The notes under the pieces are model-generated. The model was not told the origin of the DNA, made no database searches, and worked only from the letters and a program-made list of their open reading frames with translations. This document shows positions 1 through 64,000 of a stretch of DNA of 64,000 bases, in pieces; the stretch's first letter is position 1; the number at the start of each line of letters is the position of its first letter. Origin of the DNA: Oceanibaculum nanhaiense (lineage in GTDB: Bacteria; Pseudomonadota; Alphaproteobacteria; Oceanibaculales; Oceanibaculaceae); the NCBI RefSeq assembly GCF_002148795.1, contig NZ_MPOB01000006.1:248001-312000 (forward strand). The letters are read 5' to 3'. The position numbers were made by a program, and so were the translations under genes.

Positions 1-1452
1 GACCCACATGAAATCCGGGTACATGAATTCCACCACCGGCTTGTAGCGCCCGTCGGCAGCCAGCCCGCCGGCAAGGCCGAGGAAGGCCTGTTCGGCAATC
101 GGCGTGCCCAGCACCCGGCCCGGGAAGGCATCCGCCAGCCCGCGCGTGGCGCCGTTGGTGCCGCCCTTCAGCCGGTGGATATCCTCGCCCATGAGCAGGA
201 TCGACCGATCCTCTTCCATACGCCGGTGCATGACATCGGCCGCCGCATCGACGAATTTCCGCTCGACCAGGCTGCCCTTGTAGCTGTGTTCCTCTGCCGT
301 GCGCCTGCCGGACAGTTCCGACAGATCGCCCCTGATGCCGACATCGCGGAAGCCGGGATCGGGCCAGAGCGACGGCACGATAGACCGCCGGTTGCCGTCC
401 GCCTGGGTCAGGCCGGCGCTGGCCGCCTGCATCGCCGCCACGGCGCGGGCCCGTAAGCCATCCACATCCTTCTGTGTGATCAGCTTGCGGGCGATCATCT
501 CCCGCGCCACCCGGTCCAGCGGATCGCGGGTGCGCCAGTCGGCCTCCTCCTCCTTCGTGCGGTAGCCGAAGGCACTGCCCGGCAGCGGGCCGTTCTGGTG
601 GAAATAGCGATAGACCTCGGCCTCGATGACCGTCGGCCCCTTGCCGGCGCGCATATGGTCCAGCGCCTCGCCCATCGCCAGATGGACAGCCAGCGGGTCC
701 ATGCCATCGACCCGCCAGGCCGGAATGCCAAAGCCCAGCGCCCGGCCCGACAACCGCGCCTCGCGCGTCGATTCGGCAACCGTGGTGGCAACCGCGTAGA
801 GATTATTCTCGATGAAGAAACAGATCGGCAGCGACCAGGCGGCGGCAATGTTCATGGTCTCCAGCACCGCGCCGATATTCACCGCGCCATCGCCGAAATA
901 GACCACCATCACATCACCGGTACCGGCCAGCTTGTGCGCCAGTGCCGCCCCCGCCCCCGGCGGCACGCCGCCGCCGACGATGGCGTTGGTGCCCAGCGCC
1001 CCGGCCGCATCCCAGCGCAGATGCATGGAGCCGCCGCGCCCCTTGCAGTAGCCCGGCGAGAGCCCGAGGATTTCCGCCAGTGTCTTGGTCAGCACCGCCT
1101 GTACCTCGCCCTCGACTGCACCGCGCGGGTCATACCCCTGCGGGCTGACATAGGACAGGGCCTTGGCGAGGAACTGGTGATGGCCGCGATGCGAGCCGCT
1201 GACCTGATCGGTGGCGCGTAGCGGCAGGATGGAGCCGACCGCGCCACCCTCCTGCCCAATGGAGGAATGGGCCGGGCCGTGCACCAGCCCCTCGCCGGCC
1301 AGCACCAGCACCTCCTCCTCGAAGGCACGGATCAGATGCAATTGCGTCAGCAGCGAGCCGAGCAGCGCCGGATCGGCCTTGTCCCAGTCGCGTTTCGTGG
1401 TGCGCAGCGACCGCCAGGGGGCCAGCGGCGAAAGCTCTTCATAATCGGGCAC
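1..1452 (-). CDS. Fused E1 alpha/beta thiamine-dependent 2-oxoacid dehydrogenase (partial, 3' end outside window)
   Basis: The 484 visible codons read without a stop to the window edge. The first ~330 residues are an E1-alpha domain with the thiamine diphosphate motif GDGAVNIG followed by the ENN asparagines; a beta-type transketolase domain then starts (VDAAADVMHRR, GEDIHRLKGG), so alpha and beta are one polypeptide as in branched-chain-type E1 fusions of ~700 residues. Such enzymes decarboxylate a 2-oxoacid and acylate a lipoyl E2. The start is a GTG at 1452 behind a GGGGAGGGG ribosome site; no nearer ATG suits. The gene diverges from the SDR at 1564. The substrate cannot be told, and no E2/E3 gene is in view. 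Confidence 0.85.
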   Translation of the reverse strand, partial: MPDYEELSPLAPWRSLRTTKRDWDKADPALLGSLLTQLHLIRAFEEEVLVLAGEGLVHGPAHSSIGQEGGAVGSILPLRATDQVSGSHRGHHQFLAKALSYVSPQGYDPRGAVEGEVQAVLTKTLAEILGLSPGYCKGRGGSMHLRWDAAGALGTNAIVGGGVPPGAGAALAHKLAGTGDVMVVYFGDGAVNIGAVLETMNIAAAWSLPICFFIENNLYAVATTVAESTREARLSGRALGFGIPAWRVDGMDPLAVHLAMGEALDHMRAGKGPTVIEAEVYRYFHQNGPLPGSAFGYRTKEEEADWRTRDPLDRVAREMIARKLITQKDVDGLRARAVAAMQAASAGLTQADGNRRSIVPSLWPDPGFRDVGIRGDLSELSGRRTAEEHSYKGSLVERKFVDAAADVMHRRMEEDRSILLMGEDIHRLKGGTNGATRGLADAFPGRVLGTPIAEQAFLGLAGGLAADGRYKPVVEFMYPDFMWV

Positions 1453-1563
1453 GGAACCCCTCCCCGTCAGCCGCCGGGCTTTACCGCGCCCGCAGCCGGT
1501 TGCTTAAATCTTTGATTAGCGTGACCTTACGGTCCGGGCTGGTGGGGAACAAGGGGACAGGCC

Positions 1564-2298
1564 ATGATTTCATTCGAGGGCAGGGTGCTGCTGATGAGCG
1601 GTGCCGCCGGCGGCATCGGCCTCGCCACCGCGCAGGTCTTCGCGCGTGCCGGGGCCAGCCTCGCGCTGGGCGATCTGGATGAACAGCGGCTGGCGGAAAT
1701 GTGCGCCGCACTCGGCCTGCCGGAAGATCGCCTGCTGCTGGCCCGCCATGACGTGACCGAGCCGGAAAGTTCGCGGGATCTGGTGCGACAAGCGCAGGAG
1801 AAGTTCGGCGGCGTCGATATCGTGGTGCCGAATGCCGGGCTTTATCCAACCGATCCGTTCGACAGCATGAGTGCGGCAAGCTGGTCGCGGACACTGGCGG
1901 TCAATCTGGATGGGGTGTTTCATCTCTGCCAGGCGGCGCTACCGGTGTTGCGGCCCGACGCCGCGATGGTGCTGGTCGCCTCGATGGCCGCGCATTATGG
2001 CAGCCCGACCCATGCGCATTATGCCGCCGCCAAGGGCGGGGTGCTGTCGCTGGCGAAATCACTGGCGAAGGAGCTGGCGCCGGTGCGGGTGAACGCGGTT
2101 TCCCCCGGCCTGATCGACACGCCGATGGTGCAGCCGCTGATGCAGGCGCGCGGGCCTGAATTGCTGAACGCCACCCCGCTCCGGCGGCTAGGAACGCCGG
2201 AGGAGGTGGCGAACTGCATCGCCTTCCTGGCCAGCCCGCTTTCCAGCTACGTCACCGGGGCGACGCTGCATGTGAATGGCGGGCTGTATATCGCCTAG
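1564..2298 (+). CDS. SDR family NAD(P)-dependent oxidoreductase
   Basis: A 244-aa classical short-chain dehydrogenase. It has the nucleotide-binding glycine motif (SGAAGGIG, residues 12-19), the NAG motif after the fourth strand (VVPNAGLYP), the catalytic Ser140 and the YAAAK motif (Tyr153, Lys157), then the PG motif (VSPGLIDTP) and the C-terminal VTGATLHVNGG signature. The acidic residue at the end of strand 2 (GDLDEQR) favours NAD over NADP. A GGGGACAGG ribosome site precedes the ATG. It is divergent from the E1 gene and the intergenic ~110 bp must hold both promoters. The substrate is unknown. Confidence 0.93.
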   Translation: MISFEGRVLLMSGAAGGIGLATAQVFARAGASLALGDLDEQRLAEMCAALGLPEDRLLLARHDVTEPESSRDLVRQAQEKFGGVDIVVPNAGLYPTDPFDSMSAASWSRTLAVNLDGVFHLCQAALPVLRPDAAMVLVASMAAHYGSPTHAHYAAAKGGVLSLAKSLAKELAPVRVNAVSPGLIDTPMVQPLMQARGPELLNATPLRRLGTPEEVANCIAFLASPLSSYVTGATLHVNGGLYIA

Positions 2299-2317
2299 TA
2301 GTTCTTACTCGGACCGA

Positions 2318-2494
2318 TTACTGGGGCCGGTCGCAGGGGCCGTTGTTCAGCCCTTCATAACTGCCGTCCGCATTGGGATATTCGTACCAGACGACAGAGC
2401 CGTCAGCCGAACATTTGTCGAAGCCGACAAAGCGGCCGCCGCAGGCGCTGAGCACGCCAACGGCAAGAATCACGATGAGAGTGCGTACCAACAT
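2318..2494 (-). CDS. Small lipoprotein, 58 aa
   Basis: A short reading frame of 58 aa with a clear type II signal peptide: a hydrophobic stretch (LIVILAVGV) ends in the lipobox LSAC with the modified Cys at position 18. The mature part is about 40 residues with a CSADGSVVWYEYPNADGSY stretch and a second cysteine near the end. It ends 19 bp after the converging SDR gene. It resembles the small entericidin-sized lipoproteins only in size; no family is recognised. The next gene upstream on the same strand also encodes a lipoprotein, 73 bp away. Confidence 0.7.
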   Translation of the reverse strand: MLVRTLIVILAVGVLSACGGRFVGFDKCSADGSVVWYEYPNADGSYEGLNNGPCDRPQ

Positions 2495-2567
2495 AACTCT
2501 ACCTTTCGCTTGAGGCGGCGCGGGCGCGCCGCCAGATCCGGTTGCGGGGAGGCTCTATCGCGTCAGA

Positions 2568-2975
2568 TCAGAGCTGACGGCCCGCCTCGAAGGTCAGAAG
2601 CTCGACAGAGTTCAGATTGTGGAACTGATAGACCGGGCCGTTCTTATAGACACGCTGACAGTAATCCTCGCCGCCACGGAACAGCTCCCACTTCACGCAG
2701 AACTTGCCGTCCGGGGTGATCTGCCAGTTGCCGTCCTCAATGCCGGTCGGGCGCCGCAGTTCGGCCTTGCCGCCAGGCATCACATACATGGCGTAGGTTG
2801 CGTTGGAACCGCTCATCGTGCCGGTGCCGGTATTGCCGACGACCAGTGCCTGCACATCCGGGGCGGACAGGGCGGGGCCAGTGGGCTCGTCGGGAATAGA
2901 CGGGCCGAGCGGCGCGGGCTGCGTGGCGCAGGCGCCAAGCGCAAGCACGGCGGCGCACAGGATATAGGATTTCAT
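2568..2975 (-). CDS. Putative lipoprotein of 135 aa, DUF995-like C-terminus
   Basis: The N-terminus is a lipoprotein signal (MKSYILCAAVLALGAC, Cys16). A proline-rich linker follows, then a compact domain with the run FCVKWELFRGGEDYCQRVY and YQFHNLNSVE. This layout, a cysteine pair around a tryptophan and a YQF-type strand, recalls the DUF995 family of alphaproteobacterial envelope proteins, although I could not run an alignment. Its 130-bp upstream region contains an AT-rich stretch around 3097-3110. It may share an envelope role with the smaller lipoprotein next to it. Confidence 0.75.
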   Translation of the reverse strand: MKSYILCAAVLALGACATQPAPLGPSIPDEPTGPALSAPDVQALVVGNTGTGTMSGSNATYAMYVMPGGKAELRRPTGIEDGNWQITPDGKFCVKWELFRGGEDYCQRVYKNGPVYQFHNLNSVELLTFEAGRQL

Positions 2976-3106
2976 GGGTCAACTCCCTGATTGGCAGTTC
3001 GGGGGTGTGTCAGCTTCCGGCCATCGCATGGCCTTGCTTGCTCCCCCGTATAACGGGCGCTGCCGTCATACGGTTCCAGGGTACCCTACGCGCTTTCTTA
3101 TATTAT

Positions 3107-5473
3107 TTAACGCTTGTTTATGGACTGCCACACTTTCCCGGCCGTCATCGGAATATCGATGTGCTTGATTCCATAGGGTTTCAGCGCATCCATCACAGCG
3201 TTCATGACCGGCCCCGGCCCGCCGATGGAGGAGACCTCGCCCACGCCCTTCGCCCCGATCAGGCTGTTCGGGCTGGCGGTCGGCGCCCAGCCGAGATCGA
3301 GTGCCGGCACATCGTCGGCGCGCGGCACGGTGTAGTCCATGAAGCTGCCGGACAGCAGCTGGCCGGTTGCAGGATCGTAATGCGCGGCTTCCAGCAACGC
3401 CTCACCGACCGACTGGCCGATGCCGCCGTGCAGCTGGCCCTGCGCCGTCGCCTCGTTGATGACGCGGCCCAGATCGTCGATACCGGTCCAGCGCCGCACA
3501 TCGACCTTGCCGGTATCGGGATCGATCTCGACCTCCACCGCATAGGCGCCGTTCGGGAAGGTCGTGTGCAACCCCTCGAAATCCAGCTGCACGGCGCAGC
3601 CGGTGCCCATCTCGGTATCGCGCGCGCCCTCCGGCAGCGCTTCCCAGCCGGCCGCGACTTCGCCCAGGCTCAGCTTGCGGTCGGTGCCGGCGATGCGGAA
3701 CTCGCCCAGCCCATATTCGATATCCTGCACCGCCGCTTCCAGCATCTGCCCGGCGACCGCGCGGGCCTGGCGGATCAGCTGTTCCGCCGTGCGATGCACC
3801 GTGTTGGCGGCAATCGGCATCAGGTTGGAGCCGCCGGTGCCGCCGCCCTTTGCGAGGAAGTCGCTGTCGCCCTGCTCGACGCGGATGCGCTCGACCTGGA
3901 TTTCCAGCGTCTCGGCGGCGACCATGGCCAGCGCCGTGCGATGCCCCTGCCCGGAATCCTGCGTGCCGCTGCGCACGATGACCGTACCGTCGGGCTGCGC
4001 GATGACCTCGCTGCGCTCCGCGACCGAGCCTCCGGTGGCGTGCAGGTGCAGGGTCAGGCCAAGCCCGCGCCGCAGACCGCGTGCCTCGCTGTCCGCGCGC
4101 CGCGCCGGGAAGCCCTCGACATCGGCGGCCTTCAGGATGCGGTCCAGGACAGCGGGGAAATCGCCGCCATCATAGGTCTCGCCCATCGCGGTCTTGTAGG
4201 GCAGGTCGGCGGGCGTCACCAGATTGCGGCGGCGCAGCTCGATCCGGTCGATGCCCAGACTGTCGGCGGCATAATCGATCAGCCGTTCGGTGGTGGAGAC
4301 CGTCTCCGGCTTGGAGGCGCCGCGATAGGCGTCGGTCGGCACGGTGTTGGTGAACAGCCCCTGCACCCGGTAATAGAGGCCCGGAATCTTGTAGCAATGG
4401 CCGAATACGCGCACCGCGCCCTTGGTGACGATGGTGGCCGCCACATGATTGATATAGGCGCCCATATCGCCCAGCGCGTCGATCCTGAAGGCGAGGAACT
4501 TATAATCCTTGTCCAGCGCCAGCGCCGCCCGGTCCACGCGGCCACGACCCATCGCGTCCGACACCATGCCCTCGGTGCGGCTGGATATCCACTGCACCGG
4601 CCTGCCCGTCGCCTTCGCCGCGACCAGCGCCAGCACCTGTTCCGGATAGGGCCAGATCTTCACCGCGAAGCTGCCGCCGACATCCTCGGTGACGACCCGT
4701 ACCTTGTCGGTACCGACGCCCAGGCAGTCGGCCATGCTGGCGCGGATCGCGACCACACCCTGGCTCGGCGTTGTCAGCGTATAGCGCCCGCTGGCCGGGT
4801 CATACTCGCCCAGCGCGCCGCGCGTCTCGACCGGGGCGATCACGATGCGCGGATGCCGCACCGTCAGCTCCACCACATGGGCGGCTTCCGCGAACAGCCG
4901 CTCGGTCTCCGCGCGGTTACCAATCTCCCAGTCGAGGCTGCGATTGTCCGGCAACTCCGGCCAGACCTTCGGCGCACCGGATTCGGCCGCCTGTTCCAGA
5001 TCGACAATGACCGGCAGCTCATCGAGGTCCAGCACGATGGCTTCCAGCGCGTCCAGCGCCTGATCCTCGGTTTCGGCGATCACGGCGGCGACCGGCTCCC
5101 CGGCATAGCGCACCGCGCCCTCTGCCAGCACCGGACGATGGCGGACCACCATCGGGCTGCCATCGCGGTTCGGCACCTCGCCCGCCACCTTCAGCGGCCC
5201 GATGCCGGCCGCCTTCATATCCTCCGCCGTCAGCACCAGCCGCACGCCCGGCATGGTGCGCGCGGCGTCCACATCCAGCAGCCGGATCGTGCCATGCGCC
5301 AGCGGCGACCTCAGCAATGCCATGGTCAGCATGCCATCGGGCCGGCGATCGGCGACATACCGGCCCTTGCCGGTCAACAGGGCTTCATCTTCGAGACGCA
5401 GCATTCGCTTCACTATTCTGGCTGGGTATGGCTGGAACGGATGGAACAGCGACTTTAGTGTGCAAACCGTCAC
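3107..5473 (-). CDS. Xanthine dehydrogenase family molybdopterin-binding subunit
   Basis: About 788 aa with the two-part molybdenum hydroxylase large-subunit architecture: the a/b hammerhead domain (EDEALLTGKGRY, LLRSPLAHG, GEPVAAVIAETEDQALDA) and the molybdopterin-binding domain, ending in the catalytic glutamate motif GAKGVGEVSSIGGPGPVMNA. It should bind the molybdopterin cytosine dinucleotide cofactor and hydroxylate an aldehyde, heterocycle or similar compound with water as oxygen donor. The iron-sulfur and FAD subunits normally needed for electron transfer are not adjacent. The upstream ATG at 5473 adds ~20 residues to the family start; a GTG giving VKRMLRLEDE is an equally good start. 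Confidence 0.9.
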   Translation of the reverse strand: MTVCTLKSLFHPFQPYPARIVKRMLRLEDEALLTGKGRYVADRRPDGMLTMALLRSPLAHGTIRLLDVDAARTMPGVRLVLTAEDMKAAGIGPLKVAGEVPNRDGSPMVVRHRPVLAEGAVRYAGEPVAAVIAETEDQALDALEAIVLDLDELPVIVDLEQAAESGAPKVWPELPDNRSLDWEIGNRAETERLFAEAAHVVELTVRHPRIVIAPVETRGALGEYDPASGRYTLTTPSQGVVAIRASMADCLGVGTDKVRVVTEDVGGSFAVKIWPYPEQVLALVAAKATGRPVQWISSRTEGMVSDAMGRGRVDRAALALDKDYKFLAFRIDALGDMGAYINHVAATIVTKGAVRVFGHCYKIPGLYYRVQGLFTNTVPTDAYRGASKPETVSTTERLIDYAADSLGIDRIELRRRNLVTPADLPYKTAMGETYDGGDFPAVLDRILKAADVEGFPARRADSEARGLRRGLGLTLHLHATGGSVAERSEVIAQPDGTVIVRSGTQDSGQGHRTALAMVAAETLEIQVERIRVEQGDSDFLAKGGGTGGSNLMPIAANTVHRTAEQLIRQARAVAGQMLEAAVQDIEYGLGEFRIAGTDRKLSLGEVAAGWEALPEGARDTEMGTGCAVQLDFEGLHTTFPNGAYAVEVEIDPDTGKVDVRRWTGIDDLGRVINEATAQGQLHGGIGQSVGEALLEAAHYDPATGQLLSGSFMDYTVPRADDVPALDLGWAPTASPNSLIGAKGVGEVSSIGGPGPVMNAVMDALKPYGIKHIDIPMTAGKVWQSINKR

Positions 5474-5500
5474 GTTTGAACCGTCCGCGTGCGGCCAGCT

Positions 5501-6289
5501 TTATTTTTCGCCGTCCAGCCGCATGACCCAGCCTTCCAGCCCGGAAGCCGCTGCCGGATAGCGCTCAAGCACCATCGGATCGTGACCGGGAATCACATCG
5601 CCATCCGGCCCGGCCAGCGCCTTCACCGCGCGGTGCCCCTCCAGCATGTCGGCGACGTTATAGACGATCGGGAAGGGCCGGCCCTGATCCATGTTGGCGT
5701 AGAAATGCGAGGCATCCGACGCCAGTACCAGCCAGCCGCGCCGCGTGCGCACCCGCACCACCTGCAGCCCCGCCGTATGGCCGCCGACACGATGCACGGA
5801 AACGCCCGGCGCCAGTTCCGACGCGCCGTCATGGAAGCGCACCTGCCCCTCGAACACGCGGCGCACCATCGCCGTCACGTCATCGACCGCGAAAGGCTGG
5901 CTGAGCGCCGGATGGCACATGCAGCGCCCGGTGCAATAGGCCATCTCGCTGTCCTGAAGATGGTAGGTGGCGTTCGGGAACAGGCCGTGATTACCGGCAT
6001 GGTCGTAATGCATATGGGTGATGACCACGTCCGACACGCTCTCCGGCGCGATACCGATGGCTTTCAACCCTTCCGCCGGCGACCTGGTGATGGTGCGGCC
6101 GCGCTTCTTCGCCTCCGTCTCGTCGAAGCCGGTATCGACGATGAAGCTGTGCGTCTCGCCGACGATGGCCCAGACGAAATAATCCAGCGGCATCGGCCCG
6201 TCATGCGGATCGCCGCCGATGAAATTCTCCGACGCCTTGCGCGCATGGTGCGCGTATTTCACCGCATAGACCTTGTATTCTTCCGTCAC
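5501..6289 (-). CDS. N-acyl homoserine lactonase-like MBL fold metallohydrolase
   Basis: A 262-aa metallo-beta-lactamase fold protein. The dizinc motif is THMHYDHAGN, followed by a downstream GGHTAG histidine, SDASHFY aspartate and a final PGHD histidine, the order seen in the AHL lactonase/AttM branch. Members open lactone rings or cleave other esters. The GTG at 6289 is preferred: it has a GGGAGGGAC ribosome site and leaves the intergenic promoter region free, whereas an ATG further upstream would overlap the divergent ATPase gene. Substrate unknown; quorum-quenching activity is only suggested by family. Confidence 0.88.
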   Translation of the reverse strand: MTEEYKVYAVKYAHHARKASENFIGGDPHDGPMPLDYFVWAIVGETHSFIVDTGFDETEAKKRGRTITRSPAEGLKAIGIAPESVSDVVITHMHYDHAGNHGLFPNATYHLQDSEMAYCTGRCMCHPALSQPFAVDDVTAMVRRVFEGQVRFHDGASELAPGVSVHRVGGHTAGLQVVRVRTRRGWLVLASDASHFYANMDQGRPFPIVYNVADMLEGHRAVKALAGPDGDVIPGHDPMVLERYPAAASGLEGWVMRLDGEK

Positions 6290-6379
6290 GCCCTGTCCCT
6301 CCCTGGGTATTTTGCCGCCATTTTGCCAGCAGTGTAGGACAGGATATCGCGGCCCGTGAAATGCTTTGGGTGAAACGCT

Positions 6380-6420
6380 TTGACATCGGTCAAGGTGCCG
6401 GGCCGTCATCGGCCTATAAT
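6380..6420 (+). promoter_or_regulatory. FNR/FixK/Dnr-type box at -41.5 with TATAAT -10
   Basis: Positions 6380-6393 read TTGACATCGGTCAA, a perfect dyad with five-base arms and four-base spacer that matches the TTGAY-N4-RTCAA consensus of Fnr-family activators in alphaproteobacteria. A perfect TATAAT lies at 6415-6420. With a start site about 6428 the dyad centre (6386.5) falls at -41.5, the class II activation position. No good -35 element is otherwise seen. The first gene downstream is the P-type ATPase whose start is at 6447. Confidence 0.72.
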
Positions 6421-6446
6421 CAGCGCGCAACCGACAGGACGTCACC

Positions 6447-9158
6447 GTGACCATGCAGGATGCCGCCACGCCACAGGAAGACCGCCCCTGGCACGCTCTG
6501 GAGCCGGCGGAGGTAATCCGCCGGCTCGACACGACGCCGGACGGGCTTGCCGATATCGAGGCGGAGGAGCGGCTGGCCCGGTCAGGCCCGAACCGCCTGC
6601 CGGCAACCGCCCGGCGCGGACCGCTGATGCGCCTGCTGCTGCAGTTCCACAACCTGCTGATCTATGTGCTGCTGGCCGCCGCGCTGGTCACGCTGCTGCT
6701 CGACCATCTCAGCGACGCGGCGGTCATCCTGGCGGTAGTAATCCTGAACGCCATCATCGGCTTCGTGCAGGAAGGCCGCGCCGAAAAGGCACTGGACGCG
6801 ATCCGCGGCATGATCGATCCGCACGCCACCGTGCTGCGCGACGGCCGGCGGCTGACTGTCTCCGCAGAGCAGATCGTGCCCGGCGACGTCGTGCTGGTGG
6901 AAGCCGGCGACCGCGTACCGGCCGACCTTCGGCTGATCCGCGCGCATGGCCTGAAGATCGACGAGGCGGTGCTGACCGGCGAATCCGTCGCCGCGGACAA
7001 GGCGATACCGCCGGTCGATAACTCTGTCGCCCTGGGCGACCGGCATTCCATGGCCTATTCCGGCACCTTCGTTGCCGCCGGTCAGGGCACCGGCGTTGCG
7101 GTGGCGACCGGCAAGGATACCGAACTGGGTCACATCAGCACCCTGATCGGCACGGTGGAGGTGCTGAAGACCCCGCTGATCCAGCAGATGGACGGGTTCG
7201 CCCGCCATATGACCTATGCCATCCTGGCGGTCTCCGCGGCGGCCTTCCTGTTCGCCTTCTATCTGCAATCCTATTCCGCCGACGACGCCTTCATGATCGT
7301 GGTTGGCCTTGCCGTATCGGCGATCCCCGAGGGGCTGCCGGCGATCATGACCATCACGCTGGCCATCGGGGTGCAGCGCATGGCCACGCGAAACGCCATC
7401 ATCCGCCGGCTGCCGGCGGTGGAGACGCTGGGCTCGGTCTCGATCATCTGCACCGACAAGACCGGCACGCTGACGCGCAACGAGATGATGGCGCAGGCCG
7501 TCGTCACCGCCGGCGGCGAATGCGAGGTCACCGGCGCCGGCTATGGCCCGGTCGGCAGTTTCCGCACCATGGGCAGCGAGATCGATCACCAGCGCCACCC
7601 GCTGCTGATGGAGCTGGTGCGCGCCGCCCTGCTGTGCAACGACGCCGATATCCGCCAGACCAGCGAGGGCTGGCGGGCGGAAGGCGACCCGATGGAGGCG
7701 GCGCTGGTGGTGCTAGCCGCCAAGGCCGGGCTCGATACGGCGCTCATCCGCAAGCAATTGCCGCGCACCGACGAGATCCCGTTCGATGCACAGCACCGCT
7801 TCATGGCGACGCTGCATCACAGCCACGAGGATGGCGGTTTCATCCTGATCAAGGGCGCGCCGGAGGATGTCATCGCGATGTGCGCGCACGAACGCCAAGT
7901 CGACGGCGACCGGCGGCTGAACGCGGCGGCCTGGCACAGCGGTTCGGAGGAGCTGGCGGCGCGCGGCAACCGGGTGCTGGCCTTCGCCATGAAGCCGGCG
8001 CGCCCGGAGCAGCGGAACCTGAATTTCGCCGATGTCGATTCCAACGCCACCCTGCTGGGCCTTGTCGGCTTCATCGATCCGCCGCGCGCCGAGGCGATAC
8101 ACGCCATATCCAGCTGTCACAAGGCCGGCATCCGGGTGGCGATGATCACCGGCGATCATGCCGCCACCGCCCGCGAAATCGCCCGGCAGATCGGCCTGTC
8201 CGACGATCCCCGGCTGCTGACCGGCACCGATATCGACCGGCTGGACGAGGAAGGGCTGATCGCCGCGGCCCGCGATGCCTCGGTCTTCGCGCGCACCACG
8301 CCGGAACACAAGCTGCGGCTGGTCAGCGCCCTGCAGGCAGACGGCCATATTGTGGCGATGACCGGCGACGGGGTGAATGACGCGCCGGCGCTGACCCGCG
8401 CCGATGTCGGCGTGGCGATGGGCCAGAAGGGCAGCGAAGCGGCCAAGGAATCGGCCGGGATGGTGCTGGCCGACGACAATTTCGCCTCCATCGTCGCCGC
8501 CGTGCGTGAGGGCCGCACGGTTTACGACAATCTGATGAAGGTGATTTCCTGGACGCTGCCAACCAATGGCGGCGAGGCGCTGACCATCCTGGGCGCCCTG
8601 GCGCTGGGACTGACGCTGCCGATCACGCCGATACAAATCCTGTGGGTGAACATGGTGACTGCCGTGGCGCTGGGCCTGGCGCTCGCCTTCGAGCCGACCG
8701 AGGACGGCACGATGCGCCGCCCGCCACGCCGCAAGGGCCAGCCGATCCTGACCGGGGAACTGCTCTGGCGCGTGCTGTTTGTGTCGATCCTGTTCGTGGC
8801 CGGTGCCTTCGGCCTGTTCTTCTGGGCCGAATCGCGCGGCCTGCCGGTCGAGCAGTCGCGTACCATCGTGGTGAACGCCATCGTCGCGATGGAAGCCTTC
8901 TACCTGTTCAGCGTGCGCCACACCCACGGCACCGCCTTCACGGCGCGCGGCTTCCTGGGCACGCCCGCCGTGCTGATCGGCATCGCGACAGTGGCGGTGG
9001 CGCAGACCGCCTTCACCTACCTGCCGTTCCTGCAGAATGTGTTCGACACACGCCCGCTGTCGCCGCTCGATGGGGCGGCGGTGATCGGCGTTGGCATTGC
9101 CTTGCTGATCGCAGCCGAGATCGAAAAACGCGTGCGTTTCGCGGTCACCAGGCGATAG
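6447..9158 (+). CDS. P2-type cation-transporting ATPase
   Basis: A 903-aa pump with the N-terminal cation ATPase domain (residues ~10-80), first two membrane helices (~62-105), actuator domain with the LTGES loop, the helix-4 motif IPEGLP typical of Ca2+/Na+-type P2 ATPases, the phosphorylation motif CTDKTGTLT (Asp near 337), the nucleotide-binding KGAPED motif, hinge [11 protein letters not shown] and a six-helix C-terminal domain. It has no heavy-metal-binding cysteine motifs, so calcium, sodium or another hard cation is the likely substrate. GTG 6447 and ATG 6453 are alternative starts. The FNR-like promoter upstream predicts induction without oxygen. Confidence 0.93.
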   Translation: MTMQDAATPQEDRPWHALEPAEVIRRLDTTPDGLADIEAEERLARSGPNRLPATARRGPLMRLLLQFHNLLIYVLLAAALVTLLLDHLSDAAVILAVVILNAIIGFVQEGRAEKALDAIRGMIDPHATVLRDGRRLTVSAEQIVPGDVVLVEAGDRVPADLRLIRAHGLKIDEAVLTGESVAADKAIPPVDNSVALGDRHSMAYSGTFVAAGQGTGVAVATGKDTELGHISTLIGTVEVLKTPLIQQMDGFARHMTYAILAVSAAAFLFAFYLQSYSADDAFMIVVGLAVSAIPEGLPAIMTITLAIGVQRMATRNAIIRRLPAVETLGSVSIICTDKTGTLTRNEMMAQAVVTAGGECEVTGAGYGPVGSFRTMGSEIDHQRHPLLMELVRAALLCNDADIRQTSEGWRAEGDPMEAALVVLAAKAGLDTALIRKQLPRTDEIPFDAQHRFMATLHHSHEDGGFILIKGAPEDVIAMCAHERQVDGDRRLNAAAWHSGSEELAARGNRVLAFAMKPARPEQRNLNFADVDSNATLLGLVGFIDPPRAEAIHAISSCHKAGIRVAMITGDHAATAREIARQIGLSDDPRLLTGTDIDRLDEEGLIAAARDASVFARTTPEHKLRLVSALQADGHIVAMTGDGVNDAPALTRADVGVAMGQKGSEAAKESAGMVLADDNFASIVAAVREGRTVYDNLMKVISWTLPTNGGEALTILGALALGLTLPITPIQILWVNMVTAVALGLALAFEPTEDGTMRRPPRRKGQPILTGELLWRVLFVSILFVAGAFGLFFWAESRGLPVEQSRTIVVNAIVAMEAFYLFSVRHTHGTAFTARGFLGTPAVLIGIATVAVAQTAFTYLPFLQNVFDTRPLSPLDGAAVIGVGIALLIAAEIEKRVRFAVTRR

Positions 9159-9191
9159 GCGGGAGACTGGCCCGAGGCGCCGGAACGGCGG

Positions 9192-9581
9192 TTACTTCTT
9201 CGCCTTGACCGGCTCATTGGTCAGCCCACCTGGCTTCACCAGCATGGTTTCCGCCTCGGCGAGAATCTGGCGGCAGCTGTCCTGCTTGCCCTTCTGGTCG
9301 GCGTCGATGGCGGCCTTCAGCTTGTCGATGGCGCTATCGTCGCTGCTGCGTCCCCCGATCCAGCTGTCACGCGGCATCGCGGCATCGGTGGCGCCCGTCA
9401 CATCCTTCTGGCCCTTGGTGGTGTTCAGCACCACCTTCGCCTTGTCATCGACCATCTGCTGCTCGCCGGATTTCGTCTCGGCGATCAGCTGTCTGGCCCG
9501 ATCGGCGCAGTCCGAAGCGGCGGCGACGCCCGGCAGCAGGCCAAGCCCGATGAGGGCGGCAAACAGGCTGCGTCCATACAT
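9192..9581 (-). CDS. Secreted hypothetical protein, 129 aa
   Basis: A Sec signal peptide (MYGRSLFAALIGLGLLPGVAA) is followed by a mainly alpha-helical, charged domain containing two cysteines (SDCADRARQ near the mature N-terminus and DSCRQILAEAE near the C-terminus), which may form a disulfide. The mature protein is rich in lysine and aspartate and ends VKAKK. It should be periplasmic. The gene converges on the P-type ATPase with a 33-bp gap. No family is recognised. Confidence 0.75.
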   Translation of the reverse strand: MYGRSLFAALIGLGLLPGVAAASDCADRARQLIAETKSGEQQMVDDKAKVVLNTTKGQKDVTGATDAAMPRDSWIGGRSSDDSAIDKLKAAIDADQKGKQDSCRQILAEAETMLVKPGGLTNEPVKAKK

Positions 9582-9673
9582 GATACTTCTCCGGTTGATT
9601 GTTTGGCTCTTGCCCTAACCAACTAGCTGGAGAGGTCCTTGGTTCCCTCGGGAGGTAAAGGAGGCAGGTTGCG

Positions 9674-9877
9674 CTATGGCCTTTCCTGGCCGGAAAACAA
9701 CCCGGCGGCAGCCCGGACGATGGCCCGCCAATAGACCAGCAGTACAAAGCCCAGAAGGATCAGGCCGACGGCGACGAAGCCATTCACGATGTGGAAATCA
9801 TGTGCATCCTCGGCGACGAACAGCCCGGTGAGCATCGCCGACAAGGACAGCACGATTCGAACGATCCAGCCCAGCAT
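9674..9877 (-). CDS. Small two-helix inner-membrane protein, 67 aa
   Basis: A 67-aa protein with two predicted membrane segments: residues ~4-21 (IVRIVLSLSAMLTGLFV) and ~33-49 (GFVAVGLILLGFVLLVY), joined by an acidic, histidine-containing loop (EDAHDFHIVN). The C-terminus is basic and amphipathic. The ATG at 9877 is the one that leaves a proper promoter upstream, where an FNR-like half-conserved box and TATGAT lie. It may thus belong to the anaerobic set. Function unknown. Confidence 0.7.
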   Translation of the reverse strand: MLGWIVRIVLSLSAMLTGLFVAEDAHDFHIVNGFVAVGLILLGFVLLVYWRAIVRAAAGLFSGQERP

Positions 9878-9910
9878 TTCAGTCTCCGTATCGGGTTTCC
9901 GCGACAACCG

Positions 9911-9952
9911 GATCATAGGAGGAAATTTCCAGATTCCATTGCGATGGATCAA
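9911..9952 (-). promoter_or_regulatory. Candidate FNR/FixK-like box and -10 upstream of the 67-aa membrane protein
   Basis: Read on the minus strand, positions 9952-9939 are TTGATCCATCGCAA: the left half is a perfect TTGAT while the right half (GCAA instead of TCAA) has one mismatch. A TATGAT hexamer lies at 9917-9912, placing the box centre about 41 bp ahead of the inferred start, the same geometry as at 6380-6420. The mismatch makes this weaker than the other two boxes. Confidence 0.4.
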
Positions 9953-10032
9953 CCCTTCACCAGCAGCACTTCCGGGCAACGGCACTGAAAGCCCTGAAGC
10001 AGGCCGCCGCCACGCAAGCTGAATGCCGTCCG

Positions 10033-10599
10033 TCAGGGCAATTTTTCCACCACGGGGTTCAGCAATATCCCGCGCCGGGCCGCCATCCGGCCGCCCAGCG
10101 CCTTGAGATCGACCGGTGTCAGCCGCTTCTTGGCCAACGGCATGACCACGGCATTCTCCAGCGCCAGATGCCGGCGCTGCGACGCCGCGAAACGGCACAG
10201 CTCGGCGCGCAGCGACTCGTCCAGCGCCTCATGATGGCCGGCCAAGGCGGCTTTCAGCCCGGCGATGATATGGTCGGCGTGTGCGCCATCCTCGGCATGT
10301 TCGGTGGAGAGCTGCCCCAGCACCGGCTCCAGATGATCGTCCGGCTCGGCGCGGCGGCGCAGCAGCGGAAACAGATCCTGCTCCTCGTCGATCACATGGA
10401 TCGCCATGTCGGTTTCGATATGCGCCAGTACCTCGCGGGCAATGTCCATCTCGAACCGGTGGCGCGCGGCCAGCCGGTCCAGCAGGCTGCACACGACCCG
10501 CTGGCGCAGATGATCGGCCAGGATGAAATCCAGCGGCGAGGCCAGAAGATGCTGCGGCAGGGCCGAGAGGTAGCCCTCCTGACCGGACGGCGCGGTCAT
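10033..10599 (-). CDS. Hemerythrin domain-containing protein in nar operon
   Basis: A 188-aa four-helix protein of the hemerythrin/HHE type. Likely di-iron ligands occur as LADHLRQR (first helix), AIHVIDEEQDLFPLL (second), STEHAEDGAHADH (third) and RRHLALENAVVMPLA (fourth). Proteins of this family bind O2, NO or repair iron centres; placed last in a nitrate reductase operon it probably handles NO or protects iron-sulfur cofactors during denitrification. Its ATG overlaps the stop of the preceding gene by 4 nt (ATGA), so translation should be coupled. Confidence 0.85.
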   Translation of the reverse strand: MTAPSGQEGYLSALPQHLLASPLDFILADHLRQRVVCSLLDRLAARHRFEMDIAREVLAHIETDMAIHVIDEEQDLFPLLRRRAEPDDHLEPVLGQLSTEHAEDGAHADHIIAGLKAALAGHHEALDESLRAELCRFAASQRRHLALENAVVMPLAKKRLTPVDLKALGGRMAARRGILLNPVVEKLP

Positions 10600-10904
10600 G
10601 GCCGGATATTGGCTGCCACCACTGGCGATGTGGATGGCTCCAGCCCCTGCCGCAGGATCGCCTCCAGCGCCGCGAGGCCGGGCTCGTCCGACCGCCCCAT
10701 GATGCCGACGATCTGCAGCCAGCGATCATCGTCGGCATGGTCCATGAAACCGCGCACCATCGCGGCGACATAGTCCGGCGTTTCCAGCCCGGCCGCTTCG
10801 GCCGCCGCCTCAACACGGCTGGCGAGATCCGGGTCCGGCAGCGACTCCAGCGCCGCCGCCGCAACCTCCGGCCGATGCAGATGTGCGATCAGGTCACCGA
10901 ACAT
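10596..10904 (-). CDS. Conserved nar-operon helical protein, 102 aa
   Basis: A 102-aa soluble, alpha-helical protein without signal peptide, cysteines or metal motif. Its sequence is rich in alanine and acidic residues, with paired helices around ETPDYVAAMVRGFMDHADD and WLQIVGIMGRSDEPGLAALE. It lies between the PPIase (15-bp gap) and the hemerythrin gene (4-nt overlap) in a tight operon with narGHJI, so a part in nitrate reductase maturation or NO handling is the contextual guess. I recognise no named domain. Confidence 0.75.
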   Translation of the reverse strand: MFGDLIAHLHRPEVAAAALESLPDPDLASRVEAAAEAAGLETPDYVAAMVRGFMDHADDDRWLQIVGIMGRSDEPGLAALEAILRQGLEPSTSPVVAANIRP

Positions 10905-10919
10905 GATGCGCCCCCTGCC

Positions 10920-11777
10920 CTACTGCACAAGCGGCGTGGCGCTGGCGCCAAGATCGACGCCGGTGATCGACGCCCGGCCCGCCAGGATCGACACATATTG
11001 CGCCGCCGCCCGGCGCCAGACCGACTCCGCCAGATAATCCGCGATCTTCTCGCGCACCGCCTCGAACGGCACCGTGCGTCCGTCGATGCGCCGGTCCAGC
11101 CGGATGACATGCGCGCCATAGGGGGTTTCGACCGGCTCTTCGGTGGTCTCGCCCGGTTCCAGGTGGATCAGCGCCGCCTCGAAGGCGGGCGTGGTGTCGC
11201 CGGGGCCGATCTGGCCCAGCGATCCGCCGACCGCGCCGGACGGGCAATCGGACAGCCCCTTGGCGATCTCGGAGAAGCGGTCCGGTGCCGCCTGCAGTTC
11301 GGCGATGGCGGCGCGCGCCTTTTCCACCGCCCCGGCATAGGCGGCCGTGTCGCGGCTGTCGGCGGCAAACAGGATATGCGCCGCCTCGTACAGCGCCGGG
11401 CTGCGGAACCGCGCCTCGTTCTGCCGGTAATAGCGCCGGTAGCTCTCCTCGTCCGGCACCGGCAGCACCAGTTCGCGTTCCAGCAGCACGCGTTGCGCCG
11501 CCTCCTCCGCCGTTTCGCGCCGTCCATCCTCATCGGTCAGCGGTTCGGCAACGATGTCCAGACGCTCCGCTTCCTGCCGCAGCAATTCGCGGATCGCCAG
11601 CGCCCGCACCGCCTGGTTCCAGGCGATATCGGGATCGCCGGACGGGTGGTTCTGCGCCTCCCGCGCGATGGCCGAGGCGGGAATCTCCACCCCGTTCACC
11701 GTGACCTTGACCGGGGCGAAGCGCCGGCGGGGCGACCCGCCGGGCTTCTGATCGGATTTCTGTTCAGCGATGGTCAT
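10920..11777 (-). CDS. Parvulin-type peptidyl-prolyl cis-trans isomerase of the nar operon
   Basis: A 285-aa protein without signal peptide, so probably cytoplasmic like NifM. An N-terminal helical segment (residues ~20-130) precedes a rotamase domain (~131-245) with the typical strands YEAAHILFAAD, FSEIAKGLSDCPSGAVGGSLG and ETPYGAHVIRLD. It likely assists folding or cofactor insertion of nitrate reductase subunits, because it sits 12 bp after narI and the same pairing is known in other alpha- and betaproteobacterial nar operons. The role of nar-linked parvulins is not firmly established. Confidence 0.88.
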   Translation of the reverse strand: MTIAEQKSDQKPGGSPRRRFAPVKVTVNGVEIPASAIAREAQNHPSGDPDIAWNQAVRALAIRELLRQEAERLDIVAEPLTDEDGRRETAEEAAQRVLLERELVLPVPDEESYRRYYRQNEARFRSPALYEAAHILFAADSRDTAAYAGAVEKARAAIAELQAAPDRFSEIAKGLSDCPSGAVGGSLGQIGPGDTTPAFEAALIHLEPGETTEEPVETPYGAHVIRLDRRIDGRTVPFEAVREKIADYLAESVWRRAAAQYVSILAGRASITGVDLGASATPLVQ

Positions 11778-11789
11778 GCCAGCCTCCCC

Positions 11790-12491
11790 TCAAACCGGAC
11801 GCGCGCCGCCACGGGTGCGCACGATCTGATAGCCCTGCCGGCCGAGATACCAGATCGGGGCGCTCCAGACATGCACCAGGCGGGTGAAGGGGAAGATCAG
11901 GAAGACGGTCATCCCCAACACTAGATGCGCCTTGAAGATCGGATGCACGTCGGCGACATAGGCCGCCGCATCCGGGCGCAGCGTGATGATGCCCTGGGCC
12001 CAGTTCATGAATTTCACCATCTCCTCGCCATCGAGATGGCCGAGCGAGATGAAGATCGTCGCCAGCCCCAGGATCAGCTGGGCATAGAGCAGCAGCAGCA
12101 CGGCGATATCGCTGAAGCTGGAATTGCGGCGGATGCGCGGGTCGAACAACCGGCGGTGGATCAGCAGGCTGAGCCCGATGAAACACGCCACCCCGGCGAT
12201 GCCGCCGACCACGATGGCCAGAATCTGCTTGGCGCCGTGGCTGATGCCGATGGCGTCGAAGATCCAGATCGGCGTCAGCAGACCGCCGGCATGGCCGAGG
12301 AAGATCACCAGGATGCCGACATGAAACAGGTTCGAGCCCCACATCATCTGGCGCCGGCGCAACAGCTGGCTGGAGCCGGTCTTCCAGGAATATTGCTCAC
12401 GGTCGAAGCGGATCAGGCTGCCCAGCAGGAACACGCCGAGGCAGAGATAGGGATACCAGCCGAACAGAATGTGATTAAGCGTCGCTTCCAT
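11790..12491 (-). CDS. narI: Respiratory nitrate reductase gamma subunit NarI
   Basis: A 233-aa integral membrane cytochrome b with five membrane helices, close to the usual ~225. It takes electrons from quinol at the periplasmic side and passes them through two b hemes to NarH. Recognisable features are the start NHILFGWYPYLCLGVFLLGS, FHVGILVIFLGHAGG with a heme-ligand histidine in the second helix, and the last-helix pair LVLGMTVFLIFPFTRLVHVW with further histidines. It follows narJ by 19 bp. Confidence 0.96.
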   Translation of the reverse strand: MEATLNHILFGWYPYLCLGVFLLGSLIRFDREQYSWKTGSSQLLRRRQMMWGSNLFHVGILVIFLGHAGGLLTPIWIFDAIGISHGAKQILAIVVGGIAGVACFIGLSLLIHRRLFDPRIRRNSSFSDIAVLLLLYAQLILGLATIFISLGHLDGEEMVKFMNWAQGIITLRPDAAAYVADVHPIFKAHLVLGMTVFLIFPFTRLVHVWSAPIWYLGRQGYQIVRTRGGARPV

Positions 12492-12510
12492 CGAAGTCTC
12501 TCCCTCTTCC

Positions 12511-13209
12511 TCAGGCCGTCGGGGCGTCCGGGCTGCGCCGGGCGGCGCGGACCTGGGTCTTGATGCGGGTGAGCGAGCAATCGTCGGTCATCTCGCCGGG
12601 GCCGAAGGTGACGGCTGCCTCCTCCCACTCCCGGTCGAGGGCGGCCAGATCGTCCGGCATCACGTCGCTGGCCGCCGCCTCGGCCGCCGCCTTCGGATCG
12701 GCACGCACTGCCGACAGCGCCTCGACCGCCGCGAACAGCGCGGCATAGGGGCTTTCGCGTTTTTCCAACCGCTGCCGGAGAACGGCCAGGATATGCACCG
12801 TCTCGCCCAGCAGCGCCGTCGCCTCGCCGAACGGCAGGGTGGACAGGAACTCCAGGAACAACGGCAGGAAGTCCGGCAGCTCGTTGGCGACGATGAAGAA
12901 GCCGTTCTTGTCGTAGAGCTGCGACAGATCGACCAGCGCCTGCCCACGGTCGCGGCTCTCGCCATGCACATGCTCGAACAGGTGCAGCGACAGGCTGCGC
13001 GAGCGGTCGAACAGCAGGACATAGCGCTCCTGCAGATCATACAGCTCCGCCGTCTCGAAACTGCTGAGCAGCGGCTCCAGCGCCTTCAGTGAAGACCGGG
13101 GCACCAACCCCTCCCCGGTCAACACCGCGCGGATTTCCGGCATGGCGGCAACAAGCTCCGCCGACGGATAGTTCAGCAGGGCGGACAGCGCCTTGAAGCT
13201 TTTCATCAC
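12511..13209 (-). CDS. narJ: Nitrate reductase molybdenum cofactor assembly chaperone NarJ
   Basis: A 232-aa TorD/NarJ-type helical chaperone. It shows the family signature around YVLLFDRSRSLSLHLFEHVHG and a FLPLFLEFLSTLP segment. NarJ binds the NarG N-terminus and allows insertion of the molybdopterin cofactor and FS0 cluster before membrane docking; it is not part of the final enzyme. The start overlaps the narH stop by 4 nt. The C-terminus extends with a charged tail. Confidence 0.95.
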   Translation of the reverse strand: MMKSFKALSALLNYPSAELVAAMPEIRAVLTGEGLVPRSSLKALEPLLSSFETAELYDLQERYVLLFDRSRSLSLHLFEHVHGESRDRGQALVDLSQLYDKNGFFIVANELPDFLPLFLEFLSTLPFGEATALLGETVHILAVLRQRLEKRESPYAALFAAVEALSAVRADPKAAAEAAASDVMPDDLAALDREWEEAAVTFGPGEMTDDCSLTRIKTQVRAARRSPDAPTA

Positions 13210-14732
13210 CGCACCTCCATCGGGGTTTTCACCCTCGCCTTCTGCGGCGCGCCGAACAGGCTGGGGGCGGACTGGCCGTCGGAGCAGCCATTGCCGAAGG
13301 AGAAGCCGCAGCCGCCACGCAGCTGGTGGGCATCCTCGCTGGTCTCGCGATGGGCGGTCGGGATGACGAACCGATCCTCGTAATTGGCGATTGCCATGAT
13401 CTGGTACATATCCTCGATATCGGCACCGGTCAGACCAACCTTCTCGGCCAGCCGCTCGTCGAGCATGCCGTCCACCGTTTTGGCCCGCATGTAGGCGCGC
13501 ATCGCCAGCATGCGCTCAAGGCCGAGCGCGACTGGCGCCTCGTCACCGGCGGTCAGCAGATTTGCCAGATATTTCAGCGGGATGCGCAACGAGCGCACAT
13601 CCGGCATGGCACCATCCACGCCCATCTGCCCGGCCGCTGCAGCCGACTGGATCGGCGATAGCGGCGGCACATACCAGACCATCGGCAGGGTGCGGTATTC
13701 CGGATGCAGCGGGAAGGCGACCTTCCATTCCATCGCCATCTTCCAGATCGGCGAGCGCCGCGCCGCCTCCAGCCAGCTTTCCGGCACGCCATCGGCACGC
13801 GCCTGTTCGATCACCTTCGGATCGTTCGGGTCGAGAAACAGATCGAGCTGGGCCTGATAGAGGTCCTTCTCGTCTGGCACGCTGGCCGCCGCTTCGATAC
13901 CGTCGGCGTCATACAGCAACACGCCGAGATAGCGGATACGCCCGACGCAGGTTTCCGAGCAGACGGTGGGCTGGCCGGCCTCAATGCGCGGGAAGCAGAA
14001 GATGCACTTCTCCGATTTGCCCGTGGACCAGTTGTAATAGACCTTCTTGTAGGGGCAGCCGGAGACGCACATCCGCCAGCCGCGGCACTTGTCCTGGTCG
14101 ATCAGGACGATGCCGTCCTCCTCGCGCTTGTAGATCGCCCCCGACGGGCAGGCCGCAGCACAGGTCGGGTTCAGGCAATGCTCGCACAGGCGCGGCAGGT
14201 ACATCATGAAGGTGTTTTCGAACTGGCCGTAAATCTCCTTCTGGATGCCCTCGAAATTCACATCCTTCGAGCGCTTGGAGAATTCGCCGCCCAGGATTTC
14301 CTCCCAGTTCGGCCCCCATTCGATCTTCTCCATCCGCTCGCCGGAGATCAGCGAGCGCGGCCTCGCCGTCGGCATCGCCTTGGATTCGCCGGCGGTCTGC
14401 AGATGCTCGTAATCGAAGGTGAAGGGTTCGTAGTAATCGTCGATTTCCGGCAGGTCGGGATTGGCGAAAATCTTCGCCAGGATGCGCCATTTCGGCCCGA
14501 TCTTCGGCTCGATCTTGCCGTTGGCCTTGCGCCGCCAGCCGCCGTTCCAGACCTTCTGGTTCTCCCATTGCTTGGGGTAGCCGATGCCGGGCTTGGTCTC
14601 GACATTGTTGAACCAGGCGTATTCCATGCCCTCGCGGCTGGTCCAGACGTTCTTGCAGGTGACCGAGCAGGTGTGACACCCGATGCATTTATCGAGGTTC
14701 AGCACCATGGCTATCTGAGCGCGGATTTTCAT
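13206..14732 (-). CDS. narH: Respiratory nitrate reductase beta subunit NarH
   Basis: A 508-aa electron transfer subunit. Four ferredoxin-type cysteine clusters are visible: CIGCHTCSVTC (residues 16-26), CEHCLNPTCAAACP, CRGWRMCVSGCP and CIFCFPRIEAGQPTVC. The Trp in CRGW replaces a cysteine and marks the [3Fe-4S] site, as in NarH of other bacteria. The subunit relays electrons from NarI hemes to NarG on the cytoplasmic face. It overlaps narG and narJ by 4 nt each. Confidence 0.97.
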   Translation of the reverse strand: MKIRAQIAMVLNLDKCIGCHTCSVTCKNVWTSREGMEYAWFNNVETKPGIGYPKQWENQKVWNGGWRRKANGKIEPKIGPKWRILAKIFANPDLPEIDDYYEPFTFDYEHLQTAGESKAMPTARPRSLISGERMEKIEWGPNWEEILGGEFSKRSKDVNFEGIQKEIYGQFENTFMMYLPRLCEHCLNPTCAAACPSGAIYKREEDGIVLIDQDKCRGWRMCVSGCPYKKVYYNWSTGKSEKCIFCFPRIEAGQPTVCSETCVGRIRYLGVLLYDADGIEAAASVPDEKDLYQAQLDLFLDPNDPKVIEQARADGVPESWLEAARRSPIWKMAMEWKVAFPLHPEYRTLPMVWYVPPLSPIQSAAAAGQMGVDGAMPDVRSLRIPLKYLANLLTAGDEAPVALGLERMLAMRAYMRAKTVDGMLDERLAEKVGLTGADIEDMYQIMAIANYEDRFVIPTAHRETSEDAHQLRGGCGFSFGNGCSDGQSAPSLFGAPQKARVKTPMEVR

Positions 14733-17700
14733 TCTGCCGCCTCCTTGGCGTTGGTGTGGGCCGGAAACGGAGCCATCTCGCCAGCGTCGAGCGGCTGTTC
14801 CAGCCAGTCGACCCGGTCCATCTTGCGCACCACGACGAACTCGTCGCGGTTGCAGCCGACCGTCCCGTAATAGTTGAAGCCATAGGATTGCTGGGCGTAG
14901 CCGCCGATCATGTGGGTCGGCTTCAGCACCGTGCGGGTGACCGAATTATGGATGCCGCCACGCTGGCCGGTGATCTCCGAGCCCGGCGTGTTCACGATCT
15001 TCTCCTGCGCGTGGTACATCAGCACCATGCCGGGATTGACCCGCTGCGACACCACGGCCCGGGCGGTCAGCGCGCCGTTAAGGTTGAACAGCTCGACCCA
15101 GTCATTGTCCTCGATACCGGCCACTTTCGCGTCGGTCTCGCTGAGCCAGATCACCGGCCCGCCGCGATTCAGCGTCAGCATCAGCAGATTGTCGGTATAG
15201 GTCGAGTGGATGCCCCATTTCTGGTGCGGCGTGATGAAGTTCAGCACGATCTCGGTGTTGCCGTTGCTGCGCTTGCCCTTCACCGGCACGATGGTCTTCA
15301 GATCCACCGGCGGCTTCCAGACCACCAGCGCCTCGCCGAAAGCCCGCATCCAGAGATGATCCTGATAGAGCTGCTGGCGGCCGGTCAGCGTGCGCCAGGG
15401 GATCAGCTCATGCACGTTGGTGTAGCCAGCGTTGTAGCAGACCTTCTCGCTCTCCAGCCCCGACCAGGTCGGCGAGGAGATGATCTTGCGCGGCTGCGCC
15501 TGCACGTCGCGGAAGCGGATCTTCTCGTCCTCCTTCGGCAAGGCCAGATGGGTGTGGTCGCGCCCCGTCGCCTTGGACAGCGCCCCCCAGGCCTTCACCG
15601 CGACCTCGCCATTGGTCTCGGGCGCCAGCATCAGGATCACCTCGGCGGCGTCGATGTCGCTCTCGATCCGGGGCATGCCCTGGCTGACCCCGTCCTCCAG
15701 GACGGCGCCGTTCAGTGCCCGCAGCAAATCCACCTCATGCTCGGTGTTCCAGGCGATGCCCTTGCCGCCATTGCCGATCTTGGTCATCAGCGGGCCGAGC
15801 GCGGTGAACTGCTTGTAGAGGTTGGGATAGTCGCGTTCGACCACGGTTACCTGCGGCATCGTCTTGCCGGGGATCGGCTCGACCTCGCCGCGCTTCCAGT
15901 CCTTCACGTCATAGGGCTGGGCCATTTCGCCCGGCGTGTCGTGCAGGATCGGCGTCAGCACAACATCCTTCTCAACGCCCAGCACTTCGGGCGCCACTTC
16001 GGAGAAACTCTTGGCGATGCCGCGATAGATGTCCCAGTCGGAGCGCGATTCCCACACCGGATCGACCGCCGCCGACAGCGGGTGGATGAAGGGATGCATG
16101 TCGGAGGTGTTGAGGTCGTTCTTCTCGTACCAGGTGGCTGTCGGCAGCACGATGTCGGAATAGACGCAAGTCGTGGACATGCGAAAATCCAGCGTCACCA
16201 GCAGGTCCAGCTTGCCTTCCGGCCCGTCCTCGTGCCAGACGACCTCCTGCGGCTTGGCGCGCCCTTCCTGGCCCAGATCCTTGCCCTGCACGCCGTGCTG
16301 CGTGCCCAGCAGGTGCTTCAGGAAATATTCGTGGCCCTTGCCGGAGGAGCCCAGCAGGTTGGAACGCCACACGAACAGGTTGCGCGGCCAGTTCTGCGGA
16401 TCGTCGGGATCGTGGCAGGACAGTTCCAGCTCGCCGTCCTTCAGCCCCTTGGCGATGTAGTCCTTCGGCTCCATCCCCGCCTTCGCGGCCTTGGCCGCGA
16501 TGGTCAGCGGGTTGACCTTGAGCTGTGGCGCGGAGGGCAGCCAGCCCATCCGTTCGGCCCGGACATTGTAGTCGATCATGCTGCCCGACCAGTCGCCCTC
16601 GGGCGCGGTCGGCGACAGGATCTCCCCGACCGACAGGGTCTCGTAGCGCCACTGGTCGCTGTGCGCGTACCAGAACGAGGTCGAGTTCTGCTGACGCGGC
16701 GGCCGGACCCAGTCCAGCCCGAAGGCCAGCGGTTGCCAGCCGGTCTGCGGGCGCAGCTTCTCCTGCCCGACATAATGCGACCAGCCGCCGCCCGACTGGC
16801 CGATACAGCCGCAGAACACCAGCATGTTGATGGCGCCCCGGTAGTTCATGTCCATGTGGTACCAGTGGTTCATCGCGGCGCCGATGATGATCATGGACCG
16901 GCCGGTGGTCTTCTCCGCATTGGTGGCGAATTCGCGCGCGACAGTGATGATGGCGTCGCGCTTCACGCCGGTGATGTTCTCCGCCCAGGCCGGCGTGCCC
17001 GGCACATCGTCGTCATAGCTGGACGCGACATGGTCGCCGCCGAAACCGCGATCGACGCCGTAATTGGCGCACAGCAGATCGAACACGGTGGCAACCTGCG
17101 CCTCGCCATCCTTCAGCGTCAGGCGGCGCACCGGCAGGTTGCGGGGCAGCACCTCGCCATGCTCGGTCTTCACGAAATACTCGCTCGCGCGGCCGCCAAA
17201 ATAAGGGAAGGCGACCGAGGCGATCTCGCTGCCCTCGCCGGAGAGGCTGAGCAGCAGCCGCGTGTCGCGGCCCTTGCCGTCCTTCTCCTCCAGGTTCCAC
17301 TTGCCCTGCTGCTCGCCCCAGCGATAGCCGACGGCGCCGACCGGCGAGACGACCTCCCCGGTGATCTCGTCGATGGCGACGGTCTTCCAGTCCGGATTGC
17401 CGGTCTCGCCGAGCCCGTCCTCGAAATCGGCGGCGCGCAGCAACCGGTCGGCGATCAGTTGGCCGTCCTTCTCGACCAGCTTCACCAGCATCGGCATGTC
17501 GCTGTATTTGCGGACATAGTCCTGGAAATACGGCACCTGCCGGTCGATGTGATATTCGCGCAAGATGACGTGGCCCATCGCCAGCGCCAGCGCCGCGTCG
17601 GTGCCCTGCTTGGCGTTCAGCCAGATATCGGCAAACTTGGTCGCCTCGGCATAGTCGGGCGAGACGACAGCGCTCTTCGTGCCCTTGTAACGCACCTCGG

Positions 17701-18502
17701 TATAGAAATGCGCGTCGGGCGTGCGGGTCTGCGGCACATTGGAGCCCCAGACGATGATGAAGCCGGCATTGTACCAGTCGGCCGATTCCGGCACGTCGGT
17801 CTGCTCGCCCCAGGTCTGCGGGCTGGCCGGCGGCAGGTCGCAATACCAGTCGTAGAACGACATGCACACGCCGCCCAGCAGCGACAGATAGCGCGACCCC
17901 GCCGCGTAGGAGATCATCGACATGGCCGGGATCGGCGAGAAGCCGATCACCCGGTCGGGGCCGTAGGTCTTGGCGGTGTAGGCATTGGCGGCGGCGATGA
18001 TCTCGTTCACCTCCTCCCACTTCGCCCGCACGAAACCGCCATGGCCCCGGATCGCGGTGTAGGATTTGCGCTTGTCCGGATCCTCGACGATGGAGGCCCA
18101 GGCGGCGACCGGGGTGCGGATCATCCGCGCCTCACGCCACAGCTTCAGCAACCGGCCACGCACCAGCGGGTATTTCACCCGGTTGCCGGAATACAGGTAC
18201 CAGGAATAGCTGGCGCCGCGCGAACAGCCCCGCGGCTCGTGGTTCGGCAGGTCCGGCCGGGTGCGCGGATAATCGGTCTGCTGGGTTTCCCAGGTGACGA
18301 TCCCGCCCTTCACATAGATCTTCCAGGAACACGACCCGGTGCAGTTCACGCCATGCGTGGAGCGCACGATCTTGTCGTGCTGCCAGCGCTTGCGGTAGCC
18401 GTCCTCCCAGCTGCGGTCCTCGGCGGTGCGAATGCCGTGTCCGTCGGAGAAACTATCGACGTTCTTCTTGAAGAAGGTCAGGCGATCGAGGAAATGGCTC
18501 AT
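14729..18502 (-). CDS. narG: Respiratory nitrate reductase alpha subunit NarG
   Basis: A 1257-aa molybdo-bis-MGD catalytic subunit, full length for the family. The FS0 cluster ligands are His50, Cys54, Cys58 and Cys93 (STHGVNCTGSCSW, EPRGCSRG). The stretch ESADWYNAGFIIVWGSN covers the region with the Asp ligand of molybdenum, and PQTRTPDAHFYTEVRYKG is typical of NarG. There is no twin-arginine export signal; it acts on the cytoplasmic side, reducing nitrate to nitrite. It follows narK by 30 bp, with no room for a strong separate promoter. Confidence 0.97.
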   Translation of the reverse strand: MSHFLDRLTFFKKNVDSFSDGHGIRTAEDRSWEDGYRKRWQHDKIVRSTHGVNCTGSCSWKIYVKGGIVTWETQQTDYPRTRPDLPNHEPRGCSRGASYSWYLYSGNRVKYPLVRGRLLKLWREARMIRTPVAAWASIVEDPDKRKSYTAIRGHGGFVRAKWEEVNEIIAAANAYTAKTYGPDRVIGFSPIPAMSMISYAAGSRYLSLLGGVCMSFYDWYCDLPPASPQTWGEQTDVPESADWYNAGFIIVWGSNVPQTRTPDAHFYTEVRYKGTKSAVVSPDYAEATKFADIWLNAKQGTDAALALAMGHVILREYHIDRQVPYFQDYVRKYSDMPMLVKLVEKDGQLIADRLLRAADFEDGLGETGNPDWKTVAIDEITGEVVSPVGAVGYRWGEQQGKWNLEEKDGKGRDTRLLLSLSGEGSEIASVAFPYFGGRASEYFVKTEHGEVLPRNLPVRRLTLKDGEAQVATVFDLLCANYGVDRGFGGDHVASSYDDDVPGTPAWAENITGVKRDAIITVAREFATNAEKTTGRSMIIIGAAMNHWYHMDMNYRGAINMLVFCGCIGQSGGGWSHYVGQEKLRPQTGWQPLAFGLDWVRPPRQQNSTSFWYAHSDQWRYETLSVGEILSPTAPEGDWSGSMIDYNVRAERMGWLPSAPQLKVNPLTIAAKAAKAGMEPKDYIAKGLKDGELELSCHDPDDPQNWPRNLFVWRSNLLGSSGKGHEYFLKHLLGTQHGVQGKDLGQEGRAKPQEVVWHEDGPEGKLDLLVTLDFRMSTTCVYSDIVLPTATWYEKNDLNTSDMHPFIHPLSAAVDPVWESRSDWDIYRGIAKSFSEVAPEVLGVEKDVVLTPILHDTPGEMAQPYDVKDWKRGEVEPIPGKTMPQVTVVERDYPNLYKQFTALGPLMTKIGNGGKGIAWNTEHEVDLLRALNGAVLEDGVSQGMPRIESDIDAAEVILMLAPETNGEVAVKAWGALSKATGRDHTHLALPKEDEKIRFRDVQAQPRKIISSPTWSGLESEKVCYNAGYTNVHELIPWRTLTGRQQLYQDHLWMRAFGEALVVWKPPVDLKTIVPVKGKRSNGNTEIVLNFITPHQKWGIHSTYTDNLLMLTLNRGGPVIWLSETDAKVAGIEDNDWVELFNLNGALTARAVVSQRVNPGMVLMYHAQEKIVNTPGSEITGQRGGIHNSVTRTVLKPTHMIGGYAQQSYGFNYYGTVGCNRDEFVVVRKMDRVDWLEQPLDAGEMAPFPAHTNAKEAAE

Positions 18503-18532
18503 GGCTATACGCTCCGATCTTTCGTTCGGCGA

Positions 18533-21277
18533 TTAGGCTTTTCTGGCGGAAGTCGCGGCAGACGCACGCCCCCCGCGCTCGATGTCGTGCAGCAGCCCGC
18601 CCTTGCGGGTATAGGCGACCCAGGTCAGCGCCACGCAGCTGACATAGAAGATCAGGAAGCCCCACAGCGCGGCTTCGGGGCCGCCGGTCATGGCGATGGA
18701 GGAGCCGTAGCTCTTCGGGATGAAGAAGGCGCCATAGGCGGCAATGGCGGAGGTGAAGCCGATGATCGCCGCCGATTCCTTGTCGCCCTGGCGCTGCCGG
18801 ACAGCCGCATCCGTGCCGGGCATCAGCCGGTCCATCTCGCGGCGCATGATCGCCGGGATCATCTGGAAGGTGGAGGCGTTACCCACGCCGGTGGCGAAGA
18901 ACAGCACCATGAACATGGCGAAGAAGCCCCAGAACGCCATCGGATGCTGCTTGATCGACAGGAAGTAGAGAACACCCGCGACCGCCGCGATCATCGCCAC
19001 GAACACCCACAGGGTGACGCGACCGCCGCCGAACTTGTCCGAGACCCAGCCGGTTGCCGAGCGCGACAGCGCGCCAACCAGCGGGCCCAGGAAGGCGAAC
19101 TGCAGCGCGTCAATATGCGGGAACTGCAGTTTCATCAGCAGCGGGAAGCCCGCCGAATAGCCGATGAAGGAACCGAAGGTGCCGGTATAGAGCCAGCACA
19201 TGTACCAGTTGTGCCGGCGCTGGAAGATGACCGCCTGCTCCGCGAAGGAGGCCTTCATGCTGGCGATGTCGTTCATGCCGAACCAGGCGGCGAAGGCCGA
19301 GGCGACGATGAACGGCACCCAGATGAAGCCGGCATTCTGCAGCCAGAGCTCGCTATTCGTGTTCACAACCTGCTGCGGCGCGCCGCCGATGAAGCCGAAC
19401 ACGCCGACGGTGATGACCAGCGGCACCACGAACTGCACGACCGAGACGCCGAGATTGCCGAGGCCGGCATTCAGCGCCAGGGCGTTGCCCTTCTCCGCCT
19501 TCGGGAAGAAGAAGGAGATGTTGGCCATGGAGGAGGCAAAATTGCCGCCGCCGAAACCGCACAGCAGCGCCAGCAGCACGAACAGCGGATAGGGTGTCGC
19601 CGGATTCTGCACGGCAAAGCCGATACCCACCGCCGGCACCAGCAGCGACCAGGTGGCAAGCGTCGTCCACAGACGCCCGCCGAGCATCGGCGGCATGAAG
19701 GAATAGAAGATGCGCAAGGTCGCCCCCGACAGGCCGGGCAGCGCCGCCAGCCAGAACAGCTGGTCCGTGGTGAAGCTAAAGCCGATCAGCGGCAGTTTCG
19801 CCACCACCACCGACCAGACCATCCACACCGCGAAGGACAGCAGCAGCGCCGGGATCGACAGCCAGAGATTGCGCTGCGCGATCTTGCGCCCCTTGTCCTC
19901 CCAGAACTGCTTGTCCTCGGGCCGCCAGTCCTCGATCAGGTGCGGGCCGAGCACGCCTTCCTGACTTGGGGTATGGATGTCCCGCATTTCCGGCAGTTCC
20001 GGGAGCTTGCGCAGCTCGGCATCGACAACGTCGCGTTCCATCCGCCGGATCGCCAGATGCATCCAGGCCAGCGCGATCGCCACCAGCAGGAACAGCAGCA
20101 TGAAGCAGCTGGTCCAGATGCCGGTCAGGTCGTTCAGCGCGCCGAAGGCAATCGGCAGGATGAAGCCGCCGAGACCGCCCATCATGCCGACCAGCCCGCC
20201 GACCGCGCCGATATGGTCCGGGTAATAGACCGGGATGTGCTTGTAGACGGCGGCCTTGCCCAGGCTCATGAAGAAACCCAGAACGAAGATCAGGGCGACG
20301 AAGGGGACGATTCCCATGGCCAGGGTGAAGCGGATATCGCTGTCGATGCCGTGGATGACATAGTCGGCCGCCGGATAGGACAGCAGGAACAGACAGGCGA
20401 CCGAAACGCCGAAGGTCCAGTACATCACCCGGCGGGCACCATAGCGGTCCGACAACACGCCGCCATAGATGCGGAACAGCGAGGCCGGCACGGAATAGAA
20501 GGCGGCCAGCATGCCGGCGGACTTGATGTCCATGTCATAGACGCCGACCAGATAGCGCGGCAGCCACAGCGCCAGCGCGACGAAGGCGCCGAACACGAAG
20601 AAGTAATAGAGTGAGAAGCGCCAGACCTGGAGACTCTTCAGCGGCGCCAGCTCCAGCAGCGCGCCCCGCGCCTTCACGCCGCGCCGCCGCCGTTCGACCA
20701 GCGCCGGATCGTCGCTGGTGGTGAACCAGAAGATCGCCGCCGAGATCAGCAGGACGATGGCCCAGACCTGCGCCACCATCTCCCAGCCATAGGCGACCAT
20801 GACGAAGGGGGCGACGAACTTGGTCACCGCGGCGCCGACATTGCCGGCACCGAAGATGCCGAGCGCGGTGCCCTGCCTCTCCTTCGGGTACCAGCGCGCG
20901 ACATAGGCCACGCCGACCGCGAAGGAACCGCCCGCCAACCCGACCCCGAGGGCGGCCACCAGCATCATCGCGTATGTATCGGCGTAGGACAGCAGGAAGG
21001 TCGCCGCCGCCGCCAGCGCCATGACGATGACATTGACGATGCGGCCGCCATACTGGTCGGTCCAGATACCGAGGAAGATACGGGTCAGCGAGCCGGTCAG
21101 GATCGGCGTGCCGACCAGCAGGCCGAACTGCGTGTCGCTCAGCCCCAGCTGCTCGCGGATACCGACGCCGATGATGGAAAAAATCGTCCACACCGCGAAA
21201 CAGACGGTGAAGGCCAGGGTACTCATGCCGAGCGCGCGTGTCTGGTCGCTGCGGCTGATGGTGGCGAGATCGTGCAT
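18533..21277 (-). CDS. narK: Fused NarK1-NarK2 nitrate/nitrite transporter
   Basis: A 914-aa protein made of two complete 12-helix major facilitator domains. The first half (to ~residue 420) starts FTVCFAVWTIFSIIG and carries GIFGAGNVGAAVTKF, the NarK1 type thought to be a nitrate/proton symporter. The second half (from ~450) carries LSGATLRIFYSF, GFGGGNFASSMANISFFFP and GLGNLGVSVVQF, the NarK2 type thought to exchange nitrate for nitrite. The linker (EMRDIHTPSQEG) is cytoplasmic. ATG 21277 is chosen for its GGGGACA ribosome site; the upstream ATG at 21328 has none. It heads the nar operon. Confidence 0.93.
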   Translation of the reverse strand: MHDLATISRSDQTRALGMSTLAFTVCFAVWTIFSIIGVGIREQLGLSDTQFGLLVGTPILTGSLTRIFLGIWTDQYGGRIVNVIVMALAAAATFLLSYADTYAMMLVAALGVGLAGGSFAVGVAYVARWYPKERQGTALGIFGAGNVGAAVTKFVAPFVMVAYGWEMVAQVWAIVLLISAAIFWFTTSDDPALVERRRRGVKARGALLELAPLKSLQVWRFSLYYFFVFGAFVALALWLPRYLVGVYDMDIKSAGMLAAFYSVPASLFRIYGGVLSDRYGARRVMYWTFGVSVACLFLLSYPAADYVIHGIDSDIRFTLAMGIVPFVALIFVLGFFMSLGKAAVYKHIPVYYPDHIGAVGGLVGMMGGLGGFILPIAFGALNDLTGIWTSCFMLLFLLVAIALAWMHLAIRRMERDVVDAELRKLPELPEMRDIHTPSQEGVLGPHLIEDWRPEDKQFWEDKGRKIAQRNLWLSIPALLLSFAVWMVWSVVVAKLPLIGFSFTTDQLFWLAALPGLSGATLRIFYSFMPPMLGGRLWTTLATWSLLVPAVGIGFAVQNPATPYPLFVLLALLCGFGGGNFASSMANISFFFPKAEKGNALALNAGLGNLGVSVVQFVVPLVITVGVFGFIGGAPQQVVNTNSELWLQNAGFIWVPFIVASAFAAWFGMNDIASMKASFAEQAVIFQRRHNWYMCWLYTGTFGSFIGYSAGFPLLMKLQFPHIDALQFAFLGPLVGALSRSATGWVSDKFGGGRVTLWVFVAMIAAVAGVLYFLSIKQHPMAFWGFFAMFMVLFFATGVGNASTFQMIPAIMRREMDRLMPGTDAAVRQRQGDKESAAIIGFTSAIAAYGAFFIPKSYGSSIAMTGGPEAALWGFLIFYVSCVALTWVAYTRKGGLLHDIERGGRASAATSARKA

Positions 21278-21358
21278 GGCTGTCCCCGTATTAGGGTCCG
21301 TGAAATGCGGGAATAAGCTCCGCGCCATGACTAAGCGATAATCAGCCTATGCCCATCT

Positions 21359-21372
21359 TTGACTCAGATCAA
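21359..21372 (-). promoter_or_regulatory. FNR/Dnr-type box upstream of the narK-nar operon
   Basis: TTGACTCAGATCAA matches TTGAY-N4-ATCAA in all ten conserved positions. It lies 82 bp before the narK start and 160 bp before the divergent Crp/Fnr gene at 21525. Activation of narKGHJI by an Fnr-family regulator is expected in denitrifiers. The AT-rich stretch 21395-21490 between box and regulator gene contains other half sites (ATCAA, TTGAC) that may serve the divergent gene. Confidence 0.7.
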
Positions 21373-21524
21373 CTATTGGCCCGGATTTCGATGAAATAAT
21401 AAAAAATAACAAGAGCAATCTGAATGAGATATATTGTATCAAATGTTAAATTGACAAAGTATTACTCTAGAATTAACATTTATCAATTAATTGCCTGCCT
21501 TTTGGGAGCCAACGGGACGGGACC

Positions 21525-22220
21525 ATGCAACCAGATGATGTAGACGCCATACGCAACCTGCCGCTTTTCCGGGATTGCACATCGGAAACCTTCGAGGCGC
21601 TGATAAAAATCAGCTTCCTGCAGCGATTTCCCCAGGGCGTGCTGCTGATCAGCGAGAACGACCCCGCCGATTTCCTGCATGTCGTCCTGGAGGGAATGGT
21701 GGAGATGTTCGGATCGTCCGGTGGGCGGGAGACGACGCTCAGCTTCGTGCGGCCGGTCAGCACCTTCATCCTCGCCGCCGTCCTGAAGGATCAGGTCTAT
21801 CTGCAATCCGCGCGCACGCTGGCGCGCTCCCGTATCCTGATGATTCCGGCCCAGTCGGTGCGTCAGGCCATGCAGCAGGACCAGGCCTTCATGCTGTCGA
21901 TCGTCAGCGAACTGGCGACCGGCTATCGCCGGGTGGTGAAGGAACTGAAGAACCAGAAGCTGCGCACCAGCAGCGAGCGGCTGGCGAACTGGCTGCTGGC
22001 GCATGGCCGGCTGTCGGGAGATGGAACCGTCCGGCTCGGCATGGAAAAGCGCGTGCTGGCCTCGCGGCTCGGCATGACGCCGGAAAACCTGTCGCGGGCC
22101 TTCTCCGCCCTGCGCGATATCGGCGTGCGGGTGGAGGGCAACACCATCCGCTTAGAGGATATGAATGCCCTTACCGATTTTTCGCAGCCCAACCCGCTGA
22201 TCGACGACTGGAATATATAA
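21525..22220 (+). CDS. Crp/Fnr family transcriptional regulator, Dnr/Nnr-like
   Basis: A 231-aa regulator with an N-terminal cyclic-nucleotide-type beta barrel (residues ~10-125), a dimer helix (~130-155) and a C-terminal winged helix. The recognition helix GMTPENLSRAF places Glu187, Ser190 and Arg191 at the positions by which FNR reads TTGAT half sites. Only one cysteine (near residue 17) is present, so an FNR [4Fe-4S] cluster is excluded; heme/NO sensing of the Dnr/Nnr kind or simple downstream control are alternatives. It is divergent from narK and directly followed by nnrS. A GGGACGG ribosome site precedes the ATG. Confidence 0.9.
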   Translation: MQPDDVDAIRNLPLFRDCTSETFEALIKISFLQRFPQGVLLISENDPADFLHVVLEGMVEMFGSSGGRETTLSFVRPVSTFILAAVLKDQVYLQSARTLARSRILMIPAQSVRQAMQQDQAFMLSIVSELATGYRRVVKELKNQKLRTSSERLANWLLAHGRLSGDGTVRLGMEKRVLASRLGMTPENLSRAFSALRDIGVRVEGNTIRLEDMNALTDFSQPNPLIDDWNI

Positions 22221-22316
22221 ACCGCAGCCAAGAATGTGTTCTCGGTGCTTGTTATTGTTACCCCACTAAGATACATACAATATATATCTTTTAATCCACA
22301 GCCAGTGGAGCCTGTC

Positions 22317-23546
22317 ATGCCCGCTTCGCCTGCCGCGCCAACCCTGAGCGAACGCCCCCTACAGCTTCCCACCCGGCGTTTCGTCCTGTTCGCCTATGGC
22401 TTCCGGCCGTTCTTCCTGCTGGCCGGCCTGTTCGCCGTCTTCGGCGTACTGGCCTGGCTGCTGGCCTTCGCCCATGGGGTCTGGCCGGCGGAAGGTCCGG
22501 GCGCCCTGTCCTGGCATGCCCATGAGATGCTGTTCGCCTTCGTCGTCGCCGCGATCGCCGGATTCCTGCTGACTGCCGTGCCGAACTGGACCGGCCGTGG
22601 CAGCTTCGGTCCGCCGCTGCTGATCGCGCTGACGCTGCTCTGGCTCGCCGGGCGCTGGGCGATGAGTCCGCTGTTTCCCTTCGGCCCGATGGCAGCCGCA
22701 GCGCTTGACCTCGCCTTCCTGCCGGCGCTGGCCGTGCTGATCGGCGGGCAGTTGCTGCGGGCCGGCAATTACCGCAACCTGCCGATCCTGGCGATGCTGC
22801 TGGCCTTCACCGCGGCCAATCTGCTGATCCATCTGGAACGCACGGGTATCACGGCGGATACCGCCCAGGCCGGCCGGATGCTGGCGGTGAACCTGACGCT
22901 GCTGCTGATCGTGCTGATCGGCGGGCGCATCGTACCGTCCTTCACGCTGAGCACGCTGCGGCGCCTGGGACAGCCGGTGGAAATCGCCCAGCCGCGCACG
23001 CTGGAAATCGCCTGCCTGCTGTCGGTGCTGGCCGTACTTGCCATCGATCTGGCGAGTCCGGACGGCAGTGCCGCCGGCATCGCGGCAGCGGTGGCTGCCG
23101 TGCTGAATGGCGTGCGGCTCGGCCTGTGGAAGGGACACCGCACCGCCGCCGATCCGCTGCTCTGGGTGCTGCATGTCGGCTATCTGTGGATTCCGCTTGG
23201 CCTTGCGCTGAAGGCCGTGTGGCTGCTGGCCGGGGCGGAGATCGGCCTGAACTGGCTGCATGCACTGACCTTCGGCGCGTTCAGCACGATGGTCCTGGCG
23301 GTGATGACCCGCGTCGCGCTGGGCCATACCGGACGGCCGCTGCGCGCGGCGCCGGCGACCGTCGCCAGCTACGTACTGCTGACGCTGGGGGCGCTTGTCC
23401 GGGTGTTCGGTCCGGCCCTGTTCCCGGCGCTGACGCTGCCGTCCATCGCCGCCGCCGGCCTGCTGTGGATGACGGCCTTCACGCTGTTCCTCGCCGTCTA
23501 TGGACCGATCCTGCTCCGCCCCCGCGCCGATGGCCGCCCCGGCTGA
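22317..23546 (+). CDS. nnrS: NnrS family heme/copper membrane protein
   Basis: A 409-aa protein with about 12 membrane helices. It opens with the NnrS signature FAYGFRPFFLLAGLFAVFG, followed by WHAHEMLFAFVVAAIAGFLLTAVPNWTG, GGRIVPSFT and MTRVALGHTGR. NnrS proteins are co-regulated with nitrite and NO reductases and relieve nitrosative stress. ATG 22317 with AGTGGAG upstream is chosen instead of an ATG 81 bp earlier that lacks a ribosome site and lies in AT-rich promoter sequence. It is 96 bp after the regulator. Confidence 0.92.
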   Translation: MPASPAAPTLSERPLQLPTRRFVLFAYGFRPFFLLAGLFAVFGVLAWLLAFAHGVWPAEGPGALSWHAHEMLFAFVVAAIAGFLLTAVPNWTGRGSFGPPLLIALTLLWLAGRWAMSPLFPFGPMAAAALDLAFLPALAVLIGGQLLRAGNYRNLPILAMLLAFTAANLLIHLERTGITADTAQAGRMLAVNLTLLLIVLIGGRIVPSFTLSTLRRLGQPVEIAQPRTLEIACLLSVLAVLAIDLASPDGSAAGIAAAVAAVLNGVRLGLWKGHRTAADPLLWVLHVGYLWIPLGLALKAVWLLAGAEIGLNWLHALTFGAFSTMVLAVMTRVALGHTGRPLRAAPATVASYVLLTLGALVRVFGPALFPALTLPSIAAAGLLWMTAFTLFLAVYGPILLRPRADGRPG

Positions 23547-23643
23547 ACGCGGTGGATTGGCACGGGGCGCCCGCTGTTTGCTTTGGCGCAAAGAAGCAGC
23601 GGATGATGGGGAAAATCTCGATTCAACGAAGGCTGGCCAGGGA

Positions 23644-23866
23644 TCATTTTCCTGCAAGGATATCCCGGTAGAAATCGAGGAACGCACGCAGGGCCGGCGG
23701 CACATAGCGGCGGCTGGGATAGTAGATGTGCCAGGCGGGCAGGGTCGCGGCATAGCCCTCCAGCAGCCGGACCAGCCGGCCGGAGCGGACATGCGGCTCC
23801 GTATACTCCGTCGCCAGTCGCGCAATGCCAGCCCCTGCCATCGCGGCGGACAGGAGACGCATTCGG
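23644..23866 (-). pseudogene. 3' remnant of a LysR-type regulator
   Basis: Only the last ~70 codons of a LysR effector-binding domain remain. The visible protein reads RLLSAAMAGAGIARLATEY, then SGRLVRLLEGY and the PSRRYVPPALRAFLDFYRD end typical of LysR proteins. Reading upstream on this strand enters sequence antisense to an oxidoreductase gene near 23866, with no helix-turn-helix domain. The gene is therefore cut off at the junction with the next feature and should be inactive. Confidence 0.82.
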
Positions 23867-24741
23867 CAACCTACAGCACCACCCATCTCTACCATGCGCA
23901 GATGGAGCCGCTGAACGCCGTCGCGTCCGTGGATGCCGATGGTGGGGTGACGGCGATGAGCCACCGGGTCGTATCGCCGTCGATCATGCAGTTCGCCTTT
24001 CCGCAGCGCTGGAACCCGGAGACCGGGCGCGACCTTCTGGTCATGGAAGGGACCGAGAGCACCGACTATGCAATCCCGGATTTCCGCGCGGAGCATGTAA
24101 TCACCCCGCGCCGCTGCCGCGTGTCGGCATGGCGCGGCATCGGCTGGGCCCCGAACTGCTTCGCCCGGGAGTGTTTCATCGACGAACTGGCGGAACAGGC
24201 CAGCAGCGATCCGGTGGCCTTCCGCCGAAAGCTGCTGCGCGACAGTCCGCGCGGCCTTGCGGTCCTCAATGCCGTGGCCGCCATGTCCGGCTTCGGACAG
24301 GCGCCGCAGGGGCGCGCCCATGGCCTTTCCTTCGCGGGCTACAAGGCGACCCGGGGTGCCGGTGTGGCGGAAGTGTCGGTCGAGGATGGCCGGTTCCGCG
24401 TGCATCGGTTCTGGGCGGCGGTGGATCCGGGCTTTGCCGTGCATCCGGAGAACCTGCGGGCGCAGGTCGAAGGCGGCATCCTGTTCGGGCTCTCCTCCCT
24501 GATGCGCGAGCGTGCAAGCTTCACGGACGGAATGATCGACCAGAACAATTTCTACGATTATGAGCCGATCCGAATCGGCGAGATTCCGGAGATTGAGGTG
24601 CGGATCGTCGAGTCCGATTCGGCACCGAGCGGCGCGGGCGAGATCGGCGTCCCGATGACCGGCGCGGCCGTGGCAAATGCCTTAAGGCTGCTGACCGGCA
24701 CAGCCCCCCGGCAGATGCCGTTCAAAGTGGAGAATTCCTGA
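23863..24741 (+). pseudogene. 3' part of a molybdopterin-binding aldehyde/isoquinoline oxidoreductase large subunit
   Basis: About 290 codons match the C-terminal part of IorB-type molybdenum hydroxylases: YHAQMEPLNAVASV, VVSPSIMQFAFP, the WRGIGWAPNCFARECFIDE region, FIDELAEQASSDP and the terminal GEIGVPMTGAAVANALR with its catalytic glutamate. The N-terminal half, including the first molybdopterin-binding part, is missing. Homology begins at the same point where the minus-strand lysR remnant ends, so one deletion probably removed the divergent promoter region and the 5' halves of both genes. The 3' portion has no frameshift. Confidence 0.82.
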
Positions 24742-24773
24742 CGGCGAAAGCGAAGTCGGCAAGCGGGAAGAAA

Positions 24774-24794
24774 GGATGGGCTAAATTCCCATCC
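24774..24794. terminator. Hairpin after the truncated oxidoreductase
   Basis: An inverted repeat with 7-bp arms (24774-24780 GGATGGG and 24788-24794 CCCATCC) and a 7-nt AT-rich loop lies 33 bp after the pseudogene stop. The flanks are A-rich on the plus strand (GGAAAAAA), so a U tract would form only for leftward transcription. It could end leftward transcription from the metal island; evidence is structural only. Confidence 0.35.
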
Positions 24795-24834
24795 TGGAAA
24801 AAATATAAGATAATCAAATAAATAGAGAAGAAAT

Positions 24835-24850
24835 TGGCGGAGGGGGAGGG
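24835..24850 (-). other. tRNA-Ser 3'-end-like sequence, possible att remnant of the metal island
   Basis: Read on the minus strand, these 16 bases are CCCTC-CCCCTCC-G-CCA: a T-stem 3' arm, seven-base acceptor 3' strand, discriminator G and encoded CCA, the usual end of an alphaproteobacterial serine tRNA. The sequence upstream contains a TTCGATTCC T-loop-like string but does not fold into a tRNA. Integrases often leave such 3' copies at island edges. No matching second copy or integrase is found within the window. Confidence 0.4.
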
Positions 24851-24974
24851 TCCGGAATCGAACGTTCTCTGAGCGCGAGACGATCCAGGATGCCTCCGCC
24901 TTCAGTCGAAGCCGATAGGCGTTCCATCCCTTAACGGCCAGCGCGGCATCCGCCACCATCCCGGAAGGTGTCGC

Positions 24975-24994
24975 CCTCAAACAGCCTCAAACAG
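24975..24994. repeat. 10-bp tandem repeat at the truncated end of ccdA
   Basis: CCTCAAACAG occurs twice in direct tandem (24975-24984 and 24985-24994). It coincides with the point where CcdA similarity stops, suggesting slippage or a target duplication at a recombination junction. Confidence 0.6.
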
Positions 24995-25274
24995 GATGAC
25001 AATGGCGCCGCCAACGAAATTGAGCTCGCACCGGTAGCTCAACAGCATCTAACCGAGCGCGGTCGCGCTCGCGCCAAGAGCCAATGGTGGAGAACCCGAC
25101 GACAAAGTAGAGGCCCATGCTCAATGCCTGCCGTCGACGGTGGGCAGACTCGATATCGATCGCGCCCGCCGTGTGTCCGGCGACATAGCCCGGCATCAAA
25201 GGCAGGACGCAGGGCGAGACGAACGACACCGCGCCGGCCAGAAATGGGGCTGTCAGGCCGATGCCGGAGGGTCG
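24989..25274 (-). pseudogene. ccdA: ccdA remnant (cytochrome c biogenesis thiol transporter)
   Basis: The first part matches CcdA: LTAPFLAGAVSFVSPCVLPL with the membrane-embedded catalytic cysteine, then GLYFVVGFSTI. A deletion after this point shifts the frame; the next frame continues ALGASATALG, a TAG stop, then MLLSYRCELNFVGGAIVIL, which is CcdA helix 2-3 sequence. Similarity then ends at a 10-bp tandem repeat, so only about a third of the gene is present and it carries a frameshift and a nonsense codon. No normal start codon is found; the upstream gene ends inside it. It would have supplied reductant to the TlpA/SCO proteins encoded upstream. Confidence 0.8.
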
Positions 25275-25774
25275 AGGGTCTCGCCCCTTTGAGAGGTTGC
25301 CGGGAACGCCATGGCAAAACGGAAGCCGGCGAGCGGGACGACGATCCATTGCAGGGCCGGGCTGACGCCGGCGTCGAGACCCGGGATCACCGGCATCAGG
25401 TCGCGATAGGCCCATGCCTGGCGCACCTCGATATTCAGCCATTCGCTGAAGATCGTGTAGGCAAGCCCGAAGGCAACAGTCCCCGCGACGACCGGAAGCC
25501 GGCGTTCGGTTGGCCACGCCCCGTTGCCGAGAAGGAACAGGGAAAGCATGACCGCGCTAAGGGCGATGAGAATGTCGCCACCGGTGCAGTGAACGGCAGC
25601 GAAGATGATCTCCCAAGCCGAGCCGGTTTCCCACAACCTATAGAGCGGCATGTGGGCGAACTCCCAGACCAGGTTCGCGGCGGCGACAAAGGCCATGTAG
25701 CGGCGCAGCGCCGAAAGCCAACTGATAGATCTTTCACCGCGCACCCGGTCCATGTCCGAATGGACGCCGGTCAT
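25253..25774 (-). CDS. Five-helix membrane protein of copper operon, 173 aa
   Basis: A polytopic protein with about five hydrophobic segments. Conspicuous elements are FVAAANLVWEFAHMPLYRLWE in the first helix, VHCTGGDILIALSAVMLSLFLL in the second, and FSEWLNIEVRQAWAYRDLMPVIP in a loop with several aromatic and acidic residues. The histidine, methionine and cysteine in the first two helices could bind metal or heme. The ATG at 25774 overlaps the SCO stop (ATGA), so the two are translated together. Homologues occur near copper resistance genes, to my knowledge without assigned function. Confidence 0.8.
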   Translation of the reverse strand: MTGVHSDMDRVRGERSISWLSALRRYMAFVAAANLVWEFAHMPLYRLWETGSAWEIIFAAVHCTGGDILIALSAVMLSLFLLGNGAWPTERRLPVVAGTVAFGLAYTIFSEWLNIEVRQAWAYRDLMPVIPGLDAGVSPALQWIVVPLAGFRFAMAFPATSQRGETLDPPASA

Positions 25775-26463
25775 CGGAACAGCCCCTTCACGCTGCCCCA
25801 CCAGCCAGCCTCTGTCGGCTTGGATGGGCGATAGGGGGCGTTGGTCAGCCCGTTGATGTAAAGCACCAGGTTCAAGGGCTCGAAGCGCAGGCCATGGCAC
25901 TTGGCGGCGAAGCGTCCGCCACGGTCGATCACATGCGTGACGACGCCATGCATCTGCTGTCCGTCATCCAGCGGCTCGAACCTGACGTTATAGGTCCCCG
26001 AGAGCTTTCGCGTTGCATCCTCGGGATCGCCCGGGCGGCGGGTCAGGAACATCCAGTTGTACGGGTCGAGGCCGTGCGCCTCGCCATAGCTCTTCAGGAC
26101 ATCCGACGTGTCGGCCCCGGGGTCGGTCGTCACCGTGATGAACTGGACCATGTCCTTCATCGGCGTGGCGTTGATCTTCGATTGCACGTCGGCGATCAGG
26201 GCGGAGTGCAGCGGGCAGACATCCGTGCAGCTGGCAAAGATGAAGTTCAGCACGACGATTCTGTCGGCGAAGTCCGATAGTTTCACGATGTTCCCGTCGG
26301 CATCGGCCAGATCGAAGGGCGGGGCCAGGCTGTCGATGGCCTGAAATAACTGCTCCTTGCTGCCCATGACCCGGTCGAGGTCGGCGCCCGGATGGTGCGC
26401 CAATGCCGGCATGGCAAAAGCGAACGCGCCGATCAGAACAGCGGTAAATCGAGCGAAACTCAT
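25771..26463 (-). CDS. SCO1/SenC family copper chaperone
   Basis: A 230-aa periplasmic thioredoxin-fold protein. After a signal peptide (MSFARFTAVLIGAFAFAMPALA) comes the copper motif CTDVC in NFIFASCTDVCPLHSA and the distant ligand histidine in VVTHVIDRGG. SCO proteins deliver copper or reduce the CuA site of cytochrome oxidase; in this operon a copper-handling thiol role is more likely. The start at 26463 has an AAGGAGAG ribosome site, clearly better than upstream codons. Its C-terminus has an extra hydrophobic stretch (LNLVLYINGL). Confidence 0.92.
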   Translation of the reverse strand: MSFARFTAVLIGAFAFAMPALAHHPGADLDRVMGSKEQLFQAIDSLAPPFDLADADGNIVKLSDFADRIVVLNFIFASCTDVCPLHSALIADVQSKINATPMKDMVQFITVTTDPGADTSDVLKSYGEAHGLDPYNWMFLTRRPGDPEDATRKLSGTYNVRFEPLDDGQQMHGVVTHVIDRGGRFAAKCHGLRFEPLNLVLYINGLTNAPYRPSKPTEAGWWGSVKGLFR

Positions 26464-26510
26464 ACGCTCTCCTTGGCCATCCTTGCGGTCGATGACACCG
26501 GTCGGCGACA

Positions 26511-26807
26511 TCACTCCTGTCGGCTCCGCGGCGACGGGCCTGCATCCGTCTCGCCATGGGTCGCGCAGGACTTTGCCCCACCGCCGCGCATGCACAGGCC
26601 GAGGGCGCACATCGCGGCGCAGGGCGCGAGGGCGAGCAGGATCGGCGCCACGCCGACCGCCGTCAGCCAGCCCCAGTTCAGGGCAAGTCCAGCGGCGAGC
26701 GTCCCGAGACCCGCAAGCAGCACAATCCGACGTTTCGACAGCCAGGGCATCCGGAGGAACAATGGGATGCGCGGGGTCGCAATTGCGGCGGTCCGTTTCG
26801 TGATCAT
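26511..26807 (-). CDS. Small two-helix membrane protein with paired cysteines, 98 aa
   Basis: Two hydrophobic helices (RIVLLAGLGTLAAGLALNWG and VGVAPILLALAPCAAMCALG) precede a basic, glycine-rich tail. Three cysteines (APCAAMCALGLC) lie at the end of the second helix, which recalls DUF2933-like metal-operon proteins and mercury transporters of the MerT type but matches neither clearly. Its start overlaps the TlpA stop by 4 nt. A metal or heme relay function is possible. Confidence 0.72.
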   Translation of the reverse strand: MITKRTAAIATPRIPLFLRMPWLSKRRIVLLAGLGTLAAGLALNWGWLTAVGVAPILLALAPCAAMCALGLCMRGGGAKSCATHGETDAGPSPRSRQE

Positions 26808-27349
26808 CGTGTCGATTCCTTTCCTGTGTGTTCGGCGATGACGTCCTCGAAGAAGGCGACCATCTCCGGTGTGTCCCGTTCGGCCGGTCCGATCAGCCGG
26901 CCGAGCTCCCGCCCGTCCGGTCCGATGAGCAATGTCCCCGGGAGGCCGTAGATCCCGAGGTCGCGCGATGCCTTCATCGTCTCGTCGATGAAAATGCCCA
27001 GATGTTGGATGCCGATCTCATCGAAGAATCTGCGGACGGCACCGACGCCGGCGCGGTCTATCGACAGGGCCACGACCTCGAAGCGCCCGCCGCCGAGCGT
27101 TGTCTGAAGGCGGTCCAGTGTCGGCATCTCGTGTCGGCAGGGGGCACACCACGTGGCCCAGACGTTGAGAAGGACGACCTTGTCGCGCCAGCGGTCGAGC
27201 GTGAGCGCGTTGCCGTTCTCATCTGCGAACGAGACGGTGGCGAGCGGCTGCGGCGTGTCGTGCAGCGGGACGGCATTCGGCCCGTCCGCCATCGTCGCGG
27301 TCGACAAGACCAGCGCCAGCACGAACCCGAGCGCGGGTAAGGGCTTCAT
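26804..27349 (-). CDS. TlpA-family thiol-disulfide oxidoreductase
   Basis: A 181-aa exported thioredoxin-like protein. A signal peptide (MKPLPALGFVLALVLSTATMA) is followed by LLNVWATWCAPCRHEMP with the WCAPC active site and the conserved GLPGTLLIGPDG cis-proline loop. TlpA reduces periplasmic cysteines, for example those of SCO proteins, and is itself reduced by CcdA. The ATG at 27349 overlaps the stop of the cytochrome gene by 4 nt. Because the linked ccdA is broken, its electron source must be encoded elsewhere. Confidence 0.92.
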   Translation of the reverse strand: MKPLPALGFVLALVLSTATMADGPNAVPLHDTPQPLATVSFADENGNALTLDRWRDKVVLLNVWATWCAPCRHEMPTLDRLQTTLGGGRFEVVALSIDRAGVGAVRRFFDEIGIQHLGIFIDETMKASRDLGIYGLPGTLLIGPDGRELGRLIGPAERDTPEMVAFFEDVIAEHTGKESTR

Positions 27350-27810
27350 TGGCCTGCCTCCCTTTCGCGGCGGCTCATCTCGGCCTGGTATTGCTGCTCC
27401 CGCTCCGGCCAAGTGCTCTTGATGAAGTCCAGAACCGCGTGGATATCCTCGTCGGACAACACGCCAGCGAATCCAGGCATGTCGCTCTGATAGCCGCCGC
27501 CGACGACCGCGGCGGGTCCTTCCTTGGTGATGCGGAACAGGACACCGTCAGGGTGGTGCCAGGTGTGTCCCGAAGCGTCGTGCGGCGGCGCGGGCAGGCG
27601 ACCCGACGGCAGTCGACTCTTCCAGTCCGGCTGGCCTTCGAGCTTCGCGCCATGGCAGGACGCGCAGTTTGCTGCGTAGATCGCTCGCCCGCGTTCGAGT
27701 CGTTCGCCGGATACCTTCGTCGGACCGCTCCGGTCAAGTCCGGCCCAGAGCAGCCCGGCCACGGCGCTTCCGCCGAGCAATATCGTGGCGCCAATAACGG
27801 CGCGGTTCAT
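27346..27810 (-). CDS. Membrane-anchored monoheme cytochrome c
   Basis: A 154-aa class I cytochrome c with an uncleaved signal anchor (residues ~4-24), heme motif CASCH (NCASCHGAKLEG), and axial methionine in YQSDMPGFAGVLSDEDI. It is periplasmic. In the operon it may accept electrons from the multicopper oxidase or serve copper-linked redox reactions. The ATG at 27810 overlaps the stop of the Met-rich peptide gene by one base (TGATG). Confidence 0.9.
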   Translation of the reverse strand: MNRAVIGATILLGGSAVAGLLWAGLDRSGPTKVSGERLERGRAIYAANCASCHGAKLEGQPDWKSRLPSGRLPAPPHDASGHTWHHPDGVLFRITKEGPAAVVGGGYQSDMPGFAGVLSDEDIHAVLDFIKSTWPEREQQYQAEMSRREREAGQ

Positions 27811-27965
27811 CAGCGCTTGCCTCCGAATAGGTATTTGAACAGCGCCGCGATGCCGAGGACGAGCAGGACGATCACGAGCAGCCAGACAAGGCCCATGCCC
27901 CACATCATCATGCCGCCCATGCCATCCATCATGCCCATACCCATGCCGGTCGGTGCGTTGTTCAT
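27810..27965 (-). CDS. Methionine-rich mini membrane protein, 51 aa
   Basis: A 51-aa protein whose first 25 residues hold ten methionines and many glycines (MGMGMMDGMGGMMMWGMG), followed by one membrane helix (LVWLLVIVLLVLGIAALF) and a basic tail. Clusters of Met bind Cu(I), so a role as a small membrane-tethered copper sponge is plausible. It is in a tight operon with the cytochrome c (1-nt overlap) and DUF411 genes. Its SD is weak (AGGGAGATTTTCCG). Confidence 0.7.
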   Translation of the reverse strand: MNNAPTGMGMGMMDGMGGMMMWGMGLVWLLVIVLLVLGIAALFKYLFGGKR

Positions 27966-27977
27966 CGGAAAATCTCC

Positions 27978-28424
27978 CTATTCGACCGCGTATACGGACG
28001 GCTTGCCGTCACCCACGGCGTAGATCGTAAAAGGTTCGGTCTTGGCGCCGCTCATGCCGGGTGATCCCATCGGCATGCCGGGCAAGGTCACGCCCTTGAT
28101 GTCCGGATGCTCCGAGAGCAAGCGATTGACGGTCGCGACAGGCACATGGCCGCTCACCACATAATCGTCGATGAAGGCGAGGTGGCAGCCCTGGAAATCG
28201 TCCGGGATGCCGGCCTCGCGGCTCATGGCGACCAGTTCATGGGTCGGCTTGACGGTCACGGTGAAACCGTTGTCGCGCAGATAGTCGGCATAGGCTTCGC
28301 AGCAGCCGCATTGCGGGTTCTTGTAGAGGGTCGCTTCCTGGGCGACCGTAAAAGATACGTTCGTGAAATAGACGCCCGCCCCGAGGAAGGCGGCGGCGAG
28401 GGCGGCGACGATGATCCTGTGCAT
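27978..28424 (-). CDS. DUF411 domain metal-binding protein
   Basis: A 148-aa exported protein. After a signal peptide (to about residue 28) the DUF411 pattern is clear: LYKNPQCGCCEAYADYLRDNG, a conserved GCHLAFIDDYVVSGHVP and a Met/Gly-rich TLPGMPMGSPGM stretch. DUF411 proteins are linked to copper and other metal resistance; the CGCC pair may bind or reduce metal. It is transcribed between the multicopper oxidase and the Met-rich peptide. A second paralogue lies at 39561. Confidence 0.9.
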   Translation of the reverse strand: MHRIIVAALAAAFLGAGVYFTNVSFTVAQEATLYKNPQCGCCEAYADYLRDNGFTVTVKPTHELVAMSREAGIPDDFQGCHLAFIDDYVVSGHVPVATVNRLLSEHPDIKGVTLPGMPMGSPGMSGAKTEPFTIYAVGDGKPSVYAVE

Positions 28425-28448
28425 GGTGGTTCTCCCTGAATCTGTGGA

Positions 28449-29921
28449 TCAGGCGACGCGGATGACGCCCATCATCCCGCCGACCTGGTGTTCGAGGATG
28501 TGGCAGTGGAACATCCAGTCGCCGGGATTGTCGGCGACGAAGGCAATCTCGACCTTCTCCCGAGGCGCCATCAGCACCGTGTCCTGCCATGCGCGGTGCG
28601 GCGTCGGCGCACCGTTGCGCGAGATCACCCGGAAGGAATGGCCGTGCAGGTGGATTGGATGGTGCCACGCCGTCGCATTGGTCATGGCGATGACATGCGA
28701 GCGGTCGCGGGTGAGCGTCAGCATCGGGTCGAGCACATGGCCTTCGGCGGCCTTGCCGTTGACGAACCAGATGCCCTGCCCGTGCATCATGCCCATCATC
28801 CCACGCATCATGTCGCTGCCCATGCCGTTCCGGCCGCCTTCGCCCATGCTGCCGCCCATCTCCGCCATCACCATCCCGCCCATCATGCCGCCGTTGAAGA
28901 TCACTTCATGGCGATGGGCGACGGCGATATCGGGTTCGGGCAACGGGTTCGCGGGAAGCGCGACGGACCGGTCAAGTGGATTGTCCCTGAGCGGTGTCCC
29001 GTCATAGACTAGGTCGACCAGCTCGTATTCGAGGCCCCGGTAGAACCGGTCGCTGACCGTGACACGGCTGCCCGGCTTGCCGGTCATGTCGAGCACGATA
29101 TCGGCCCGCATGGCAGGCCCGAGCACGACGAGACCGCCCGCCGGCGCATGCGGCGTCACCGGCTGGCCGTCGAGCGCGATGACCGTCGGCGCGTGGCCAT
29201 GGAAGTCGAGCCCGAAGATGCGCGCGTTCGCGGCATTGATGAGCCGCAGCCGGATTCGCTCGCCGCTGCGCACCGGAAGCGCGTCCGGCACGTGACCGTT
29301 GATGGTGACGGTGTTGCCGATCCGGCCATTGTGGCTGATGTCATGGCCGTTGCCGAAATCGTCGCTGATCTCGGCTGACCCGGTGAGGCGCCAGTCGTCG
29401 AGCACCCAGACGAGTTCCCGATCGACTCGGGGAGGTTCAGGCTCCTCGACAATCAGCGGCCCGTAGAGGCCGCGCCCGACCTGCTCGAAGCTGCGCTGAT
29501 GCGGGTGATACCAGAAGGTGCCCCCATCGACCGCGTCGAACTCGTAGACGAAGGTCCCGCCCGGCGCGATCGGCGGTTGGTTGAGATGCGGCACGCCATC
29601 CATGGCGTTCGGCACCCTGAGCCCGTGCCAGTGGACGGTGGTCTCCTCGGCGAGCCCGTTCTCGACGGTGATCCGGAGGCGCGCGCCCTGACGCACGCGA
29701 ATCTCAGGTCCGGGGACAACGCCGTTGTAGCACCAGGCGGCCGTCTTGCCATGCGGCTCCGGTACGAGCCGCGCCTGTCCCGGTGCGGCCCGCAAGGAGA
29801 ACTCCCGGACGCCGGCCGCCCGTGCGGGAAACATGAGGCCAGGCATTCCAAGGCTGGCAGCGCCGGCGGCGCACGCCTTCAGTAAAGTCCGGCGCGATAG
29901 CGCCAGGGTGATCGGTGACAT
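28449..29921 (-). CDS. Multicopper oxidase with Tat signal
   Basis: A 490-aa three-domain oxidase. A twin-arginine signal (SRRTLLKACAAGAASLG) directs folded export. Copper ligand motifs are HWHGLR, HPHQRS, HPIHLHGHSF and HCHILEHQVGGMM, forming the type 1 and trinuclear centres. A methionine-rich insert (~residues 355-390, including MMRGMMGMMHG) lies near the last domain, as in cuprous oxidases. It likely oxidises Cu(I) in the periplasm. It is the first gene of the leftward operon. Confidence 0.95.
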   Translation of the reverse strand: MSPITLALSRRTLLKACAAGAASLGMPGLMFPARAAGVREFSLRAAPGQARLVPEPHGKTAAWCYNGVVPGPEIRVRQGARLRITVENGLAEETTVHWHGLRVPNAMDGVPHLNQPPIAPGGTFVYEFDAVDGGTFWYHPHQRSFEQVGRGLYGPLIVEEPEPPRVDRELVWVLDDWRLTGSAEISDDFGNGHDISHNGRIGNTVTINGHVPDALPVRSGERIRLRLINAANARIFGLDFHGHAPTVIALDGQPVTPHAPAGGLVVLGPAMRADIVLDMTGKPGSRVTVSDRFYRGLEYELVDLVYDGTPLRDNPLDRSVALPANPLPEPDIAVAHRHEVIFNGGMMGGMVMAEMGGSMGEGGRNGMGSDMMRGMMGMMHGQGIWFVNGKAAEGHVLDPMLTLTRDRSHVIAMTNATAWHHPIHLHGHSFRVISRNGAPTPHRAWQDTVLMAPREKVEIAFVADNPGDWMFHCHILEHQVGGMMGVIRVA

Positions 29922-30062
29922 GGTTCGCTCTCATCTTATTTCCGCTGTGCTTCGGATGCGCAGACTCGGGTCTGCACTCGCATTGAGCGGCGGCTGCCCG
30001 CGCGGTCGCCCGGGAAGCGCAGCAGGGCGCAGCGGTCGGAGCGTACCCCGACCGGCGTCCGA

Positions 30063-30404
30063 TCAGATGAGCGTTCGGGGAGGGTAGGGTTCGGGCGGAC
30101 CTGTCCGTCCGGCAAGGTCGTAGAAGGCGCGGACCGACGGAGATATACCGGTCACCAGCGGAACACTGCCCTCGGGGCTGAGACTGGCCAGGAGTGGAGT
30201 GACGCACACCATGCTACAGCTAAGCCCGCCGTCGTCGCCGTCACCGTCGGAGCCGCAGCCCTGACAGTCGGCCATATCCATGGCGCCGCCATCAGCGAGC
30301 GCCATCTTGATCGACATGGTGGTTGTGCTCGTCGCGTGCGCGACCGAGCCGACCGCGAATGCGGCGAGCAAGGCGAACACGAATATCCGTACAAGCTTGA
30401 CCAT
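30063..30404 (-). CDS. Secreted cysteine-containing hypothetical protein, 113 aa
   Basis: A signal peptide (MVKLVRIFVFALLAAFAVGSVAHA) precedes a short acidic region with four cysteines in the pattern DCQGCG and LSCSMVC, and a C-terminal tail of low complexity. It may bind metal by these cysteines. It lies 141 bp upstream of the multicopper oxidase on the same strand, so it may share that operon or have its own promoter. A similar cysteine-rich secreted protein is divergent from it at 31009. No family recognised. Confidence 0.65.
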   Translation of the reverse strand: MVKLVRIFVFALLAAFAVGSVAHATSTTTMSIKMALADGGAMDMADCQGCGSDGDGDDGGLSCSMVCVTPLLASLSPEGSVPLVTGISPSVRAFYDLAGRTGPPEPYPPRTLI

Positions 30405-30469
30405 TGTGTATTCATAGGCTGTCGCCGGAAACTTGTCGAGTTCCAAGGTGTCGCGGCTCCTTGAGGATC

Positions 30470-30945
30470 TTACCCGACGCAGCAGGAGAGCTTGGCCACG
30501 CCCCTGTCGAAAGTCTGGGCGGCAAGCTTCAGCCCTTCGACCTCAGGTACGGGAAGATCGTCCCGGCAAGCGCCTTGGCGGTCATGCCGAACTTAAGCGC
30601 CGGCGCCAGCGTCTGGATGCTGTCGGTGCCCTCGGGCGCGAGGTCTGACCGTCCGGCAGACGGTCGGTCTTGGCGTCCGCCACCAGCTTGATCAGTCCGC
30701 GCGTGTCGCGGGCTGCCCGTGCGCGTGGTACATGGTCGAGCGGCACGATGGATGTCTTGACCTCATGGCCGGCGGCCCTCGCCGCGGCCTCGCTCAGGCC
30801 GACGCCCGCCACCTGCAGGTCGGCGAACACCACCCAGGGCATGGTGCTATTGTCCTAGGCGAGACTGTTCCCGTAGAGCGCATTGAGCGCCGCGAGCTTG
30901 GCCCCGCAGGCGGCCATGTAGACGAACTGGTTGCGTCGCAGCGGC
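30470..30945 (-). pseudogene. merA: merA remnant (mercuric reductase C-terminal part)
   Basis: The minus strand encodes, in pieces, the end of MerA: FVYMAACGAKLAALNAL, an in-frame TAG at 30857-30855, then MPWVVFADLQVAGVGLSEAA and HVPRARAARDTRGLIKLVAD. After TDRL a frameshift moves to LAPEGTDSIQTLAPALKFGM, and after FPYL a second shift restores VEGLKLAAQTF and the terminal GVAKLSCCVG with the mercury-binding cysteine pair. The N-terminal two thirds of the gene is gone. It cannot produce an active enzyme. Confidence 0.85.
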
Positions 30946-31008
30946 GCGGCATCCATTTGATGAGGCAGAACCGTTGACCTGCCAGAAGCATCATGCTAGC
31001 CAAGCTCC

Positions 31009-31422
31009 ATGGGAAGAACCTTCTTCACGCTAAATGATGGTATGAGGCGCCTTTTAGGCGCACTCGTCGCTGTGGCATTTCTCATGGCGAGCGTCGGCAT
31101 TGGCCACTCCATGCCCGCATCAGGTCCCTATGACCATCCGGTCGAGACCACATCGCCCCATGCGGACGACTGTCATGCCGGCATCTCGCAAGCAGCGGAT
31201 TGTGCCGACAACGCTGCACAGCAGGACCAAGGGCAGCCCGCGAAGCACGGGGCCCTTGGAAATTGCTGCGTCGTCGCTTGCTCTCCGACTATTGTAGTTG
31301 CCGCCATTACGGAAGTCGCCGTCATCAACTTTTCTTTGGTACGGCTTGGTGTTTATGTAGACCAGTTCGCGGGCTTGGATGCCCCGGACGGCCTTTTCCG
31401 TCCTCCCCGCGCCCCCGTCTGA
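31009..31422 (+). CDS. Secreted hypothetical protein of copper island, 137 aa
   Basis: A likely signal peptide (LLGALVAVAFLMASVGIGHS) is followed by an acidic, histidine- and cysteine-containing stretch (HADDCHAGISQAADCADN) and a second hydrophobic segment preceded by GNCCVVAC. Either ATG 31009 or ATG 31042 may be used; neither has a strong ribosome site. The residue types fit metal binding. It begins the rightward arm, with 232 bp of apparently non-coding sequence (31423-31654) before the cupredoxin gene. Confidence 0.6.
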   Translation: MGRTFFTLNDGMRRLLGALVAVAFLMASVGIGHSMPASGPYDHPVETTSPHADDCHAGISQAADCADNAAQQDQGQPAKHGALGNCCVVACSPTIVVAAITEVAVINFSLVRLGVYVDQFAGLDAPDGLFRPPRAPV

Positions 31423-31654
31423 TCTCCGCGCGGCTGCCCTGGTCGGGCGGGATTCGGACATCGAGAGCTTCACGTTCCTGCTGACATAAGAACTGCGCTC
31501 GTTCGGGCGCGGCAGGTTCGGAAGTGCGCTATCGCACGTCCCGTCTCCCTTCCAATCCGCTTGTCGCGCCCGCCGGAGATCCGATCCCGGCCACTGGAGG
31601 TCTGTGTCCTCAAGCAGCCTCGGTTCTATCAATGTGACAAACAGGATTCGCAAA

Positions 31655-32209
31655 ATGTCGAAAACACTCCCGAACCTTCTCCGCATTTCTCTCCTCGCCG
31701 GCTTCACGACGATCGCCGCCGCGAGCGCCGCTTTCGCATCTCCCGGTCATGGCCTGCCGTTCGGCGAGGCCGCCAAGGCCGAGCAGGCGACGCGCACCGT
31801 GACGATCACCATGCGCGACAATCTGTACGAACCAGAAAGTCTGACCGTGAAGCCGGGCGAGATCGTCCGCTTCGTCCTCGTGAACAAGGGCGAACTGCTT
31901 CACGAGTTCAACATCGGAACCGCCGCCATGCACGCCAAGCACCAGGAAGAAATGGCGATGATGATGCAACACGGCATGCTGACGCCGACGGGCATGAATC
32001 ACGACATGTCGAAGATGGACCATTCAAAGATGGGCGGCATGAACATGGGCGATATGAAGCATGACGATCCCAACAGCGTCCTGGTCGAGCCCGGCAAGAC
32101 GGCTGAGCTGGTCTGGAAGTTCACGAAGCCGACCGAACTCGAATTCGCCTGCAACATCCCGGGACACTACGAGTCCGGGATGGCTGGCCCGATCAACTTT
32201 ACGAAGTGA
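31655..32209 (+). CDS. Periplasmic cupredoxin with Met/His-rich insert
   Basis: A 184-aa exported blue copper protein. The type 1 site ligands are the His in LLHEFNIG and the Cys, His and Met of ACNIPGHYESGM near the C-terminus. Between the strands lies an insert with repeated Met and His (MAMMMQHGMLTPTGMNHDM, DHSKMGGMNMGDM), suited to Cu(I) binding. ATG 31655 is chosen: it starts the Sec signal peptide and has AGGATT upstream. It is followed after 17 bp by the multicopper oxidase, its probable partner. Confidence 0.88.
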   Translation: MSKTLPNLLRISLLAGFTTIAAASAAFASPGHGLPFGEAAKAEQATRTVTITMRDNLYEPESLTVKPGEIVRFVLVNKGELLHEFNIGTAAMHAKHQEEMAMMMQHGMLTPTGMNHDMSKMDHSKMGGMNMGDMKHDDPNSVLVEPGKTAELVWKFTKPTELEFACNIPGHYESGMAGPINFTK

Positions 32210-32226
32210 ACGGGGAGGGGCAGACG

Positions 32227-33972
32227 ATGAACAAGCCAATCACTGTTTTCTCGCGACGGGACGCGCTCAAGCTCGCCGGAGCGGCAGGCTTCGCCGGCAC
32301 CGTCGCTGTCTATCCCAGCCGCCGCAGCTTCGCCTCTTCGACGAAGGAGTACACGCTGAACGTCGACGCTGATCGCATCGCCGTCGATGGCGTTAGCAGC
32401 AACGCCATCCTGATGGGCGGTTCCGTGCCGGCGCCGACGATGCGCTGGCGCGAGGGTGACGAGGTCGTGGTCTATGCGACCAATCGTCTGGATGCGCCCA
32501 CGTCCATCCACTGGCACGGACTCCTCATCGAAGGCGTCATGGATGGCGCACCCGGCTTCAACGGCTATGTCGCCATCCAGCCCGGCGAGACCTACACCTA
32601 CCGGTTCAAGCTGCGCCAGGCCGGTACCTATTGGTACCACAGCCACTCCGCGATGCAGGAGCAGCAGGGCATGTACGGCGCCATCGTCATCGAACCCTCC
32701 GGGCGCGAACCGGTTCGCGCGGATCGCGACTATGTTGTGGTCCTCTCGGACCATACCCAGGAAGACCCGATGCGCGTTCTGTCCAACCTGAAGGCCGATG
32801 CCGGCTACTACAATTACGGGAAAAGGACCCTCATCGACTTCTTCCGGGACGCAAACCGCGACGGGTTCAATACCGCTCTGAAGGACCGCATGGAATGGGG
32901 CGACATGCGGATGGACCCGACCGACCTCGCGGACGTGACCGGATACACCTTCCTGATCAACGGCCGTGGACCGAAAGACAACTGGACCGCTCTGTTCAAC
33001 CCCGGTGAGCGTATCCGGCTCAGGTTTATCAACGCATCGGCCATGAGCTTCTTCGACGTCCGCATACCGGGACTTCCCATGACCGTGTTCTCCGCCGATG
33101 GGCAGAATGTCCAGCCGGTTCGTGTCGACGAGTTCCGCTTCGGTGTCGGCGAGACATACGACGTCATCGTGCTTCCACGCGATGACAAGGCGTTCACGAT
33201 CTTTGCCGAGCCGATTGATCGTTCGGGCTATGCCCGGGCGACGCTGGCGCCGCGTGAGGGTATGGAGGCTGCTATCCCCGAACAGCGACCGCGCACGATC
33301 CTCAGCATGGCGGACATGGGCATGGCGCACGGTGGCATGGACCACGGTTCGATGACGGGGATGGACCATGGCTCGATGGCGGGCGGCGCCATGTCCGGTG
33401 GCGCCATGGGTGGCATGGACCATAGCAAGATGGGCGGGGCTCCCATGGCTGGCATGGACCACGGCGCCATGGGTCATGGCGGAGCGGCGGCCGAGGGAGG
33501 AGAACGCCGTCCCTTCGGCTGGGCCGATGCGAGCACCCCACCGGGAATGAAGGCGCTGGACTACGCTGACCTGAAGGCATCGACACCGAATTCGGACGAC
33601 CGCGAGCCGACCCAGGAGATCGAAGTGCGGCTGACAGGCATCATGGAACGATACATGTGGAATCTGAACGGCCGTCCCTTCGGGAAGGACGAGCCGATCC
33701 GCGTGGCCTATGGAGACCGTGTACGCCTGAAGTTCATCAACACGACCATGATGGCGCACCCGATGCACCTGCATGGCATGTTTGTCGAACTGGAGAACGG
33801 CCAGACCGACAGGAAGCCACGCAAGCACGTCGTCGTGGTACCTCCCGGCAAGACCGTCTCTGCGGTGTTGACGGCGAACGAGCCGGGCGACTGGCCGTTC
33901 CATTGCCACCTTATCTATCACATGGAAGCTGGGATGATGACGCGTTTCATCGTCGAGCCGAAAAGCGCGTGA
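32227..33972 (+). CDS. copA: CopA/PcoA-type copper-resistance multicopper oxidase
   Basis: A 581-aa Tat-exported (FSRRDALKLAGAAGFAG) three-domain multicopper oxidase. Copper ligands appear as HWHGLLIEGVMDG, HSHSAMQEQQGMYG, HPMHLHGMF and HCHLIYHMEAGMM. Before the last domain there is a Met-rich repeat region of the GMDHGSM type that binds many copper ions. It oxidises Cu(I) and sequesters copper in the periplasm. It lies directly ahead of copB, the classical copAB order. Confidence 0.96.
   Translation: MNKPITVFSRRDALKLAGAAGFAGTVAVYPSRRSFASSTKEYTLNVDADRIAVDGVSSNAILMGGSVPAPTMRWREGDEVVVYATNRLDAPTSIHWHGLLIEGVMDGAPGFNGYVAIQPGETYTYRFKLRQAGTYWYHSHSAMQEQQGMYGAIVIEPSGREPVRADRDYVVVLSDHTQEDPMRVLSNLKADAGYYNYGKRTLIDFFRDANRDGFNTALKDRMEWGDMRMDPTDLADVTGYTFLINGRGPKDNWTALFNPGERIRLRFINASAMSFFDVRIPGLPMTVFSADGQNVQPVRVDEFRFGVGETYDVIVLPRDDKAFTIFAEPIDRSGYARATLAPREGMEAAIPEQRPRTILSMADMGMAHGGMDHGSMTGMDHGSMAGGAMSGGAMGGMDHSKMGGAPMAGMDHGAMGHGGAAAEGGERRPFGWADASTPPGMKALDYADLKASTPNSDDREPTQEIEVRLTGIMERYMWNLNGRPFGKDEPIRVAYGDRVRLKFINTTMMAHPMHLHGMFVELENGQTDRKPRKHVVVVPPGKTVSAVLTANEPGDWPFHCHLIYHMEAGMMTRFIVEPKSA
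33307..33480 (+). repeat. MDHG(S/A)M-type repeat array inside copA
   Basis: About 58 codons consist of imperfect repeats of Met-Asp-His-Gly and Met-Gly-Gly units, six of them containing MDH. Repeats of this kind in CopA bind copper. The number of units can change by slippage. Confidence 0.85.
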
Positions 33973-33981
33973 GGCAGAACG

Positions 33982-34719
33982 ATGAAATCGATGATTGCAC
34001 GATACAATTCTCGGCAGGAACTTGCGTTCCTTGCCGGTTTTCTTCCCGCCCTGTTCCTGTTCGGCCCGGCCCAGTCCGCCGAGCCCGATCAGCTGTTCAC
34101 CTTCTTTCAGGCCGAGCAGTTCGAATACCGGGCGAACGACGGGCAGGACAGTCTCAACTGGGATGCCCAGGGCTGGATCGGTAACGACGACCACAAGGCC
34201 TGGCTGAAAACCGAGGGCGAGAAGCCGACGGACGGACGACTGGAAAAGGGAGAAATCCAGCTGCTCTACAGCCGCCGGATTTCCGATTTTTTCGATGCGC
34301 AGGTGGGTGTGCGCTATGACCTGGAACCCGGCCCCGAACGGGGGTTCGGCGTCTTCGCCCTGCAGGGACTGGCACCCTATTGGTTCGAAGTCGATGCCTC
34401 CGCGTTCGTCAGCAACGAAGGCGAGCTTTCGGCTCGCTTCGAGGCCGAATACGACCTCCTGATCACACAGAAGCTAATCCTGCAACCGACGGCCGAGGTC
34501 AACCTCGCAGCCCAAAGCGTACGGGAGCGGGGCATCGGCTCCGGCATCAACGATGTCGAGCTCGGGCTTCGCCTCCGCTACGAAATCGAGCGGAGCTTCG
34601 CTCCGTATATCGGCATCAGTTGGGAGCGCAAAATCGGCGAGACGGCCGATTTCGCGCGGGACGAGGGAGAAGATATCGACAATCTATCCTTCGTCACCGG
34701 AATCCGTTTCTCGTTCTAA
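33982..34719 (+). CDS. copB: Copper resistance outer-membrane protein CopB
   Basis: A 245-aa CopB/PcoB protein with a signal peptide ending FGPAQSA and alternating beta strands that should form an outer-membrane barrel. Family landmarks include FEYRANDGQDSLNWDAQGW, KGEIQLLYSRRISDFFDAQ, RYDLEPGP and the final SFVTGIRFSF, which ends in Phe as outer-membrane proteins do. It lacks the N-terminal Met/His repeats found in longer CopB proteins. It is 9 bp after copA. Confidence 0.94.
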   Translation: MKSMIARYNSRQELAFLAGFLPALFLFGPAQSAEPDQLFTFFQAEQFEYRANDGQDSLNWDAQGWIGNDDHKAWLKTEGEKPTDGRLEKGEIQLLYSRRISDFFDAQVGVRYDLEPGPERGFGVFALQGLAPYWFEVDASAFVSNEGELSARFEAEYDLLITQKLILQPTAEVNLAAQSVRERGIGSGINDVELGLRLRYEIERSFAPYIGISWERKIGETADFARDEGEDIDNLSFVTGIRFSF

Positions 34720-34732
34720 GCAGGAGATTTCT

Positions 34733-35176
34733 ATGTTTCCGAGAAGTTTATTCGCTTTCGCCACCATACTGCTGCTCAGTAGTCCGGCAGTGGCTGGCGA
34801 AGTGCGCATGGAGATGCGCAATCAGTCTGGAAGCGAGCGGTTCGTCTATGAACCGGATTTCATCCGAATATCGCCTGGTGACACGGTCGTCTTCGTCCCC
34901 ATCGACAAGGGCCACAACGCCGTCTCCATCGACGGGTTTGGCGCCGACGGCGATCAGCCGATCAATGTCGGCTTCAACAAGGAGGTATCGGTCACTTTCG
35001 ACAAGCCCGGCATCTATGGCGTGAAATGCACACCTCATGTTGGGCTCGGCATGGTCGGCATCATTGTCGTGGGCGAGGTTGAGGTGCCGGAGGCAGCGCG
35101 GGCGAGCATCGCAAAGCTTCCGCCGAAGGCACGCCAGCGGCTCGAATTGCTGCTCGGACAGGTCGGGCGCTCCTGA
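34733..35176 (+). CDS. Pseudoazurin-like blue copper protein
   Basis: A 147-aa exported cupredoxin. The signal peptide ends SSPAVAGE. Type 1 copper ligands are His in KGHNAVSI, Cys in GVKCTPHVGLGMVG, the following His and Met, matching pseudoazurin order H-C-H-M. In denitrifiers pseudoazurin carries electrons to nitrite reductase; here, next to copB, it may instead bind copper. The ATG at 34733 has CAGGAG upstream. It overlaps the next gene by one base. Confidence 0.9.
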   Translation: MFPRSLFAFATILLLSSPAVAGEVRMEMRNQSGSERFVYEPDFIRISPGDTVVFVPIDKGHNAVSIDGFGADGDQPINVGFNKEVSVTFDKPGIYGVKCTPHVGLGMVGIIVVGEVEVPEAARASIAKLPPKARQRLELLLGQVGRS

Positions 35177-35727
35177 TGCCCGTCGCCCGAAAAGAGCAGG
35201 AGGGGCGCCTAACAAGCGCCTCTCCGCCTCCATCGACGGAGGATAGTCCTAAACTGCTGAATGGTGCGCGACCCGACCGGCGGCGGTTGGGACAGGTGAT
35301 CAGAGTGTTGGTCGCTGTCGGCGCTCTCAATCTCCTTGTGGGCCTTGGAGATGCCTACGCCGACGCCCCGCCGCTGTCATTGGGAAACGAGATCCAAGTC
35401 GAGAACGCCTATGCCACCAGTGGTCCCGTAGGAGGCTCGACGGAAGTTCGGTTCCGACTGGTAAACGAAAGCGGCACAACCGTCGTGCTGTTGGGGGTGA
35501 GTTCCCGGATCGCCGAAAACTCAAGACTCATCGCCCGAATCGGAGCCTCGGACACCACTGAACTCCAATCGATCAGCGTGCTTGCAGGGGAAGTACTCGA
35601 TCTCACGACTTCGCACCTTTGGTATGAGCTGTTTCCTCTACGCAATAAGCTCGAAACGGGGGACGTCTTCGATCTTGAACTCGATCTTGTGAATGCGCGC
35701 GTTATGACAGACGTCCACGTTCACTGA
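35176..35727 (+). CDS. Degenerate PCu(A)C-like copper chaperone domain protein
   Basis: A 183-aa protein with an N-terminal basic segment, one hydrophobic helix (VIRVLVAVGALNLLVGLG) and a beta-rich domain. The domain follows PCu(A)C layout: IQVENAYATSGPVGG, EVRFRLVNESG, LLGVSSRIAENSRLI, then LNKLETGDVF-type strands. The methionines and histidine that hold Cu(I) in this family are not in the expected places, so copper binding is doubtful, although the C-terminus ends in DVHVH. Stop and start overlap with the pseudoazurin gene (TGATG). Confidence 0.7.
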   Translation: MPVARKEQEGRLTSASPPPSTEDSPKLLNGARPDRRRLGQVIRVLVAVGALNLLVGLGDAYADAPPLSLGNEIQVENAYATSGPVGGSTEVRFRLVNESGTTVVLLGVSSRIAENSRLIARIGASDTTELQSISVLAGEVLDLTTSHLWYELFPLRNKLETGDVFDLELDLVNARVMTDVHVH

Positions 35728-35815
35728 CTAAGAGGAACCGTAAAATTCGCCTGACAGACGACGTGCGAAGGGATTGTCCGATAAGAGAAATCTACGCATA
35801 GAGTATGGGTCGCCG

Positions 35816-37123
35816 ATGACAGAAGAATACCAGAAAGAGAGCATCAGCCTTTCCGGAGCGGTGGCCATGGGCACCGGCGTCATGATCGGTGCGGGGATCT
35901 TCGCGCTTACCGGACAGATTGCGCAACTGGCCGGACCGCTCTTTCCGCTGTCGTTCGTTGTCGGCGCGGTCGTGACTGCGTTCAGCGCTTACACCTACAT
36001 CAAGATGTCGAACGCTTATCCGTCGGCAGGCGGCATCGGGATGATCCTGAAGAAAGCCTACGGGCCGACGACAGTTGCGGCGGGTGCGGCGCTGCTGATG
36101 GCGCTTTCGATGGTCATCAACGAAAGCCTCGTCGCCCGGACGTTCGGCACCTACGTGTTGCGCGGTTTCGGCGCCGACCCGAACAGCTTCCTGGTGCCAT
36201 TGCTGGGCGTCGGGCTCATCGTCTTCGCCTATCTCGTCAACGTCTCGGGCAACCGGTCGGTCGGGCTGTTGTCCATCCTCATGGCTGTGCTCAAGGTCGG
36301 CGGCATCGCGTTGTTCGGCGCGGCGGGCCTCTGGGCCAGCGGCATTTCCTTCGAGGCGACGGGTGGGGATACGGATGAAGGCGGTTTCATAGCCTCGGTT
36401 GCGCTGTCGATTCTTGCCTTCAAGGGATTCACGACGATCACCAACAGCGGAGCGGAGGTCACGAACCCGCACCGCAACGTGGGCCGGGCCATCGTCTTTT
36501 CCATTGCGATCTGCGTTGTCGTTTATCTGCTCGTCGCGTTCGCCGTCGGATCGAGCCTGCCGCTCGATAGAATCGTGGTGGCCAAGGATTATGCACTGGC
36601 AGAGGCGGCCGAGCCAGCGCTCGGGCAAACCGGCTTTTACCTGACGGTGGCGCTTGCCGTCGTGGCGACTGCTTCTGGCCTGATTGCGAGCGTCTTCGCG
36701 GTCTCTCGCATGTTGGCCATGTTGACGGACATGAAGATGATCCCGCACAGCCACTTCGGCATGCCGGGCGCGATCAAGGACCACACGCTCGTCTACACCG
36801 TCGTCATCGCCGGCTTCCTGACAGTGTTCTTCGACCTTAGCCGGATCGCCTCGCTCGGCGCGTTCTTCTATCTCGTAATGGACATCATTATTCACTGGGG
36901 CGTCTATCGGACGCTCCGCAAGGACATCGGAGCACGCGGCGGGGTGTTGCTGACCGCGATCGCGCTAGACACGATGGTTCTGGCGGCCTTTGCGGCGATG
37001 AAGTGGCAGTCCGATCCGCTGATTGTCGTACTTGGCGTTGTTTGTATGATGGCGGTGTTCGTGTTCGAGCGTGTTTTCCTCGCGCGCAATCCCGCCCCTG
37101 AAGGTTCGCACGACCACCATTGA
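35816..37123 (+). CDS. APC superfamily amino acid permease
   Basis: A 435-aa transporter with about 12 membrane helices. The APC signature is GTGVMIGAGIFALTGQIAQLAGP in helix 1 (split helix GAGIF), followed by NAYPSAGGIGMILKKAYG and the FKGFTTITNSGAEVTNPHRNVG region in helix 6-7. The substrate is likely an amino acid or polyamine. ATG 35816 is preferred; an upstream TTG at 35774 is in frame. Permeases of this type are seen within other copper islands, for unknown reasons. It ends with HDHH. Confidence 0.88.
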   Translation: MTEEYQKESISLSGAVAMGTGVMIGAGIFALTGQIAQLAGPLFPLSFVVGAVVTAFSAYTYIKMSNAYPSAGGIGMILKKAYGPTTVAAGAALLMALSMVINESLVARTFGTYVLRGFGADPNSFLVPLLGVGLIVFAYLVNVSGNRSVGLLSILMAVLKVGGIALFGAAGLWASGISFEATGGDTDEGGFIASVALSILAFKGFTTITNSGAEVTNPHRNVGRAIVFSIAICVVVYLLVAFAVGSSLPLDRIVVAKDYALAEAAEPALGQTGFYLTVALAVVATASGLIASVFAVSRMLAMLTDMKMIPHSHFGMPGAIKDHTLVYTVVIAGFLTVFFDLSRIASLGAFFYLVMDIIIHWGVYRTLRKDIGARGGVLLTAIALDTMVLAAFAAMKWQSDPLIVVLGVVCMMAVFVFERVFLARNPAPEGSHDHH

Positions 37124-37188
37124 AGTGCTTGAGCTTCCAACGAGTGGACGCCGCAAGCTGAAACGAATTACCGAAAGTCTGGCAGACC

Positions 37189-39522
37189 ATGGAGCACGAT
37201 CATCATCACGCAGCGCCCGACATACCGGCGCGAGCGAACACTGCAACAGACCCGGTTTGCGGGATGACGGTCGCGATCAAGCCGGACGGACGTCGCGCCG
37301 AGTTCCAGGGCAAGACCTTCCATTTCTGCTCGGAGAAGTGCCACACGAAGTTCAAGGCCGATCCTTGGTTCTATGCCTCAGGCCGCGCTGCCAGTCAGAA
37401 GAAAGCAGCCCCGGCCAACGTCCAGTACACTTGCCCGATGCATCCCGAAATCGTGCGCGATGCGCCGGGTTCATGCCCGATCTGCGGCATGGCGCTGGAA
37501 CCGATGGTGCCTTCGGACGAGCCAAGCGAAGAGCTGACGGATTTCACTCGCCGGATGTGGATCTCAGCGGCTGCCGCAGTACCGCTCATCATCCTGACCA
37601 TGGGCGAACTGGTGGCGCTGCCGGTACGCGACTGGATCGGGCACCAGATGGCCAGCTACCTCGAGTTCGTGCTCGCCACGCCGATCATCCTCTGGGCGGC
37701 GCTTCCATTCTTCCGGCGCGGCTGGGATTCGATCGTGAACCGCAGCCCCAACATGTGGACGCTGATCGGCATCGGCGTGGCGGCGGCCTACCTCTACTCG
37801 ATCGTCGCCACCTTCCTGCCGGGCGTGTTTCCCGAAGAGTATCGGATGGGCCACGGCGTCGGCACCTACTTCGAGGCGGCGGTCGTGATCGTGGCGCTGG
37901 TCTTCGTCGGCCAGGTTCTCGAACTGCGCGCGCGCGAACGCACCGGGGATGCGATCCGCGCACTTCTGGACCTCGCGCCGAAAACCGCGCGGCGAATTCT
38001 GCCGGACGGCACCGAATACGACGCTCCGCTGGAAAACATCATGGAGGGCGATCGGCTTCGCGTGCGCCCGGGCGATGCTGTCCCTGTCGACGGGACAGTG
38101 ATCGAGGGGCGATCCTCGCTGGATGAAAGCATGCTGACCGGTGAGTCAATGCCGGTGGAGAAAGGTCCGGGGGATGCGGTGACCGGGGCCACGATCAACA
38201 AGAACGGCTCTCTGGTGATCAAGGCCGGCAAGGTCGGGTCCGATACCGTGCTGGCGCAGATCGTCTCGATGGTGTCGAACGCGCGGCGGTCCCGCGCGCC
38301 GATCCAAGGGCTGGCCGACCGCGTGTCGGCGGTCTTCGTGCCAACCGTGGTCGTCATCGCCATCATAGCCTTCATCGTCTGGATGATCTTCGGCCCGGAA
38401 CCCGCGCTAGTCTTCGCCATAGCATCCGCCGTTTCAGTCCTCATCATTGCCTGCCCCTGCGCTCTGGGGCTCGCGACGCCGATCTCCATCACCACGGCAG
38501 CGGGACGAGGCGCACAGGCGGGCGTGCTGATCAAGGACGCCGAGGCGCTGGAGCGTATGGCGGGTGTCGATACGCTCATCGTGGACAAGACCGGCACCCT
38601 GACCATGGGCAAGCCGAAGCTGACCGACACCGTGGCGCTTGCGGAGGTCACTGAGATTGACCTGCTGTCGCTGGCTGCGGCCCTGGAGCGCGGCTCTGAA
38701 CACCCCCTGGCAGAGGCGATCGTCGAGGGCGCCGAGGCGCATGACGCCCCGCGTCGGGAGGCCAAGGACTTTGACGCCGTCACCGGCAAGGGCGTACGTG
38801 GCAAGGTTGGCGAACGCGGGGTGGCGCTCGGCAATGCCGCGATGATGCGGGAGATGGGTCTGGACACGGCAGCGGCTGAAGCGAAGGCCGACGCTCTGCG
38901 CGCCGAGGGCAAGACGGCCATGTTCGTGTCGGTCGACGGCGCGCTTGCCGGCATCGTGGCGGTGGCCGACCCAATCAAGGACAGCACCGCGGAAGCGATC
39001 AAGGAACTTCACGCCCAAGGGCTGCGCGTCATCATGGCGACGGGTGACAACGAGCGCACGGCGCAGGCAGTGGCGGGCAAGCTCGGTATCGACGAGGTGC
39101 GCGCGGGCATCCTGCCCGAGGGCAAGAAAGACCTGATCGACCAGTTGCGCCGCGATGGCCACAAGATCGCGATGGCGGGCGACGGGGTGAACGATGCGCC
39201 CGCGCTGGCCGCCGCCGATGTCGGCATCGCCATGGGAACCGGGGCCGATGTGGCGATGGAAAGCGCGGGCATCACCCTGCTGGGCGGCGACCTGATGGGC
39301 ATTGTCCGCGCGCGCAAGCTGGCGCGCGCCACCTTGCGCAACATCAAGCAGAACCTGTTTTTCGCCTTCGCCTACAACGCGCTCGGCGTGCCGGTCGCGG
39401 CGGGGCTTCTTTACCCGGTCACGGGGATGTTGCTGTCGCCGATGATCGCGGCGGCGGCAATGAGTCTGTCCTCCGTTTCGGTGATCACCAACGCCCTGCG
39501 GCTCCGGCGGATAGACCTCTGA
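37189..39522 (+). CDS. Copper-translocating P1B-type ATPase
   Basis: A 777-aa heavy metal pump. The N-terminus begins with a His-rich EHDHHHA, a YHS-like domain ([27 protein letters not shown]) and a heavy-metal-binding domain ([20 protein letters not shown]) instead of the usual HMA fold. Then come eight membrane helices with the CPC motif in [12 protein letters not shown] (near residue 422), the phosphorylation motif VDKTGTLT (near 466), the HP locus (SEHPLAEAI) and the [16 protein letters not shown] hinge. It exports Cu(I), the last step of cytoplasmic detoxification. The gene is 65 bp after the permease. Confidence 0.95.
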
Positions 39523-39560
39523 CCACATAAAACAACGTCCAATCTGGAAAGGTAAACCAG

Positions 39561-40040
39561 ATGACTCAAGACGCTCTTTCGCGGCGCGCGATCCTGATCG
39601 GCGGAGCAGCATTGCTGGCTGCATCGCCGCTGGGGACCTTCGCGCAGGGCTTTGGACCGGCGATCCATGTGATGAAGGACCCGAATTGCGGCTGCTGCTC
39701 GGCCTGGATCGAGATACTCGGGAACGACGGCTTCGCCGTCACGACCGAGCCGAGCCCCGGGGCTCTTCTGATGCGCTACAAGCTGGACAACGGCATTCCG
39801 CAGGAGATGGTCTCCTGCCATACGGGCCGCGTCGAGGGCTACATGATTGAGGGCCATGTCCCTGTCGCCGAGATTCGCCGCCTGCTGGATGAGCGCCCTG
39901 ACGCAGCGGGCTTTGCAGTGTCCGGTATGCTCTACGGATCGCTTGGCATGGGGCCGGAAAGCGAACGCGAAGCCTATGACGTATTCCTCGTTCGGCGCGG
40001 CGGATCGACCGAAGTCTTCACCAGCTACGCTGCCGCCTGA
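39561..40040 (+). CDS. DUF411 protein with Tat-like signal
   Basis: A 159-aa paralogue of the DUF411 protein at 27978. The export signal is twin-arginine (SRRAILIGGAALLAASPLG) in contrast to the Sec-type signal of the other copy. The core reads MKDPNCGCCSAWIEILGNDG and SCHTGRVEGYMIEGHVPV. The Met/Gly stretch is reduced to LYGSLGMG. It follows the copper ATPase by 38 bp and is the last gene of the island, ending 26 bp from a prophage gene in the opposite direction. Confidence 0.9.
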   Translation: MTQDALSRRAILIGGAALLAASPLGTFAQGFGPAIHVMKDPNCGCCSAWIEILGNDGFAVTTEPSPGALLMRYKLDNGIPQEMVSCHTGRVEGYMIEGHVPVAEIRRLLDERPDAAGFAVSGMLYGSLGMGPESEREAYDVFLVRRGGSTEVFTSYAAA

Positions 40041-40066
40041 CCTTGAAGCTGCAATTTCGCTCCTGA

Positions 40067-40324
40067 TCAGGGGCGAGGACACGTACGCGCCTGCTCCCGC
40101 ATGACGGCGTAATCGCTCAGCATCTCGGCGATCGCCGAATGTTTCGGCAGCAGATCGAGCTCCTCGGCTGCCCGCGCCTGGAACTCGCGGCTGTACTCGA
40201 CGACCGGCGGACAGACGGTAGCGATACACGGTTCAGAACCGCCCGTCGCGCAGCCGGTCAGCGAGATCATCGCTATCGCGAGGGCGGCGAGCCGCCGCAT
40301 CGAGCATCCGGCGCTGGACATCAT
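40067..40324 (-). CDS. Putative o-spanin (Rz1-like outer membrane lipoprotein)
   Basis: An 85-aa lipoprotein with lipobox LTGC (AIAMISLTGCATGG) and a mature part with two further cysteines and prolines (CIATVCPPVVEYSREF), followed by a helical stretch. It overlaps the upstream membrane protein gene in another frame, the classic nested layout of phage Rz/Rz1. ATG 40324 has a GGAGAAG ribosome site. The complex with the i-spanin would fuse inner and outer membranes during lysis. Converges on the metal island. Confidence 0.72.
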   Translation of the reverse strand: MMSSAGCSMRRLAALAIAMISLTGCATGGSEPCIATVCPPVVEYSREFQARAAEELDLLPKHSAIAEMLSDYAVMREQARTCPRP

Positions 40325-40490
40325 TGGTCTTCTCCGTGGTTTCGAGGCGCTCCGCCATGCGACCGGCGCGCTCACCGGCGCGTCGGAGCGAGAGCAGGAA
40401 AAGGAGCACGGCGATCGCGATGGCGCCGTAGCGCAGGGCCGCCCGCGCCCAAGGGCTGGCGGCAAGCCCGGTGAACAGAGCAGCGATCAT
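40233..40490 (-). CDS. Putative i-spanin (Rz-like)
   Basis: An 85-aa type II membrane protein: one N-terminal helix (ALRYGAIAIAVLLFLLSL) and a charged coiled-coil-like segment (GERAGRMAERLETTEKTND), with an arginine/aspartate-rich end. This is the expected form of an inner-membrane spanin, though shorter than lambda Rz. It overlaps the endolysin stop by 4 nt and the o-spanin gene by 92 nt out of frame. The last step of host lysis is its likely role. Confidence 0.7.
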   Translation of the reverse strand: MIAALFTGLAASPWARAALRYGAIAIAVLLFLLSLRRAGERAGRMAERLETTEKTNDVQRRMLDAAARRPRDSDDLADRLRDGRF

Positions 40491-41161
40491 CGAAGCCCCC
40501 GCTTCCAGTCATCGATGCGGGCGTAGATGGCGACCGCGATGCCGGCGAGGGCCACGGCGATGAACACCCAGCGCAAGGTGTCGAGATAGGGGACGAGCGG
40601 CAGGATCGCGGTCTGGGTTTCCGCCAGGACGTTCTGCGCCACCTCGACGCCAGCGGCGCCAAGCGTCGCCACGCCAGCCGCGCCACCGCCTTTCATCGTA
40701 CGGCTCTCGGCCAGCACCTCTCGCGCAGGCGGGGTCTCTGCCGCGAAGGGCACGGGCCGCGCCGGGAACCGCTCGCCCCACTGCCGCGCGGGGCCGAGAT
40801 CGACGTGCATGAACCCTGATCGCGGGTAGAGGCCAAAGCCGAGGAAGCCGACCTCCCGCGCCGCCGCCTCAAACGCCGCTGGATCGTGGTTCGCCATGGC
40901 AATGTCGAAGGCTGTACCGTCGAGGTGCTTCGAGTGTGGCGCGCCGCCGACGGCCCGGTTGTGCGCCGGGCTCCGGTAGGCCGAGCGGACGATCAGCGGC
41001 CTGCCAAGCTGGTCGCGCAGCGCCTGGAGCTTGTCGAGCGCTTCCTCGTTGATGCGCAGGGAGCCGGTGCCCCGGCAGGCGATCTCGGCGGGGGAGAAAT
41101 TCTTCCAGCGCCATGAGCGCTCGGGCACGTCGCGCCAGTGTTTGTAGGTCATGGTCGTCAT
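40487..41161 (-). CDS. M15-family peptidase endolysin with C-terminal membrane helix
   Basis: A 224-aa protein. Its first ~130 residues form a peptidase M15 (YcbK/D-Ala-D-Ala carboxypeptidase-like) domain with zinc ligands in SKHLDGTAFDIA and GFMHVDLG, plus the RSAYRSPAHNRAVGG signature. A linker and a C-terminal hydrophobic segment (WVFIAVALAGIAVAIYA) follow, which may tether it to the membrane or act as a signal-arrest-like element. It cleaves peptidoglycan cross-links at phage release. A GGAGAC ribosome site precedes ATG 41161. Confidence 0.88.
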   Translation of the reverse strand: MTTMTYKHWRDVPERSWRWKNFSPAEIACRGTGSLRINEEALDKLQALRDQLGRPLIVRSAYRSPAHNRAVGGAPHSKHLDGTAFDIAMANHDPAAFEAAAREVGFLGFGLYPRSGFMHVDLGPARQWGERFPARPVPFAAETPPAREVLAESRTMKGGGAAGVATLGAAGVEVAQNVLAETQTAILPLVPYLDTLRWVFIAVALAGIAVAIYARIDDWKRGLR

Positions 41162-41178
41162 CGCAGGTCTCCAGGCAC

Positions 41179-41208
41179 AAAAAAGCCCGCTCCTCGACGA
41201 GGGCGGGC
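41179..41208 (-). terminator. Intrinsic terminator between DUF6127 and endolysin genes
   Basis: For leftward transcription, arms at 41208-41203 (GCCCGC) and 41190-41185 (GCGGGC), with a nested CCTCG/CGAGG pairing, are followed by six U residues (41184-41179). It stands 18 bp ahead of the endolysin start, so lysis genes probably need read-through or their own promoter. Confidence 0.75.
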
Positions 41209-41235
41209 GGTGGTCTGATGGGTCGGGCGGATCGG

Positions 41236-41547
41236 TTAAGGCGTCGGCCCGAAAAGCTTCAGCTTGATGGCGATGCCGGCCATCAGGGCGAGCAGGATTG
41301 CGGTGGTGATCAGCCGCACGGAGGTCTGTACGGCGGTCTGTTTCGCGAGGCGGAAACCCGCGAGCAGCGAGCGAAGATCGCGGATGTCCTCGGCGGCATT
41401 TTTGCCGTCGAGGCCAACCTCGCGCAAGGCGCGCCGTGCGCCCGTCTCGGCCGCTCGCTCAAGCAATTTTTCCAACATTTCGCCGGACAGGTTTCCGGGA
41501 GCGGTTCCGGGCATGGCGAAGCCGTCACGATCGTTGGAACGGATCAT
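41236..41547 (-). CDS. DUF6127 family phage protein
   Basis: A 103-aa protein with an acidic helical start (SGEMLEKLLERAAETGARRA), the segment EDIRDLRSLLAGFRLAKQTA and a C-terminal membrane helix (LITTAILLALMAGIAIKL). This matches the DUF6127 family of alphaproteobacterial prophages, where it lies by the lysis genes. It might be holin-related or stabilise the baseplate; the function is unknown. ATG 41547 has GGAAGACC upstream. Confidence 0.75.
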   Translation of the reverse strand: MIRSNDRDGFAMPGTAPGNLSGEMLEKLLERAAETGARRALREVGLDGKNAAEDIRDLRSLLAGFRLAKQTAVQTSVRLITTAILLALMAGIAIKLKLFGPTP

Positions 41548-41672
41548 TCGGTCTTCCTTTCGTCGAAGGCCAGAGGGACAGGCCGGGCTCATGGGAACAG
41601 GCATATGGCCAAGGCATCCTTGTCTGCGCCTGCGCTGCTCTTCAAGGGAATGGATCGGTTTAAAGCCTTCCT

Positions 41673-43946
41673 TCAGGTCAGCCTTTCCTCCAGTTCGAGT
41701 TCGGTAGCGTATCCCTGGAAGTAGCTGTTGCGAATCGGGTTCGTGGCGCGCAGCCGGGCGATGAACACCCGCTCGGCGCGGAACTCGACATCCTCCGGGT
41801 CAGGGACAGTGAGCACCTCACCGGACAACCGGGCTTCGCGCTGCAGCGTCAGCAGGGGGCGGTGCGCCTCACCGGCAGAAGCATGCTCCAGCGTCAGACG
41901 CATGATCCTTGGCGCGGCGCCATCCTGGAACCGGCTGACCCCGCCAAGGCTCCGGATGATCTGTGTATCCGGCTCGGCCCACAACCCGGCTCCATAACTG
42001 TAATTATGCTCGAACCGTACCGCCGGCCCCAGCCACAGCCGGGCGAGATCGAGGAAGCCGTCGGTGCTGGCCCCGTCATCCAGGTCGAAACGCCAGTAGC
42101 GTGCCGCCACGTCCGGCGGGGTAGCCAGCATCATGGCGGCATAGCCCTCGCGCCGCCAATTCCCCTGCCAGACATCGAGCCAGCCGGAATCGTAGGCGAC
42201 GGGGCCGAGCTGCAAGGCAAGCGCGGTACTGGCGCCTTGCAGTTCGCCATCGCCCAGCCGACGGCCATAGAGCTGCAGGCGGGCGAGATGACCGTCCAGC
42301 CGTTCGCCGGCAGGACGGCTTCCGAGATCGAGGCCGGTGACGGCAGGCAGCGTGCCCGGCGTGCCTGTGATCACGGCGCCGCCATCGGCGGCGGCCGAGG
42401 CATTACCGGCGGCGAAGGCGATCCCGGCCACGGAGCCGGTATCGGCGGCGGGACTGCCGGTGGACAAGGCGGCCTGCTCGACCCCGCCGGTGACGATATA
42501 GCCCAGCCTTGCGCCGCCCGCGCCGTGGCGCAGCTCGATACCATTGTCCGTCGTACCGTCATTCAGCCCGGCGATGGCGACCGAGCCGGCGCGCCGGCTG
42601 TGATAGGCGGCCAGCAAGGTGCCTTCCGCCATCGAGCCGTCGAGCGCCAGCCTTGCACTGTCGGCGGCGCGGGTGGCGGGATCGCCTTCTGTCGGGATAT
42701 AGCTGCTGGCGTCCGGCCCTTCCTCGGCCTGCGCGCCCCAGACCAGCAGCCCGCTCGTACCGTCGCCGGCATAGTTGCCGCCGGGATTCAGCAGGCGGCA
42801 GGCGGCGAGATAGGACGTCTCCCCGGCGATCGATCCGGTCAGCATGCAGCGCGCCCAGCCCCCGGCCAGCGGGACCAGCCGCGCCGAGAGCGCCGTGCCC
42901 GCCCCGCCCTGCGCGGTTGTCGCGGTGCCGGCGGCAAGGTCGAAGGTGCCTTGCGCATAATCGCCGCCGCTGGACAGCACGAGCGCAAGGCGCGTCCGCT
43001 CCGCCGGCTTCACGAACAGGCTGAAGGTGACCGCAGCGCCTTCCGTCACGGTGGCGGATTGCGTGATCTGGTGGATGCCGGTGGTGGCGCTCTCGACCAG
43101 CATGTCGGCTTGCAGGCTGCCATCCGGCGTGGCGCCGGCGTCGGCGGTGATGGTCGCATTCTGCTTCGTCCAGACGGCATCGCCGAACTGGGCGCTGCGT
43201 GCCAGCAGGTTGGTGCGCTCCCCCTCGATCAGGAAGCCGCGCGGCGTGCCGCTGGCCGGCTCATGGTCCTGCCGCCACCCATAGCGCGCGGCCAGGCTCT
43301 CCAGCCGCCAGGTGATGGTGGAGCTGCCGGTTCCGGAGACGCTGGCGATGGCGAGGCAGGCGCTGCCGCTCTGCTTCTCGAAGGCGGTCAGCGTGCCGTC
43401 GAGATAGCGGCCAGCATCCTCAGGATCGGCCAGTCGCACCGCCTCGCCAGCCCAGAAGGCACGGTCCTTCTGCTGCAGCGTCACCTCCAGCGTGCCGGGC
43501 GGATCGAAGCCGTCCAGATTGATGGTCAGCGGCTCGGTCAGCCCATAGCCCTGAAGCCGGCCGTTCCGGTCGAAGCGGGTGGCGAGGCTGGACCGGGTGA
43601 AGGCGATGCGCGGATCCTCCGGCCCATAGCCGGTGAAGTCGAGATCGAGAAGCGGTCCCGCCAGGCGTGCATCGTCGCCGGCCCGCACACGATAGCGCGC
43701 CGTGGAGCCGGGGCAGCCGGGGGCGGGGGCGGCAACCGCCCCGAACAGGGCGGCCAGGCCGATCGCTTTCGCCTCGCCCAGATCCGCGACAATGGCGGTG
43801 TCGGCGGTCCGGTTGCCCAGCGTGCGCGCCGCCTTCGACAGGCGGTCATCCGCCAGTGCCGTTTGCGGCAGCGATTCTGCCCAGCGCCCGCCGGCGAGAT
43901 CCGCGCGGTCAGCCTCGTTCACCCAGCCGATCAGAAGCTTGCCCAT
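41673..43946 (-). CDS. Phage tail tip/fiber-like structural protein, 757 aa
   Basis: A large beta-rich protein without signal. The start (MGKLLIGWVNEADRADLAGG) is seen in the last structural protein of related prophages. The middle has two carbohydrate-binding-like modules (GFLIEGERTNLLARSAQFG, TFSLFVKPAERTRLAL and GLLVWGAQAEEGPDASSYIP), a pattern shared with receptor-binding tail proteins, and also found in the next upstream protein. It probably forms the tail tip or host-recognition part. Exact role unproven. Confidence 0.75.
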   Translation of the reverse strand: MGKLLIGWVNEADRADLAGGRWAESLPQTALADDRLSKAARTLGNRTADTAIVADLGEAKAIGLAALFGAVAAPAPGCPGSTARYRVRAGDDARLAGPLLDLDFTGYGPEDPRIAFTRSSLATRFDRNGRLQGYGLTEPLTINLDGFDPPGTLEVTLQQKDRAFWAGEAVRLADPEDAGRYLDGTLTAFEKQSGSACLAIASVSGTGSSTITWRLESLAARYGWRQDHEPASGTPRGFLIEGERTNLLARSAQFGDAVWTKQNATITADAGATPDGSLQADMLVESATTGIHQITQSATVTEGAAVTFSLFVKPAERTRLALVLSSGGDYAQGTFDLAAGTATTAQGGAGTALSARLVPLAGGWARCMLTGSIAGETSYLAACRLLNPGGNYAGDGTSGLLVWGAQAEEGPDASSYIPTEGDPATRAADSARLALDGSMAEGTLLAAYHSRRAGSVAIAGLNDGTTDNGIELRHGAGGARLGYIVTGGVEQAALSTGSPAADTGSVAGIAFAAGNASAAADGGAVITGTPGTLPAVTGLDLGSRPAGERLDGHLARLQLYGRRLGDGELQGASTALALQLGPVAYDSGWLDVWQGNWRREGYAAMMLATPPDVAARYWRFDLDDGASTDGFLDLARLWLGPAVRFEHNYSYGAGLWAEPDTQIIRSLGGVSRFQDGAAPRIMRLTLEHASAGEAHRPLLTLQREARLSGEVLTVPDPEDVEFRAERVFIARLRATNPIRNSYFQGYATELELEERLT

Positions 43947-43947
43947 G

Positions 43948-46134
43948 TCACCCCCAGGCCTGCAGGATCGCGCGTCCCTGCGCGTGGGATTCGGTCACAC
44001 CGATCAGGATCAGCGGCCGGCCCGCCGCATAGTCGAGGAAACATTCGTCGCGATAGAATATCTCGTCGCCGAGCCAGGGCGCGCCGGCCAGGAGATACTC
44101 ATCCACAGTCACCTCAAGCTCGACCAGGTCCCGACGCACCGACATCAGCGCCAGCTGCCGCTCCGCCTCCCCATCGGCATCCGTCTCGCTCTCCAGCAGC
44201 GTCATGCGGCGCAACTCGGCGGACAGCGGATGCTTCCGTTTCACCGCCGGCGCATCCCGCTGCACAATTCGGTATTCCTCCTTCAGAAAGGCGCGGCGGT
44301 CGGCCGAGACGCTCCCGGCCAGCTGGTCGCCTTCCTGTACCGTCCAGTTGCGCCGCCAGCCCAGAACCACGCGATGGTTCGGCAGACCCTGGCCTTCGTC
44401 ATTGCGCGACAGCAGCCGCACATCCTGGACCTGAGTGCGGTCGAACGTGGCCGCCGGATTGCCCGTAGGCGCTTCCAGCCGCCGGACCGCCAGCTTGCCG
44501 TCGCGGGTGAAGTACCAGAAGCCGCCGATGCTCCCGCAGATCAGATCGAAGGCCTCGGCTATCGTCATCTCGCGGTCGATGAACAGGCCGAGGCCGATGC
44601 CCGCAGTGGCCTCGTTGAGCGCCTGGAAGCTGGCATGGTCGAGATCGAGGAAATCGACGAGATCGGAACGGGTGACGGCGATGGTGCGCAGCATGTCGGC
44701 AGGCTGAGCGGTATAGCTCGACGGGTGCGGCGTGCCGCCGGTGACGATGCAATTCTTCGCCACGTTGCCCAGCTCGATCTGTGCGCCCCAGGCATAGATC
44801 GCCGCAGCATCCCCGAGGCTGAAGATGCCGGGCGACACGCTGGAGCCGGAGACGGTCTCGGTCAGGGTGTAACGCCGCCAGGTCTCATCCAGATGGATTG
44901 CCTCCTCGGTTGCCGCTTCGATGCCCATGCCCAGCGTGACGCTGCCGATGACGCTGCGCAGATAGATCGAGAAGGTGTAGGGCTGGCCGGAGGTCACGCT
45001 GACGCTCTGGCGGAAGCCGGCACCGTCATCGGCGGGGATGTCGATGCGCTCGGCAGTATAGCCGCCATTCGGGCCGATGATGACGTCGTTCTGGACCGTC
45101 ACACCTGTATCCTTCACCCAGGCCGGATTCATGAACTGCTCCGACCAGAGGAAAAGGTTTTCCAGCCGCTCGCCCGAGACCTTGGCGGTGATGGTGCCGG
45201 CCGGGCTGCCGCCCAGCGTGACATGGCCCTCGGTCACGTTCTCCCGGTACTGGCCGGCGGCGGGCGTGCCGGTGACTTTCGACAAGGGCGCGCCCCGGTC
45301 ATAGAGTTCGTCCACCGAGAAGATCGAGCCGGTATGCGCGCCATAGCGCAGCGCCGCCGTGTTCAGCGGGGCCAGCGGCACATTGTGGCACAGGCCGTAG
45401 CACAGGATCTTCGGTCGGCCCCTTATATCCTGCGGCGTGCCCTCGTTGCCGGTCGGGCCGCTGTTGGTGCCGGCGTAAGTCTCGCGCTGGATCGGCACCT
45501 CGAACTGCGCCTGCCGGTCGCGCAGGAACAGATGCAGGTGCAAATCGCGCCATTCCGCCTGCGCTGCCGTGCCGGAAAACAGCAGGACAAAGTCCCGCCA
45601 CCGCCCGCCCGCAGGCCCTCGGAACAGCCTGAACCGGCGACCGTCCCAGCCCGCGCCGGCGAAGCGGTCGAAGAAACGGTCGGCATTGTTCAGGATCATC
45701 TCGCCGCCACCGCCCGCCGACCGGCCGCCGATCCGGCCATCCCGGAAGGCGAAGGCCTGAAAGCTGGGAGGTTCGACGATCAGCGGCATGGCCTCGATGC
45801 CGGGACGGTCGGGATCGTCCGGTCCGGTTCGCCAGCGACCGGTTGCCACCAGCAGGGTTCTGGCTCCCTCGACCCGCCAGTCGCTGTAGGTGCCGTCACC
45901 GGAAACCCCGTGGACATCCAGCGCCAGACGGCGATCCGTCTGGACATAGGCCATGACGACCGCGTCCAGCCGCGCTGCGCCTGATGCCTCGTAAACGGAA
46001 ACCCGCATGCCGGGCTCGAAAGGCTGGTCCGTCTCCAGGATCAGTTCCGCAGGGCCGGTTCCGACCGTGATCCCGGAGGAGCTGGTGCCGACCAGATAGA
46101 GATCGATTTCGGCAAGATAGATCGCATCGCTCAT
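43948..46134 (-). CDS. Phage tail protein with embedded carbohydrate-binding-like module, 728 aa
   Basis: The N-terminal part (residues ~1-290) and C-terminal part (~460-728) resemble tail hub/baseplate proteins of siphoviruses: RPKILCYGLCHNV and the region SVDELYDRGAPLS are frequent in this family. Between them lies a carbohydrate-binding-like insert (NLFLWSEQFMNPAW, YTFSIYLRSVIGS, AIYAWGAQIELGN) that is similar in kind to that in the downstream gene. It overlaps the tape measure gene by 4 nt and precedes the fiber-like gene by one base. Likely part of the tail tip. Confidence 0.78.
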   Translation of the reverse strand: MSDAIYLAEIDLYLVGTSSSGITVGTGPAELILETDQPFEPGMRVSVYEASGAARLDAVVMAYVQTDRRLALDVHGVSGDGTYSDWRVEGARTLLVATGRWRTGPDDPDRPGIEAMPLIVEPPSFQAFAFRDGRIGGRSAGGGGEMILNNADRFFDRFAGAGWDGRRFRLFRGPAGGRWRDFVLLFSGTAAQAEWRDLHLHLFLRDRQAQFEVPIQRETYAGTNSGPTGNEGTPQDIRGRPKILCYGLCHNVPLAPLNTAALRYGAHTGSIFSVDELYDRGAPLSKVTGTPAAGQYRENVTEGHVTLGGSPAGTITAKVSGERLENLFLWSEQFMNPAWVKDTGVTVQNDVIIGPNGGYTAERIDIPADDGAGFRQSVSVTSGQPYTFSIYLRSVIGSVTLGMGIEAATEEAIHLDETWRRYTLTETVSGSSVSPGIFSLGDAAAIYAWGAQIELGNVAKNCIVTGGTPHPSSYTAQPADMLRTIAVTRSDLVDFLDLDHASFQALNEATAGIGLGLFIDREMTIAEAFDLICGSIGGFWYFTRDGKLAVRRLEAPTGNPAATFDRTQVQDVRLLSRNDEGQGLPNHRVVLGWRRNWTVQEGDQLAGSVSADRRAFLKEEYRIVQRDAPAVKRKHPLSAELRRMTLLESETDADGEAERQLALMSVRRDLVELEVTVDEYLLAGAPWLGDEIFYRDECFLDYAAGRPLILIGVTESHAQGRAILQAWG

Positions 46135-49100
46135 CGGATGGCTATCAGCCTCCCCAGCTGCTGACGCAGGTCGGTCATCTCACGGCGCATCGCCGTCAGC
46201 TCGTTGCGCGACTGGCCTTCCTCGCGGCGCACGGTCTCGGCGGAGGCGCTGCCGGCCTGCAGGATGGCCGCGGAGAGTGCCTGCTGCAGCGCGCGGATAT
46301 CCGCCCGCAGCCCCCTGATCTCATCCTCCGGCATGGCGCTGCTGCTGCCACCGGAGCGGATCATGTCGACCAGCCGTTCGGGCGAATAGATGCGGGCCGG
46401 GCCGGTCACTTCCAGTTCCGGCCCGCGCTCTCCGACCAGGCGCAGCCCGCCGGCATGGGTGCCGCCATAGGCGAAGGTGGGGGTGCCGCCAGCCGCGATC
46501 AGGGCGGCCCGGTAGGCGTCGCGGAAATCGGAGTCGCTGGCGATGCGGGCCTGCACCACGCCGCCACCGGCGGAGGTCTGGCCGAGGCTCACCAGGATGG
46601 CGTCCCGGACCTCGCGTGGCACGCCCTGGATCAGGTCGCCCGACGTGCCGACCGTGGCGCCATAGCTGCCCGGCACATAGCTCACACTGCCACCGCCGGA
46701 TCCGCCGCCTCCGGACCCGCCAGTGCCGGAGCCCAATTGCGCGTTCTGGATCGCTGCGGCAATCTCTGCCAGGAGGGCATTGGCCTGATCGAGACTGGCG
46801 ATCACCAGCCGGTCGCCATTCACCAGCTGGTCGAGACGGTCCAGCTCGGCGCGGGTAGCCGCCAGCTGCTGCTCACCAATGGAAAGATGCCGTCCGGCCA
46901 GATTCTCGGTGTCGCGCAGGACCTCCTGCACCCGCTCGAAATCCCGGTAATACTCTTCCGACGAGGCATAGAAGGCCCGGCTCGCCTCCAGCAGACGGCG
47001 GCTGGATTCCGGCAGTCCGGCCAGCGCCTCCTGATCACCCAGACGGGCCCGGCGTTCCAGATCCTCGAACTGCCGGCGGGCTTCTTCCAGCCGGTCAGCC
47101 GGTGATAAGGGCGACAGCGATTGATCCACCAGCAGCCCCTCGCGGGCGCTGCGCAGCTGCGCCGCCAGCCGGCGCCAGCCTTCGACGATGCGTTCCTGCT
47201 CGCCCAGGAACTGCCGTGTCGCGCGCAGCTGCGTGTCGATCTGGCTCCGCTGCTCTGCCGACAGGAAGGCCGCTGCTTCACCCATCTGCGACAGCAGCTC
47301 GGTCGCCGCGCGGACGATCGGCGCATTGTTCTCGATGGTGCTGTAATACTCGATGACATTGCGCAGCGTCTGCCCGTCCACCCCGGACAGCGCCTCGCGC
47401 AACCCGGCATCGCGCAAGGTGCGCAGCGTGCCCAGCACCTGGTCGGATACACCCAGCTCCGCCGCCGTATCGCGGTCCGCCCGGAAGTCGGCCAGCACTT
47501 CGCCCAGACCGCCCGTAACCCCGCCATTCAGGCCCATGCCGCGTGCCGTCACGCCACGCACGAAATCACCCGCCACCTTCTCCTGCGCGCGTTCCAGCGC
47601 CGCGATCCCGGTCTCTGCGGAAATCCCGACCTCGGCCAGCAGCGGCCCGATCTCCTCCATCAGCGCCGCGATCCGCCGCCATTCCGCCTGCACCGGCGTC
47701 AGCGTCTCATAGGTCGCCTGGCGCAGGCCGATCAGGATCTCGACATAATCCCGCGTCGCCTGCGCGGCGCGGCCGGTATCCAGCCCGGCATCGGCTGCGT
47801 TCTGGCGATAGGTCTGGATATCCTCCAGCGTGCCCAGCACCTGGTCACGCACCTGCCCCTCGATGACATCGCCCAGCGACAGGGCACCCTGCGACAGTGC
47901 CTTCAGGCTGCTCTCGAAACTCTCCGCGAAGCCCAGCAGCTCGGCGCTGCGCTGCAGCCCCAGCTCGACGAAATCCAGCCCTTCGACAACCTTCCGGGCA
48001 TTTTCCGACAGGCCTTCGGACCGGCGCAGGATCTCCTGCAGCATGCCGGCGGTCAGCTGATCGGCGCTGTCGAACTTGCCCTCATACAACTTGTCGTCGC
48101 GATTGACCGACCCGTCCGGATTGGTGCCGAACAGCCAGCCCCGGCGGCCATCGCGGCTGCCCGTTGCGAAATCGATATAGAGACCTTTCGGCAGCTGCGC
48201 GCCCAGCGTGCGGGTCAGCTCATCCAGCGAGGCCTCGAACACGCCCTGGATCTGGTCGCGCTCGGACCTCGTCTGGTCGTTCGCCTTGTCCTCGGTCTTG
48301 ATCAGCCGGCCACCCAGCGGCCCCTGGAAGCTGGCCGTATAGTCCGAGGGGCGAGAACCGAAGAGCTTGCCGAGCACGAAGGGGGCGGCGATCGCCATGA
48401 TCGGCAGGGCCACGGAGAGCATCGGCGCGATCCCGGCCAGCGGCGCCGCCGCCGCGATACCCATATTGCTGGCGCCACCGGCAACGGCCGAGACACCCAG
48501 GCTGGCAGCCGTGGCCCCACCGGCCATGGTGCCGACGGCAGTCGCGCCGAACAGCGAAGGCACGGCGCTGGCCAGCCAGTTGCCGTTATGCAGCATCTGA
48601 CCGAAATCCCAGGCCGACTTCGCGCCGGAAATGGTGGACAGCATCCCGCCGCCATTGCCCGATACCATGTCGCCCAGCGTCGGCAGGGTGGCGCTGCCGG
48701 TCACCGCATTCTTCAGCGGGTTGATGGCCGCCAGCTGGATGAAGCTCTGATACAGCTCCGACGCCATGGCGCGGCCGATATTGCCCATGTCGAGCAGGTC
48801 GCGCTTGCCGGTGGCCAGCGCCTGGGTCAGCGCCTCGCCGATCCGGTCGAAGCCCCGCGTCAGGCTGTCGCTGAAGAAACTGCCGGCCTCGCGGGTGCGC
48901 GCCAGCTCGTCCTGCGCATCCACCATCTCCGTTGCCAGCTTGCGCGCGGCCTCGGCCGTCAGCAGCGTATCGCGGCGCAGCAGCGCCTGGGTCTGCTGTA
49001 CCACCTTGTACTCGCGGTCGGAGATCTTCAGCGCCGCCGTCAGGGCGCGGGTCTCGCCGATCTCGCGCGTCGTCGCCTTGACCAGGTCCTCGCGTTCCTT

Positions 49101-50642
49101 GATCAGGGCCAGCGCGCGCTTCGAGGCATCGGCCCGCGCCTTCTCATCCTCGACAGCGGCAGCGGTCGCGGCCTCGGTCGCCAGCTTGCGCCGGTTCAGC
49201 GCCGCCGCGATCTGCCCTTCCAGCTCCACCTGCTGGCGCGCCTGAGGCAGGTAGCGCTCGACCAGCGCGCGCAGCTCCTCCTGGCTGAGGCCGGTCAGGC
49301 CCAGCTGGGCGGCGTGCGCCTTTGCCGCCTGCCCGGCGATCTTCAGCGCCTTTTCCTCACGGTCCAGCGCTGCGACCTGCGCCAGGCTGCCCTGGCTGGC
49401 CGCAAGATACCGCTCCTCCAGCGCCGCGATCGCCCGCGACAGATCCTCGGCCGCACGGATCGTCGGCTCGGTCTGCGCCGGCGGCGGTGCCGGCGCGCCA
49501 TCGGGCGGGCCCTGCAGATAGGCGCGTCGGGCTTCCAGGCCCCGGATCGCCCGCTCGACCTTTTCCAGTTCGTCGCGCATCCGGGCCAGCGCGTCCGGAT
49601 CGCCGAACAGCTGGTCGAACAGACCACCGCCGGCATGTTCCTGGCTGCCGATGGCCTGCCGCAGCCGTGTCGCCCGTTCCTGCAGCTCGGCCAGGTTGCG
49701 CTCGACGGTGACGATCGAATGCTCTTCCGGCGGCTCGAAGGCGTCCCACAGATAGCGGGCCTCCTTCGCTGCCGACAGCAGCTTGGTGGCGACCCCATCA
49801 ATGAGCGGCGTCAACTCCAGCAACGCCACCTTCAGCTTGGTATCCATCACCTGCGCCAGCGTGCCCAGGTGATTCTCCGCTTCGGCGGCGCGGGCCACCA
49901 TCTCGCTGTCGATCACCAGGCCCAGGTCGCGGGCATCTTGCGCAAAGCGGTCCAGGCCATCCGACCCGTCCTTCAGCATGCGCAGCATCGCCACGCCTTC
50001 AGAATCGAACAGCTTGAAGGCGATGCGTACCCGGTCGGCCTCGGTCGGCACGCGCTGCAGCGCGTCCGCGACCTCGCGCAGCAGCTGCTCCGCCGGCTTC
50101 ATCTGGCCGTTGAAGTCCCGGACCGACACGCCCAGCTCGTTCAGCGCACCCAGCGCCTCGCCGGTGCCGCGCGCGGCCTCGGCCGAACGGCGGATGAAGC
50201 GCTGCAGCGCCATGTCGGCGGTGCCGATGGCGATCCCGCTCTCGCTCGCCGCGAATCGCAGTTCCTGTAGCGCCTCGACATTGATGCCCAGCGTCTGCGC
50301 GACATCGTCCAGCGCTGCAATCTCGCGCGCGGCGCGCAGGAAGCCGGCGAAGGCCAGCGTCACCGTGCCGATACCGGCAGCGGCAGCGATGCCCGCCGGA
50401 CCCAGCGCCCCCAGCACCGTGCCAGCCGGCCCGACCCGGGATGCCAGCCCGGCAATACCGTCCCGTGCCGAACTGCTGGCCGTGTTCAGCGCCAGCAGGC
50501 CGCGCGTCGGCTCTTCCGTCGCACGCGCGATCTTGCGCAACGCCAGTTGGCCCTCGGTCCCCAGCTCCTTCAGCGCCTTTTCCACGACCTCCTTGTCGCG
50601 GATCGACAGCCGGATCGACACGCCCCTCGACTGATTGGCCAT
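46131..50642 (-). CDS. Phage tail tape measure protein
   Basis: A 1503-aa protein dominated by long alpha-helices and coiled coil, with a central hydrophobic, glycine-rich region (residues ~640-760; LGVSAVAGGASNMGIAAAAP, MLSVALPIMAIAAPFVLGK) that is typical of tape measures. The C-terminus carries a glycine run (GTGGSGGGGSGGGS) and a coiled coil. It sets tail length and is ejected into the host. ATG 50642 has an AAGGGTG ribosome site. At this length the tail would be about 220 nm by the usual 0.15 nm per residue rule. Confidence 0.92.
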   Translation of the reverse strand: MANQSRGVSIRLSIRDKEVVEKALKELGTEGQLALRKIARATEEPTRGLLALNTASSSARDGIAGLASRVGPAGTVLGALGPAGIAAAAGIGTVTLAFAGFLRAAREIAALDDVAQTLGINVEALQELRFAASESGIAIGTADMALQRFIRRSAEAARGTGEALGALNELGVSVRDFNGQMKPAEQLLREVADALQRVPTEADRVRIAFKLFDSEGVAMLRMLKDGSDGLDRFAQDARDLGLVIDSEMVARAAEAENHLGTLAQVMDTKLKVALLELTPLIDGVATKLLSAAKEARYLWDAFEPPEEHSIVTVERNLAELQERATRLRQAIGSQEHAGGGLFDQLFGDPDALARMRDELEKVERAIRGLEARRAYLQGPPDGAPAPPPAQTEPTIRAAEDLSRAIAALEERYLAASQGSLAQVAALDREEKALKIAGQAAKAHAAQLGLTGLSQEELRALVERYLPQARQQVELEGQIAAALNRRKLATEAATAAAVEDEKARADASKRALALIKEREDLVKATTREIGETRALTAALKISDREYKVVQQTQALLRRDTLLTAEAARKLATEMVDAQDELARTREAGSFFSDSLTRGFDRIGEALTQALATGKRDLLDMGNIGRAMASELYQSFIQLAAINPLKNAVTGSATLPTLGDMVSGNGGGMLSTISGAKSAWDFGQMLHNGNWLASAVPSLFGATAVGTMAGGATAASLGVSAVAGGASNMGIAAAAPLAGIAPMLSVALPIMAIAAPFVLGKLFGSRPSDYTASFQGPLGGRLIKTEDKANDQTRSERDQIQGVFEASLDELTRTLGAQLPKGLYIDFATGSRDGRRGWLFGTNPDGSVNRDDKLYEGKFDSADQLTAGMLQEILRRSEGLSENARKVVEGLDFVELGLQRSAELLGFAESFESSLKALSQGALSLGDVIEGQVRDQVLGTLEDIQTYRQNAADAGLDTGRAAQATRDYVEILIGLRQATYETLTPVQAEWRRIAALMEEIGPLLAEVGISAETGIAALERAQEKVAGDFVRGVTARGMGLNGGVTGGLGEVLADFRADRDTAAELGVSDQVLGTLRTLRDAGLREALSGVDGQTLRNVIEYYSTIENNAPIVRAATELLSQMGEAAAFLSAEQRSQIDTQLRATRQFLGEQERIVEGWRRLAAQLRSAREGLLVDQSLSPLSPADRLEEARRQFEDLERRARLGDQEALAGLPESSRRLLEASRAFYASSEEYYRDFERVQEVLRDTENLAGRHLSIGEQQLAATRAELDRLDQLVNGDRLVIASLDQANALLAEIAAAIQNAQLGSGTGGSGGGGSGGGSVSYVPGSYGATVGTSGDLIQGVPREVRDAILVSLGQTSAGGGVVQARIASDSDFRDAYRAALIAAGGTPTFAYGGTHAGGLRLVGERGPELEVTGPARIYSPERLVDMIRSGGSSSAMPEDEIRGLRADIRALQQALSAAILQAGSASAETVRREEGQSRNELTAMRREMTDLRQQLGRLIAIR

Positions 50643-50660
50643 GAAACACCCTTCGGACAC

Positions 50661-50684
50661 AAAAAACCCCGCCGAAGCGGGGTT
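50661..50684 (-). terminator. Intrinsic terminator before the tape measure gene
   Basis: Leftward, arms 50684-50677 (AACCCCGC) and 50672-50665 (GCGGGGTT) enclose a TTCG tetraloop, followed by a U run that continues to 50661. The UUCG loop is very stable. It lies only ~20 bp upstream of the tape measure start, and separates it from the DUF6441 gene. Confidence 0.85.
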
Positions 50685-50719
50685 CTGTTACCAGCAAAAA
50701 ATCAAAAATGGCGATTCAC

Positions 50720-51382
50720 CTAATCGGCCTCACCGCCCCCATTAACTGCGCGCGCGACCGTGCGGTAGAGAGTGTCGAGCGCCCGCTTTTCTGCCCGCGC
50801 CACGTCCAGCACTTTCGGCAGCGTCACCTGCGGCAGCAGGATGAAGATCGGCACCGTCGTGCGCCCCCTCAGCCTTGTGTAGGTCCCGGTCCTGGAGCGG
50901 GTGACATTGGCCCGGGCGACGCCCCTGCCATCCAGCCGCGCATTATCGGCCACCAGCAGCGAGGGCGCGCCCCGCCGGTACACCAGCCGCAGCCGCTGGC
51001 CGTGCCGGCGCTCCCACTCGCCAGGCGTCAGCCGCTTGCCGCCGCTGCCGCGACCAGCCGCATCAGTCGGCACCGCCAGAAAGAAGCCATCACGCGACCG
51101 AATCGTCATCCCCTCGTCGAAGGCCCGCACGATTTCCGGCGCCTTGGAATAGACCAGCGCCGCCGGCCCCAGCGTCTGCTTGTGGCGTGGCGGGTAGATC
51201 TTGTCCTGCCAGGTCCGCGCCAGCCGCTCGCCCATCCCGGCCCCGGTCACCTGGCCGCGCAGCTCCTGTTTCAATCCCGTCGAAGCCTCGGTGACCCCGG
51301 CCCGCAACCTGTCGGCCAGATCGCCCCGCTCGCGGGCCAGAACCTCCATCAGATTGCCTTCCAGCGCCGATCCCAGCCTCAT
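50720..51382 (-). CDS. DUF6441 family phage tail protein
   Basis: A 220-aa protein opening MRLGSALEGNLMEVLARERG, rich in arginine, with a conserved core around LARTWQDKIYPPRHKQTLGP and FDEGMTIRSRDGFFLAVPT and an IFILLPQVTLPKVLDV end. This is the DUF6441 family, found between tail chaperones and the tape measure in alphaproteobacterial siphophages. ATG 51382 overlaps the preceding stop by 4 nt; longer starts would read back into that gene. Confidence 0.82.
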   Translation of the reverse strand: MRLGSALEGNLMEVLARERGDLADRLRAGVTEASTGLKQELRGQVTGAGMGERLARTWQDKIYPPRHKQTLGPAALVYSKAPEIVRAFDEGMTIRSRDGFFLAVPTDAAGRGSGGKRLTPGEWERRHGQRLRLVYRRGAPSLLVADNARLDGRGVARANVTRSRTGTYTRLRGRTTVPIFILLPQVTLPKVLDVARAEKRALDTLYRTVARAVNGGGEAD

Positions 51383-51642
51383 GACCGGTCCTTTTCCTCG
51401 AAAGGCCGCACCGCCTCGCTCATCAGGGCGAAAGCGTCCAGCATGATCGCCGCCTGGTCGCCCGTACCGCCGGCTTCCGGCAGATGCCCCACGCCGCCGA
51501 GCCCGCCGCCGCGATACTGACCCCACAGCCTGGCCATTGCCCAGTCCTCCGAGGTCAGCCGCAGCACCGGATTGCGGCGATAGCGCCAGCCGGCGATCTC
51601 CCAGCAGCTGCCATCGACGGCCCGGCCCTCCCCGTCCATCAT
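51379..51642 (-). CDS. DUF1799 family phage protein
   Basis: About 87 aa, with the DUF1799 pattern EDWAMARLWGQYRGGGLGG and LPEAGGTGDQAAIMLDAFAL. The gene is in the place of the second tail assembly chaperone, which in many phages is produced by frameshifting from the first; here it starts close to the end of the 247-aa gene (51690), which ends in an A/T-rich stretch (51690-51700). The start is uncertain: ATG 51642, ATG 51639 or an upstream GTG are all possible. Confidence 0.7.
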   Translation of the reverse strand: MMDGEGRAVDGSCWEIAGWRYRRNPVLRLTSEDWAMARLWGQYRGGGLGGVGHLPEAGGTGDQAAIMLDAFALMSEAVRPFEEKDRS

Positions 51643-51689
51643 CTCGTCGCCGAAATCCCCGGGGCGCAGGGCCGCCACGGCGACGATGG

Positions 51690-52433
51690 TCAGTTTTTTA
51701 CCGTCTGCTCCGGGATCTGGTGCATCAGCTCCAGCGCCTTGCGGCCGATCGCCGACACATGCTCCGCCGGCAAGGCCGAGAGGCAGGCCGTCGTCACCCG
51801 ACCGGCCCGGGCCTCGTACTTGATGGCCAGCCCCTCCCACCCACGCAGGAAAAGCTGCGCCGCCACGATAGGCGCGGTGCGGGTATAGCGCTCCCGCGCC
51901 GCCAGCAGAGCATCCAGGTCGGGGAAGTGCCCGCGCAGCTGCGCCGTCATGTCGCCGATCCGCACCTCCAGGGACGCCGGCCAGCGCTCCTCCGGCAGAA
52001 CCTCCGCCTCATCCAGGATATCCGCCAGCTCCGGTTGCTGCTGCGGCTCGACGCAGAATTCGACGGCGCGGCGCAGAGTGCGCACCACCTCCCCGCCCGC
52101 CGGGAAGCGGCAGCCATGCTCGGTCATCGCCGCCGGGAAGGCGGCCCGCTGGAAGGCATCAGCAGCGGCGATCAGATAGACCGGCTCTTCCGGCTCCGCT
52201 TCCTTGCGGGCCTTCAGCGCCGCCAGCTCCGCCTCGCCTTCCTCCAGCATCCGCTGGAAGCGCTTCCGGTCAACCTCGCCACCGGCGGTCAGTTCGGTGG
52301 CGGAATCGGCTATGACCTCCATCCCCGAGGCAACAGCGCGCAGTGCCTCCAGCTCGCGCTCGCCGCGCGTCACTGCCTCCGCCAGAACCTGGAAGCGCAC
52401 CGGCGTTTTTGCACTGACCGGCAGCATCACCAC
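51690..52433 (-). CDS. Probable tail assembly chaperone-like phage protein, 247 aa
   Basis: A soluble helical protein located between the tail tube gene and DUF1799, where the gpG-like assembly chaperone is expected. The N-terminus (VKTP- to RFQVLAEAVTRGERELEAL) is followed by acidic helices and a segment WEGLAIKYEARAGRVTTACL. It overlaps the tail tube gene by 7 nt. At 247 aa it is longer than common chaperones, so the assignment rests on position. It ends KN-stop in a run of A residues. Confidence 0.65.
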   Translation of the reverse strand: MVMLPVSAKTPVRFQVLAEAVTRGERELEALRAVASGMEVIADSATELTAGGEVDRKRFQRMLEEGEAELAALKARKEAEPEEPVYLIAAADAFQRAAFPAAMTEHGCRFPAGGEVVRTLRRAVEFCVEPQQQPELADILDEAEVLPEERWPASLEVRIGDMTAQLRGHFPDLDALLAARERYTRTAPIVAAQLFLRGWEGLAIKYEARAGRVTTACLSALPAEHVSAIGRKALELMHQIPEQTVKN

Positions 52434-53827
52434 ACCTGCAGGAAGAGGCCGCTATCCTGCCCCTGGAGAAAGAAGCCGATCTGTTCGGTCTGCACCCCCT
52501 GCCGGTCACCCGGCTGATAGGAGGTGTAGAGCGCCGACGGGATGGCGAGGCCGACACGCTGGCCCGGCCGGGCCGCCGAACCGCCGGCCAGGCGGGCGGC
52601 GACCGGCTGCGCCGTGCCGTCACGGAAGGCGGTCATCAGATCCCGCGTCGCGACCAGGGTAGCGTTCGGGTCCATCGAACCGGTCATCCGGCGGCGGGTG
52701 ATGATCGGCGCGTCGAAGCCCTCCTGCCCGTTCGGGTCCGGCGGGAAGATCACCTCATTGCCAAGATCGACCGAGAGGGTCTGCAGGGCGGCGCGGCGCT
52801 TGTTCACCAGCATGGCCGAATTCCGCCAGATGCCCGGACGGGTGCCGTCATAGGTAACGGACGGCACCGCCGCATCATCTTTCTCATGCATCAGCGCCGA
52901 GATGGTGTAGGTGCAGCGCGCAGCACCGCCGGCGGTCTGCTCGATTGACAGGGTCGCCTTGGCCCCGGTGCAGCGATAGACCACGCCGTCCATGTAGAGC
53001 GTAACCGACGCTGCCGGGATCGAGCTGCTTGCCGGCGCATAGCGGATATTGGCCGGGATCGAGGCCACCGTGCTGGCGCTGAGCGGCGTCTCGAAATAGT
53101 CCGCCAGCGTCGCTACCCGGCCCGCCGTATAGTCGAGGATCTGGCTGATATAGGGCGCAGCCGGATTGCCCGACAGCGCGACCGGCATGCCGCGATAGAG
53201 CTGCGCCGTATTCGCCCAGGGCGCCTGCAGCGTGATGCTGTCGACACCGCCTGCGGTCGCCTCCACCGCGGCGATGCCCCGGCGCAGGGTGACATTCTCC
53301 CCCGCCGCCTCATCCACCATCGCCGTGGCGCCGGTTAGCCGCGCCACCACGATGGCGCCAGCCGCCGAGGTCGTGACGATGAACTCGCCATTGTTCGCCT
53401 CATTGGCGAAGCCGGAGACATGGATCACTGTGCCGACGGTCAGCGCCGCCAGCCCATCACCGCTGTCGGCGATCTCCGCCGAGGCGCCGGTGACCGAGAA
53501 GGTGACGCCGGTAATGTCCGTCCGGGTCTGGGTCGCCGCCATGCCGGCGATGCGCATCAGCAAGTCCCATTCCGGATATTCGCCCGGAACGCCGGGGCCC
53601 TTCAGGTAGAAGGCACCGCCGATGGTGACCTGCATGCCGCCGACGATCGGCGCTGTCGAGTCGAGCGAGCCCTGGACCTCATCCGTCTCGACATTCTGCG
53701 TCGTCGGGTTGATTGTCGGGGCCTCGACCAGGATGCCGTCGGTTGCCGGATCCGGGGCCTCATAGGTGCCGGGCACCGATTCCTGCTTCAGCAGCAGCGC
53801 GCCATTGCGGGTGCGGAGAGTGGCCAT
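52427..53827 (-). CDS. Phage tail tube protein
   Basis: A 466-aa beta-rich protein beginning TLRTRNGALLLKQESVPGTY, a common start of major tail tube proteins, and containing GGAFYLKGPGVPGEYPEWD and ALMHEKDDAAVPSVTY. An inserted Ig-like region at ~100-190 (SGDGLAALTVGTVIHVSGFA, GEFIVTTSAAGAIVVARL) makes it longer than average. Many copies would stack around the tape measure. It has a GGAGTAA ribosome site. Confidence 0.85.
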   Translation of the reverse strand: MATLRTRNGALLLKQESVPGTYEAPDPATDGILVEAPTINPTTQNVETDEVQGSLDSTAPIVGGMQVTIGGAFYLKGPGVPGEYPEWDLLMRIAGMAATQTRTDITGVTFSVTGASAEIADSGDGLAALTVGTVIHVSGFANEANNGEFIVTTSAAGAIVVARLTGATAMVDEAAGENVTLRRGIAAVEATAGGVDSITLQAPWANTAQLYRGMPVALSGNPAAPYISQILDYTAGRVATLADYFETPLSASTVASIPANIRYAPASSSIPAASVTLYMDGVVYRCTGAKATLSIEQTAGGAARCTYTISALMHEKDDAAVPSVTYDGTRPGIWRNSAMLVNKRRAALQTLSVDLGNEVIFPPDPNGQEGFDAPIITRRRMTGSMDPNATLVATRDLMTAFRDGTAQPVAARLAGGSAARPGQRVGLAIPSALYTSYQPGDRQGVQTEQIGFFLQGQDSGLFLQVW

Positions 53828-53833
53828 ATCGGA

Positions 53834-54076
53834 TTACTCCTTCTTGCCGGAGGACGGGGCGCCAGAGGATGTGGAAACGGGCTTGCCAGCGGGTGCACCG
53901 GACCTGACAGGCCGGGTGACGGCCTCAGCCCTGGCGGGAGCCGCACCACCGGCAGCAGTGCCAGCGGGCGTCGCGGGCGGAAGTACGGGCTGCGCCGCGG
54001 CGGCCCCATCGATCAGTTCATGGCGCAGTGCGCCGCCACCGGGCACAGCGGCCCGGCGGAAGGTCGGAATGGTCAT
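53834..54076 (-). CDS. Small alanine/proline-rich phage protein, 80 aa
   Basis: An 80-aa low-complexity protein. The first 25 residues (TIPTFRRAAVPGGGALRHEL) look structured; the rest is Ala-, Pro- and Ser-rich and ends SSGKKE. It lies six bases before the tail tube start and just after a terminator, in the same direction. It may be an accessory capsid or tail peptide. No family recognised. Confidence 0.6.
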   Translation of the reverse strand: MTIPTFRRAAVPGGGALRHELIDGAAAAQPVLPPATPAGTAAGGAAPARAEAVTRPVRSGAPAGKPVSTSSGAPSSGKKE

Positions 54077-54089
54077 CTGAACCTCCATG

Positions 54090-54141
54090 AAAAAACCGCG
54101 CGGTGCGCGGAGGGTTGGCGGGCGGCGCTGCGCACCGCGCG
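54090..54141 (-). terminator. Long-stem intrinsic terminator downstream of the tail terminator gene
   Basis: Perfect 12-bp arms (54141-54130 CGCGCGGTGCGC; 54108-54097 GCGCACCGCGCG) with a 21-nt loop precede G and six U residues on the leftward transcript. It separates the connector genes from the tail tube group. Arms are fully GC-rich, so termination should be efficient unless antiterminated. Confidence 0.8.
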
Positions 54142-54150
54142 AAACATCAG

Positions 54151-54612
54151 CTAAGGCGCGGGTTCGTAAGGATCGCCGTCGTCGGTGGCGTAGATGATGG
54201 TCAGGGTGAGTGCAAAGACGATGCCTGCCTCCGTGCCTTCCTCGCGCACCAGCTCCTGCGCGAAGCCGGCCTCCTCGATATCGACGGCAATATTGCCGAG
54301 CGTCGTATCAGCCAGCGCCGCCGCCAGCGTCTGGCCATAGAGAGTGCTCGCCGCCGCCCCCAGATCCTCGTCCCGCCCGGCCGCGACATGGCCTTCCAAA
54401 TAAGCGGTAAGCCGGAAAGGCCAGAAATGCGTAGCCCTGCCCTCGAAATCCGGCTCGTGCCCGCCATCGATCAGGATAACCGCCGGCATCGACTTCCTGT
54501 CAGGCCGGCGGCGGCGGTTGCGCGTGACCGTGATGCCCTGCGGGGCCAGGCTGGCCAGCAGCTGCTGGTGCAGGGCATCGAGGCACCGCTCGCGGACAGT
54601 CATCTCCGGCAT
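54151..54612 (-). CDS. Probable phage tail terminator protein, 153 aa
   Basis: A 153-aa protein of mixed alpha/beta content. Its start (TVRERCLDALHQQLLASLAP), central strands (PAVILIDGGHEPDFEG, FWPFRLTAYLEGHVAAG) and end (GIVFALTLTIIYATDDGDPY) follow the fold expected for tail terminator/minor tail U-like proteins, which cap the tail tube and join the head. It is three bases downstream of a connector gene. Assignment is by position and shape. Confidence 0.7.
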   Translation of the reverse strand: MPEMTVRERCLDALHQQLLASLAPQGITVTRNRRRRPDRKSMPAVILIDGGHEPDFEGRATHFWPFRLTAYLEGHVAAGRDEDLGAAASTLYGQTLAAALADTTLGNIAVDIEEAGFAQELVREEGTEAGIVFALTLTIIYATDDGDPYEPAP

Positions 54613-54615
54613 GGT

Positions 54616-54981
54616 CTACTCCTCATCTTCCGTGGCAGGCACAAGCCAGAGCCGCCACAACAGCCGGTCCGGCTCCGGCCGCTCCGCCATATCGACCCGC
54701 AGCGTCTCATCCACACCCCCATCGGCGTCCAGCAGATCGACCAGGTCGTCCTCATCGACCGACGCCAGCTCCGCCACGCGGATCTCACCGATCCGCGTCG
54801 TGCTGCCGGTACCGGTCTGCAGCAGGGGGATCGCCGCATCGCCCGTCATCCAGGCCATGCGGCAAGGGGTGGGATCGCCGCCGGCCGCCGGGCGGACCAG
54901 GACATCCACGGCCATAAACGGGTCCGCATGGATCGCGGCCAGCATCGAATCCCAGGAGCCACCTGCCATGTCCATACTCAT
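54616..54981 (-). CDS. Probable head-tail connector protein, 121 aa
   Basis: A 121-aa protein starting SMDMAGGSWDSMLAAIHAD, with a central beta segment (STTRIGEIRVAELASVDEDD) and a WRLWLVPATEDEE end. Its size and place between the capsid decoration gene and the tail terminator fit the head-tail joining (gpFII-like or ATPase-type stopper) group, and proteins of this group often hold the motif for stopper function. No catalytic motif present. Confidence 0.65.
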   Translation of the reverse strand: MSMDMAGGSWDSMLAAIHADPFMAVDVLVRPAAGGDPTPCRMAWMTGDAAIPLLQTGTGSTTRIGEIRVAELASVDEDDLVDLLDADGGVDETLRVDMAERPEPDRLLWRLWLVPATEDEE

Positions 54982-55025
54982 CCGGCATGACCTTTGCGGA
55001 ACATTCCCATCATCGGATGCCGGCA

Positions 55026-55361
55026 TCAGAAGCTGCCGTTGAGCCGCACCCGGCCGATGGTATCGGATGCACCGCCGCCGACGGCATCCACCGCGACGCC
55101 GATCGCCGTATTCCCCGAGGCGGTCTTCGTTGCCACCTTGGCGGTGTTGTCCCAATAGACCTTGTCGCCGACCGCCCAGGCTTGCGACGCCGCCTTGATC
55201 AGATCGAAGATGCCGACGAGTGCGGCCTCGACCATCTCGCCATTCACGGCGTTTCCGGCGGCCACACCGAACATGGAGCCGACGAGCATGCCGTCGCCGG
55301 ACGCGACGTCGTAGGGCGCGGTGAGGGTGATCGTGTTGCCGGGTTGAACGTAGTTCTTCAT
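55026..55361 (-). CDS. DUF2190 family capsid decoration protein
   Basis: A 111-aa beta protein: it begins KNYVQPGNTITLTAPYDVAS and contains GMLVGSMFGVAAGNAV, YWDNTAKVATKTASGNTAIG and a final IGRVRLNGSF. This is the DUF2190 pattern, found just after capsid genes and thought to be a cement/decoration protein. A terminator-like hairpin between it and the capsid gene would reduce its expression relative to capsid. Confidence 0.9.
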   Translation of the reverse strand: MKNYVQPGNTITLTAPYDVASGDGMLVGSMFGVAAGNAVNGEMVEAALVGIFDLIKAASQAWAVGDKVYWDNTAKVATKTASGNTAIGVAVDAVGGGASDTIGRVRLNGSF

Positions 55362-55376
55362 CGCTGGTGTCCTCTT

Positions 55377-55407
55377 GAAAAGACGAAGGGCGGCTCAATG
55401 GCCGCCC
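55377..55407 (-). terminator. Terminator-like hairpin after the capsid gene
   Basis: Arms 55407-55401 (GGGCGGC) and 55394-55388 (GCCGCCC) with a 6-nt loop precede a U-rich tract (TTCGTCTTTTC) on the leftward strand. The U run is interrupted, so it may be partial. Confidence 0.6.
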
Positions 55408-55444
55408 GTCTCGTCAGGGTTCAAATGTCAGTGGTCGGCCCGGC

Positions 55445-57499
55445 TTATGCACCCGGGTTCTTGTAGAGGCCGCGCCAGTCGATGGCCTTGGCGCCGAAGT
55501 CGAGGCGGCACTTGATTTCGACGCCGTCGACGTCGAAGCCGTTGCGCGTCTCGATGTAGGCGCCCTGCTGGCCCTCGAGATAGGCGTACTCGATGGTGTC
55601 GATCTGGTTCGGCGAGGCGGCCAGATACCAGGCGGTCTCGCTCGCCGCGTCGAGCCGCGGCTCGGCGATGGGCGCGAGCGTGCGGATGGACTGCGGCACG
55701 ACGTTGCCGCTCTGCGCGGGTACCAGGTTCTGGGCGACCAGCTGCTCGGCCTTGAGCTCCAGCGATGCCGGCACGATCAGGAAGGCGGGGCGGATGTTCA
55801 GCACCGTCTTCCTGTCGAGCCCGGTCTGCTTGCGCATCGCCGCGCGCGCCAGTCCCACGCTGTCCACCCCGAGCGCCGCGCCGGAGCCGGCGAGGTTCTT
55901 GTGGGTCGAATGGAAGAGCGCGGTCCCGTCCGCCATCGCCGGGTTGGAGGTGACGATGTCCCAGACCACGTCGCTTTCGAGCTGGGCGATCGAGTTGCCG
56001 TACATCGCCGGGATCCGGGTGAAGGCGTCGAGATCGTCGTTGATCAGTACCTGCCGGGTGATGGCAACCACGCGGCCGTAGGTCTCGATGCGGTAGCTCT
56101 CCTTCGATTCGCCGAGCGTGCCGCGCTTGAACTCGCCGCTCTCGCCGACCTTGAGAAGCTGGGGCGCCTCGCCGAGCTGGACCCGGTGCATGGCCTTGAA
56201 GTCGGTGGCGAGCACCTGCCGGCAGAAGAGGGGGAAGGTTCGCGGATAGGCCTCGTATGCCTGCCGCAGCGTCTTGTTCGTGACCGCCGCGAGGATCTCG
56301 GGGAAGTCCGAGGTCGAGTGCAGCGCGCGCGTCGCGACCTCGTCGCGCGAGAGGCCACGGGTGCTGGCGCCCGCCGTCTCGAGGCTTTCGCGGGCGAGCT
56401 CCATCAGCGTCATGCCGCGGTACTCGCGCGCCGCATCTTCCAGCGGGAAGAGCGTCGGACTGTAGCGGTGCAGGAGCGCGTTCGAGATCGCCTCGCGCCG
56501 GGTGACCGTTGCGTCGCGCCCGCTGAGCGGGATCGAGACATGGGAGAAGGTCCGGGTCTCGTCGGCCCTGGCCGCGACCTGGTCGAGGATCAGCCGACGC
56601 GCCTCGTCGATGGACACACCGCGCCTGATCAGATCATCGGCGAAGCCGCGCTCGAGATGGAGCTTGTCGGCGAGGCCATGGATCGTGGAGACACGCTCGC
56701 GCTCCTGCGCACGGACCTCAGTCACCAGTGCGTCCGTGTCCAGGCTGCGGGTCCGGTCTTCGGGCGCCGGGTCGGGCGCGGGCTTCGGCTGGCTGCGGGC
56801 ACTTGTCTCCTTCGGCTTCTGCCGGAGTCCGGCGTCCTTCGCCTCGGTGGCGTTGTCCGTGGGCGTGTCGGTCGCATCGCGGGTCGTCGCTTCGATCTGA
56901 TCGGTGTCGTGCATCACATTGGTCCTTTGCTGGGTTTGGCCTGCGGCGCTGCGATGCAGGACGCAGTCATGGAGGTTCCGGTTGGCGCGGAAGCCGGCGG
57001 CGGGATCGGCGCCGACGGGAACGGCGGAAATCTCGAACGGGGTCCAGTCGACGGCGCGCCAGAGCTCGCGGCCGCCCTCGGGCTTCGAGACCTCGTAGCG
57101 ATGGACCTGGTAGCCGATGGAGACCGCGCGGATGTGTCCGGCCTCGATGTCCCGCCAGATGTCGCCGACCGCATCGCGCTCGGATATCCGGATTCGGGCG
57201 ATGCCCTGGCCGTTCTCGATCCGCGCCGAGCCCGGCACGACAGAGCCGATCACCGCTTCGAGATCGCCCGCATCGTGCACCTTCAGGAACGGCGCGCCGT
57301 TGTTCAGCCGTTCGAGCCGCACATGGTCCGGTGCCATGCTCAGCTCCTCGTCGTGCGGCTCGCCGAAGAGCGAGATGCGCCGAACCCGAGCGCCGGTCGA
57401 CCAGACCACCTCGACGCTTCGCGTCTCGGGATCGATCGTGTTCGGGGCGAGTTCGGCTGCCCGGCGCAGGGCCGGCAGTTCGATGGTCTGCTCCATCAT
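55445..57499 (-). CDS. Fused prohead protease / major capsid protein
   Basis: A 684-aa fusion. Residues ~15-180 are a prohead serine protease with the His in FLKVHDAGDLE and Ser in IRAVSIGYQVHRYEV. A charged linker (~190-270), likely a scaffold, follows. The remainder is an HK97-type capsid with NALLHRYSPTLFPLEDAARE, TDFKAMHRVQLGEAPQL, ALGVDSVGLARAAMRKQTG and ends YLEGQQGAYIETRNGF. The protease should cut itself away during head maturation. Separate genes are the common case, but this fusion is known among prophages of the Mu/lambda-like terminase type. Confidence 0.93.
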   Translation of the reverse strand: MMEQTIELPALRRAAELAPNTIDPETRSVEVVWSTGARVRRISLFGEPHDEELSMAPDHVRLERLNNGAPFLKVHDAGDLEAVIGSVVPGSARIENGQGIARIRISERDAVGDIWRDIEAGHIRAVSIGYQVHRYEVSKPEGGRELWRAVDWTPFEISAVPVGADPAAGFRANRNLHDCVLHRSAAGQTQQRTNVMHDTDQIEATTRDATDTPTDNATEAKDAGLRQKPKETSARSQPKPAPDPAPEDRTRSLDTDALVTEVRAQERERVSTIHGLADKLHLERGFADDLIRRGVSIDEARRLILDQVAARADETRTFSHVSIPLSGRDATVTRREAISNALLHRYSPTLFPLEDAAREYRGMTLMELARESLETAGASTRGLSRDEVATRALHSTSDFPEILAAVTNKTLRQAYEAYPRTFPLFCRQVLATDFKAMHRVQLGEAPQLLKVGESGEFKRGTLGESKESYRIETYGRVVAITRQVLINDDLDAFTRIPAMYGNSIAQLESDVVWDIVTSNPAMADGTALFHSTHKNLAGSGAALGVDSVGLARAAMRKQTGLDRKTVLNIRPAFLIVPASLELKAEQLVAQNLVPAQSGNVVPQSIRTLAPIAEPRLDAASETAWYLAASPNQIDTIEYAYLEGQQGAYIETRNGFDVDGVEIKCRLDFGAKAIDWRGLYKNPGA

Positions 57500-57511
57500 G
57501 GTTTCCTCGGA

Positions 57512-59029
57512 TCAGGTCTCGTCGCCGTCCGGGGCATCCGGATCGGTCGCGGGGTCGGGTTCGGCCAGGGCGCTCGCCTGCGCGCTGCCCGTCTTGGTGA
57601 CGCGGCGCGGGTCGCTGTCGAGCACGAGACCCAACGCGTCGAGCTTGGCGTTGGTGGCGGCGATCTCGACCAGAACCGCGTCGGGGTTGCGGCCCTGCCG
57701 GGCAATGGCCTCGGCGAGCGTCATGGTGCCGGAGCGGATGGCGAGCAGATCCGCCATCGCGTCCTTCTGCGGATCGACCGCCTCGAACTTGGGCGGCGAC
57801 CATTCGACCGGCACGTCCGGCCTTGGGATGCGGTCTGCTGCCCAGGCCGCTTCCGTGAACCAGCGCCAGACCGGCGCGCAGAACATCGGGATGAAGAGCT
57901 GCCACTGCACCGCGTCGATCATCCGGCGGAACTCGACGAGCCCCGCCCGGATCGAAGAGTAGTTCACCTGGGAGAGATCCCCGGTCAGCAGTTCGTAGGG
58001 CACGCGGAACCCCGCCGAAATCGTGTGCAGGCTCGCACGCTTGTATTCGCCGTAGCCGCCGGTCGCGGACGGTTGGTTGAAGCGGATGTCCTTGCCGCCG
58101 CGGGCATAGGCGATGAGTCCCGGCTCGAACTGCTCCACCCGGTTGCCATCCGCGTCGACCACCGCCGGCGCGATCCCCTGCTGCGCTTCCTCGTCGCCGA
58201 AGACGATCGCGGTGACGCAGGCCTCGGTCTTCTTGCGGACGATCTCGGCGACCTCGTAATCGTCGAGGTCGCGAAGCGCGCGGATGACCGGCGCGCCCCA
58301 GGGCACGCCGCGCGCCTGCGTGCGCTGCTTCTCGTAGACATGGGCGATCTCGCTGGCCGGCACCGCCCGGCTGGTGAGCCCGCCCGTCAGGCTGAGCGTG
58401 GCGTCGCCCGGATGGGCGCCGAACAGCCAGTAGGCCCGGCGACGGCCGAGCGCGTCGAACTCGATTCCCTGGACCGCCTGCCCGGAGCCGAGCGCCCCGT
58501 TGCGGGTCGCGTCGAGGAAGTCGGCCTCGAGCAGTTGCAGCTGCACCGGCGGCATGACCCCGTCGCCGAGGCGCCGCGGGCGGCGGCGCACCAGCACCTC
58601 GCCCGCCTCGACCATCTCGCGGCAGGCGAGCGTCTGCAGCCCGTAGAAATCGAGCTGACCATCGGCATCGCAGTCCCGCGCCCAGATCTCGAACAGCCGG
58701 TCGACCTCGCGATCGAGCGCGGCGTCCCCGCTGGCGGCGCGCGGCATGATGCCGGCGCCGACGATATTGTTGACCAGCACCGAGACCGCCTTGGCCGCAT
58801 GCGGGTTGTTGCGCACCAGGTCCCGCATCCGGTCGCGCAGCAGCGCGCCCGCCCGACCGATCTCGGCGTCGGCCGAGGATCCCGGCGCGTGCCAGCCATC
58901 GGTGCGCCGGCCGCGGGCCGCGCCCTCATAGGAGCGGGCGAGCCCCTCGAAGGCCTGCCGCGCCAGGACGCGCCGGGTGGCGGCCCGTGGCGCGACGGTC
59001 GCGATCGCCCGGTCGAGCCACGATACCAT
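57512..59029 (-). CDS. Phage portal protein, lambda family
   Basis: A 505-aa portal. Landmarks are the start WLDRAIATVAPRAATRRVLA, RDLVRNNPHAAKAVSVLVNN, MVEAGEVLVRRRPR, HVYEKQRTQARGVPWGAPVI and LTGDLSQVNYSSIRAGLVEF, which together mark the lambda gpB-like family. Twelve copies form the DNA entry vertex and bind the terminase. The start overlaps the head-tail joining stop by one base (TGATG). Confidence 0.95.
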   Translation of the reverse strand: MVSWLDRAIATVAPRAATRRVLARQAFEGLARSYEGAARGRRTDGWHAPGSSADAEIGRAGALLRDRMRDLVRNNPHAAKAVSVLVNNIVGAGIMPRAASGDAALDREVDRLFEIWARDCDADGQLDFYGLQTLACREMVEAGEVLVRRRPRRLGDGVMPPVQLQLLEADFLDATRNGALGSGQAVQGIEFDALGRRRAYWLFGAHPGDATLSLTGGLTSRAVPASEIAHVYEKQRTQARGVPWGAPVIRALRDLDDYEVAEIVRKKTEACVTAIVFGDEEAQQGIAPAVVDADGNRVEQFEPGLIAYARGGKDIRFNQPSATGGYGEYKRASLHTISAGFRVPYELLTGDLSQVNYSSIRAGLVEFRRMIDAVQWQLFIPMFCAPVWRWFTEAAWAADRIPRPDVPVEWSPPKFEAVDPQKDAMADLLAIRSGTMTLAEAIARQGRNPDAVLVEIAATNAKLDALGLVLDSDPRRVTKTGSAQASALAEPDPATDPDAPDGDET

Positions 59030-59235
59030 CAGCGGTCCCCGCGCGCGAAGCCGGCGAAACCCGCGATGGGGCGGTTCGCCGCGCCAGCGATCTGGCGCTC
59101 GATGGTCCGTATGCGCCCGAGCAAATCCTCGGCGGAACCGTATTCGACGGTCTTGCCGTCATAGCTCACCCGCGTGGTCCCGCTCGCATAGGCGCGCCGG
59201 AGCGCCGCCAGCTCCGCTTCCGTCCAGTCAGCCAT
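59029..59235 (-). CDS. Small head-tail joining protein (gpW-like)
   Basis: A 68-aa protein (ADWTEAELAALRRAYASGT, VSYDGKTVEYGSAEDLLGRI) with helix-hairpin-helix arrangement and arginine-rich C-terminus, in the size range and position of lambda gpW, between terminase and portal. gpW is added after DNA packaging as a stopper for the tail. Confidence 0.82.
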   Translation of the reverse strand: MADWTEAELAALRRAYASGTTRVSYDGKTVEYGSAEDLLGRIRTIERQIAGAANRPIAGFAGFARGDR

Positions 59236-59269
59236 GTCCTATTTCCCTGTCGAGCCAGAGCCTGTCCTC

Positions 59270-59290
59270 GGTCGGGCCTCCGGCCCGACC
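59270..59290. repeat. Perfect 9-bp inverted repeat between terminase and gpW genes
   Basis: GGTCGGGCC (59270-59278) and GGCCCGACC (59282-59290) surround a 3-nt loop. No U tract follows in either direction, so it is not a standard terminator; an RNA processing or mRNA-stability hairpin is possible. It falls in the 79-bp gap 59236-59314. Confidence 0.6.
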
Positions 59291-59314
59291 CGGGGGGCTC
59301 TCCGCGCCTCTTGC

Positions 59315-61309
59315 TCAGAGCCATCCTTCACGACGCCCGAGCCAGTCGGAGCGGCGCTTGCCTTGCTGTTGCGATGCCGGACGCCCGATCATGCCGGCCG
59401 GCGTATCCATGCCGGTCGGCACGCCGAGCTGCGCCTCGAGATCGGCCCATGTCGCCTCGGGCCAGCGGTCCGCGCCCGCGATCCAGGCGGCGGCGCGCGC
59501 GTAGATCCGGCAGTCCAGCGCCTCGTTGCGTTCGCGCAGCTTCTGCCATTCGAGCTTCGCGAAGCCACGCCTGTTCCTGACCGTCACCAGCTGCTCGGCG
59601 GCAAGCTGCCTGATCCATTCGGTATCCGCCCAGCCGGGCAGATGCACCGTGCCGGGCGGAAACGAAGCACCCTCGTTCAGCTCTTCCGCCGTCGGCCGGG
59701 CCAGCCGCAGGAAGCGGTAGGTCTCGGTCTTGAAGGTCGAGGTGGCCACGGTCCAGAGACGCGCGCCCCGGCGCAGGCGTTTGCCGCCCGCGGTCGCATC
59801 CACGAAGGTCGGCCCAGAAACCGGGCTTGCCCGGTTGAAACCCTCGAGCCCCTTGACCGGCGCCACCTGCGCGAAGCCGACCGAGCGCGCCCAGCCGTAG
59901 ACGGCGGCCGTCTCGTAGCCCGTGTCGATGGCCAGCCGGGCAAGCCCCAGCTCCGCGCCGCCCGCATGCCGCCAGCTGCGCCCCAGAAGATCGGTCAGAG
60001 CCTTCCAGCTCTCCGGGCGCGCGGGCCCGCCTCCGATCACGACATGATCGACGAGCCAGCTCTCCAGCCCGCGGCCCCAGGCCCAGACGTCGATCTCGAT
60101 CCGGTCCTTCTGAACGTCGGCGCCGGCGGTCAGGAACAGCCCGCCGGCGGGCACGATGCCTACCGGCCAGTCCTCGCGCCGCTCGGCGATCCGCTGCCAG
60201 TCCGGGGCGTCGCCGGTCTCGATCCAGGTCTCCCCGAGCACCGTGTTGCAGAACACGCGCTCGGCCTCGTCCGAGCCCTTCGCGGTTTCCTTGTCCCGCG
60301 CGATGTCGGCCCAGCTCTTCCAGCCCGGCGGCGAATAGAGCGCCGAGAGATGAAACCCCACCGTCCGCGCATCGCGGGCCTCGGCTGTGGCCCTCCATTC
60401 GCCTGCGGCCAGCATCGCTGGCTTGTGGTGCTCCTCGATCGGCTCCTCGCAGGCATCGCATTGGTATGCCGCCGTCTCCGGTTTGCCCTTCTCCCAGCGC
60501 AGCCGCTCGAACCTGAGCCACTGCATCTCCCCGCAATGCGGGCACGGCACGAAGAAACGGCGCTGGTCGCTCGCCTCGTATTCGCGTTCGATCCGGCTCA
60601 CGCCGCGGATCGTGGGCGTCGAGACCAGGAAGACCTTGCGCCGGTGCGCGAAGGTCAGCGACCGCGCCTCGGCGAGCCCGACCGGGTCGCCTTCCTCGTC
60701 GGCCGAGGCCGGATAGGCGTCGACCTCGTCGAGGAAGACGTAGCGCGCCGGCATCGAGCGCAGTCCCACGGCCGAGTTGGCGCCGGTCAGCACCAGCACG
60801 CCGCCCGGGAAATCCTTCGACAGCTGCGTGTTGCCGCTGTCGCGCGCCCGCGCCGGGCGGACACGTTCCTTCAGCGCCGGGCTCTCCTCGATCAGCGGGT
60901 CGATCCGCTGGCGCGAGTTGCGCTTGGCCAGCTCCACCGTCGGCTGGACGGCGAGCATCGGCCCCGGCGCATGGTGGATCACGAAGCCGATCCAGTTGTT
61001 GCCGGCCTCGGTCGCGCCGACCTGCGCGGCCTTCATGAACACCACCCGCTGCGTCGGATCGCCGGGCGAGAGCGCGTCCATGATCGCGCGCATGTAGGGC
61101 GTGCGTTCGGTCCGGTACCGGCCGGGCTCGGCGCTTGCGCGCGAGCTCAGCCAGCGATGCGTGTCCGACCATTCCGAGACGGTCAGCCAGGGATCCGGCG
61201 TGAGGCCGCGTCCCCAGGCCCGGAGCAGATCTTCAGCGCCGTCGAACCGTGTGACCTCCTCAGAGGGCGATCCGGGGCTGGGCGAGTTCCTCGAGATGGG
61301 CGCGGACAT
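59315..61309 (-). CDS. Phage terminase large subunit (GpA family)
   Basis: A 664-aa packaging motor. The ATPase domain holds a Walker A-like FMKAAQVGATEAGNN, Walker B YVFLDEVDAYP and the C-motif region VFLVSTPT. A zinc-binding stretch (CPHCGEMQW, CDACEEPIEEHH) comes next, then the nuclease domain with LTAGADVQKDRIEIDVWAWG and LARLAIDTGYETAAVYGWAR. GpA terminases cut at cos or pac sites and push DNA into the prohead. It overlaps the small subunit by 50 nt. Confidence 0.96.
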   Translation of the reverse strand: MSAPISRNSPSPGSPSEEVTRFDGAEDLLRAWGRGLTPDPWLTVSEWSDTHRWLSSRASAEPGRYRTERTPYMRAIMDALSPGDPTQRVVFMKAAQVGATEAGNNWIGFVIHHAPGPMLAVQPTVELAKRNSRQRIDPLIEESPALKERVRPARARDSGNTQLSKDFPGGVLVLTGANSAVGLRSMPARYVFLDEVDAYPASADEEGDPVGLAEARSLTFAHRRKVFLVSTPTIRGVSRIEREYEASDQRRFFVPCPHCGEMQWLRFERLRWEKGKPETAAYQCDACEEPIEEHHKPAMLAAGEWRATAEARDARTVGFHLSALYSPPGWKSWADIARDKETAKGSDEAERVFCNTVLGETWIETGDAPDWQRIAERREDWPVGIVPAGGLFLTAGADVQKDRIEIDVWAWGRGLESWLVDHVVIGGGPARPESWKALTDLLGRSWRHAGGAELGLARLAIDTGYETAAVYGWARSVGFAQVAPVKGLEGFNRASPVSGPTFVDATAGGKRLRRGARLWTVATSTFKTETYRFLRLARPTAEELNEGASFPPGTVHLPGWADTEWIRQLAAEQLVTVRNRRGFAKLEWQKLRERNEALDCRIYARAAAWIAGADRWPEATWADLEAQLGVPTGMDTPAGMIGRPASQQQGKRRSDWLGRREGWL

Positions 61310-61835
61310 GGGCCTCCAGAACCTTCTGCATGGCCGCCGTTTCCGTCCCCAGCTCCGCCGCCATCAGCGCAGCCACCCGCGCCGGCCAGTTGACCCACGC
61401 GTCGCGTTCCTCGCGCGCGAGCCGGAAGACCAGCGCCGTGGCGCGGTCGCGGTCGACCAGCTCGCCCTTCAGCCTGGCCAGCCGGATGCGCCGCTCCTGC
61501 GCCTTCAGCACCTCATGCGCCGTCTTGGCCTGCAGGAAGGTCGTCCCGCCGCCGGTGACCGGCGCGGCCATGCCCTGTTCCCGCAGCGTGTCGCCGACCG
61601 CCGAGACCGCCGCCTCCGGCACCGGCTTCAGCTTCGGCGTTGCAGCCCTCCTGGTCTTCGACGGATCGGTCGTCTCGGCCCGCCGCCTGTCAGAGGCCGC
61701 GGCGTCGATGCTGCCATCGGCATGCAGGACCAGCCGGCCGGCGGCCTTCGCCTTCTGGATCGCGCCGCGCGACAGCCCGACATGGGCGGCGTACCGGCGC
61801 TCGCTCATGCCCTGCATCGCCAACCCGATCATCAT
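61260..61835 (-). CDS. Phage terminase small subunit-like protein
   Basis: A 191-aa protein whose N-terminus has a helix-turn-helix of the Nu1 type (RRYAAHVGLSRGAIQKAKAAG), followed by a proline/lysine linker and a helical C-terminal half (FLQAKTAHEVLKAQERRIRL, VFRLAREERDAWVNWPARV). It should recognise the packaging site and recruit the large subunit. ATG 61835 and ATG 61808 are alternatives; neither has a clear ribosome site. It is the first gene of the late operon. Confidence 0.85.
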   Translation of the reverse strand: MMIGLAMQGMSERRYAAHVGLSRGAIQKAKAAGRLVLHADGSIDAAASDRRRAETTDPSKTRRAATPKLKPVPEAAVSAVGDTLREQGMAAPVTGGGTTFLQAKTAHEVLKAQERRIRLARLKGELVDRDRATALVFRLAREERDAWVNWPARVAALMAAELGTETAAMQKVLEAHVRAHLEELAQPRIAL

Positions 61836-61847
61836 TCAAAGTCAGTC

Positions 61848-61866
61848 GCTTATGTCGTTGATAAGC
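61848..61866. promoter_or_regulatory. Inverted repeat in divergent promoter region
   Basis: GCTTAT (61848-61853) and ATAAGC (61861-61866) form a dyad with a 7-nt spacer in the 89-bp gap between the leftward late operon and the rightward 91-aa gene. It is a candidate operator for a phage regulator not encoded here. Confidence 0.35.
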
Positions 61867-61924
61867 CTCCGGGATAGAGCGAACGTTCATCCCAAAAGGA
61901 CGATGCAACTTACCCGGAGCCACC

Positions 61925-62200
61925 ATGATGACGACCCGCCTGAACCCGATCACCACCCCGCGCTTTGAGCCCCGCGCCGAGAAGGCCCGGCGCAACCGAG
62001 AGGCCGCGCTCAACGCCTTCATCGGCAAGAAGGCGGAGATCGACGAGATGCTCGCCCGCCTGCAGGCGCTCAGCGACGACCACTTCAACGCCCACCCCGA
62101 CGAAGTGAACTGGGGCCATGTCGGCACCCTCGAACACTACGCCAGCCTTCTGAAGCGCATCACCGACAGCGCCTTCGGCGAGGGCGAGCACGCCCGCTGA
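61925..62200 (+). CDS. Conserved phage-associated protein, 91 aa
   Basis: A basic-to-acidic helical protein (RFEPRAEKARRNREAALNAF, GKKAEIDEMLARLQALSDDH) ending with a conserved WGHVGTLEHYASLLKRITD. Similar short proteins accompany DUF3489 genes in alphaproteobacterial prophages. No enzymatic motif. The ATG pair at 61925/61928 follows CCGGAGCC. Confidence 0.75.
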   Translation: MMTTRLNPITTPRFEPRAEKARRNREAALNAFIGKKAEIDEMLARLQALSDDHFNAHPDEVNWGHVGTLEHYASLLKRITDSAFGEGEHAR

Positions 62201-62256
62201 TCTCCGGCGCTCCCGGAACTCCCGCCGCGCCCAAGCGCGGCTCGGGGTCATAGGAG

Positions 62257-62275
62257 GGCCGCGACGGTCGCGGCC
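62257..62275. repeat. 8-bp hairpin before the DUF3489 gene
   Basis: GGCCGCGA (62257-62264) and TCGCGGCC (62268-62275) with a 3-nt loop lie 20 bp ahead of the ATG at 62295. It may influence translation of the downstream mRNA or mark the end of the previous one; no U tract. Confidence 0.5.
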
Positions 62276-62294
62276 CCGAAACCGGAGACCCCAG

Positions 62295-62816
62295 ATGACC
62301 AAACTTTCCGACACCCAGCTCGTGATCCTCAGCGCCGCCGCGCAGCGCGAGGACCGCAACGTCCTGCCGCTGCCCGGCAGCTTGCGTGGAGGCGCCGCAC
62401 AGAAAGTGATCGGTGCGCTCATGAAGCGCGGGCTGATCGCGGAGACCGTGACGGACCAGCGCGCGAAGGCCGACCCCGCCCTGAACCGCATCTGGCGCAA
62501 CGACGAGGACGGCTGCGCCATCCTCCTGCACATCACCGAAGCAGGTCTCGCGGCGATCGGCATCGAGCCGGAGCAAACGGATGCCGGATCAGCGTCCAAG
62601 GCGCACACACCGCGCACCGGCACGAAACAGGCGAAGCTGATCGAGATGCTCCGTGCCGAGGGCGGTGCCACCATCGACGAGATCGCGGCCGTGCTTCAAT
62701 GGAGGCCACACACCGTGAGAGGCGCCCTTGCCGGCGCGCTCAAGAAGAAGCTGGGCCTGACGATCACCTCCGAAAAGGTCGAGGGGCGCGGGCGGGTCTA
62801 TCGTTTGGAAACCTGA
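62295..62816 (+). CDS. DUF3489 domain-containing protein
   Basis: A 173-aa DNA-binding-type protein with two winged-helix-like parts: residues ~1-90 (LSDTQLVILSAAAQREDRNV, VIGALMKRGLIAE) and the DUF3489 domain ~105-173 (KQAKLIEMLRAEGGATIDEI, WRPHTVRGALAGALKKKLGL). It probably acts as a regulator in phage or plasmid contexts. Its 3' end overlaps the convergent small membrane gene by 19 bp. Confidence 0.87.
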   Translation: MTKLSDTQLVILSAAAQREDRNVLPLPGSLRGGAAQKVIGALMKRGLIAETVTDQRAKADPALNRIWRNDEDGCAILLHITEAGLAAIGIEPEQTDAGSASKAHTPRTGTKQAKLIEMLRAEGGATIDEIAAVLQWRPHTVRGALAGALKKKLGLTITSEKVEGRGRVYRLET

Positions 62817-63118
62817 CCTCGCCTTATATCTGGGCCGAAATCACGCCGATAAGGTAACGGACGACAAACATGGCCGCCGCTTGCATCGAGCGGCGGTCTT
62901 GTCGTTCCGAGCCGGATTGCCTCGAACAGCCGCCGCAGGGCAAAGGAGCGCGCGATGCTCACCACCGTGAACACCGCGCCCATCTTCAGGTTCTGCCCCA
63001 GCGTCGTGTGCAGCCCGAAGACCGGGAAGATCAGGATCTGCGTCACGACGGCGATGCCGTATCCGATCATGACGTTGGCGACGGACTCGACCAGCGACAT
63101 GAGGCGGGACTGCTTCAT
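62798..63118 (-). CDS. DUF7220-like small membrane protein, 106 aa
   Basis: Two hydrophobic stretches (VANVMIGYGIAVVTQILIFP and MGAVFTVVSIARSFALRRLF) are followed by a basic tail. The start KQSRLMSLVESVANV is shared with a family of short phage membrane proteins (DUF7220). The ATG at 63118 overlaps the stop of a 50-aa ORF by 4 nt. A role in lysis or in superinfection immunity is possible but not shown. Confidence 0.75.
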   Translation of the reverse strand: MKQSRLMSLVESVANVMIGYGIAVVTQILIFPVFGLHTTLGQNLKMGAVFTVVSIARSFALRRLFEAIRLGTTRPPLDASGGHVCRPLPYRRDFGPDIRRGQVSKR

Positions 63119-63267
63119 GCCACGTCCTCATCCATCTGCCAGCAGTTGATCTGCGAGAGTTCGGAGCGCATGCGCCGCGACCAGCGGGACCACTCCGTTG
63201 CCACAGAGCCGAAGCCGGTCCACCCGGTGGGCCAGCCCATCAGCGCCTCAACGAACAGCGGGTTCAA
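63115..63267 (-). CDS. Small ORF downstream of methyltransferase, 50 aa
   Basis: A reading frame with TTG start overlapping the methyltransferase stop (TTGA) and stop overlapping the next start (ATGA). The product starts LNPLFVEALMGWPTGWTGFG, the same string that forms the C-terminus of many phage DNA methyltransferases, and ends with INCWQMDEDVA. It may be a separate peptide, a programmed -1 frameshift extension of the methyltransferase or the remnant of a shifted C-terminus. Coupled spacing on both sides favours expression. Confidence 0.5.
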   Translation of the reverse strand: MNPLFVEALMGWPTGWTGFGSVATEWSRWSRRMRSELSQINCWQMDEDVA

Positions 63268-64000
63268 GGTCCGGCGCGGGTCGGAGGTATCGTGCCCAGC
63301 CGCTCGGCCTTCACTTCGGCGAAGGTTCGACCGTCGCCGTCGAGGGTCGCGTTCTTGCCGGTCCCGGCCTGCCAGCGCTCGATGGCGACATCGACATAGG
63401 CCGGGCTGATCTCCATCGCGAAGACGCGACGGCCGTTGGCCTCGCCCGCCATGATCTGCGACCCGGAGCCCGAGAACGGCTCGTAGCAGAGCCCGCCGCG
63501 GGCAACGTGCTGGCGCATCGGGATCCCGAAGGCATCGAGCGGCTTCGGCGTCGGGTGGTCGGGCCTTTCGTCCTTGGCGAAGGACGGCATCTCCCAAGTG
63601 GACGGCAGCGTTTCCTCGGCCACCTTCGGCGGGCGGTTAGGGCGGCGCCAGCCCATGAAGCAGGGCTCGTGCTTCCACAGGTAGTGAGAGCGGGTGAGAA
63701 CCCCACGGTCCTTCACCCAGATGATCTGCTGATGGACGAAGGCACCAGCCTTCTCCCAGCAGGCCTCCAGCATCGCCTGGCGGCGGGAGGCGTGCCAGCA
63801 GTACCAGGCCGCGTTTTCGGTGATGGCCTCCGCTACGGCCGCTGCGATGAAGCCGTCGTAGAGTTCGGCTCCCTGCGAACTGTCGTCCCAGGTGGTGCCG
63901 TAGGACGCGGACCAGTCCTTGTTCCGCGTCGGATGGTTCGAGCCGTCATAGTCGACGAGATACGGCGGATCAGTCGCGAACAACACTGCGCGCTCACCAT
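63264..64000 (-). CDS. DNA (adenine or cytosine-N4) methyltransferase, partial 5' end outside window
   Basis: At least 245 codons of a type II-like DNA methylase. Motif IV is DPPY (ATDPPYLVDYDG) near the visible start, and the S-adenosylmethionine motif FSGSGSQIMAGEANGR follows near the C-terminus after HPTPKPLDAFGIPMRQHVA, that is the beta-class order. The frame stays open to the right edge (GERAVLF before DPPY), so the N-terminus is missing from view. It may protect phage DNA from host restriction. Confidence 0.9.
   Translation of the reverse strand, partial: GERAVLFATDPPYLVDYDGSNHPTRNKDWSASYGTTWDDSSQGAELYDGFIAAAVAEAITENAAWYCWHASRRQAMLEACWEKAGAFVHQQIIWVKDRGVLTRSHYLWKHEPCFMGWRRPNRPPKVAEETLPSTWEMPSFAKDERPDHPTPKPLDAFGIPMRQHVARGGLCYEPFSGSGSQIMAGEANGRRVFAMEISPAYVDVAIERWQAGTGKNATLDGDGRTFAEVKAERLGTIPPTRAGP

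Follow-up and report, generated by a model that had tools for sequence, protein, structure and literature searches.

A class II FNR-type promoter in front of a P2-type cation ATPase in Oceanibaculum nanhaiense and its probable control by low oxygen

The DNA analysed here, referred to as the window, is a 64,000 nucleotide stretch of the Oceanibaculum nanhaiense genome (contig NZ_MPOB01000006.1, positions 248,001 to 312,000). A P2-type cation-transporting ATPase of 903 amino acids is encoded on its plus strand at 6447-9158, starting with GTG. All the P2 ATPase domains (PF00690, PF00122, PF13246 and PF00689) were found in this open reading frame, as had been predicted for the gene downstream of the promoter. 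The sequence AGGA at 6436-6439 on the plus strand, 7 nt before the GTG at 6447, is a possible Shine-Dalgarno sequence. Further upstream, also on the plus strand, lies a dyad of the FNR/FixK type, TTGACATCGGTCAA (6380-6393, centre 6386.5), which satisfies all 10 specified positions of the pattern TTGAYNNNNRTCAA, and 21 bp downstream of it is a TATAAT hexamer at 6415-6420. A pattern search of the window returned two exact TTGAYNNNNRTCAA sites, and TATAAT was likewise present twice when both strands were counted; one member of each pair is found in front of the pump gene.

A −10 hexamer conventionally spans −12 to −7, which predicts a transcription start at about 6427. With G6427 as the start the centre of the dyad is at −40.5, and with the alternative purine A6429 it is at −42.5, base 6428 being a C. 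Relative to the predicted start the dyad is centred at approximately −41 (±1), which is a class II geometry, and such a placing of dyad and −10 hexamer is typical of class II activator promoters. The original prediction of an FNR-type dyad and TATAAT at this activator position was borne out, and its "exactly −41.5" was right to within one base, if slightly over-stated. The place of the −35 is occupied by AAGGTG, so that no −35 element is present. A general sigma-70 scan of positions 1-20000 did not list this promoter, which is expected because it has no −35. TTGACA within the dyad was ruled out as a −35 for the TATAAT since the spacing would be 29 bp. The box carries C/G at both fifth positions (TTGAC/GTCAA), which is weaker than TTGAT/ATCAA for FNR, and the −10 hexamer is the best among all boxes of the genome (6/6). 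The pump promoter is thus real, its elements are well formed, and it is most likely functional. We also noticed two abutting 14-bp direct copies at 6356-6383, GTGAAATGCTTTGG and GTGAAACGCTTTGA, which are alike in 12 of 14 positions and run into the FNR dyad; they may have arisen by a small duplication or form a second regulator site. A repeat search of the intergenic region found nothing at the settings used.

The pump shares the P2 fold and the catalytic motifs with LMCA1 and the SERCA- and PMR1-type Ca2+-ATPases. However, it scored below the curated NCBIfam cut-offs of both the PMR1-type model TIGR01522 (619 vs 798 bits) and the SERCA-type model TIGR01116 (591 vs 703 bits). The PEGLP motif of TM4 and the N..E of TM5 are retained. 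In TM6 the HMMER alignment places an Ala in the pump (NMVTA) where LMCA1 has an Asp (NLVND); the corresponding acidic TM6 residue of SERCA is D800. Nearly all orthologues read have Ala, Thr or Ser at this position, with Ser in the Pseudomonas aeruginosa orthologue, and Asp is rare in the subfamily. The cation and the stoichiometry of this subfamily may therefore differ from those of Ca2+ pumps. The description of the pump as "Ca2+/Na+-like" is not established by these comparisons, and Ca2+, plausible as a substrate by analogy with the precedents described below, should not be assumed. The pump was absent from the three congeneric genomes examined and its nearest orthologue (68% identity) belongs to another family, pointing to horizontal acquisition or to repeated loss of the gene.

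The whole genome contained 19 exact boxes as compared to 3 matches to the reversed control pattern. Hexamers resembling a −10 element (at least 4 of 6 matches, with A2 and T6) were counted downstream of these boxes in both orientations, 38 in total, and were found at gaps of 21 and 22 bp in 3 and 5 cases, respectively. The other gaps between 8 and 40 bp mostly gave 0 to 2, apart from gap 17 (n = 4) and gap 33 (n = 3). The open reading frames adjoining the boxes encode HemN (TIGR00538, above the curated cut-off), FnrL itself, three universal stress proteins, Hsp20, a CBS protein, an acetoacetyl-CoA reductase-like SDR, a PAS protein, DUF2189 and DsbD_2 membrane proteins, a thymidine/AMP phosphorylase-like protein, an SQR-like flavoprotein and a SigZ-like sigma factor. 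This gene set looks like a low-oxygen FnrL regulon. With its P2 pump, Hsp20, CBS protein and three universal stress proteins the set is also akin in make-up to the mycobacterial DosR regulon.

Orthologues of the pump were obtained from 80 named genome contigs, from 385 genomes of the class, 50 of which contained the pump, and from named plasmids. The scan of upstream regions of homologous ATPases, proposed as a check of the original prediction, identified a box with at least 9 of 10 matches within 300 bp of the start in 17 of the 57 alphaproteobacterial orthologues, three of the 17 being from one genus. In 200 dinucleotide shuffles the mean was 1.08 and the maximum 4, and the reversed pattern gave 0. 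The bins further upstream contained boxes in 4/55, 0/55, 2/53 and 0/26 cases, and the first 300 bp differed from the next 900 bp with p = 4e-7 (Fisher). Upstream of rpoB, used as a control, a box was present in 1/30. Among the orthologues from outside the Alphaproteobacteria there was no clear excess within 300 bp (9/60, against a shuffle mean of 3.4 and a maximum of 10). The closest orthologue (L111, 68%) carries TTGATCCTGGTCAG, and the boxes of two others (L123 and L150) are followed by TACTAT at gap 22 and by TATGAT at gap 21, respectively. No recognisable box was found within 300 bp in 40 of the 57 alphaproteobacterial orthologues, including the 60-66% identical L112-L114 and L116-L119, and control by the box therefore appears to have arisen or disappeared more than once. 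With tblastn, relatives of the universal stress proteins or Hsp20 were located in the vicinity of no more than 8 of the 129 orthologue loci, so that there is no fixed operon.

On a plasmid record of P. aeruginosa, an orthologue with 54% identity to the window pump over 893 amino acids is located directly upstream of lasR, rsaL and lasI. In the P. aeruginosa reference strain the position next to lasR is that of PA1429, and from this neighbour we infer that the orthologue is PA1429. It displays TTGAGACAGGTCAA 73 bp before its start, followed at a 22-bp gap by GATAGT. This gene and the window pump have in common an FNR-type box with a −10 hexamer upstream, the PEGLP motif in TM4 and the lack of the TM6 Asp. 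They differ in that the former belongs to a Gammaproteobacterium, adjoins lasR and is not in the vicinity of nar, and has one mismatch in its box. PA1429 has been reported as an Anr-regulated gene (PMC8575079), and is included in an Anr-related list (PMC8087004); a connection with calcium homeostasis has also been described (PMC5770612). With a footprint in roughly a third of the alphaproteobacterial orthologues, FNR/Anr control of the pump appears to extend from P. aeruginosa to the Alphaproteobacteria.

Cases that are comparable by their description are known from other bacteria. CtpF of Mycobacterium tuberculosis is a calcium P2 pump of the DosR regulon whose expression is raised by hypoxia and by NO (PMC9180918, PMC3573892). 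Like the window pump it is a P2 ATPase with a PEGL motif and is set among a stress-protein regulon, but its regulator is the DosR two-component system and not a member of the FNR family. The cation ATPases RHLb6066 and RHLb6068 of Rhizobium leguminosarum are upregulated 6- to 30-fold in bacteroids (PMC6421345). These alphaproteobacterial ATPases are clustered with universal stress proteins and HspF; unlike for the window pump, no FixK/FNR site is shown for them. In the paper of Dufour et al. 2010 on alphaproteobacterial FNR, FixK and DNR regulators (PMC2908626), calcium, magnesium and E1-E2 are not mentioned, and no P-type ATPase was found apart from the heavy-metal pump of the cbb3 cluster. 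Oxygen control of such P2 pumps is recurrent and known in kind, and the view of it as unusual does not stand against PA1429/Anr and CtpF/DosR; the present finding is sound but largely expected.

The genome encodes three clear CRP/FNR proteins, two of which have an ExxSR recognition helix. One is FnrL (C7:66100-66894), with the CX2CX7C motif and a further Cys; its best profile match is NF045989 FnrL, yet below the cut-off (172 vs 300 bits). The other is an FtrB-type regulator in the window at 21525-22220 on the plus strand, whose helix is MTPENLSRAF and which has no Fe-S cysteine cluster. ExxSR helices fit TTGAY half-sites, and judging from the half-sites of the pump box either protein could bind it. 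The original prediction had chosen the gene at 21525 and had connected the pump to the change to nitrate respiration. An FtrB/NarR-like protein encoded next to nar would make the pump respond to nitrate, nitrite or NO and not to oxygen. Besides the fit of its helix, this alternative has in its favour the 12 kb distance between pump and nar and the TTGAC/GTCAA half-sites, which also occur in some Dnr/NNR sites. The second exact dyad of the window, TTGACTCAGATCAA (21359-21372, plus strand), is of the same type and lies between narK and the 21525 gene; in the direction of this gene it is followed by AATAAT after 22 bp. We nevertheless consider control of the pump by the 21525 protein unlikely. 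The narG gene was present in 11 of the 50 class genomes with the pump and in 50 of the 335 without it (p = 0.21), which is not significant. Only 4 of the 14 class genomes with a boxed pump contained narG, and several boxed pumps were in genomes devoid of it. The classic FnrL targets hemN and fnrL itself carry boxes and Anr controls the P. aeruginosa orthologue, and because of this FnrL, with its intact cysteine motif, is a likelier regulator than the 21525 protein. That pump and nar are close together is best explained by chance or by a common control through oxygen. Thus, of the predicted oxygen- or NO-controlled expression, the oxygen part is upheld by the class II FNR site, the footprint in orthologues and the Anr-regulated orthologue, while the tie to nitrate is not supported.

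Chance could also have brought dyad and TATAAT together, with the pump being constitutive or under other control. About three exact boxes per genome are expected from the reversed pattern, and most close orthologues lack a box. That one of only two boxes in the window should be spaced for class II activation from one of only two TATAAT hexamers, with a start codon close behind, and that a footprint should recur in orthologues and in P. aeruginosa, makes this explanation highly improbable. More improbable still is that the box mainly serves the divergent gene for a metallo-beta-lactamase-fold protein (5501-6292, minus strand): the box, being a palindrome, can work in either direction, and its distance to the start of that gene is 90 bp, but no −10-like hexamer was found on the minus strand at gaps of 19 to 25 bp, in contrast to the perfect one on the plus strand.

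The preferred reading, activation of the pump by FnrL at low oxygen, to which we assign a probability of about 0.8, may be depicted as follows: The pump gene would have a class II, activator-dependent promoter of the sigma-70 type, in which the dyad takes the place of the −35 and the consensus TATAAT serves as the −10. At low oxygen an FNR-family activator, most likely the bacterium's own [4Fe-4S] FnrL, would dimerise and bind to 6380-6393, and its contact with RNA polymerase would switch on the P2 ATPase. The pump would then be a member of an FnrL low-oxygen and stress regulon together with hemN, the universal stress proteins, Hsp20, the CBS protein and FnrL itself. As the counterpart of the Anr-controlled PA1429 it might help to maintain cation gradients under limited respiration. 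A wider and more tentative proposal, which we hold to be somewhat doubtful, is that a widespread bacterial subfamily of P2 pumps without the TM6 Asp is a standing part of low-oxygen regulons (FNR/Anr/FixK) along with universal stress proteins, Hsp20 and CBS proteins. Such a set might be the proteobacterial counterpart of the hypoxia set under DosR, and the cation might be moved to hold the ion balance as the proton motive force falls. The promoter in front of the pump offers a clean test case for the question why a shortage of oxygen leads cells to produce a cation pump.

Some further features were noticed in the nar neighbourhood and at other FNR boxes. In NarK (18533-21328, 931 amino acids) two MFS transporter halves are fused. 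The exact box at 21359 is only 30 bp before the annotated start of narK, which may therefore be placed too far upstream. Between the pump and nar, at 10033-10599, a hemerythrin-domain protein is encoded that is weakly similar to the RIC/YtfE family of iron-sulphur repair proteins. Finally, two near-duplicate loci (L172 and L175; G000:C8:137278 and C18:2994) each contain a heavy-metal P-type ATPase that is followed after a short distance by an FNR box, and behind each of these boxes a small protein is encoded that looks secreted.

Follow-up and report, generated by a model that had tools for sequence, protein, structure and literature searches.

Terminator-like hairpins at four gene boundaries in the late operon of an Oceanibaculum prophage as candidate leaky terminators

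The window (the whole stretch of 64,000 nucleotides from Oceanibaculum nanhaiense analyzed here) carries on its minus strand the virion-building late operon, about 20 kb long, of a temperate tailed-phage prophage. Four hairpins, labeled H1 to H4, are found between its genes. In the order of transcription, the relevant features are:

59315..61309, minus strand: terminase large subunit (PF05876, PF20454), close to the head of the late operon
55445..57499, minus strand: major capsid protein fused to the head protease (phrog_4523, Phage_capsid_4)
55378..55415, minus strand: H1, between the capsid and cement genes (sequence, fold, d 0.1, relatives)
55026..55361, minus strand: cement/head decoration protein (PF09956, phrog_122)
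54151..54612, minus strand: tail terminator protein (phrog_4204)
54090..54141, minus strand: H2, before the ATG at 54076 of an 80-aa gene (sequence, fold, d 24.2)
53834..54076, minus strand: the small 80-aa gene 3' of H2, without a family (no PHROG match)
52427..53827, minus strand: tail protein (phrog_290, minor tail protein)
50661..50682, minus strand: H3, before the tape measure ATG at 50642 (sequence, d 34.7)
46131..50642, minus strand: tape measure protein (phrog_973 and others)
41236..41547, minus strand: DUF6127 protein with a hydrophobic stretch at its C-terminus (PF19622)
41179..41208, minus strand: H4, before the ATG at 41161 of the M15 endolysin gene (sequence, d 37.2)
40487..41161, minus strand: M15-type peptidase (phrog_17373 peptidase, phrog_894 endolysin)

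Going by its position in the operon, the tail protein at 52427..53827 may be tube-like; the DUF6127 protein is a possible holin, and the M15-type peptidase is probably the endolysin. Between the 80-aa gene and its counterparts in two relatives, differences cluster at the third position of codons (11 of 17 and 6 of 11, respectively).

The original prediction, that four hairpins with U tracts stand in this operon, was borne out: all are present on the late-gene strand, and the positions it gave mark where each T tract finishes on its 3' side, exact at 54090, 50661 and 41179 and one base off at H1 (55377 for 55378). Its further claim that a structural or lysis gene directly follows each of them holds for the cement (55361), tape measure (50642) and M15 endolysin (41161) genes, but not for H2, where the next gene is the 80-aa member of the tail module with no known family. 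H1 combines an inner stem GGGCGGC/GCCGCCC (55407-55388) and an outer pairing GACGA/TCGTC with a subsequent TTTT (55381-55378), i.e., a strong hairpin with a short and weak T tract. H2 has a 12-bp stem, CGCGCGGTGCGC/GCGCACCGCGCG, spanning 54141-54097 and then T6 (54095-54090), with a compact hairpin at 54110-54096 as an alternative fold; an SD-like GGAGG follows on its 3' side, ahead of the ATG. H3 is formed by CCCCGC-TTCG-GCGGGG (50682-50667) and T6 (50666-50661), and H4 by GCCCGC-CCTC-GTC-GAGG-A-GCGGGC (41208-41185, that is, GCCCGCCCTC-GTC-GAGGAGCGGGC) and T6 (41184-41179). The next start codon lies about 19-27 nt beyond the end of each of the four. A stable G+C-rich hairpin with a T run directly after it is thus seen at H2, H3 and H4, which by sequence are textbook intrinsic terminators, and marginally at H1.

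We then compared these elements with chance expectation. A strict scan of the 40-62 kb region (dG <= -9, compact stem, tail score >= 3.8), with 100 dinucleotide shuffles as the control, recovered three sites on the late strand (H2, H3 and H4) and none on the opposite strand; the shuffles had a mean of 0.09 sites, and 0 of 100 reached three, on which chance was rejected for H2-H4. Lowering the tail cut to >= 3.0 gave six sites, a number attained by 0 of 100 shuffles (mean 1.1), and lowering it to >= 2.2 gave eight, attained by 1 of 100 (mean 3.1). H1 fails the strict T-tract cut, and as its T tract alone would not reject chance, the case for it comes from relatives. An off-the-shelf terminator scan of both strands between 40 and 58 kb found no excess (5 sites against 5.6 expected from shuffles); it listed H1, H2 and, in a poorer pairing, H4, missed H3 and added two sites on the opposite strand. 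The d score (formula of d'Aubenton Carafa) requires stem and T run jointly: among 19 gene starts in the window it is positive at H1-H4 only, with H1 at just 0.1. Further, a strong terminator was found in only 1 of 94 short co-directional gaps elsewhere on the host contig, compared to d > 15 in 3 of 12 prophage gaps when the hand-added 80-aa gene is included (Fisher 0.004) and in 2 of 11 as gene-called, with that gene missed (Fisher 0.028). In addition, a strong element lies in one 100-nt host gap, 48 nt upstream of a start. A search of the 40-62 kb region at gathering thresholds yielded no match to known RNA families in Rfam.

We also looked for promoters after each hairpin, a check suggested with the original prediction. 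A sigma-70-type scan listed none on the late strand between 40 and 58 kb, its sole match there being on the opposite strand (1.3 expected), and there is no space for a promoter behind any hairpin. Internal sigma-70-type promoters restarting transcription were accordingly set aside, and the genes downstream of the hairpins need read-through.

Among the 72 distinct endolysin-start junctions of relatives, 59 carry an element with d > 0, comprising 27 different hairpin sequences, against 1 of 180 shuffles; the remaining 13 of 72 lack one, and another count at the H4 site found no match in 12 of 73, seven of these with a gap of about 160 nt. Control starts with d > 0, counted over at most 60 distinct junctions per gene, were absent: terL 0/60, portal 0/34, capsid 0/60 and g85 0/55. 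At 53 of the 59 H4-type sites, the T run starts precisely where the stem stops, and its distance to the ATG varies from 19 to 27 nt; the run is thus tied to the stem and not to the ATG, as a terminator requires. Nor do T runs generally accompany gene starts in these operons: runs of at least four Ts precede 57 of 72 endolysin starts, but are scarce at terL (0/76), portal (1/32), capsid (2/129), cement (10/128) and g85 (0/53). An H4 alignment of 29 diverse sequences (L024, L060 and L074 omitted) shows few double changes and slight covariation, as does one of H1 with 51 sequences chosen for diversity (L248 omitted); the double changes being too few, covariation was dropped as proof of structure for both sites. 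In the consensus of the H4 alignment, pairing is additionally seen between the T tract and the Shine-Dalgarno region.

At the H1 site, d > 0 was observed in 83 of 128 distinct cement-start junctions of relatives and in 0 of 180 shuffles, with d > 10 in only 8 of 60. We used this score in place of bare hairpin presence because shuffled gaps fold too: a dG of -14.5 is reached in 118 of 118 gaps but also in 44 of 118 shuffles, making the hairpin by itself weak evidence, even though 115 of the 118 gaps beat their own shuffle in folding. The stem ends 20-21 nt upstream of the ATG in 78 of 118 gaps, and 36 of 118 distinct gaps are without a qualifying T tail. The H1 and H4 sites look selected. H2 and H3 have a narrower distribution, being restricted to the Oceanibaculum-type tail module apart from one recurrence elsewhere. 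Both are kept in close relatives, H2 with an altered loop and arm; among the distant tape-measure relatives examined, one (L371) presents a case similar to H3. Strict sites across 142 distinct capsid loci number 5 on the coding strand and 25 on the opposite strand, 23 of the latter lying within genes and 21 of the 25 representing a single recurrent place, a coding-strand A7 run in a tail gene.

Comparable elements were found at three late-operon boundaries in the relatives of Pseudomonas phage LPPA33. Here, d > 10 was recorded at the cement start in 46 of 60 distinct junctions (shuffles 0/180), before g13 in 13 of 14 (0/42) and after the tape measure gene, at g15, in 12 of 18 (0/54). The other starts of this group reach d > 10 rarely or never: portal 0/58, capsid 0/20, g7 0/30, g8 0/7, g9 0/6, g10 1/13, g11 0/3, g12 1/7, tape measure 0/14, g16 0/21 and g17 0/7. 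The hairpin count for the LPPA33 capsid-cement gap was discarded, as a dG of -10 or below is likewise attained by 61 of 61 shuffled gaps. RcKemmy (24 junctions), RcOceanus (8) and Vibrio 1.055 (10) lack any element with d > -5, and in the two Rhodobacter phages, RcKemmy and RcOceanus, a hairpin is present in the capsid-cement gap but no T tract follows it. The sites in the LPPA33 relatives, together with the conserved H1 and H4 sites, speak for a function.

Signals of this kind have been described in other phages. In phiX174, the terminators TJ, TF and TG stop about 40-60% of transcription and TH 90% (PMC11527146), and the transcripts fall stepwise (PMC9135205). As in the phiX174 arrangement reported there, the window has terminator-like sites between structural-region genes and, in the sigma-70-type scan, no promoter directly behind them, the stem and the next start being 19-24 nt apart. 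However, phiX174 is small and has three canonical promoters by the same accounts (PMC11527146, PMC9135205), whereas the late operon here belongs to a temperate tailed phage and extends over about 20 kb, and the scan of 40-58 kb listed no promoter-like site inside it on the late strand. T7 and LUZ100 have a terminator immediately behind the capsid gene, a placement shared by H1, and the authors of the LUZ100 study propose sequential read-through over termination sites (PMC10134795). In those phages the capsid gene has a local promoter and is served by the phage's own RNA polymerase (PMC10134795); neither was found in the prophage. The premise of the original prediction that such signals are usually missing from late operons was too strong, since phiX174 (PMC11527146, PMC9135205) and T7-like phages (PMC10134795) are described as carrying them between structural genes.

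We infer that RNA polymerase stops at H1-H4, and does so only partly. Under the reading that we favor, and to which we assign an even chance, the four would be leaky intrinsic terminators and formers of mRNA 3' ends that segment one read-through late transcript. Each hairpin lies within one long operon and ends immediately before the next gene's ribosome-binding site; a fraction of polymerases would halt there, leaving stable 3' ends on the capsid, head-completion and tail mRNAs, and the remainder would read through, such that the transcript falls stepwise from the capsid to the tape measure to the lysis genes. H2, H3 and H4 would be the stronger stops, and H1 a weak one, acting mainly as a 3'-end or 5'-leader hairpin. 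By analogy with phiX174, and with two of the four sites kept in relatives, the hairpins probably tune the amount made of each virion part. The anatomy thus fits, and in part supports, the originally proposed choice between stepwise lower expression and an antiterminator. If termination is partial, a group of temperate phages would have its virion stoichiometry encoded in short hairpins, each recognizable in the sequence and open to testing on its own.

The cement protein is presumably needed in near-capsid amounts, and a drop in expression at H1 would hence bring no obvious gain. Given the weak T tract here and the T-less hairpins of the Rhodobacter phages, termination at the H1 gap is no more likely than an effect on mRNA stability or translation. 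Extended to all four sites, this becomes the alternative that the hairpins do not terminate but serve mRNA processing, stability or translation start, with a stem 5' of the Shine-Dalgarno sequence and a U-rich spacer. The stem position shared by 78 of 118 H1 gaps, the 36 of 118 gaps there lacking a qualifying T tail and the hairpins of RcKemmy and RcOceanus agree with it, but the T run at H4 tracks the stem and not a fixed distance to the ATG, and such runs are frequent at endolysin starts and scarce at others; overall, we view it as unlikely, though with an appreciable share of the probability. Far less probable still, indeed very improbable, is that the hairpins are remnants or boundaries of morons, accessory genes gained and lost at these sites. 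Moron-associated terminators adjoin the insertion sites of accessory genes, and inserts do occur: in two close relatives read out, an antisense gene pair replaces H1; the H1 gap of L174 has an antisense ParE/ParD pair, and the H3 gap of L096 an antisense RTX/serralysin-type gene with H3 retained beside it. Likewise, the capsid-cement gap exceeds 120 nt in 18 loci (redundancy not removed), of which L117 and L119 keep the H1 hairpin. However, the inserts read are on the opposite strand and a late-strand terminator would not derive from them; the prophage hairpins, unlike moron terminators, are on the late strand and persist where the accessory gene is absent, H1- and H4-type elements being common in relatives with a gap too short for a gene. 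Moreover, the window hairpins follow late-operon genes and not an accessory gene with its own promoter ahead.

Late antitermination of the lambda Q type operates on a late operon with terminators to be passed. A corresponding reading is that the hairpins are efficient terminators, and that the late operon is read by a polymerase modified through an unrecognised phage antitermination protein or RNA; in the lysogen, they would bar stray transcripts from the tail and lysis genes. If termination is full, these phages must carry an antitermination system missed by the present searches. The strong scores of H2-H4 (d 24-37), the lack of room for a promoter behind them and the placement of H4 directly before the endolysin gene favor this view. 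Against it, the Q-like gene that the original prediction suggested looking for did not emerge: the genome has no match to PF06530 or PF03589, both of which were matched in E. coli among the control genomes, and no antitermination family was recognized among the scanned prophage proteins, with seven larger early proteins lying outside the scan. Further, between the small terminase gene and the window end, where a lambda-type first terminator would be expected, the late strand has no terminator-like site, though the late promoter was not located. All told, we consider full termination rather unlikely. More speculative, and in our estimate quite unlikely, is that two phage groups independently placed terminators abutting ribosome-binding sites at capsid, tail and lysis boundaries, the alphaproteobacterial ones being strong and released by unrecognised processive antitermination from a conserved site at the operon head. 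Upstream of the small terminase gene, whose start codon is uncertain, a CTTATC..ATAAG-type palindrome is present in 21 of 26 diverse sequences, the window being one of the 26, and a CGCTC[TC] stretch in 18 of them. A role in antitermination or late control is conceivable for this conserved, nut-like stretch, but a cos site or an operator would be just as good a reading. The LPPA33 group has CGCTCT at a comparable position in 6 of 12 diverse sequences.

The original prediction placed four hairpins with U tracts inside the late operon of the prophage, and sequence and fold both bear out the elements at those positions.

Hairpin and T-tract elements of the late operon (window coordinates)
H1: 55415-55378, minus strand; stem end to next start codon 20 nt (outer stem) or 27 nt (inner stem)
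H2: 54141-54090, minus strand; stem end to next start codon 19 nt
H3: 50682-50661, minus strand; stem end to next start codon 24 nt
H4: 41208-41179, minus strand; stem end to next start codon 23 nt

Gene content places the prophage between ~40.05 kb and ~79.8 kb (window coordinates); a gene located at the far end looks, from its sequence, serine-recombinase-like. The late genes on the minus strand run from terminase through portal, a fused protease-capsid, cement, head-tail attachment and tail terminator to a small gene; a tube-like tail protein and three more genes separate this from the tape measure. Behind the tape measure lie two large tail genes, then the genes for a DUF6127 protein and an M15 endolysin, and finally small genes. 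Two of the last, overlapping and located 3′ of the endolysin (40067-40490), match PHROGs of unknown function; from their translation we presume that they resemble an Rz/Rz1 spanin pair.

A ready-made terminator scan returned 5 sites against 5.6 expected, and nothing stands out by that measure. A strict scan, for a compact stable stem with a good T run, found three sites on the late strand between 40 and 62 kb and none on the opposite strand, a number reached by 0 of 100 shuffles; 340 kb of the source contig hold 31 such sites, 26 of them intergenic per the gene caller. With d, a score that needs stem and T run together, co-directional host gaps of 20-150 nt gave d>15 in 1/94 and d>0 in 2/94, and the prophage gaps d>15 in 2/11 per the gene caller, or 3/12 once the small gene following H2 is included manually. 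The 142 distinct capsid loci, a set in which many members stop short of the endolysin, have five strict sites with long T runs on the coding strand, three of these being the window's own; thus, the density of elements here is unusual.

We then assessed conservation among the best 80 viral contigs and best 80 of 372 genomes for the capsid, and the best 80 of 188 viral contigs for the endolysin. Most viral contigs lack a named host; the named hosts of the genomic capsid relatives are, we presume, Alphaproteobacteria, save one record called only 'bacterium'. Counted as distinct junction sequences from these best relatives, which are not independent lineages, the H1 site has d>0 in 83 of 128 cement junctions (29 hairpin sequences; shuffles 0/180), with d>10 in just 8/60, and the H4 site has d>0 in 59 of 72 junctions (27 hairpin sequences; shuffles 1/180), the T run beginning at the stem in 53 of the 59. 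Each of the 118 distinct capsid-cement gaps shorter than 120 nt has a hairpin at least as stable as dG -14.5. Since 44/118 shuffles also reach this value, the stronger statement is that 115/118 fold better than their own shuffle (median -20.8 versus -13.1). The gap exceeds 120 nt in eighteen loci, several sharing contigs; of those inspected, L117 and L119 retain an H1-type hairpin, and the close relatives L174 and L244 are without H1. In L174 (12092-12703) its place is taken by an antisense pair, a ParE toxin and a ParD/RHH antitoxin, and L244 has a similar stretch.

H2 and H3 are retained in the few close relatives found. H2 has two alternative folds, a 12-bp stem and a compact hairpin, which share one adjoining T run. 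By minimum energy the compact hairpin is favoured in L174, the long stem in L244 and the window. Twenty-two of the 25 tape-measure loci kept had a usable match, and among them a strong element precedes a start only in the window, the same-genus genome G002 and the distant relative L371. The L371 element, with d 50.7 and a distance of 25 nt to an in-frame start codon, is apparently an independent case of H3; by eye, none of five viral relatives has a strong H3-type element. H3 is also retained in L096, directly behind an antisense gene of 622 aa (L096:12380-14248) that encodes RTX repeats and domains of the M10 serralysin type and lies between g268 and the tape measure gene.

A second phage group carries comparable elements. 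Pseudomonas phage LPPA33, whose capsid is 39% identical to that of the prophage, has three elements of d>20 among 27 late-gene junctions, one preceding the cement gene. Among the best 80 of 399 of its relatives, d>10 was found in 46/60 cement junctions (shuffles 0/180), 13/14 at g13 (0/42) and 12/18 at g15 (0/54); at eleven other starts it was found in 1/13 at g10, 1/7 at g12 and 0 at the rest. RcKemmy and RcOceanus have a capsid-cement hairpin without a T run, and none of their junctions (24 in RcKemmy, 8 in RcOceanus) has an element of d>-5; the same holds for the 10 junctions of Vibrio phage 1.055. In Stenotrophomonas phage S1 the 22-nt capsid-cement gap holds no element, and one of 10 junctions, before the annotated endolysin gene, has an element of d 3.0.

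No sigma-70-type promoter-like site was listed on the late strand between 40 and 58 kb, and there is no room for a promoter 3′ of the hairpins; the downstream genes therefore depend on read-through. This may occur at leaky stops, or at stops passed by a modified polymerase. No Q antiterminator family was found in the genome (an E. coli control was positive), and the prophage proteins scanned, a set leaving out seven larger early proteins, gave no match to an antitermination family. We prefer leaky stops, which would be the simpler reading and for which phiX174 is a known model: three of its terminators are reported to stop about 40-60% and one 90% (PMC11527146), and its transcripts to fall stepwise through read-through (PMC9135205). 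T7 and LUZ100 are reported to have a strong stop directly 3′ of the capsid gene, a position like that of H1 (PMC10134795). H1 would be just as likely to act in mRNA stability or translation as in termination. Titles and abstract openings in the open literature, searched with the terms used, held no description of these sites in this phage group.

Two prophage proteins beyond the window, in L253, could be late activators or regulators: one matches DUF6362 (65017-65397 in window coordinates) and the other sigma-70 region 4 (73874-74497, likewise). Ahead of the small terminase gene, the gap at 61836-61924 could be a late operator, a cos site or a nut-like site. Across 26 diverse sequences this gap has a palindrome in 21 and a CGCTC[TC] stretch in 18.

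The opposite strand of the same 142 capsid loci has 25 strict sites; 21 of these represent a single recurrent position, an A7 run within a tail gene. Read on the coding strand, this A7 run falls in a gene that lies downstream of the capsid gene, and it is conserved in many relatives (e.g., L087:13984-14024 and L177:16118-16162). It may be a frameshift site, by analogy with the RcKemmy tail chaperone gene, which is annotated as two joined pieces.
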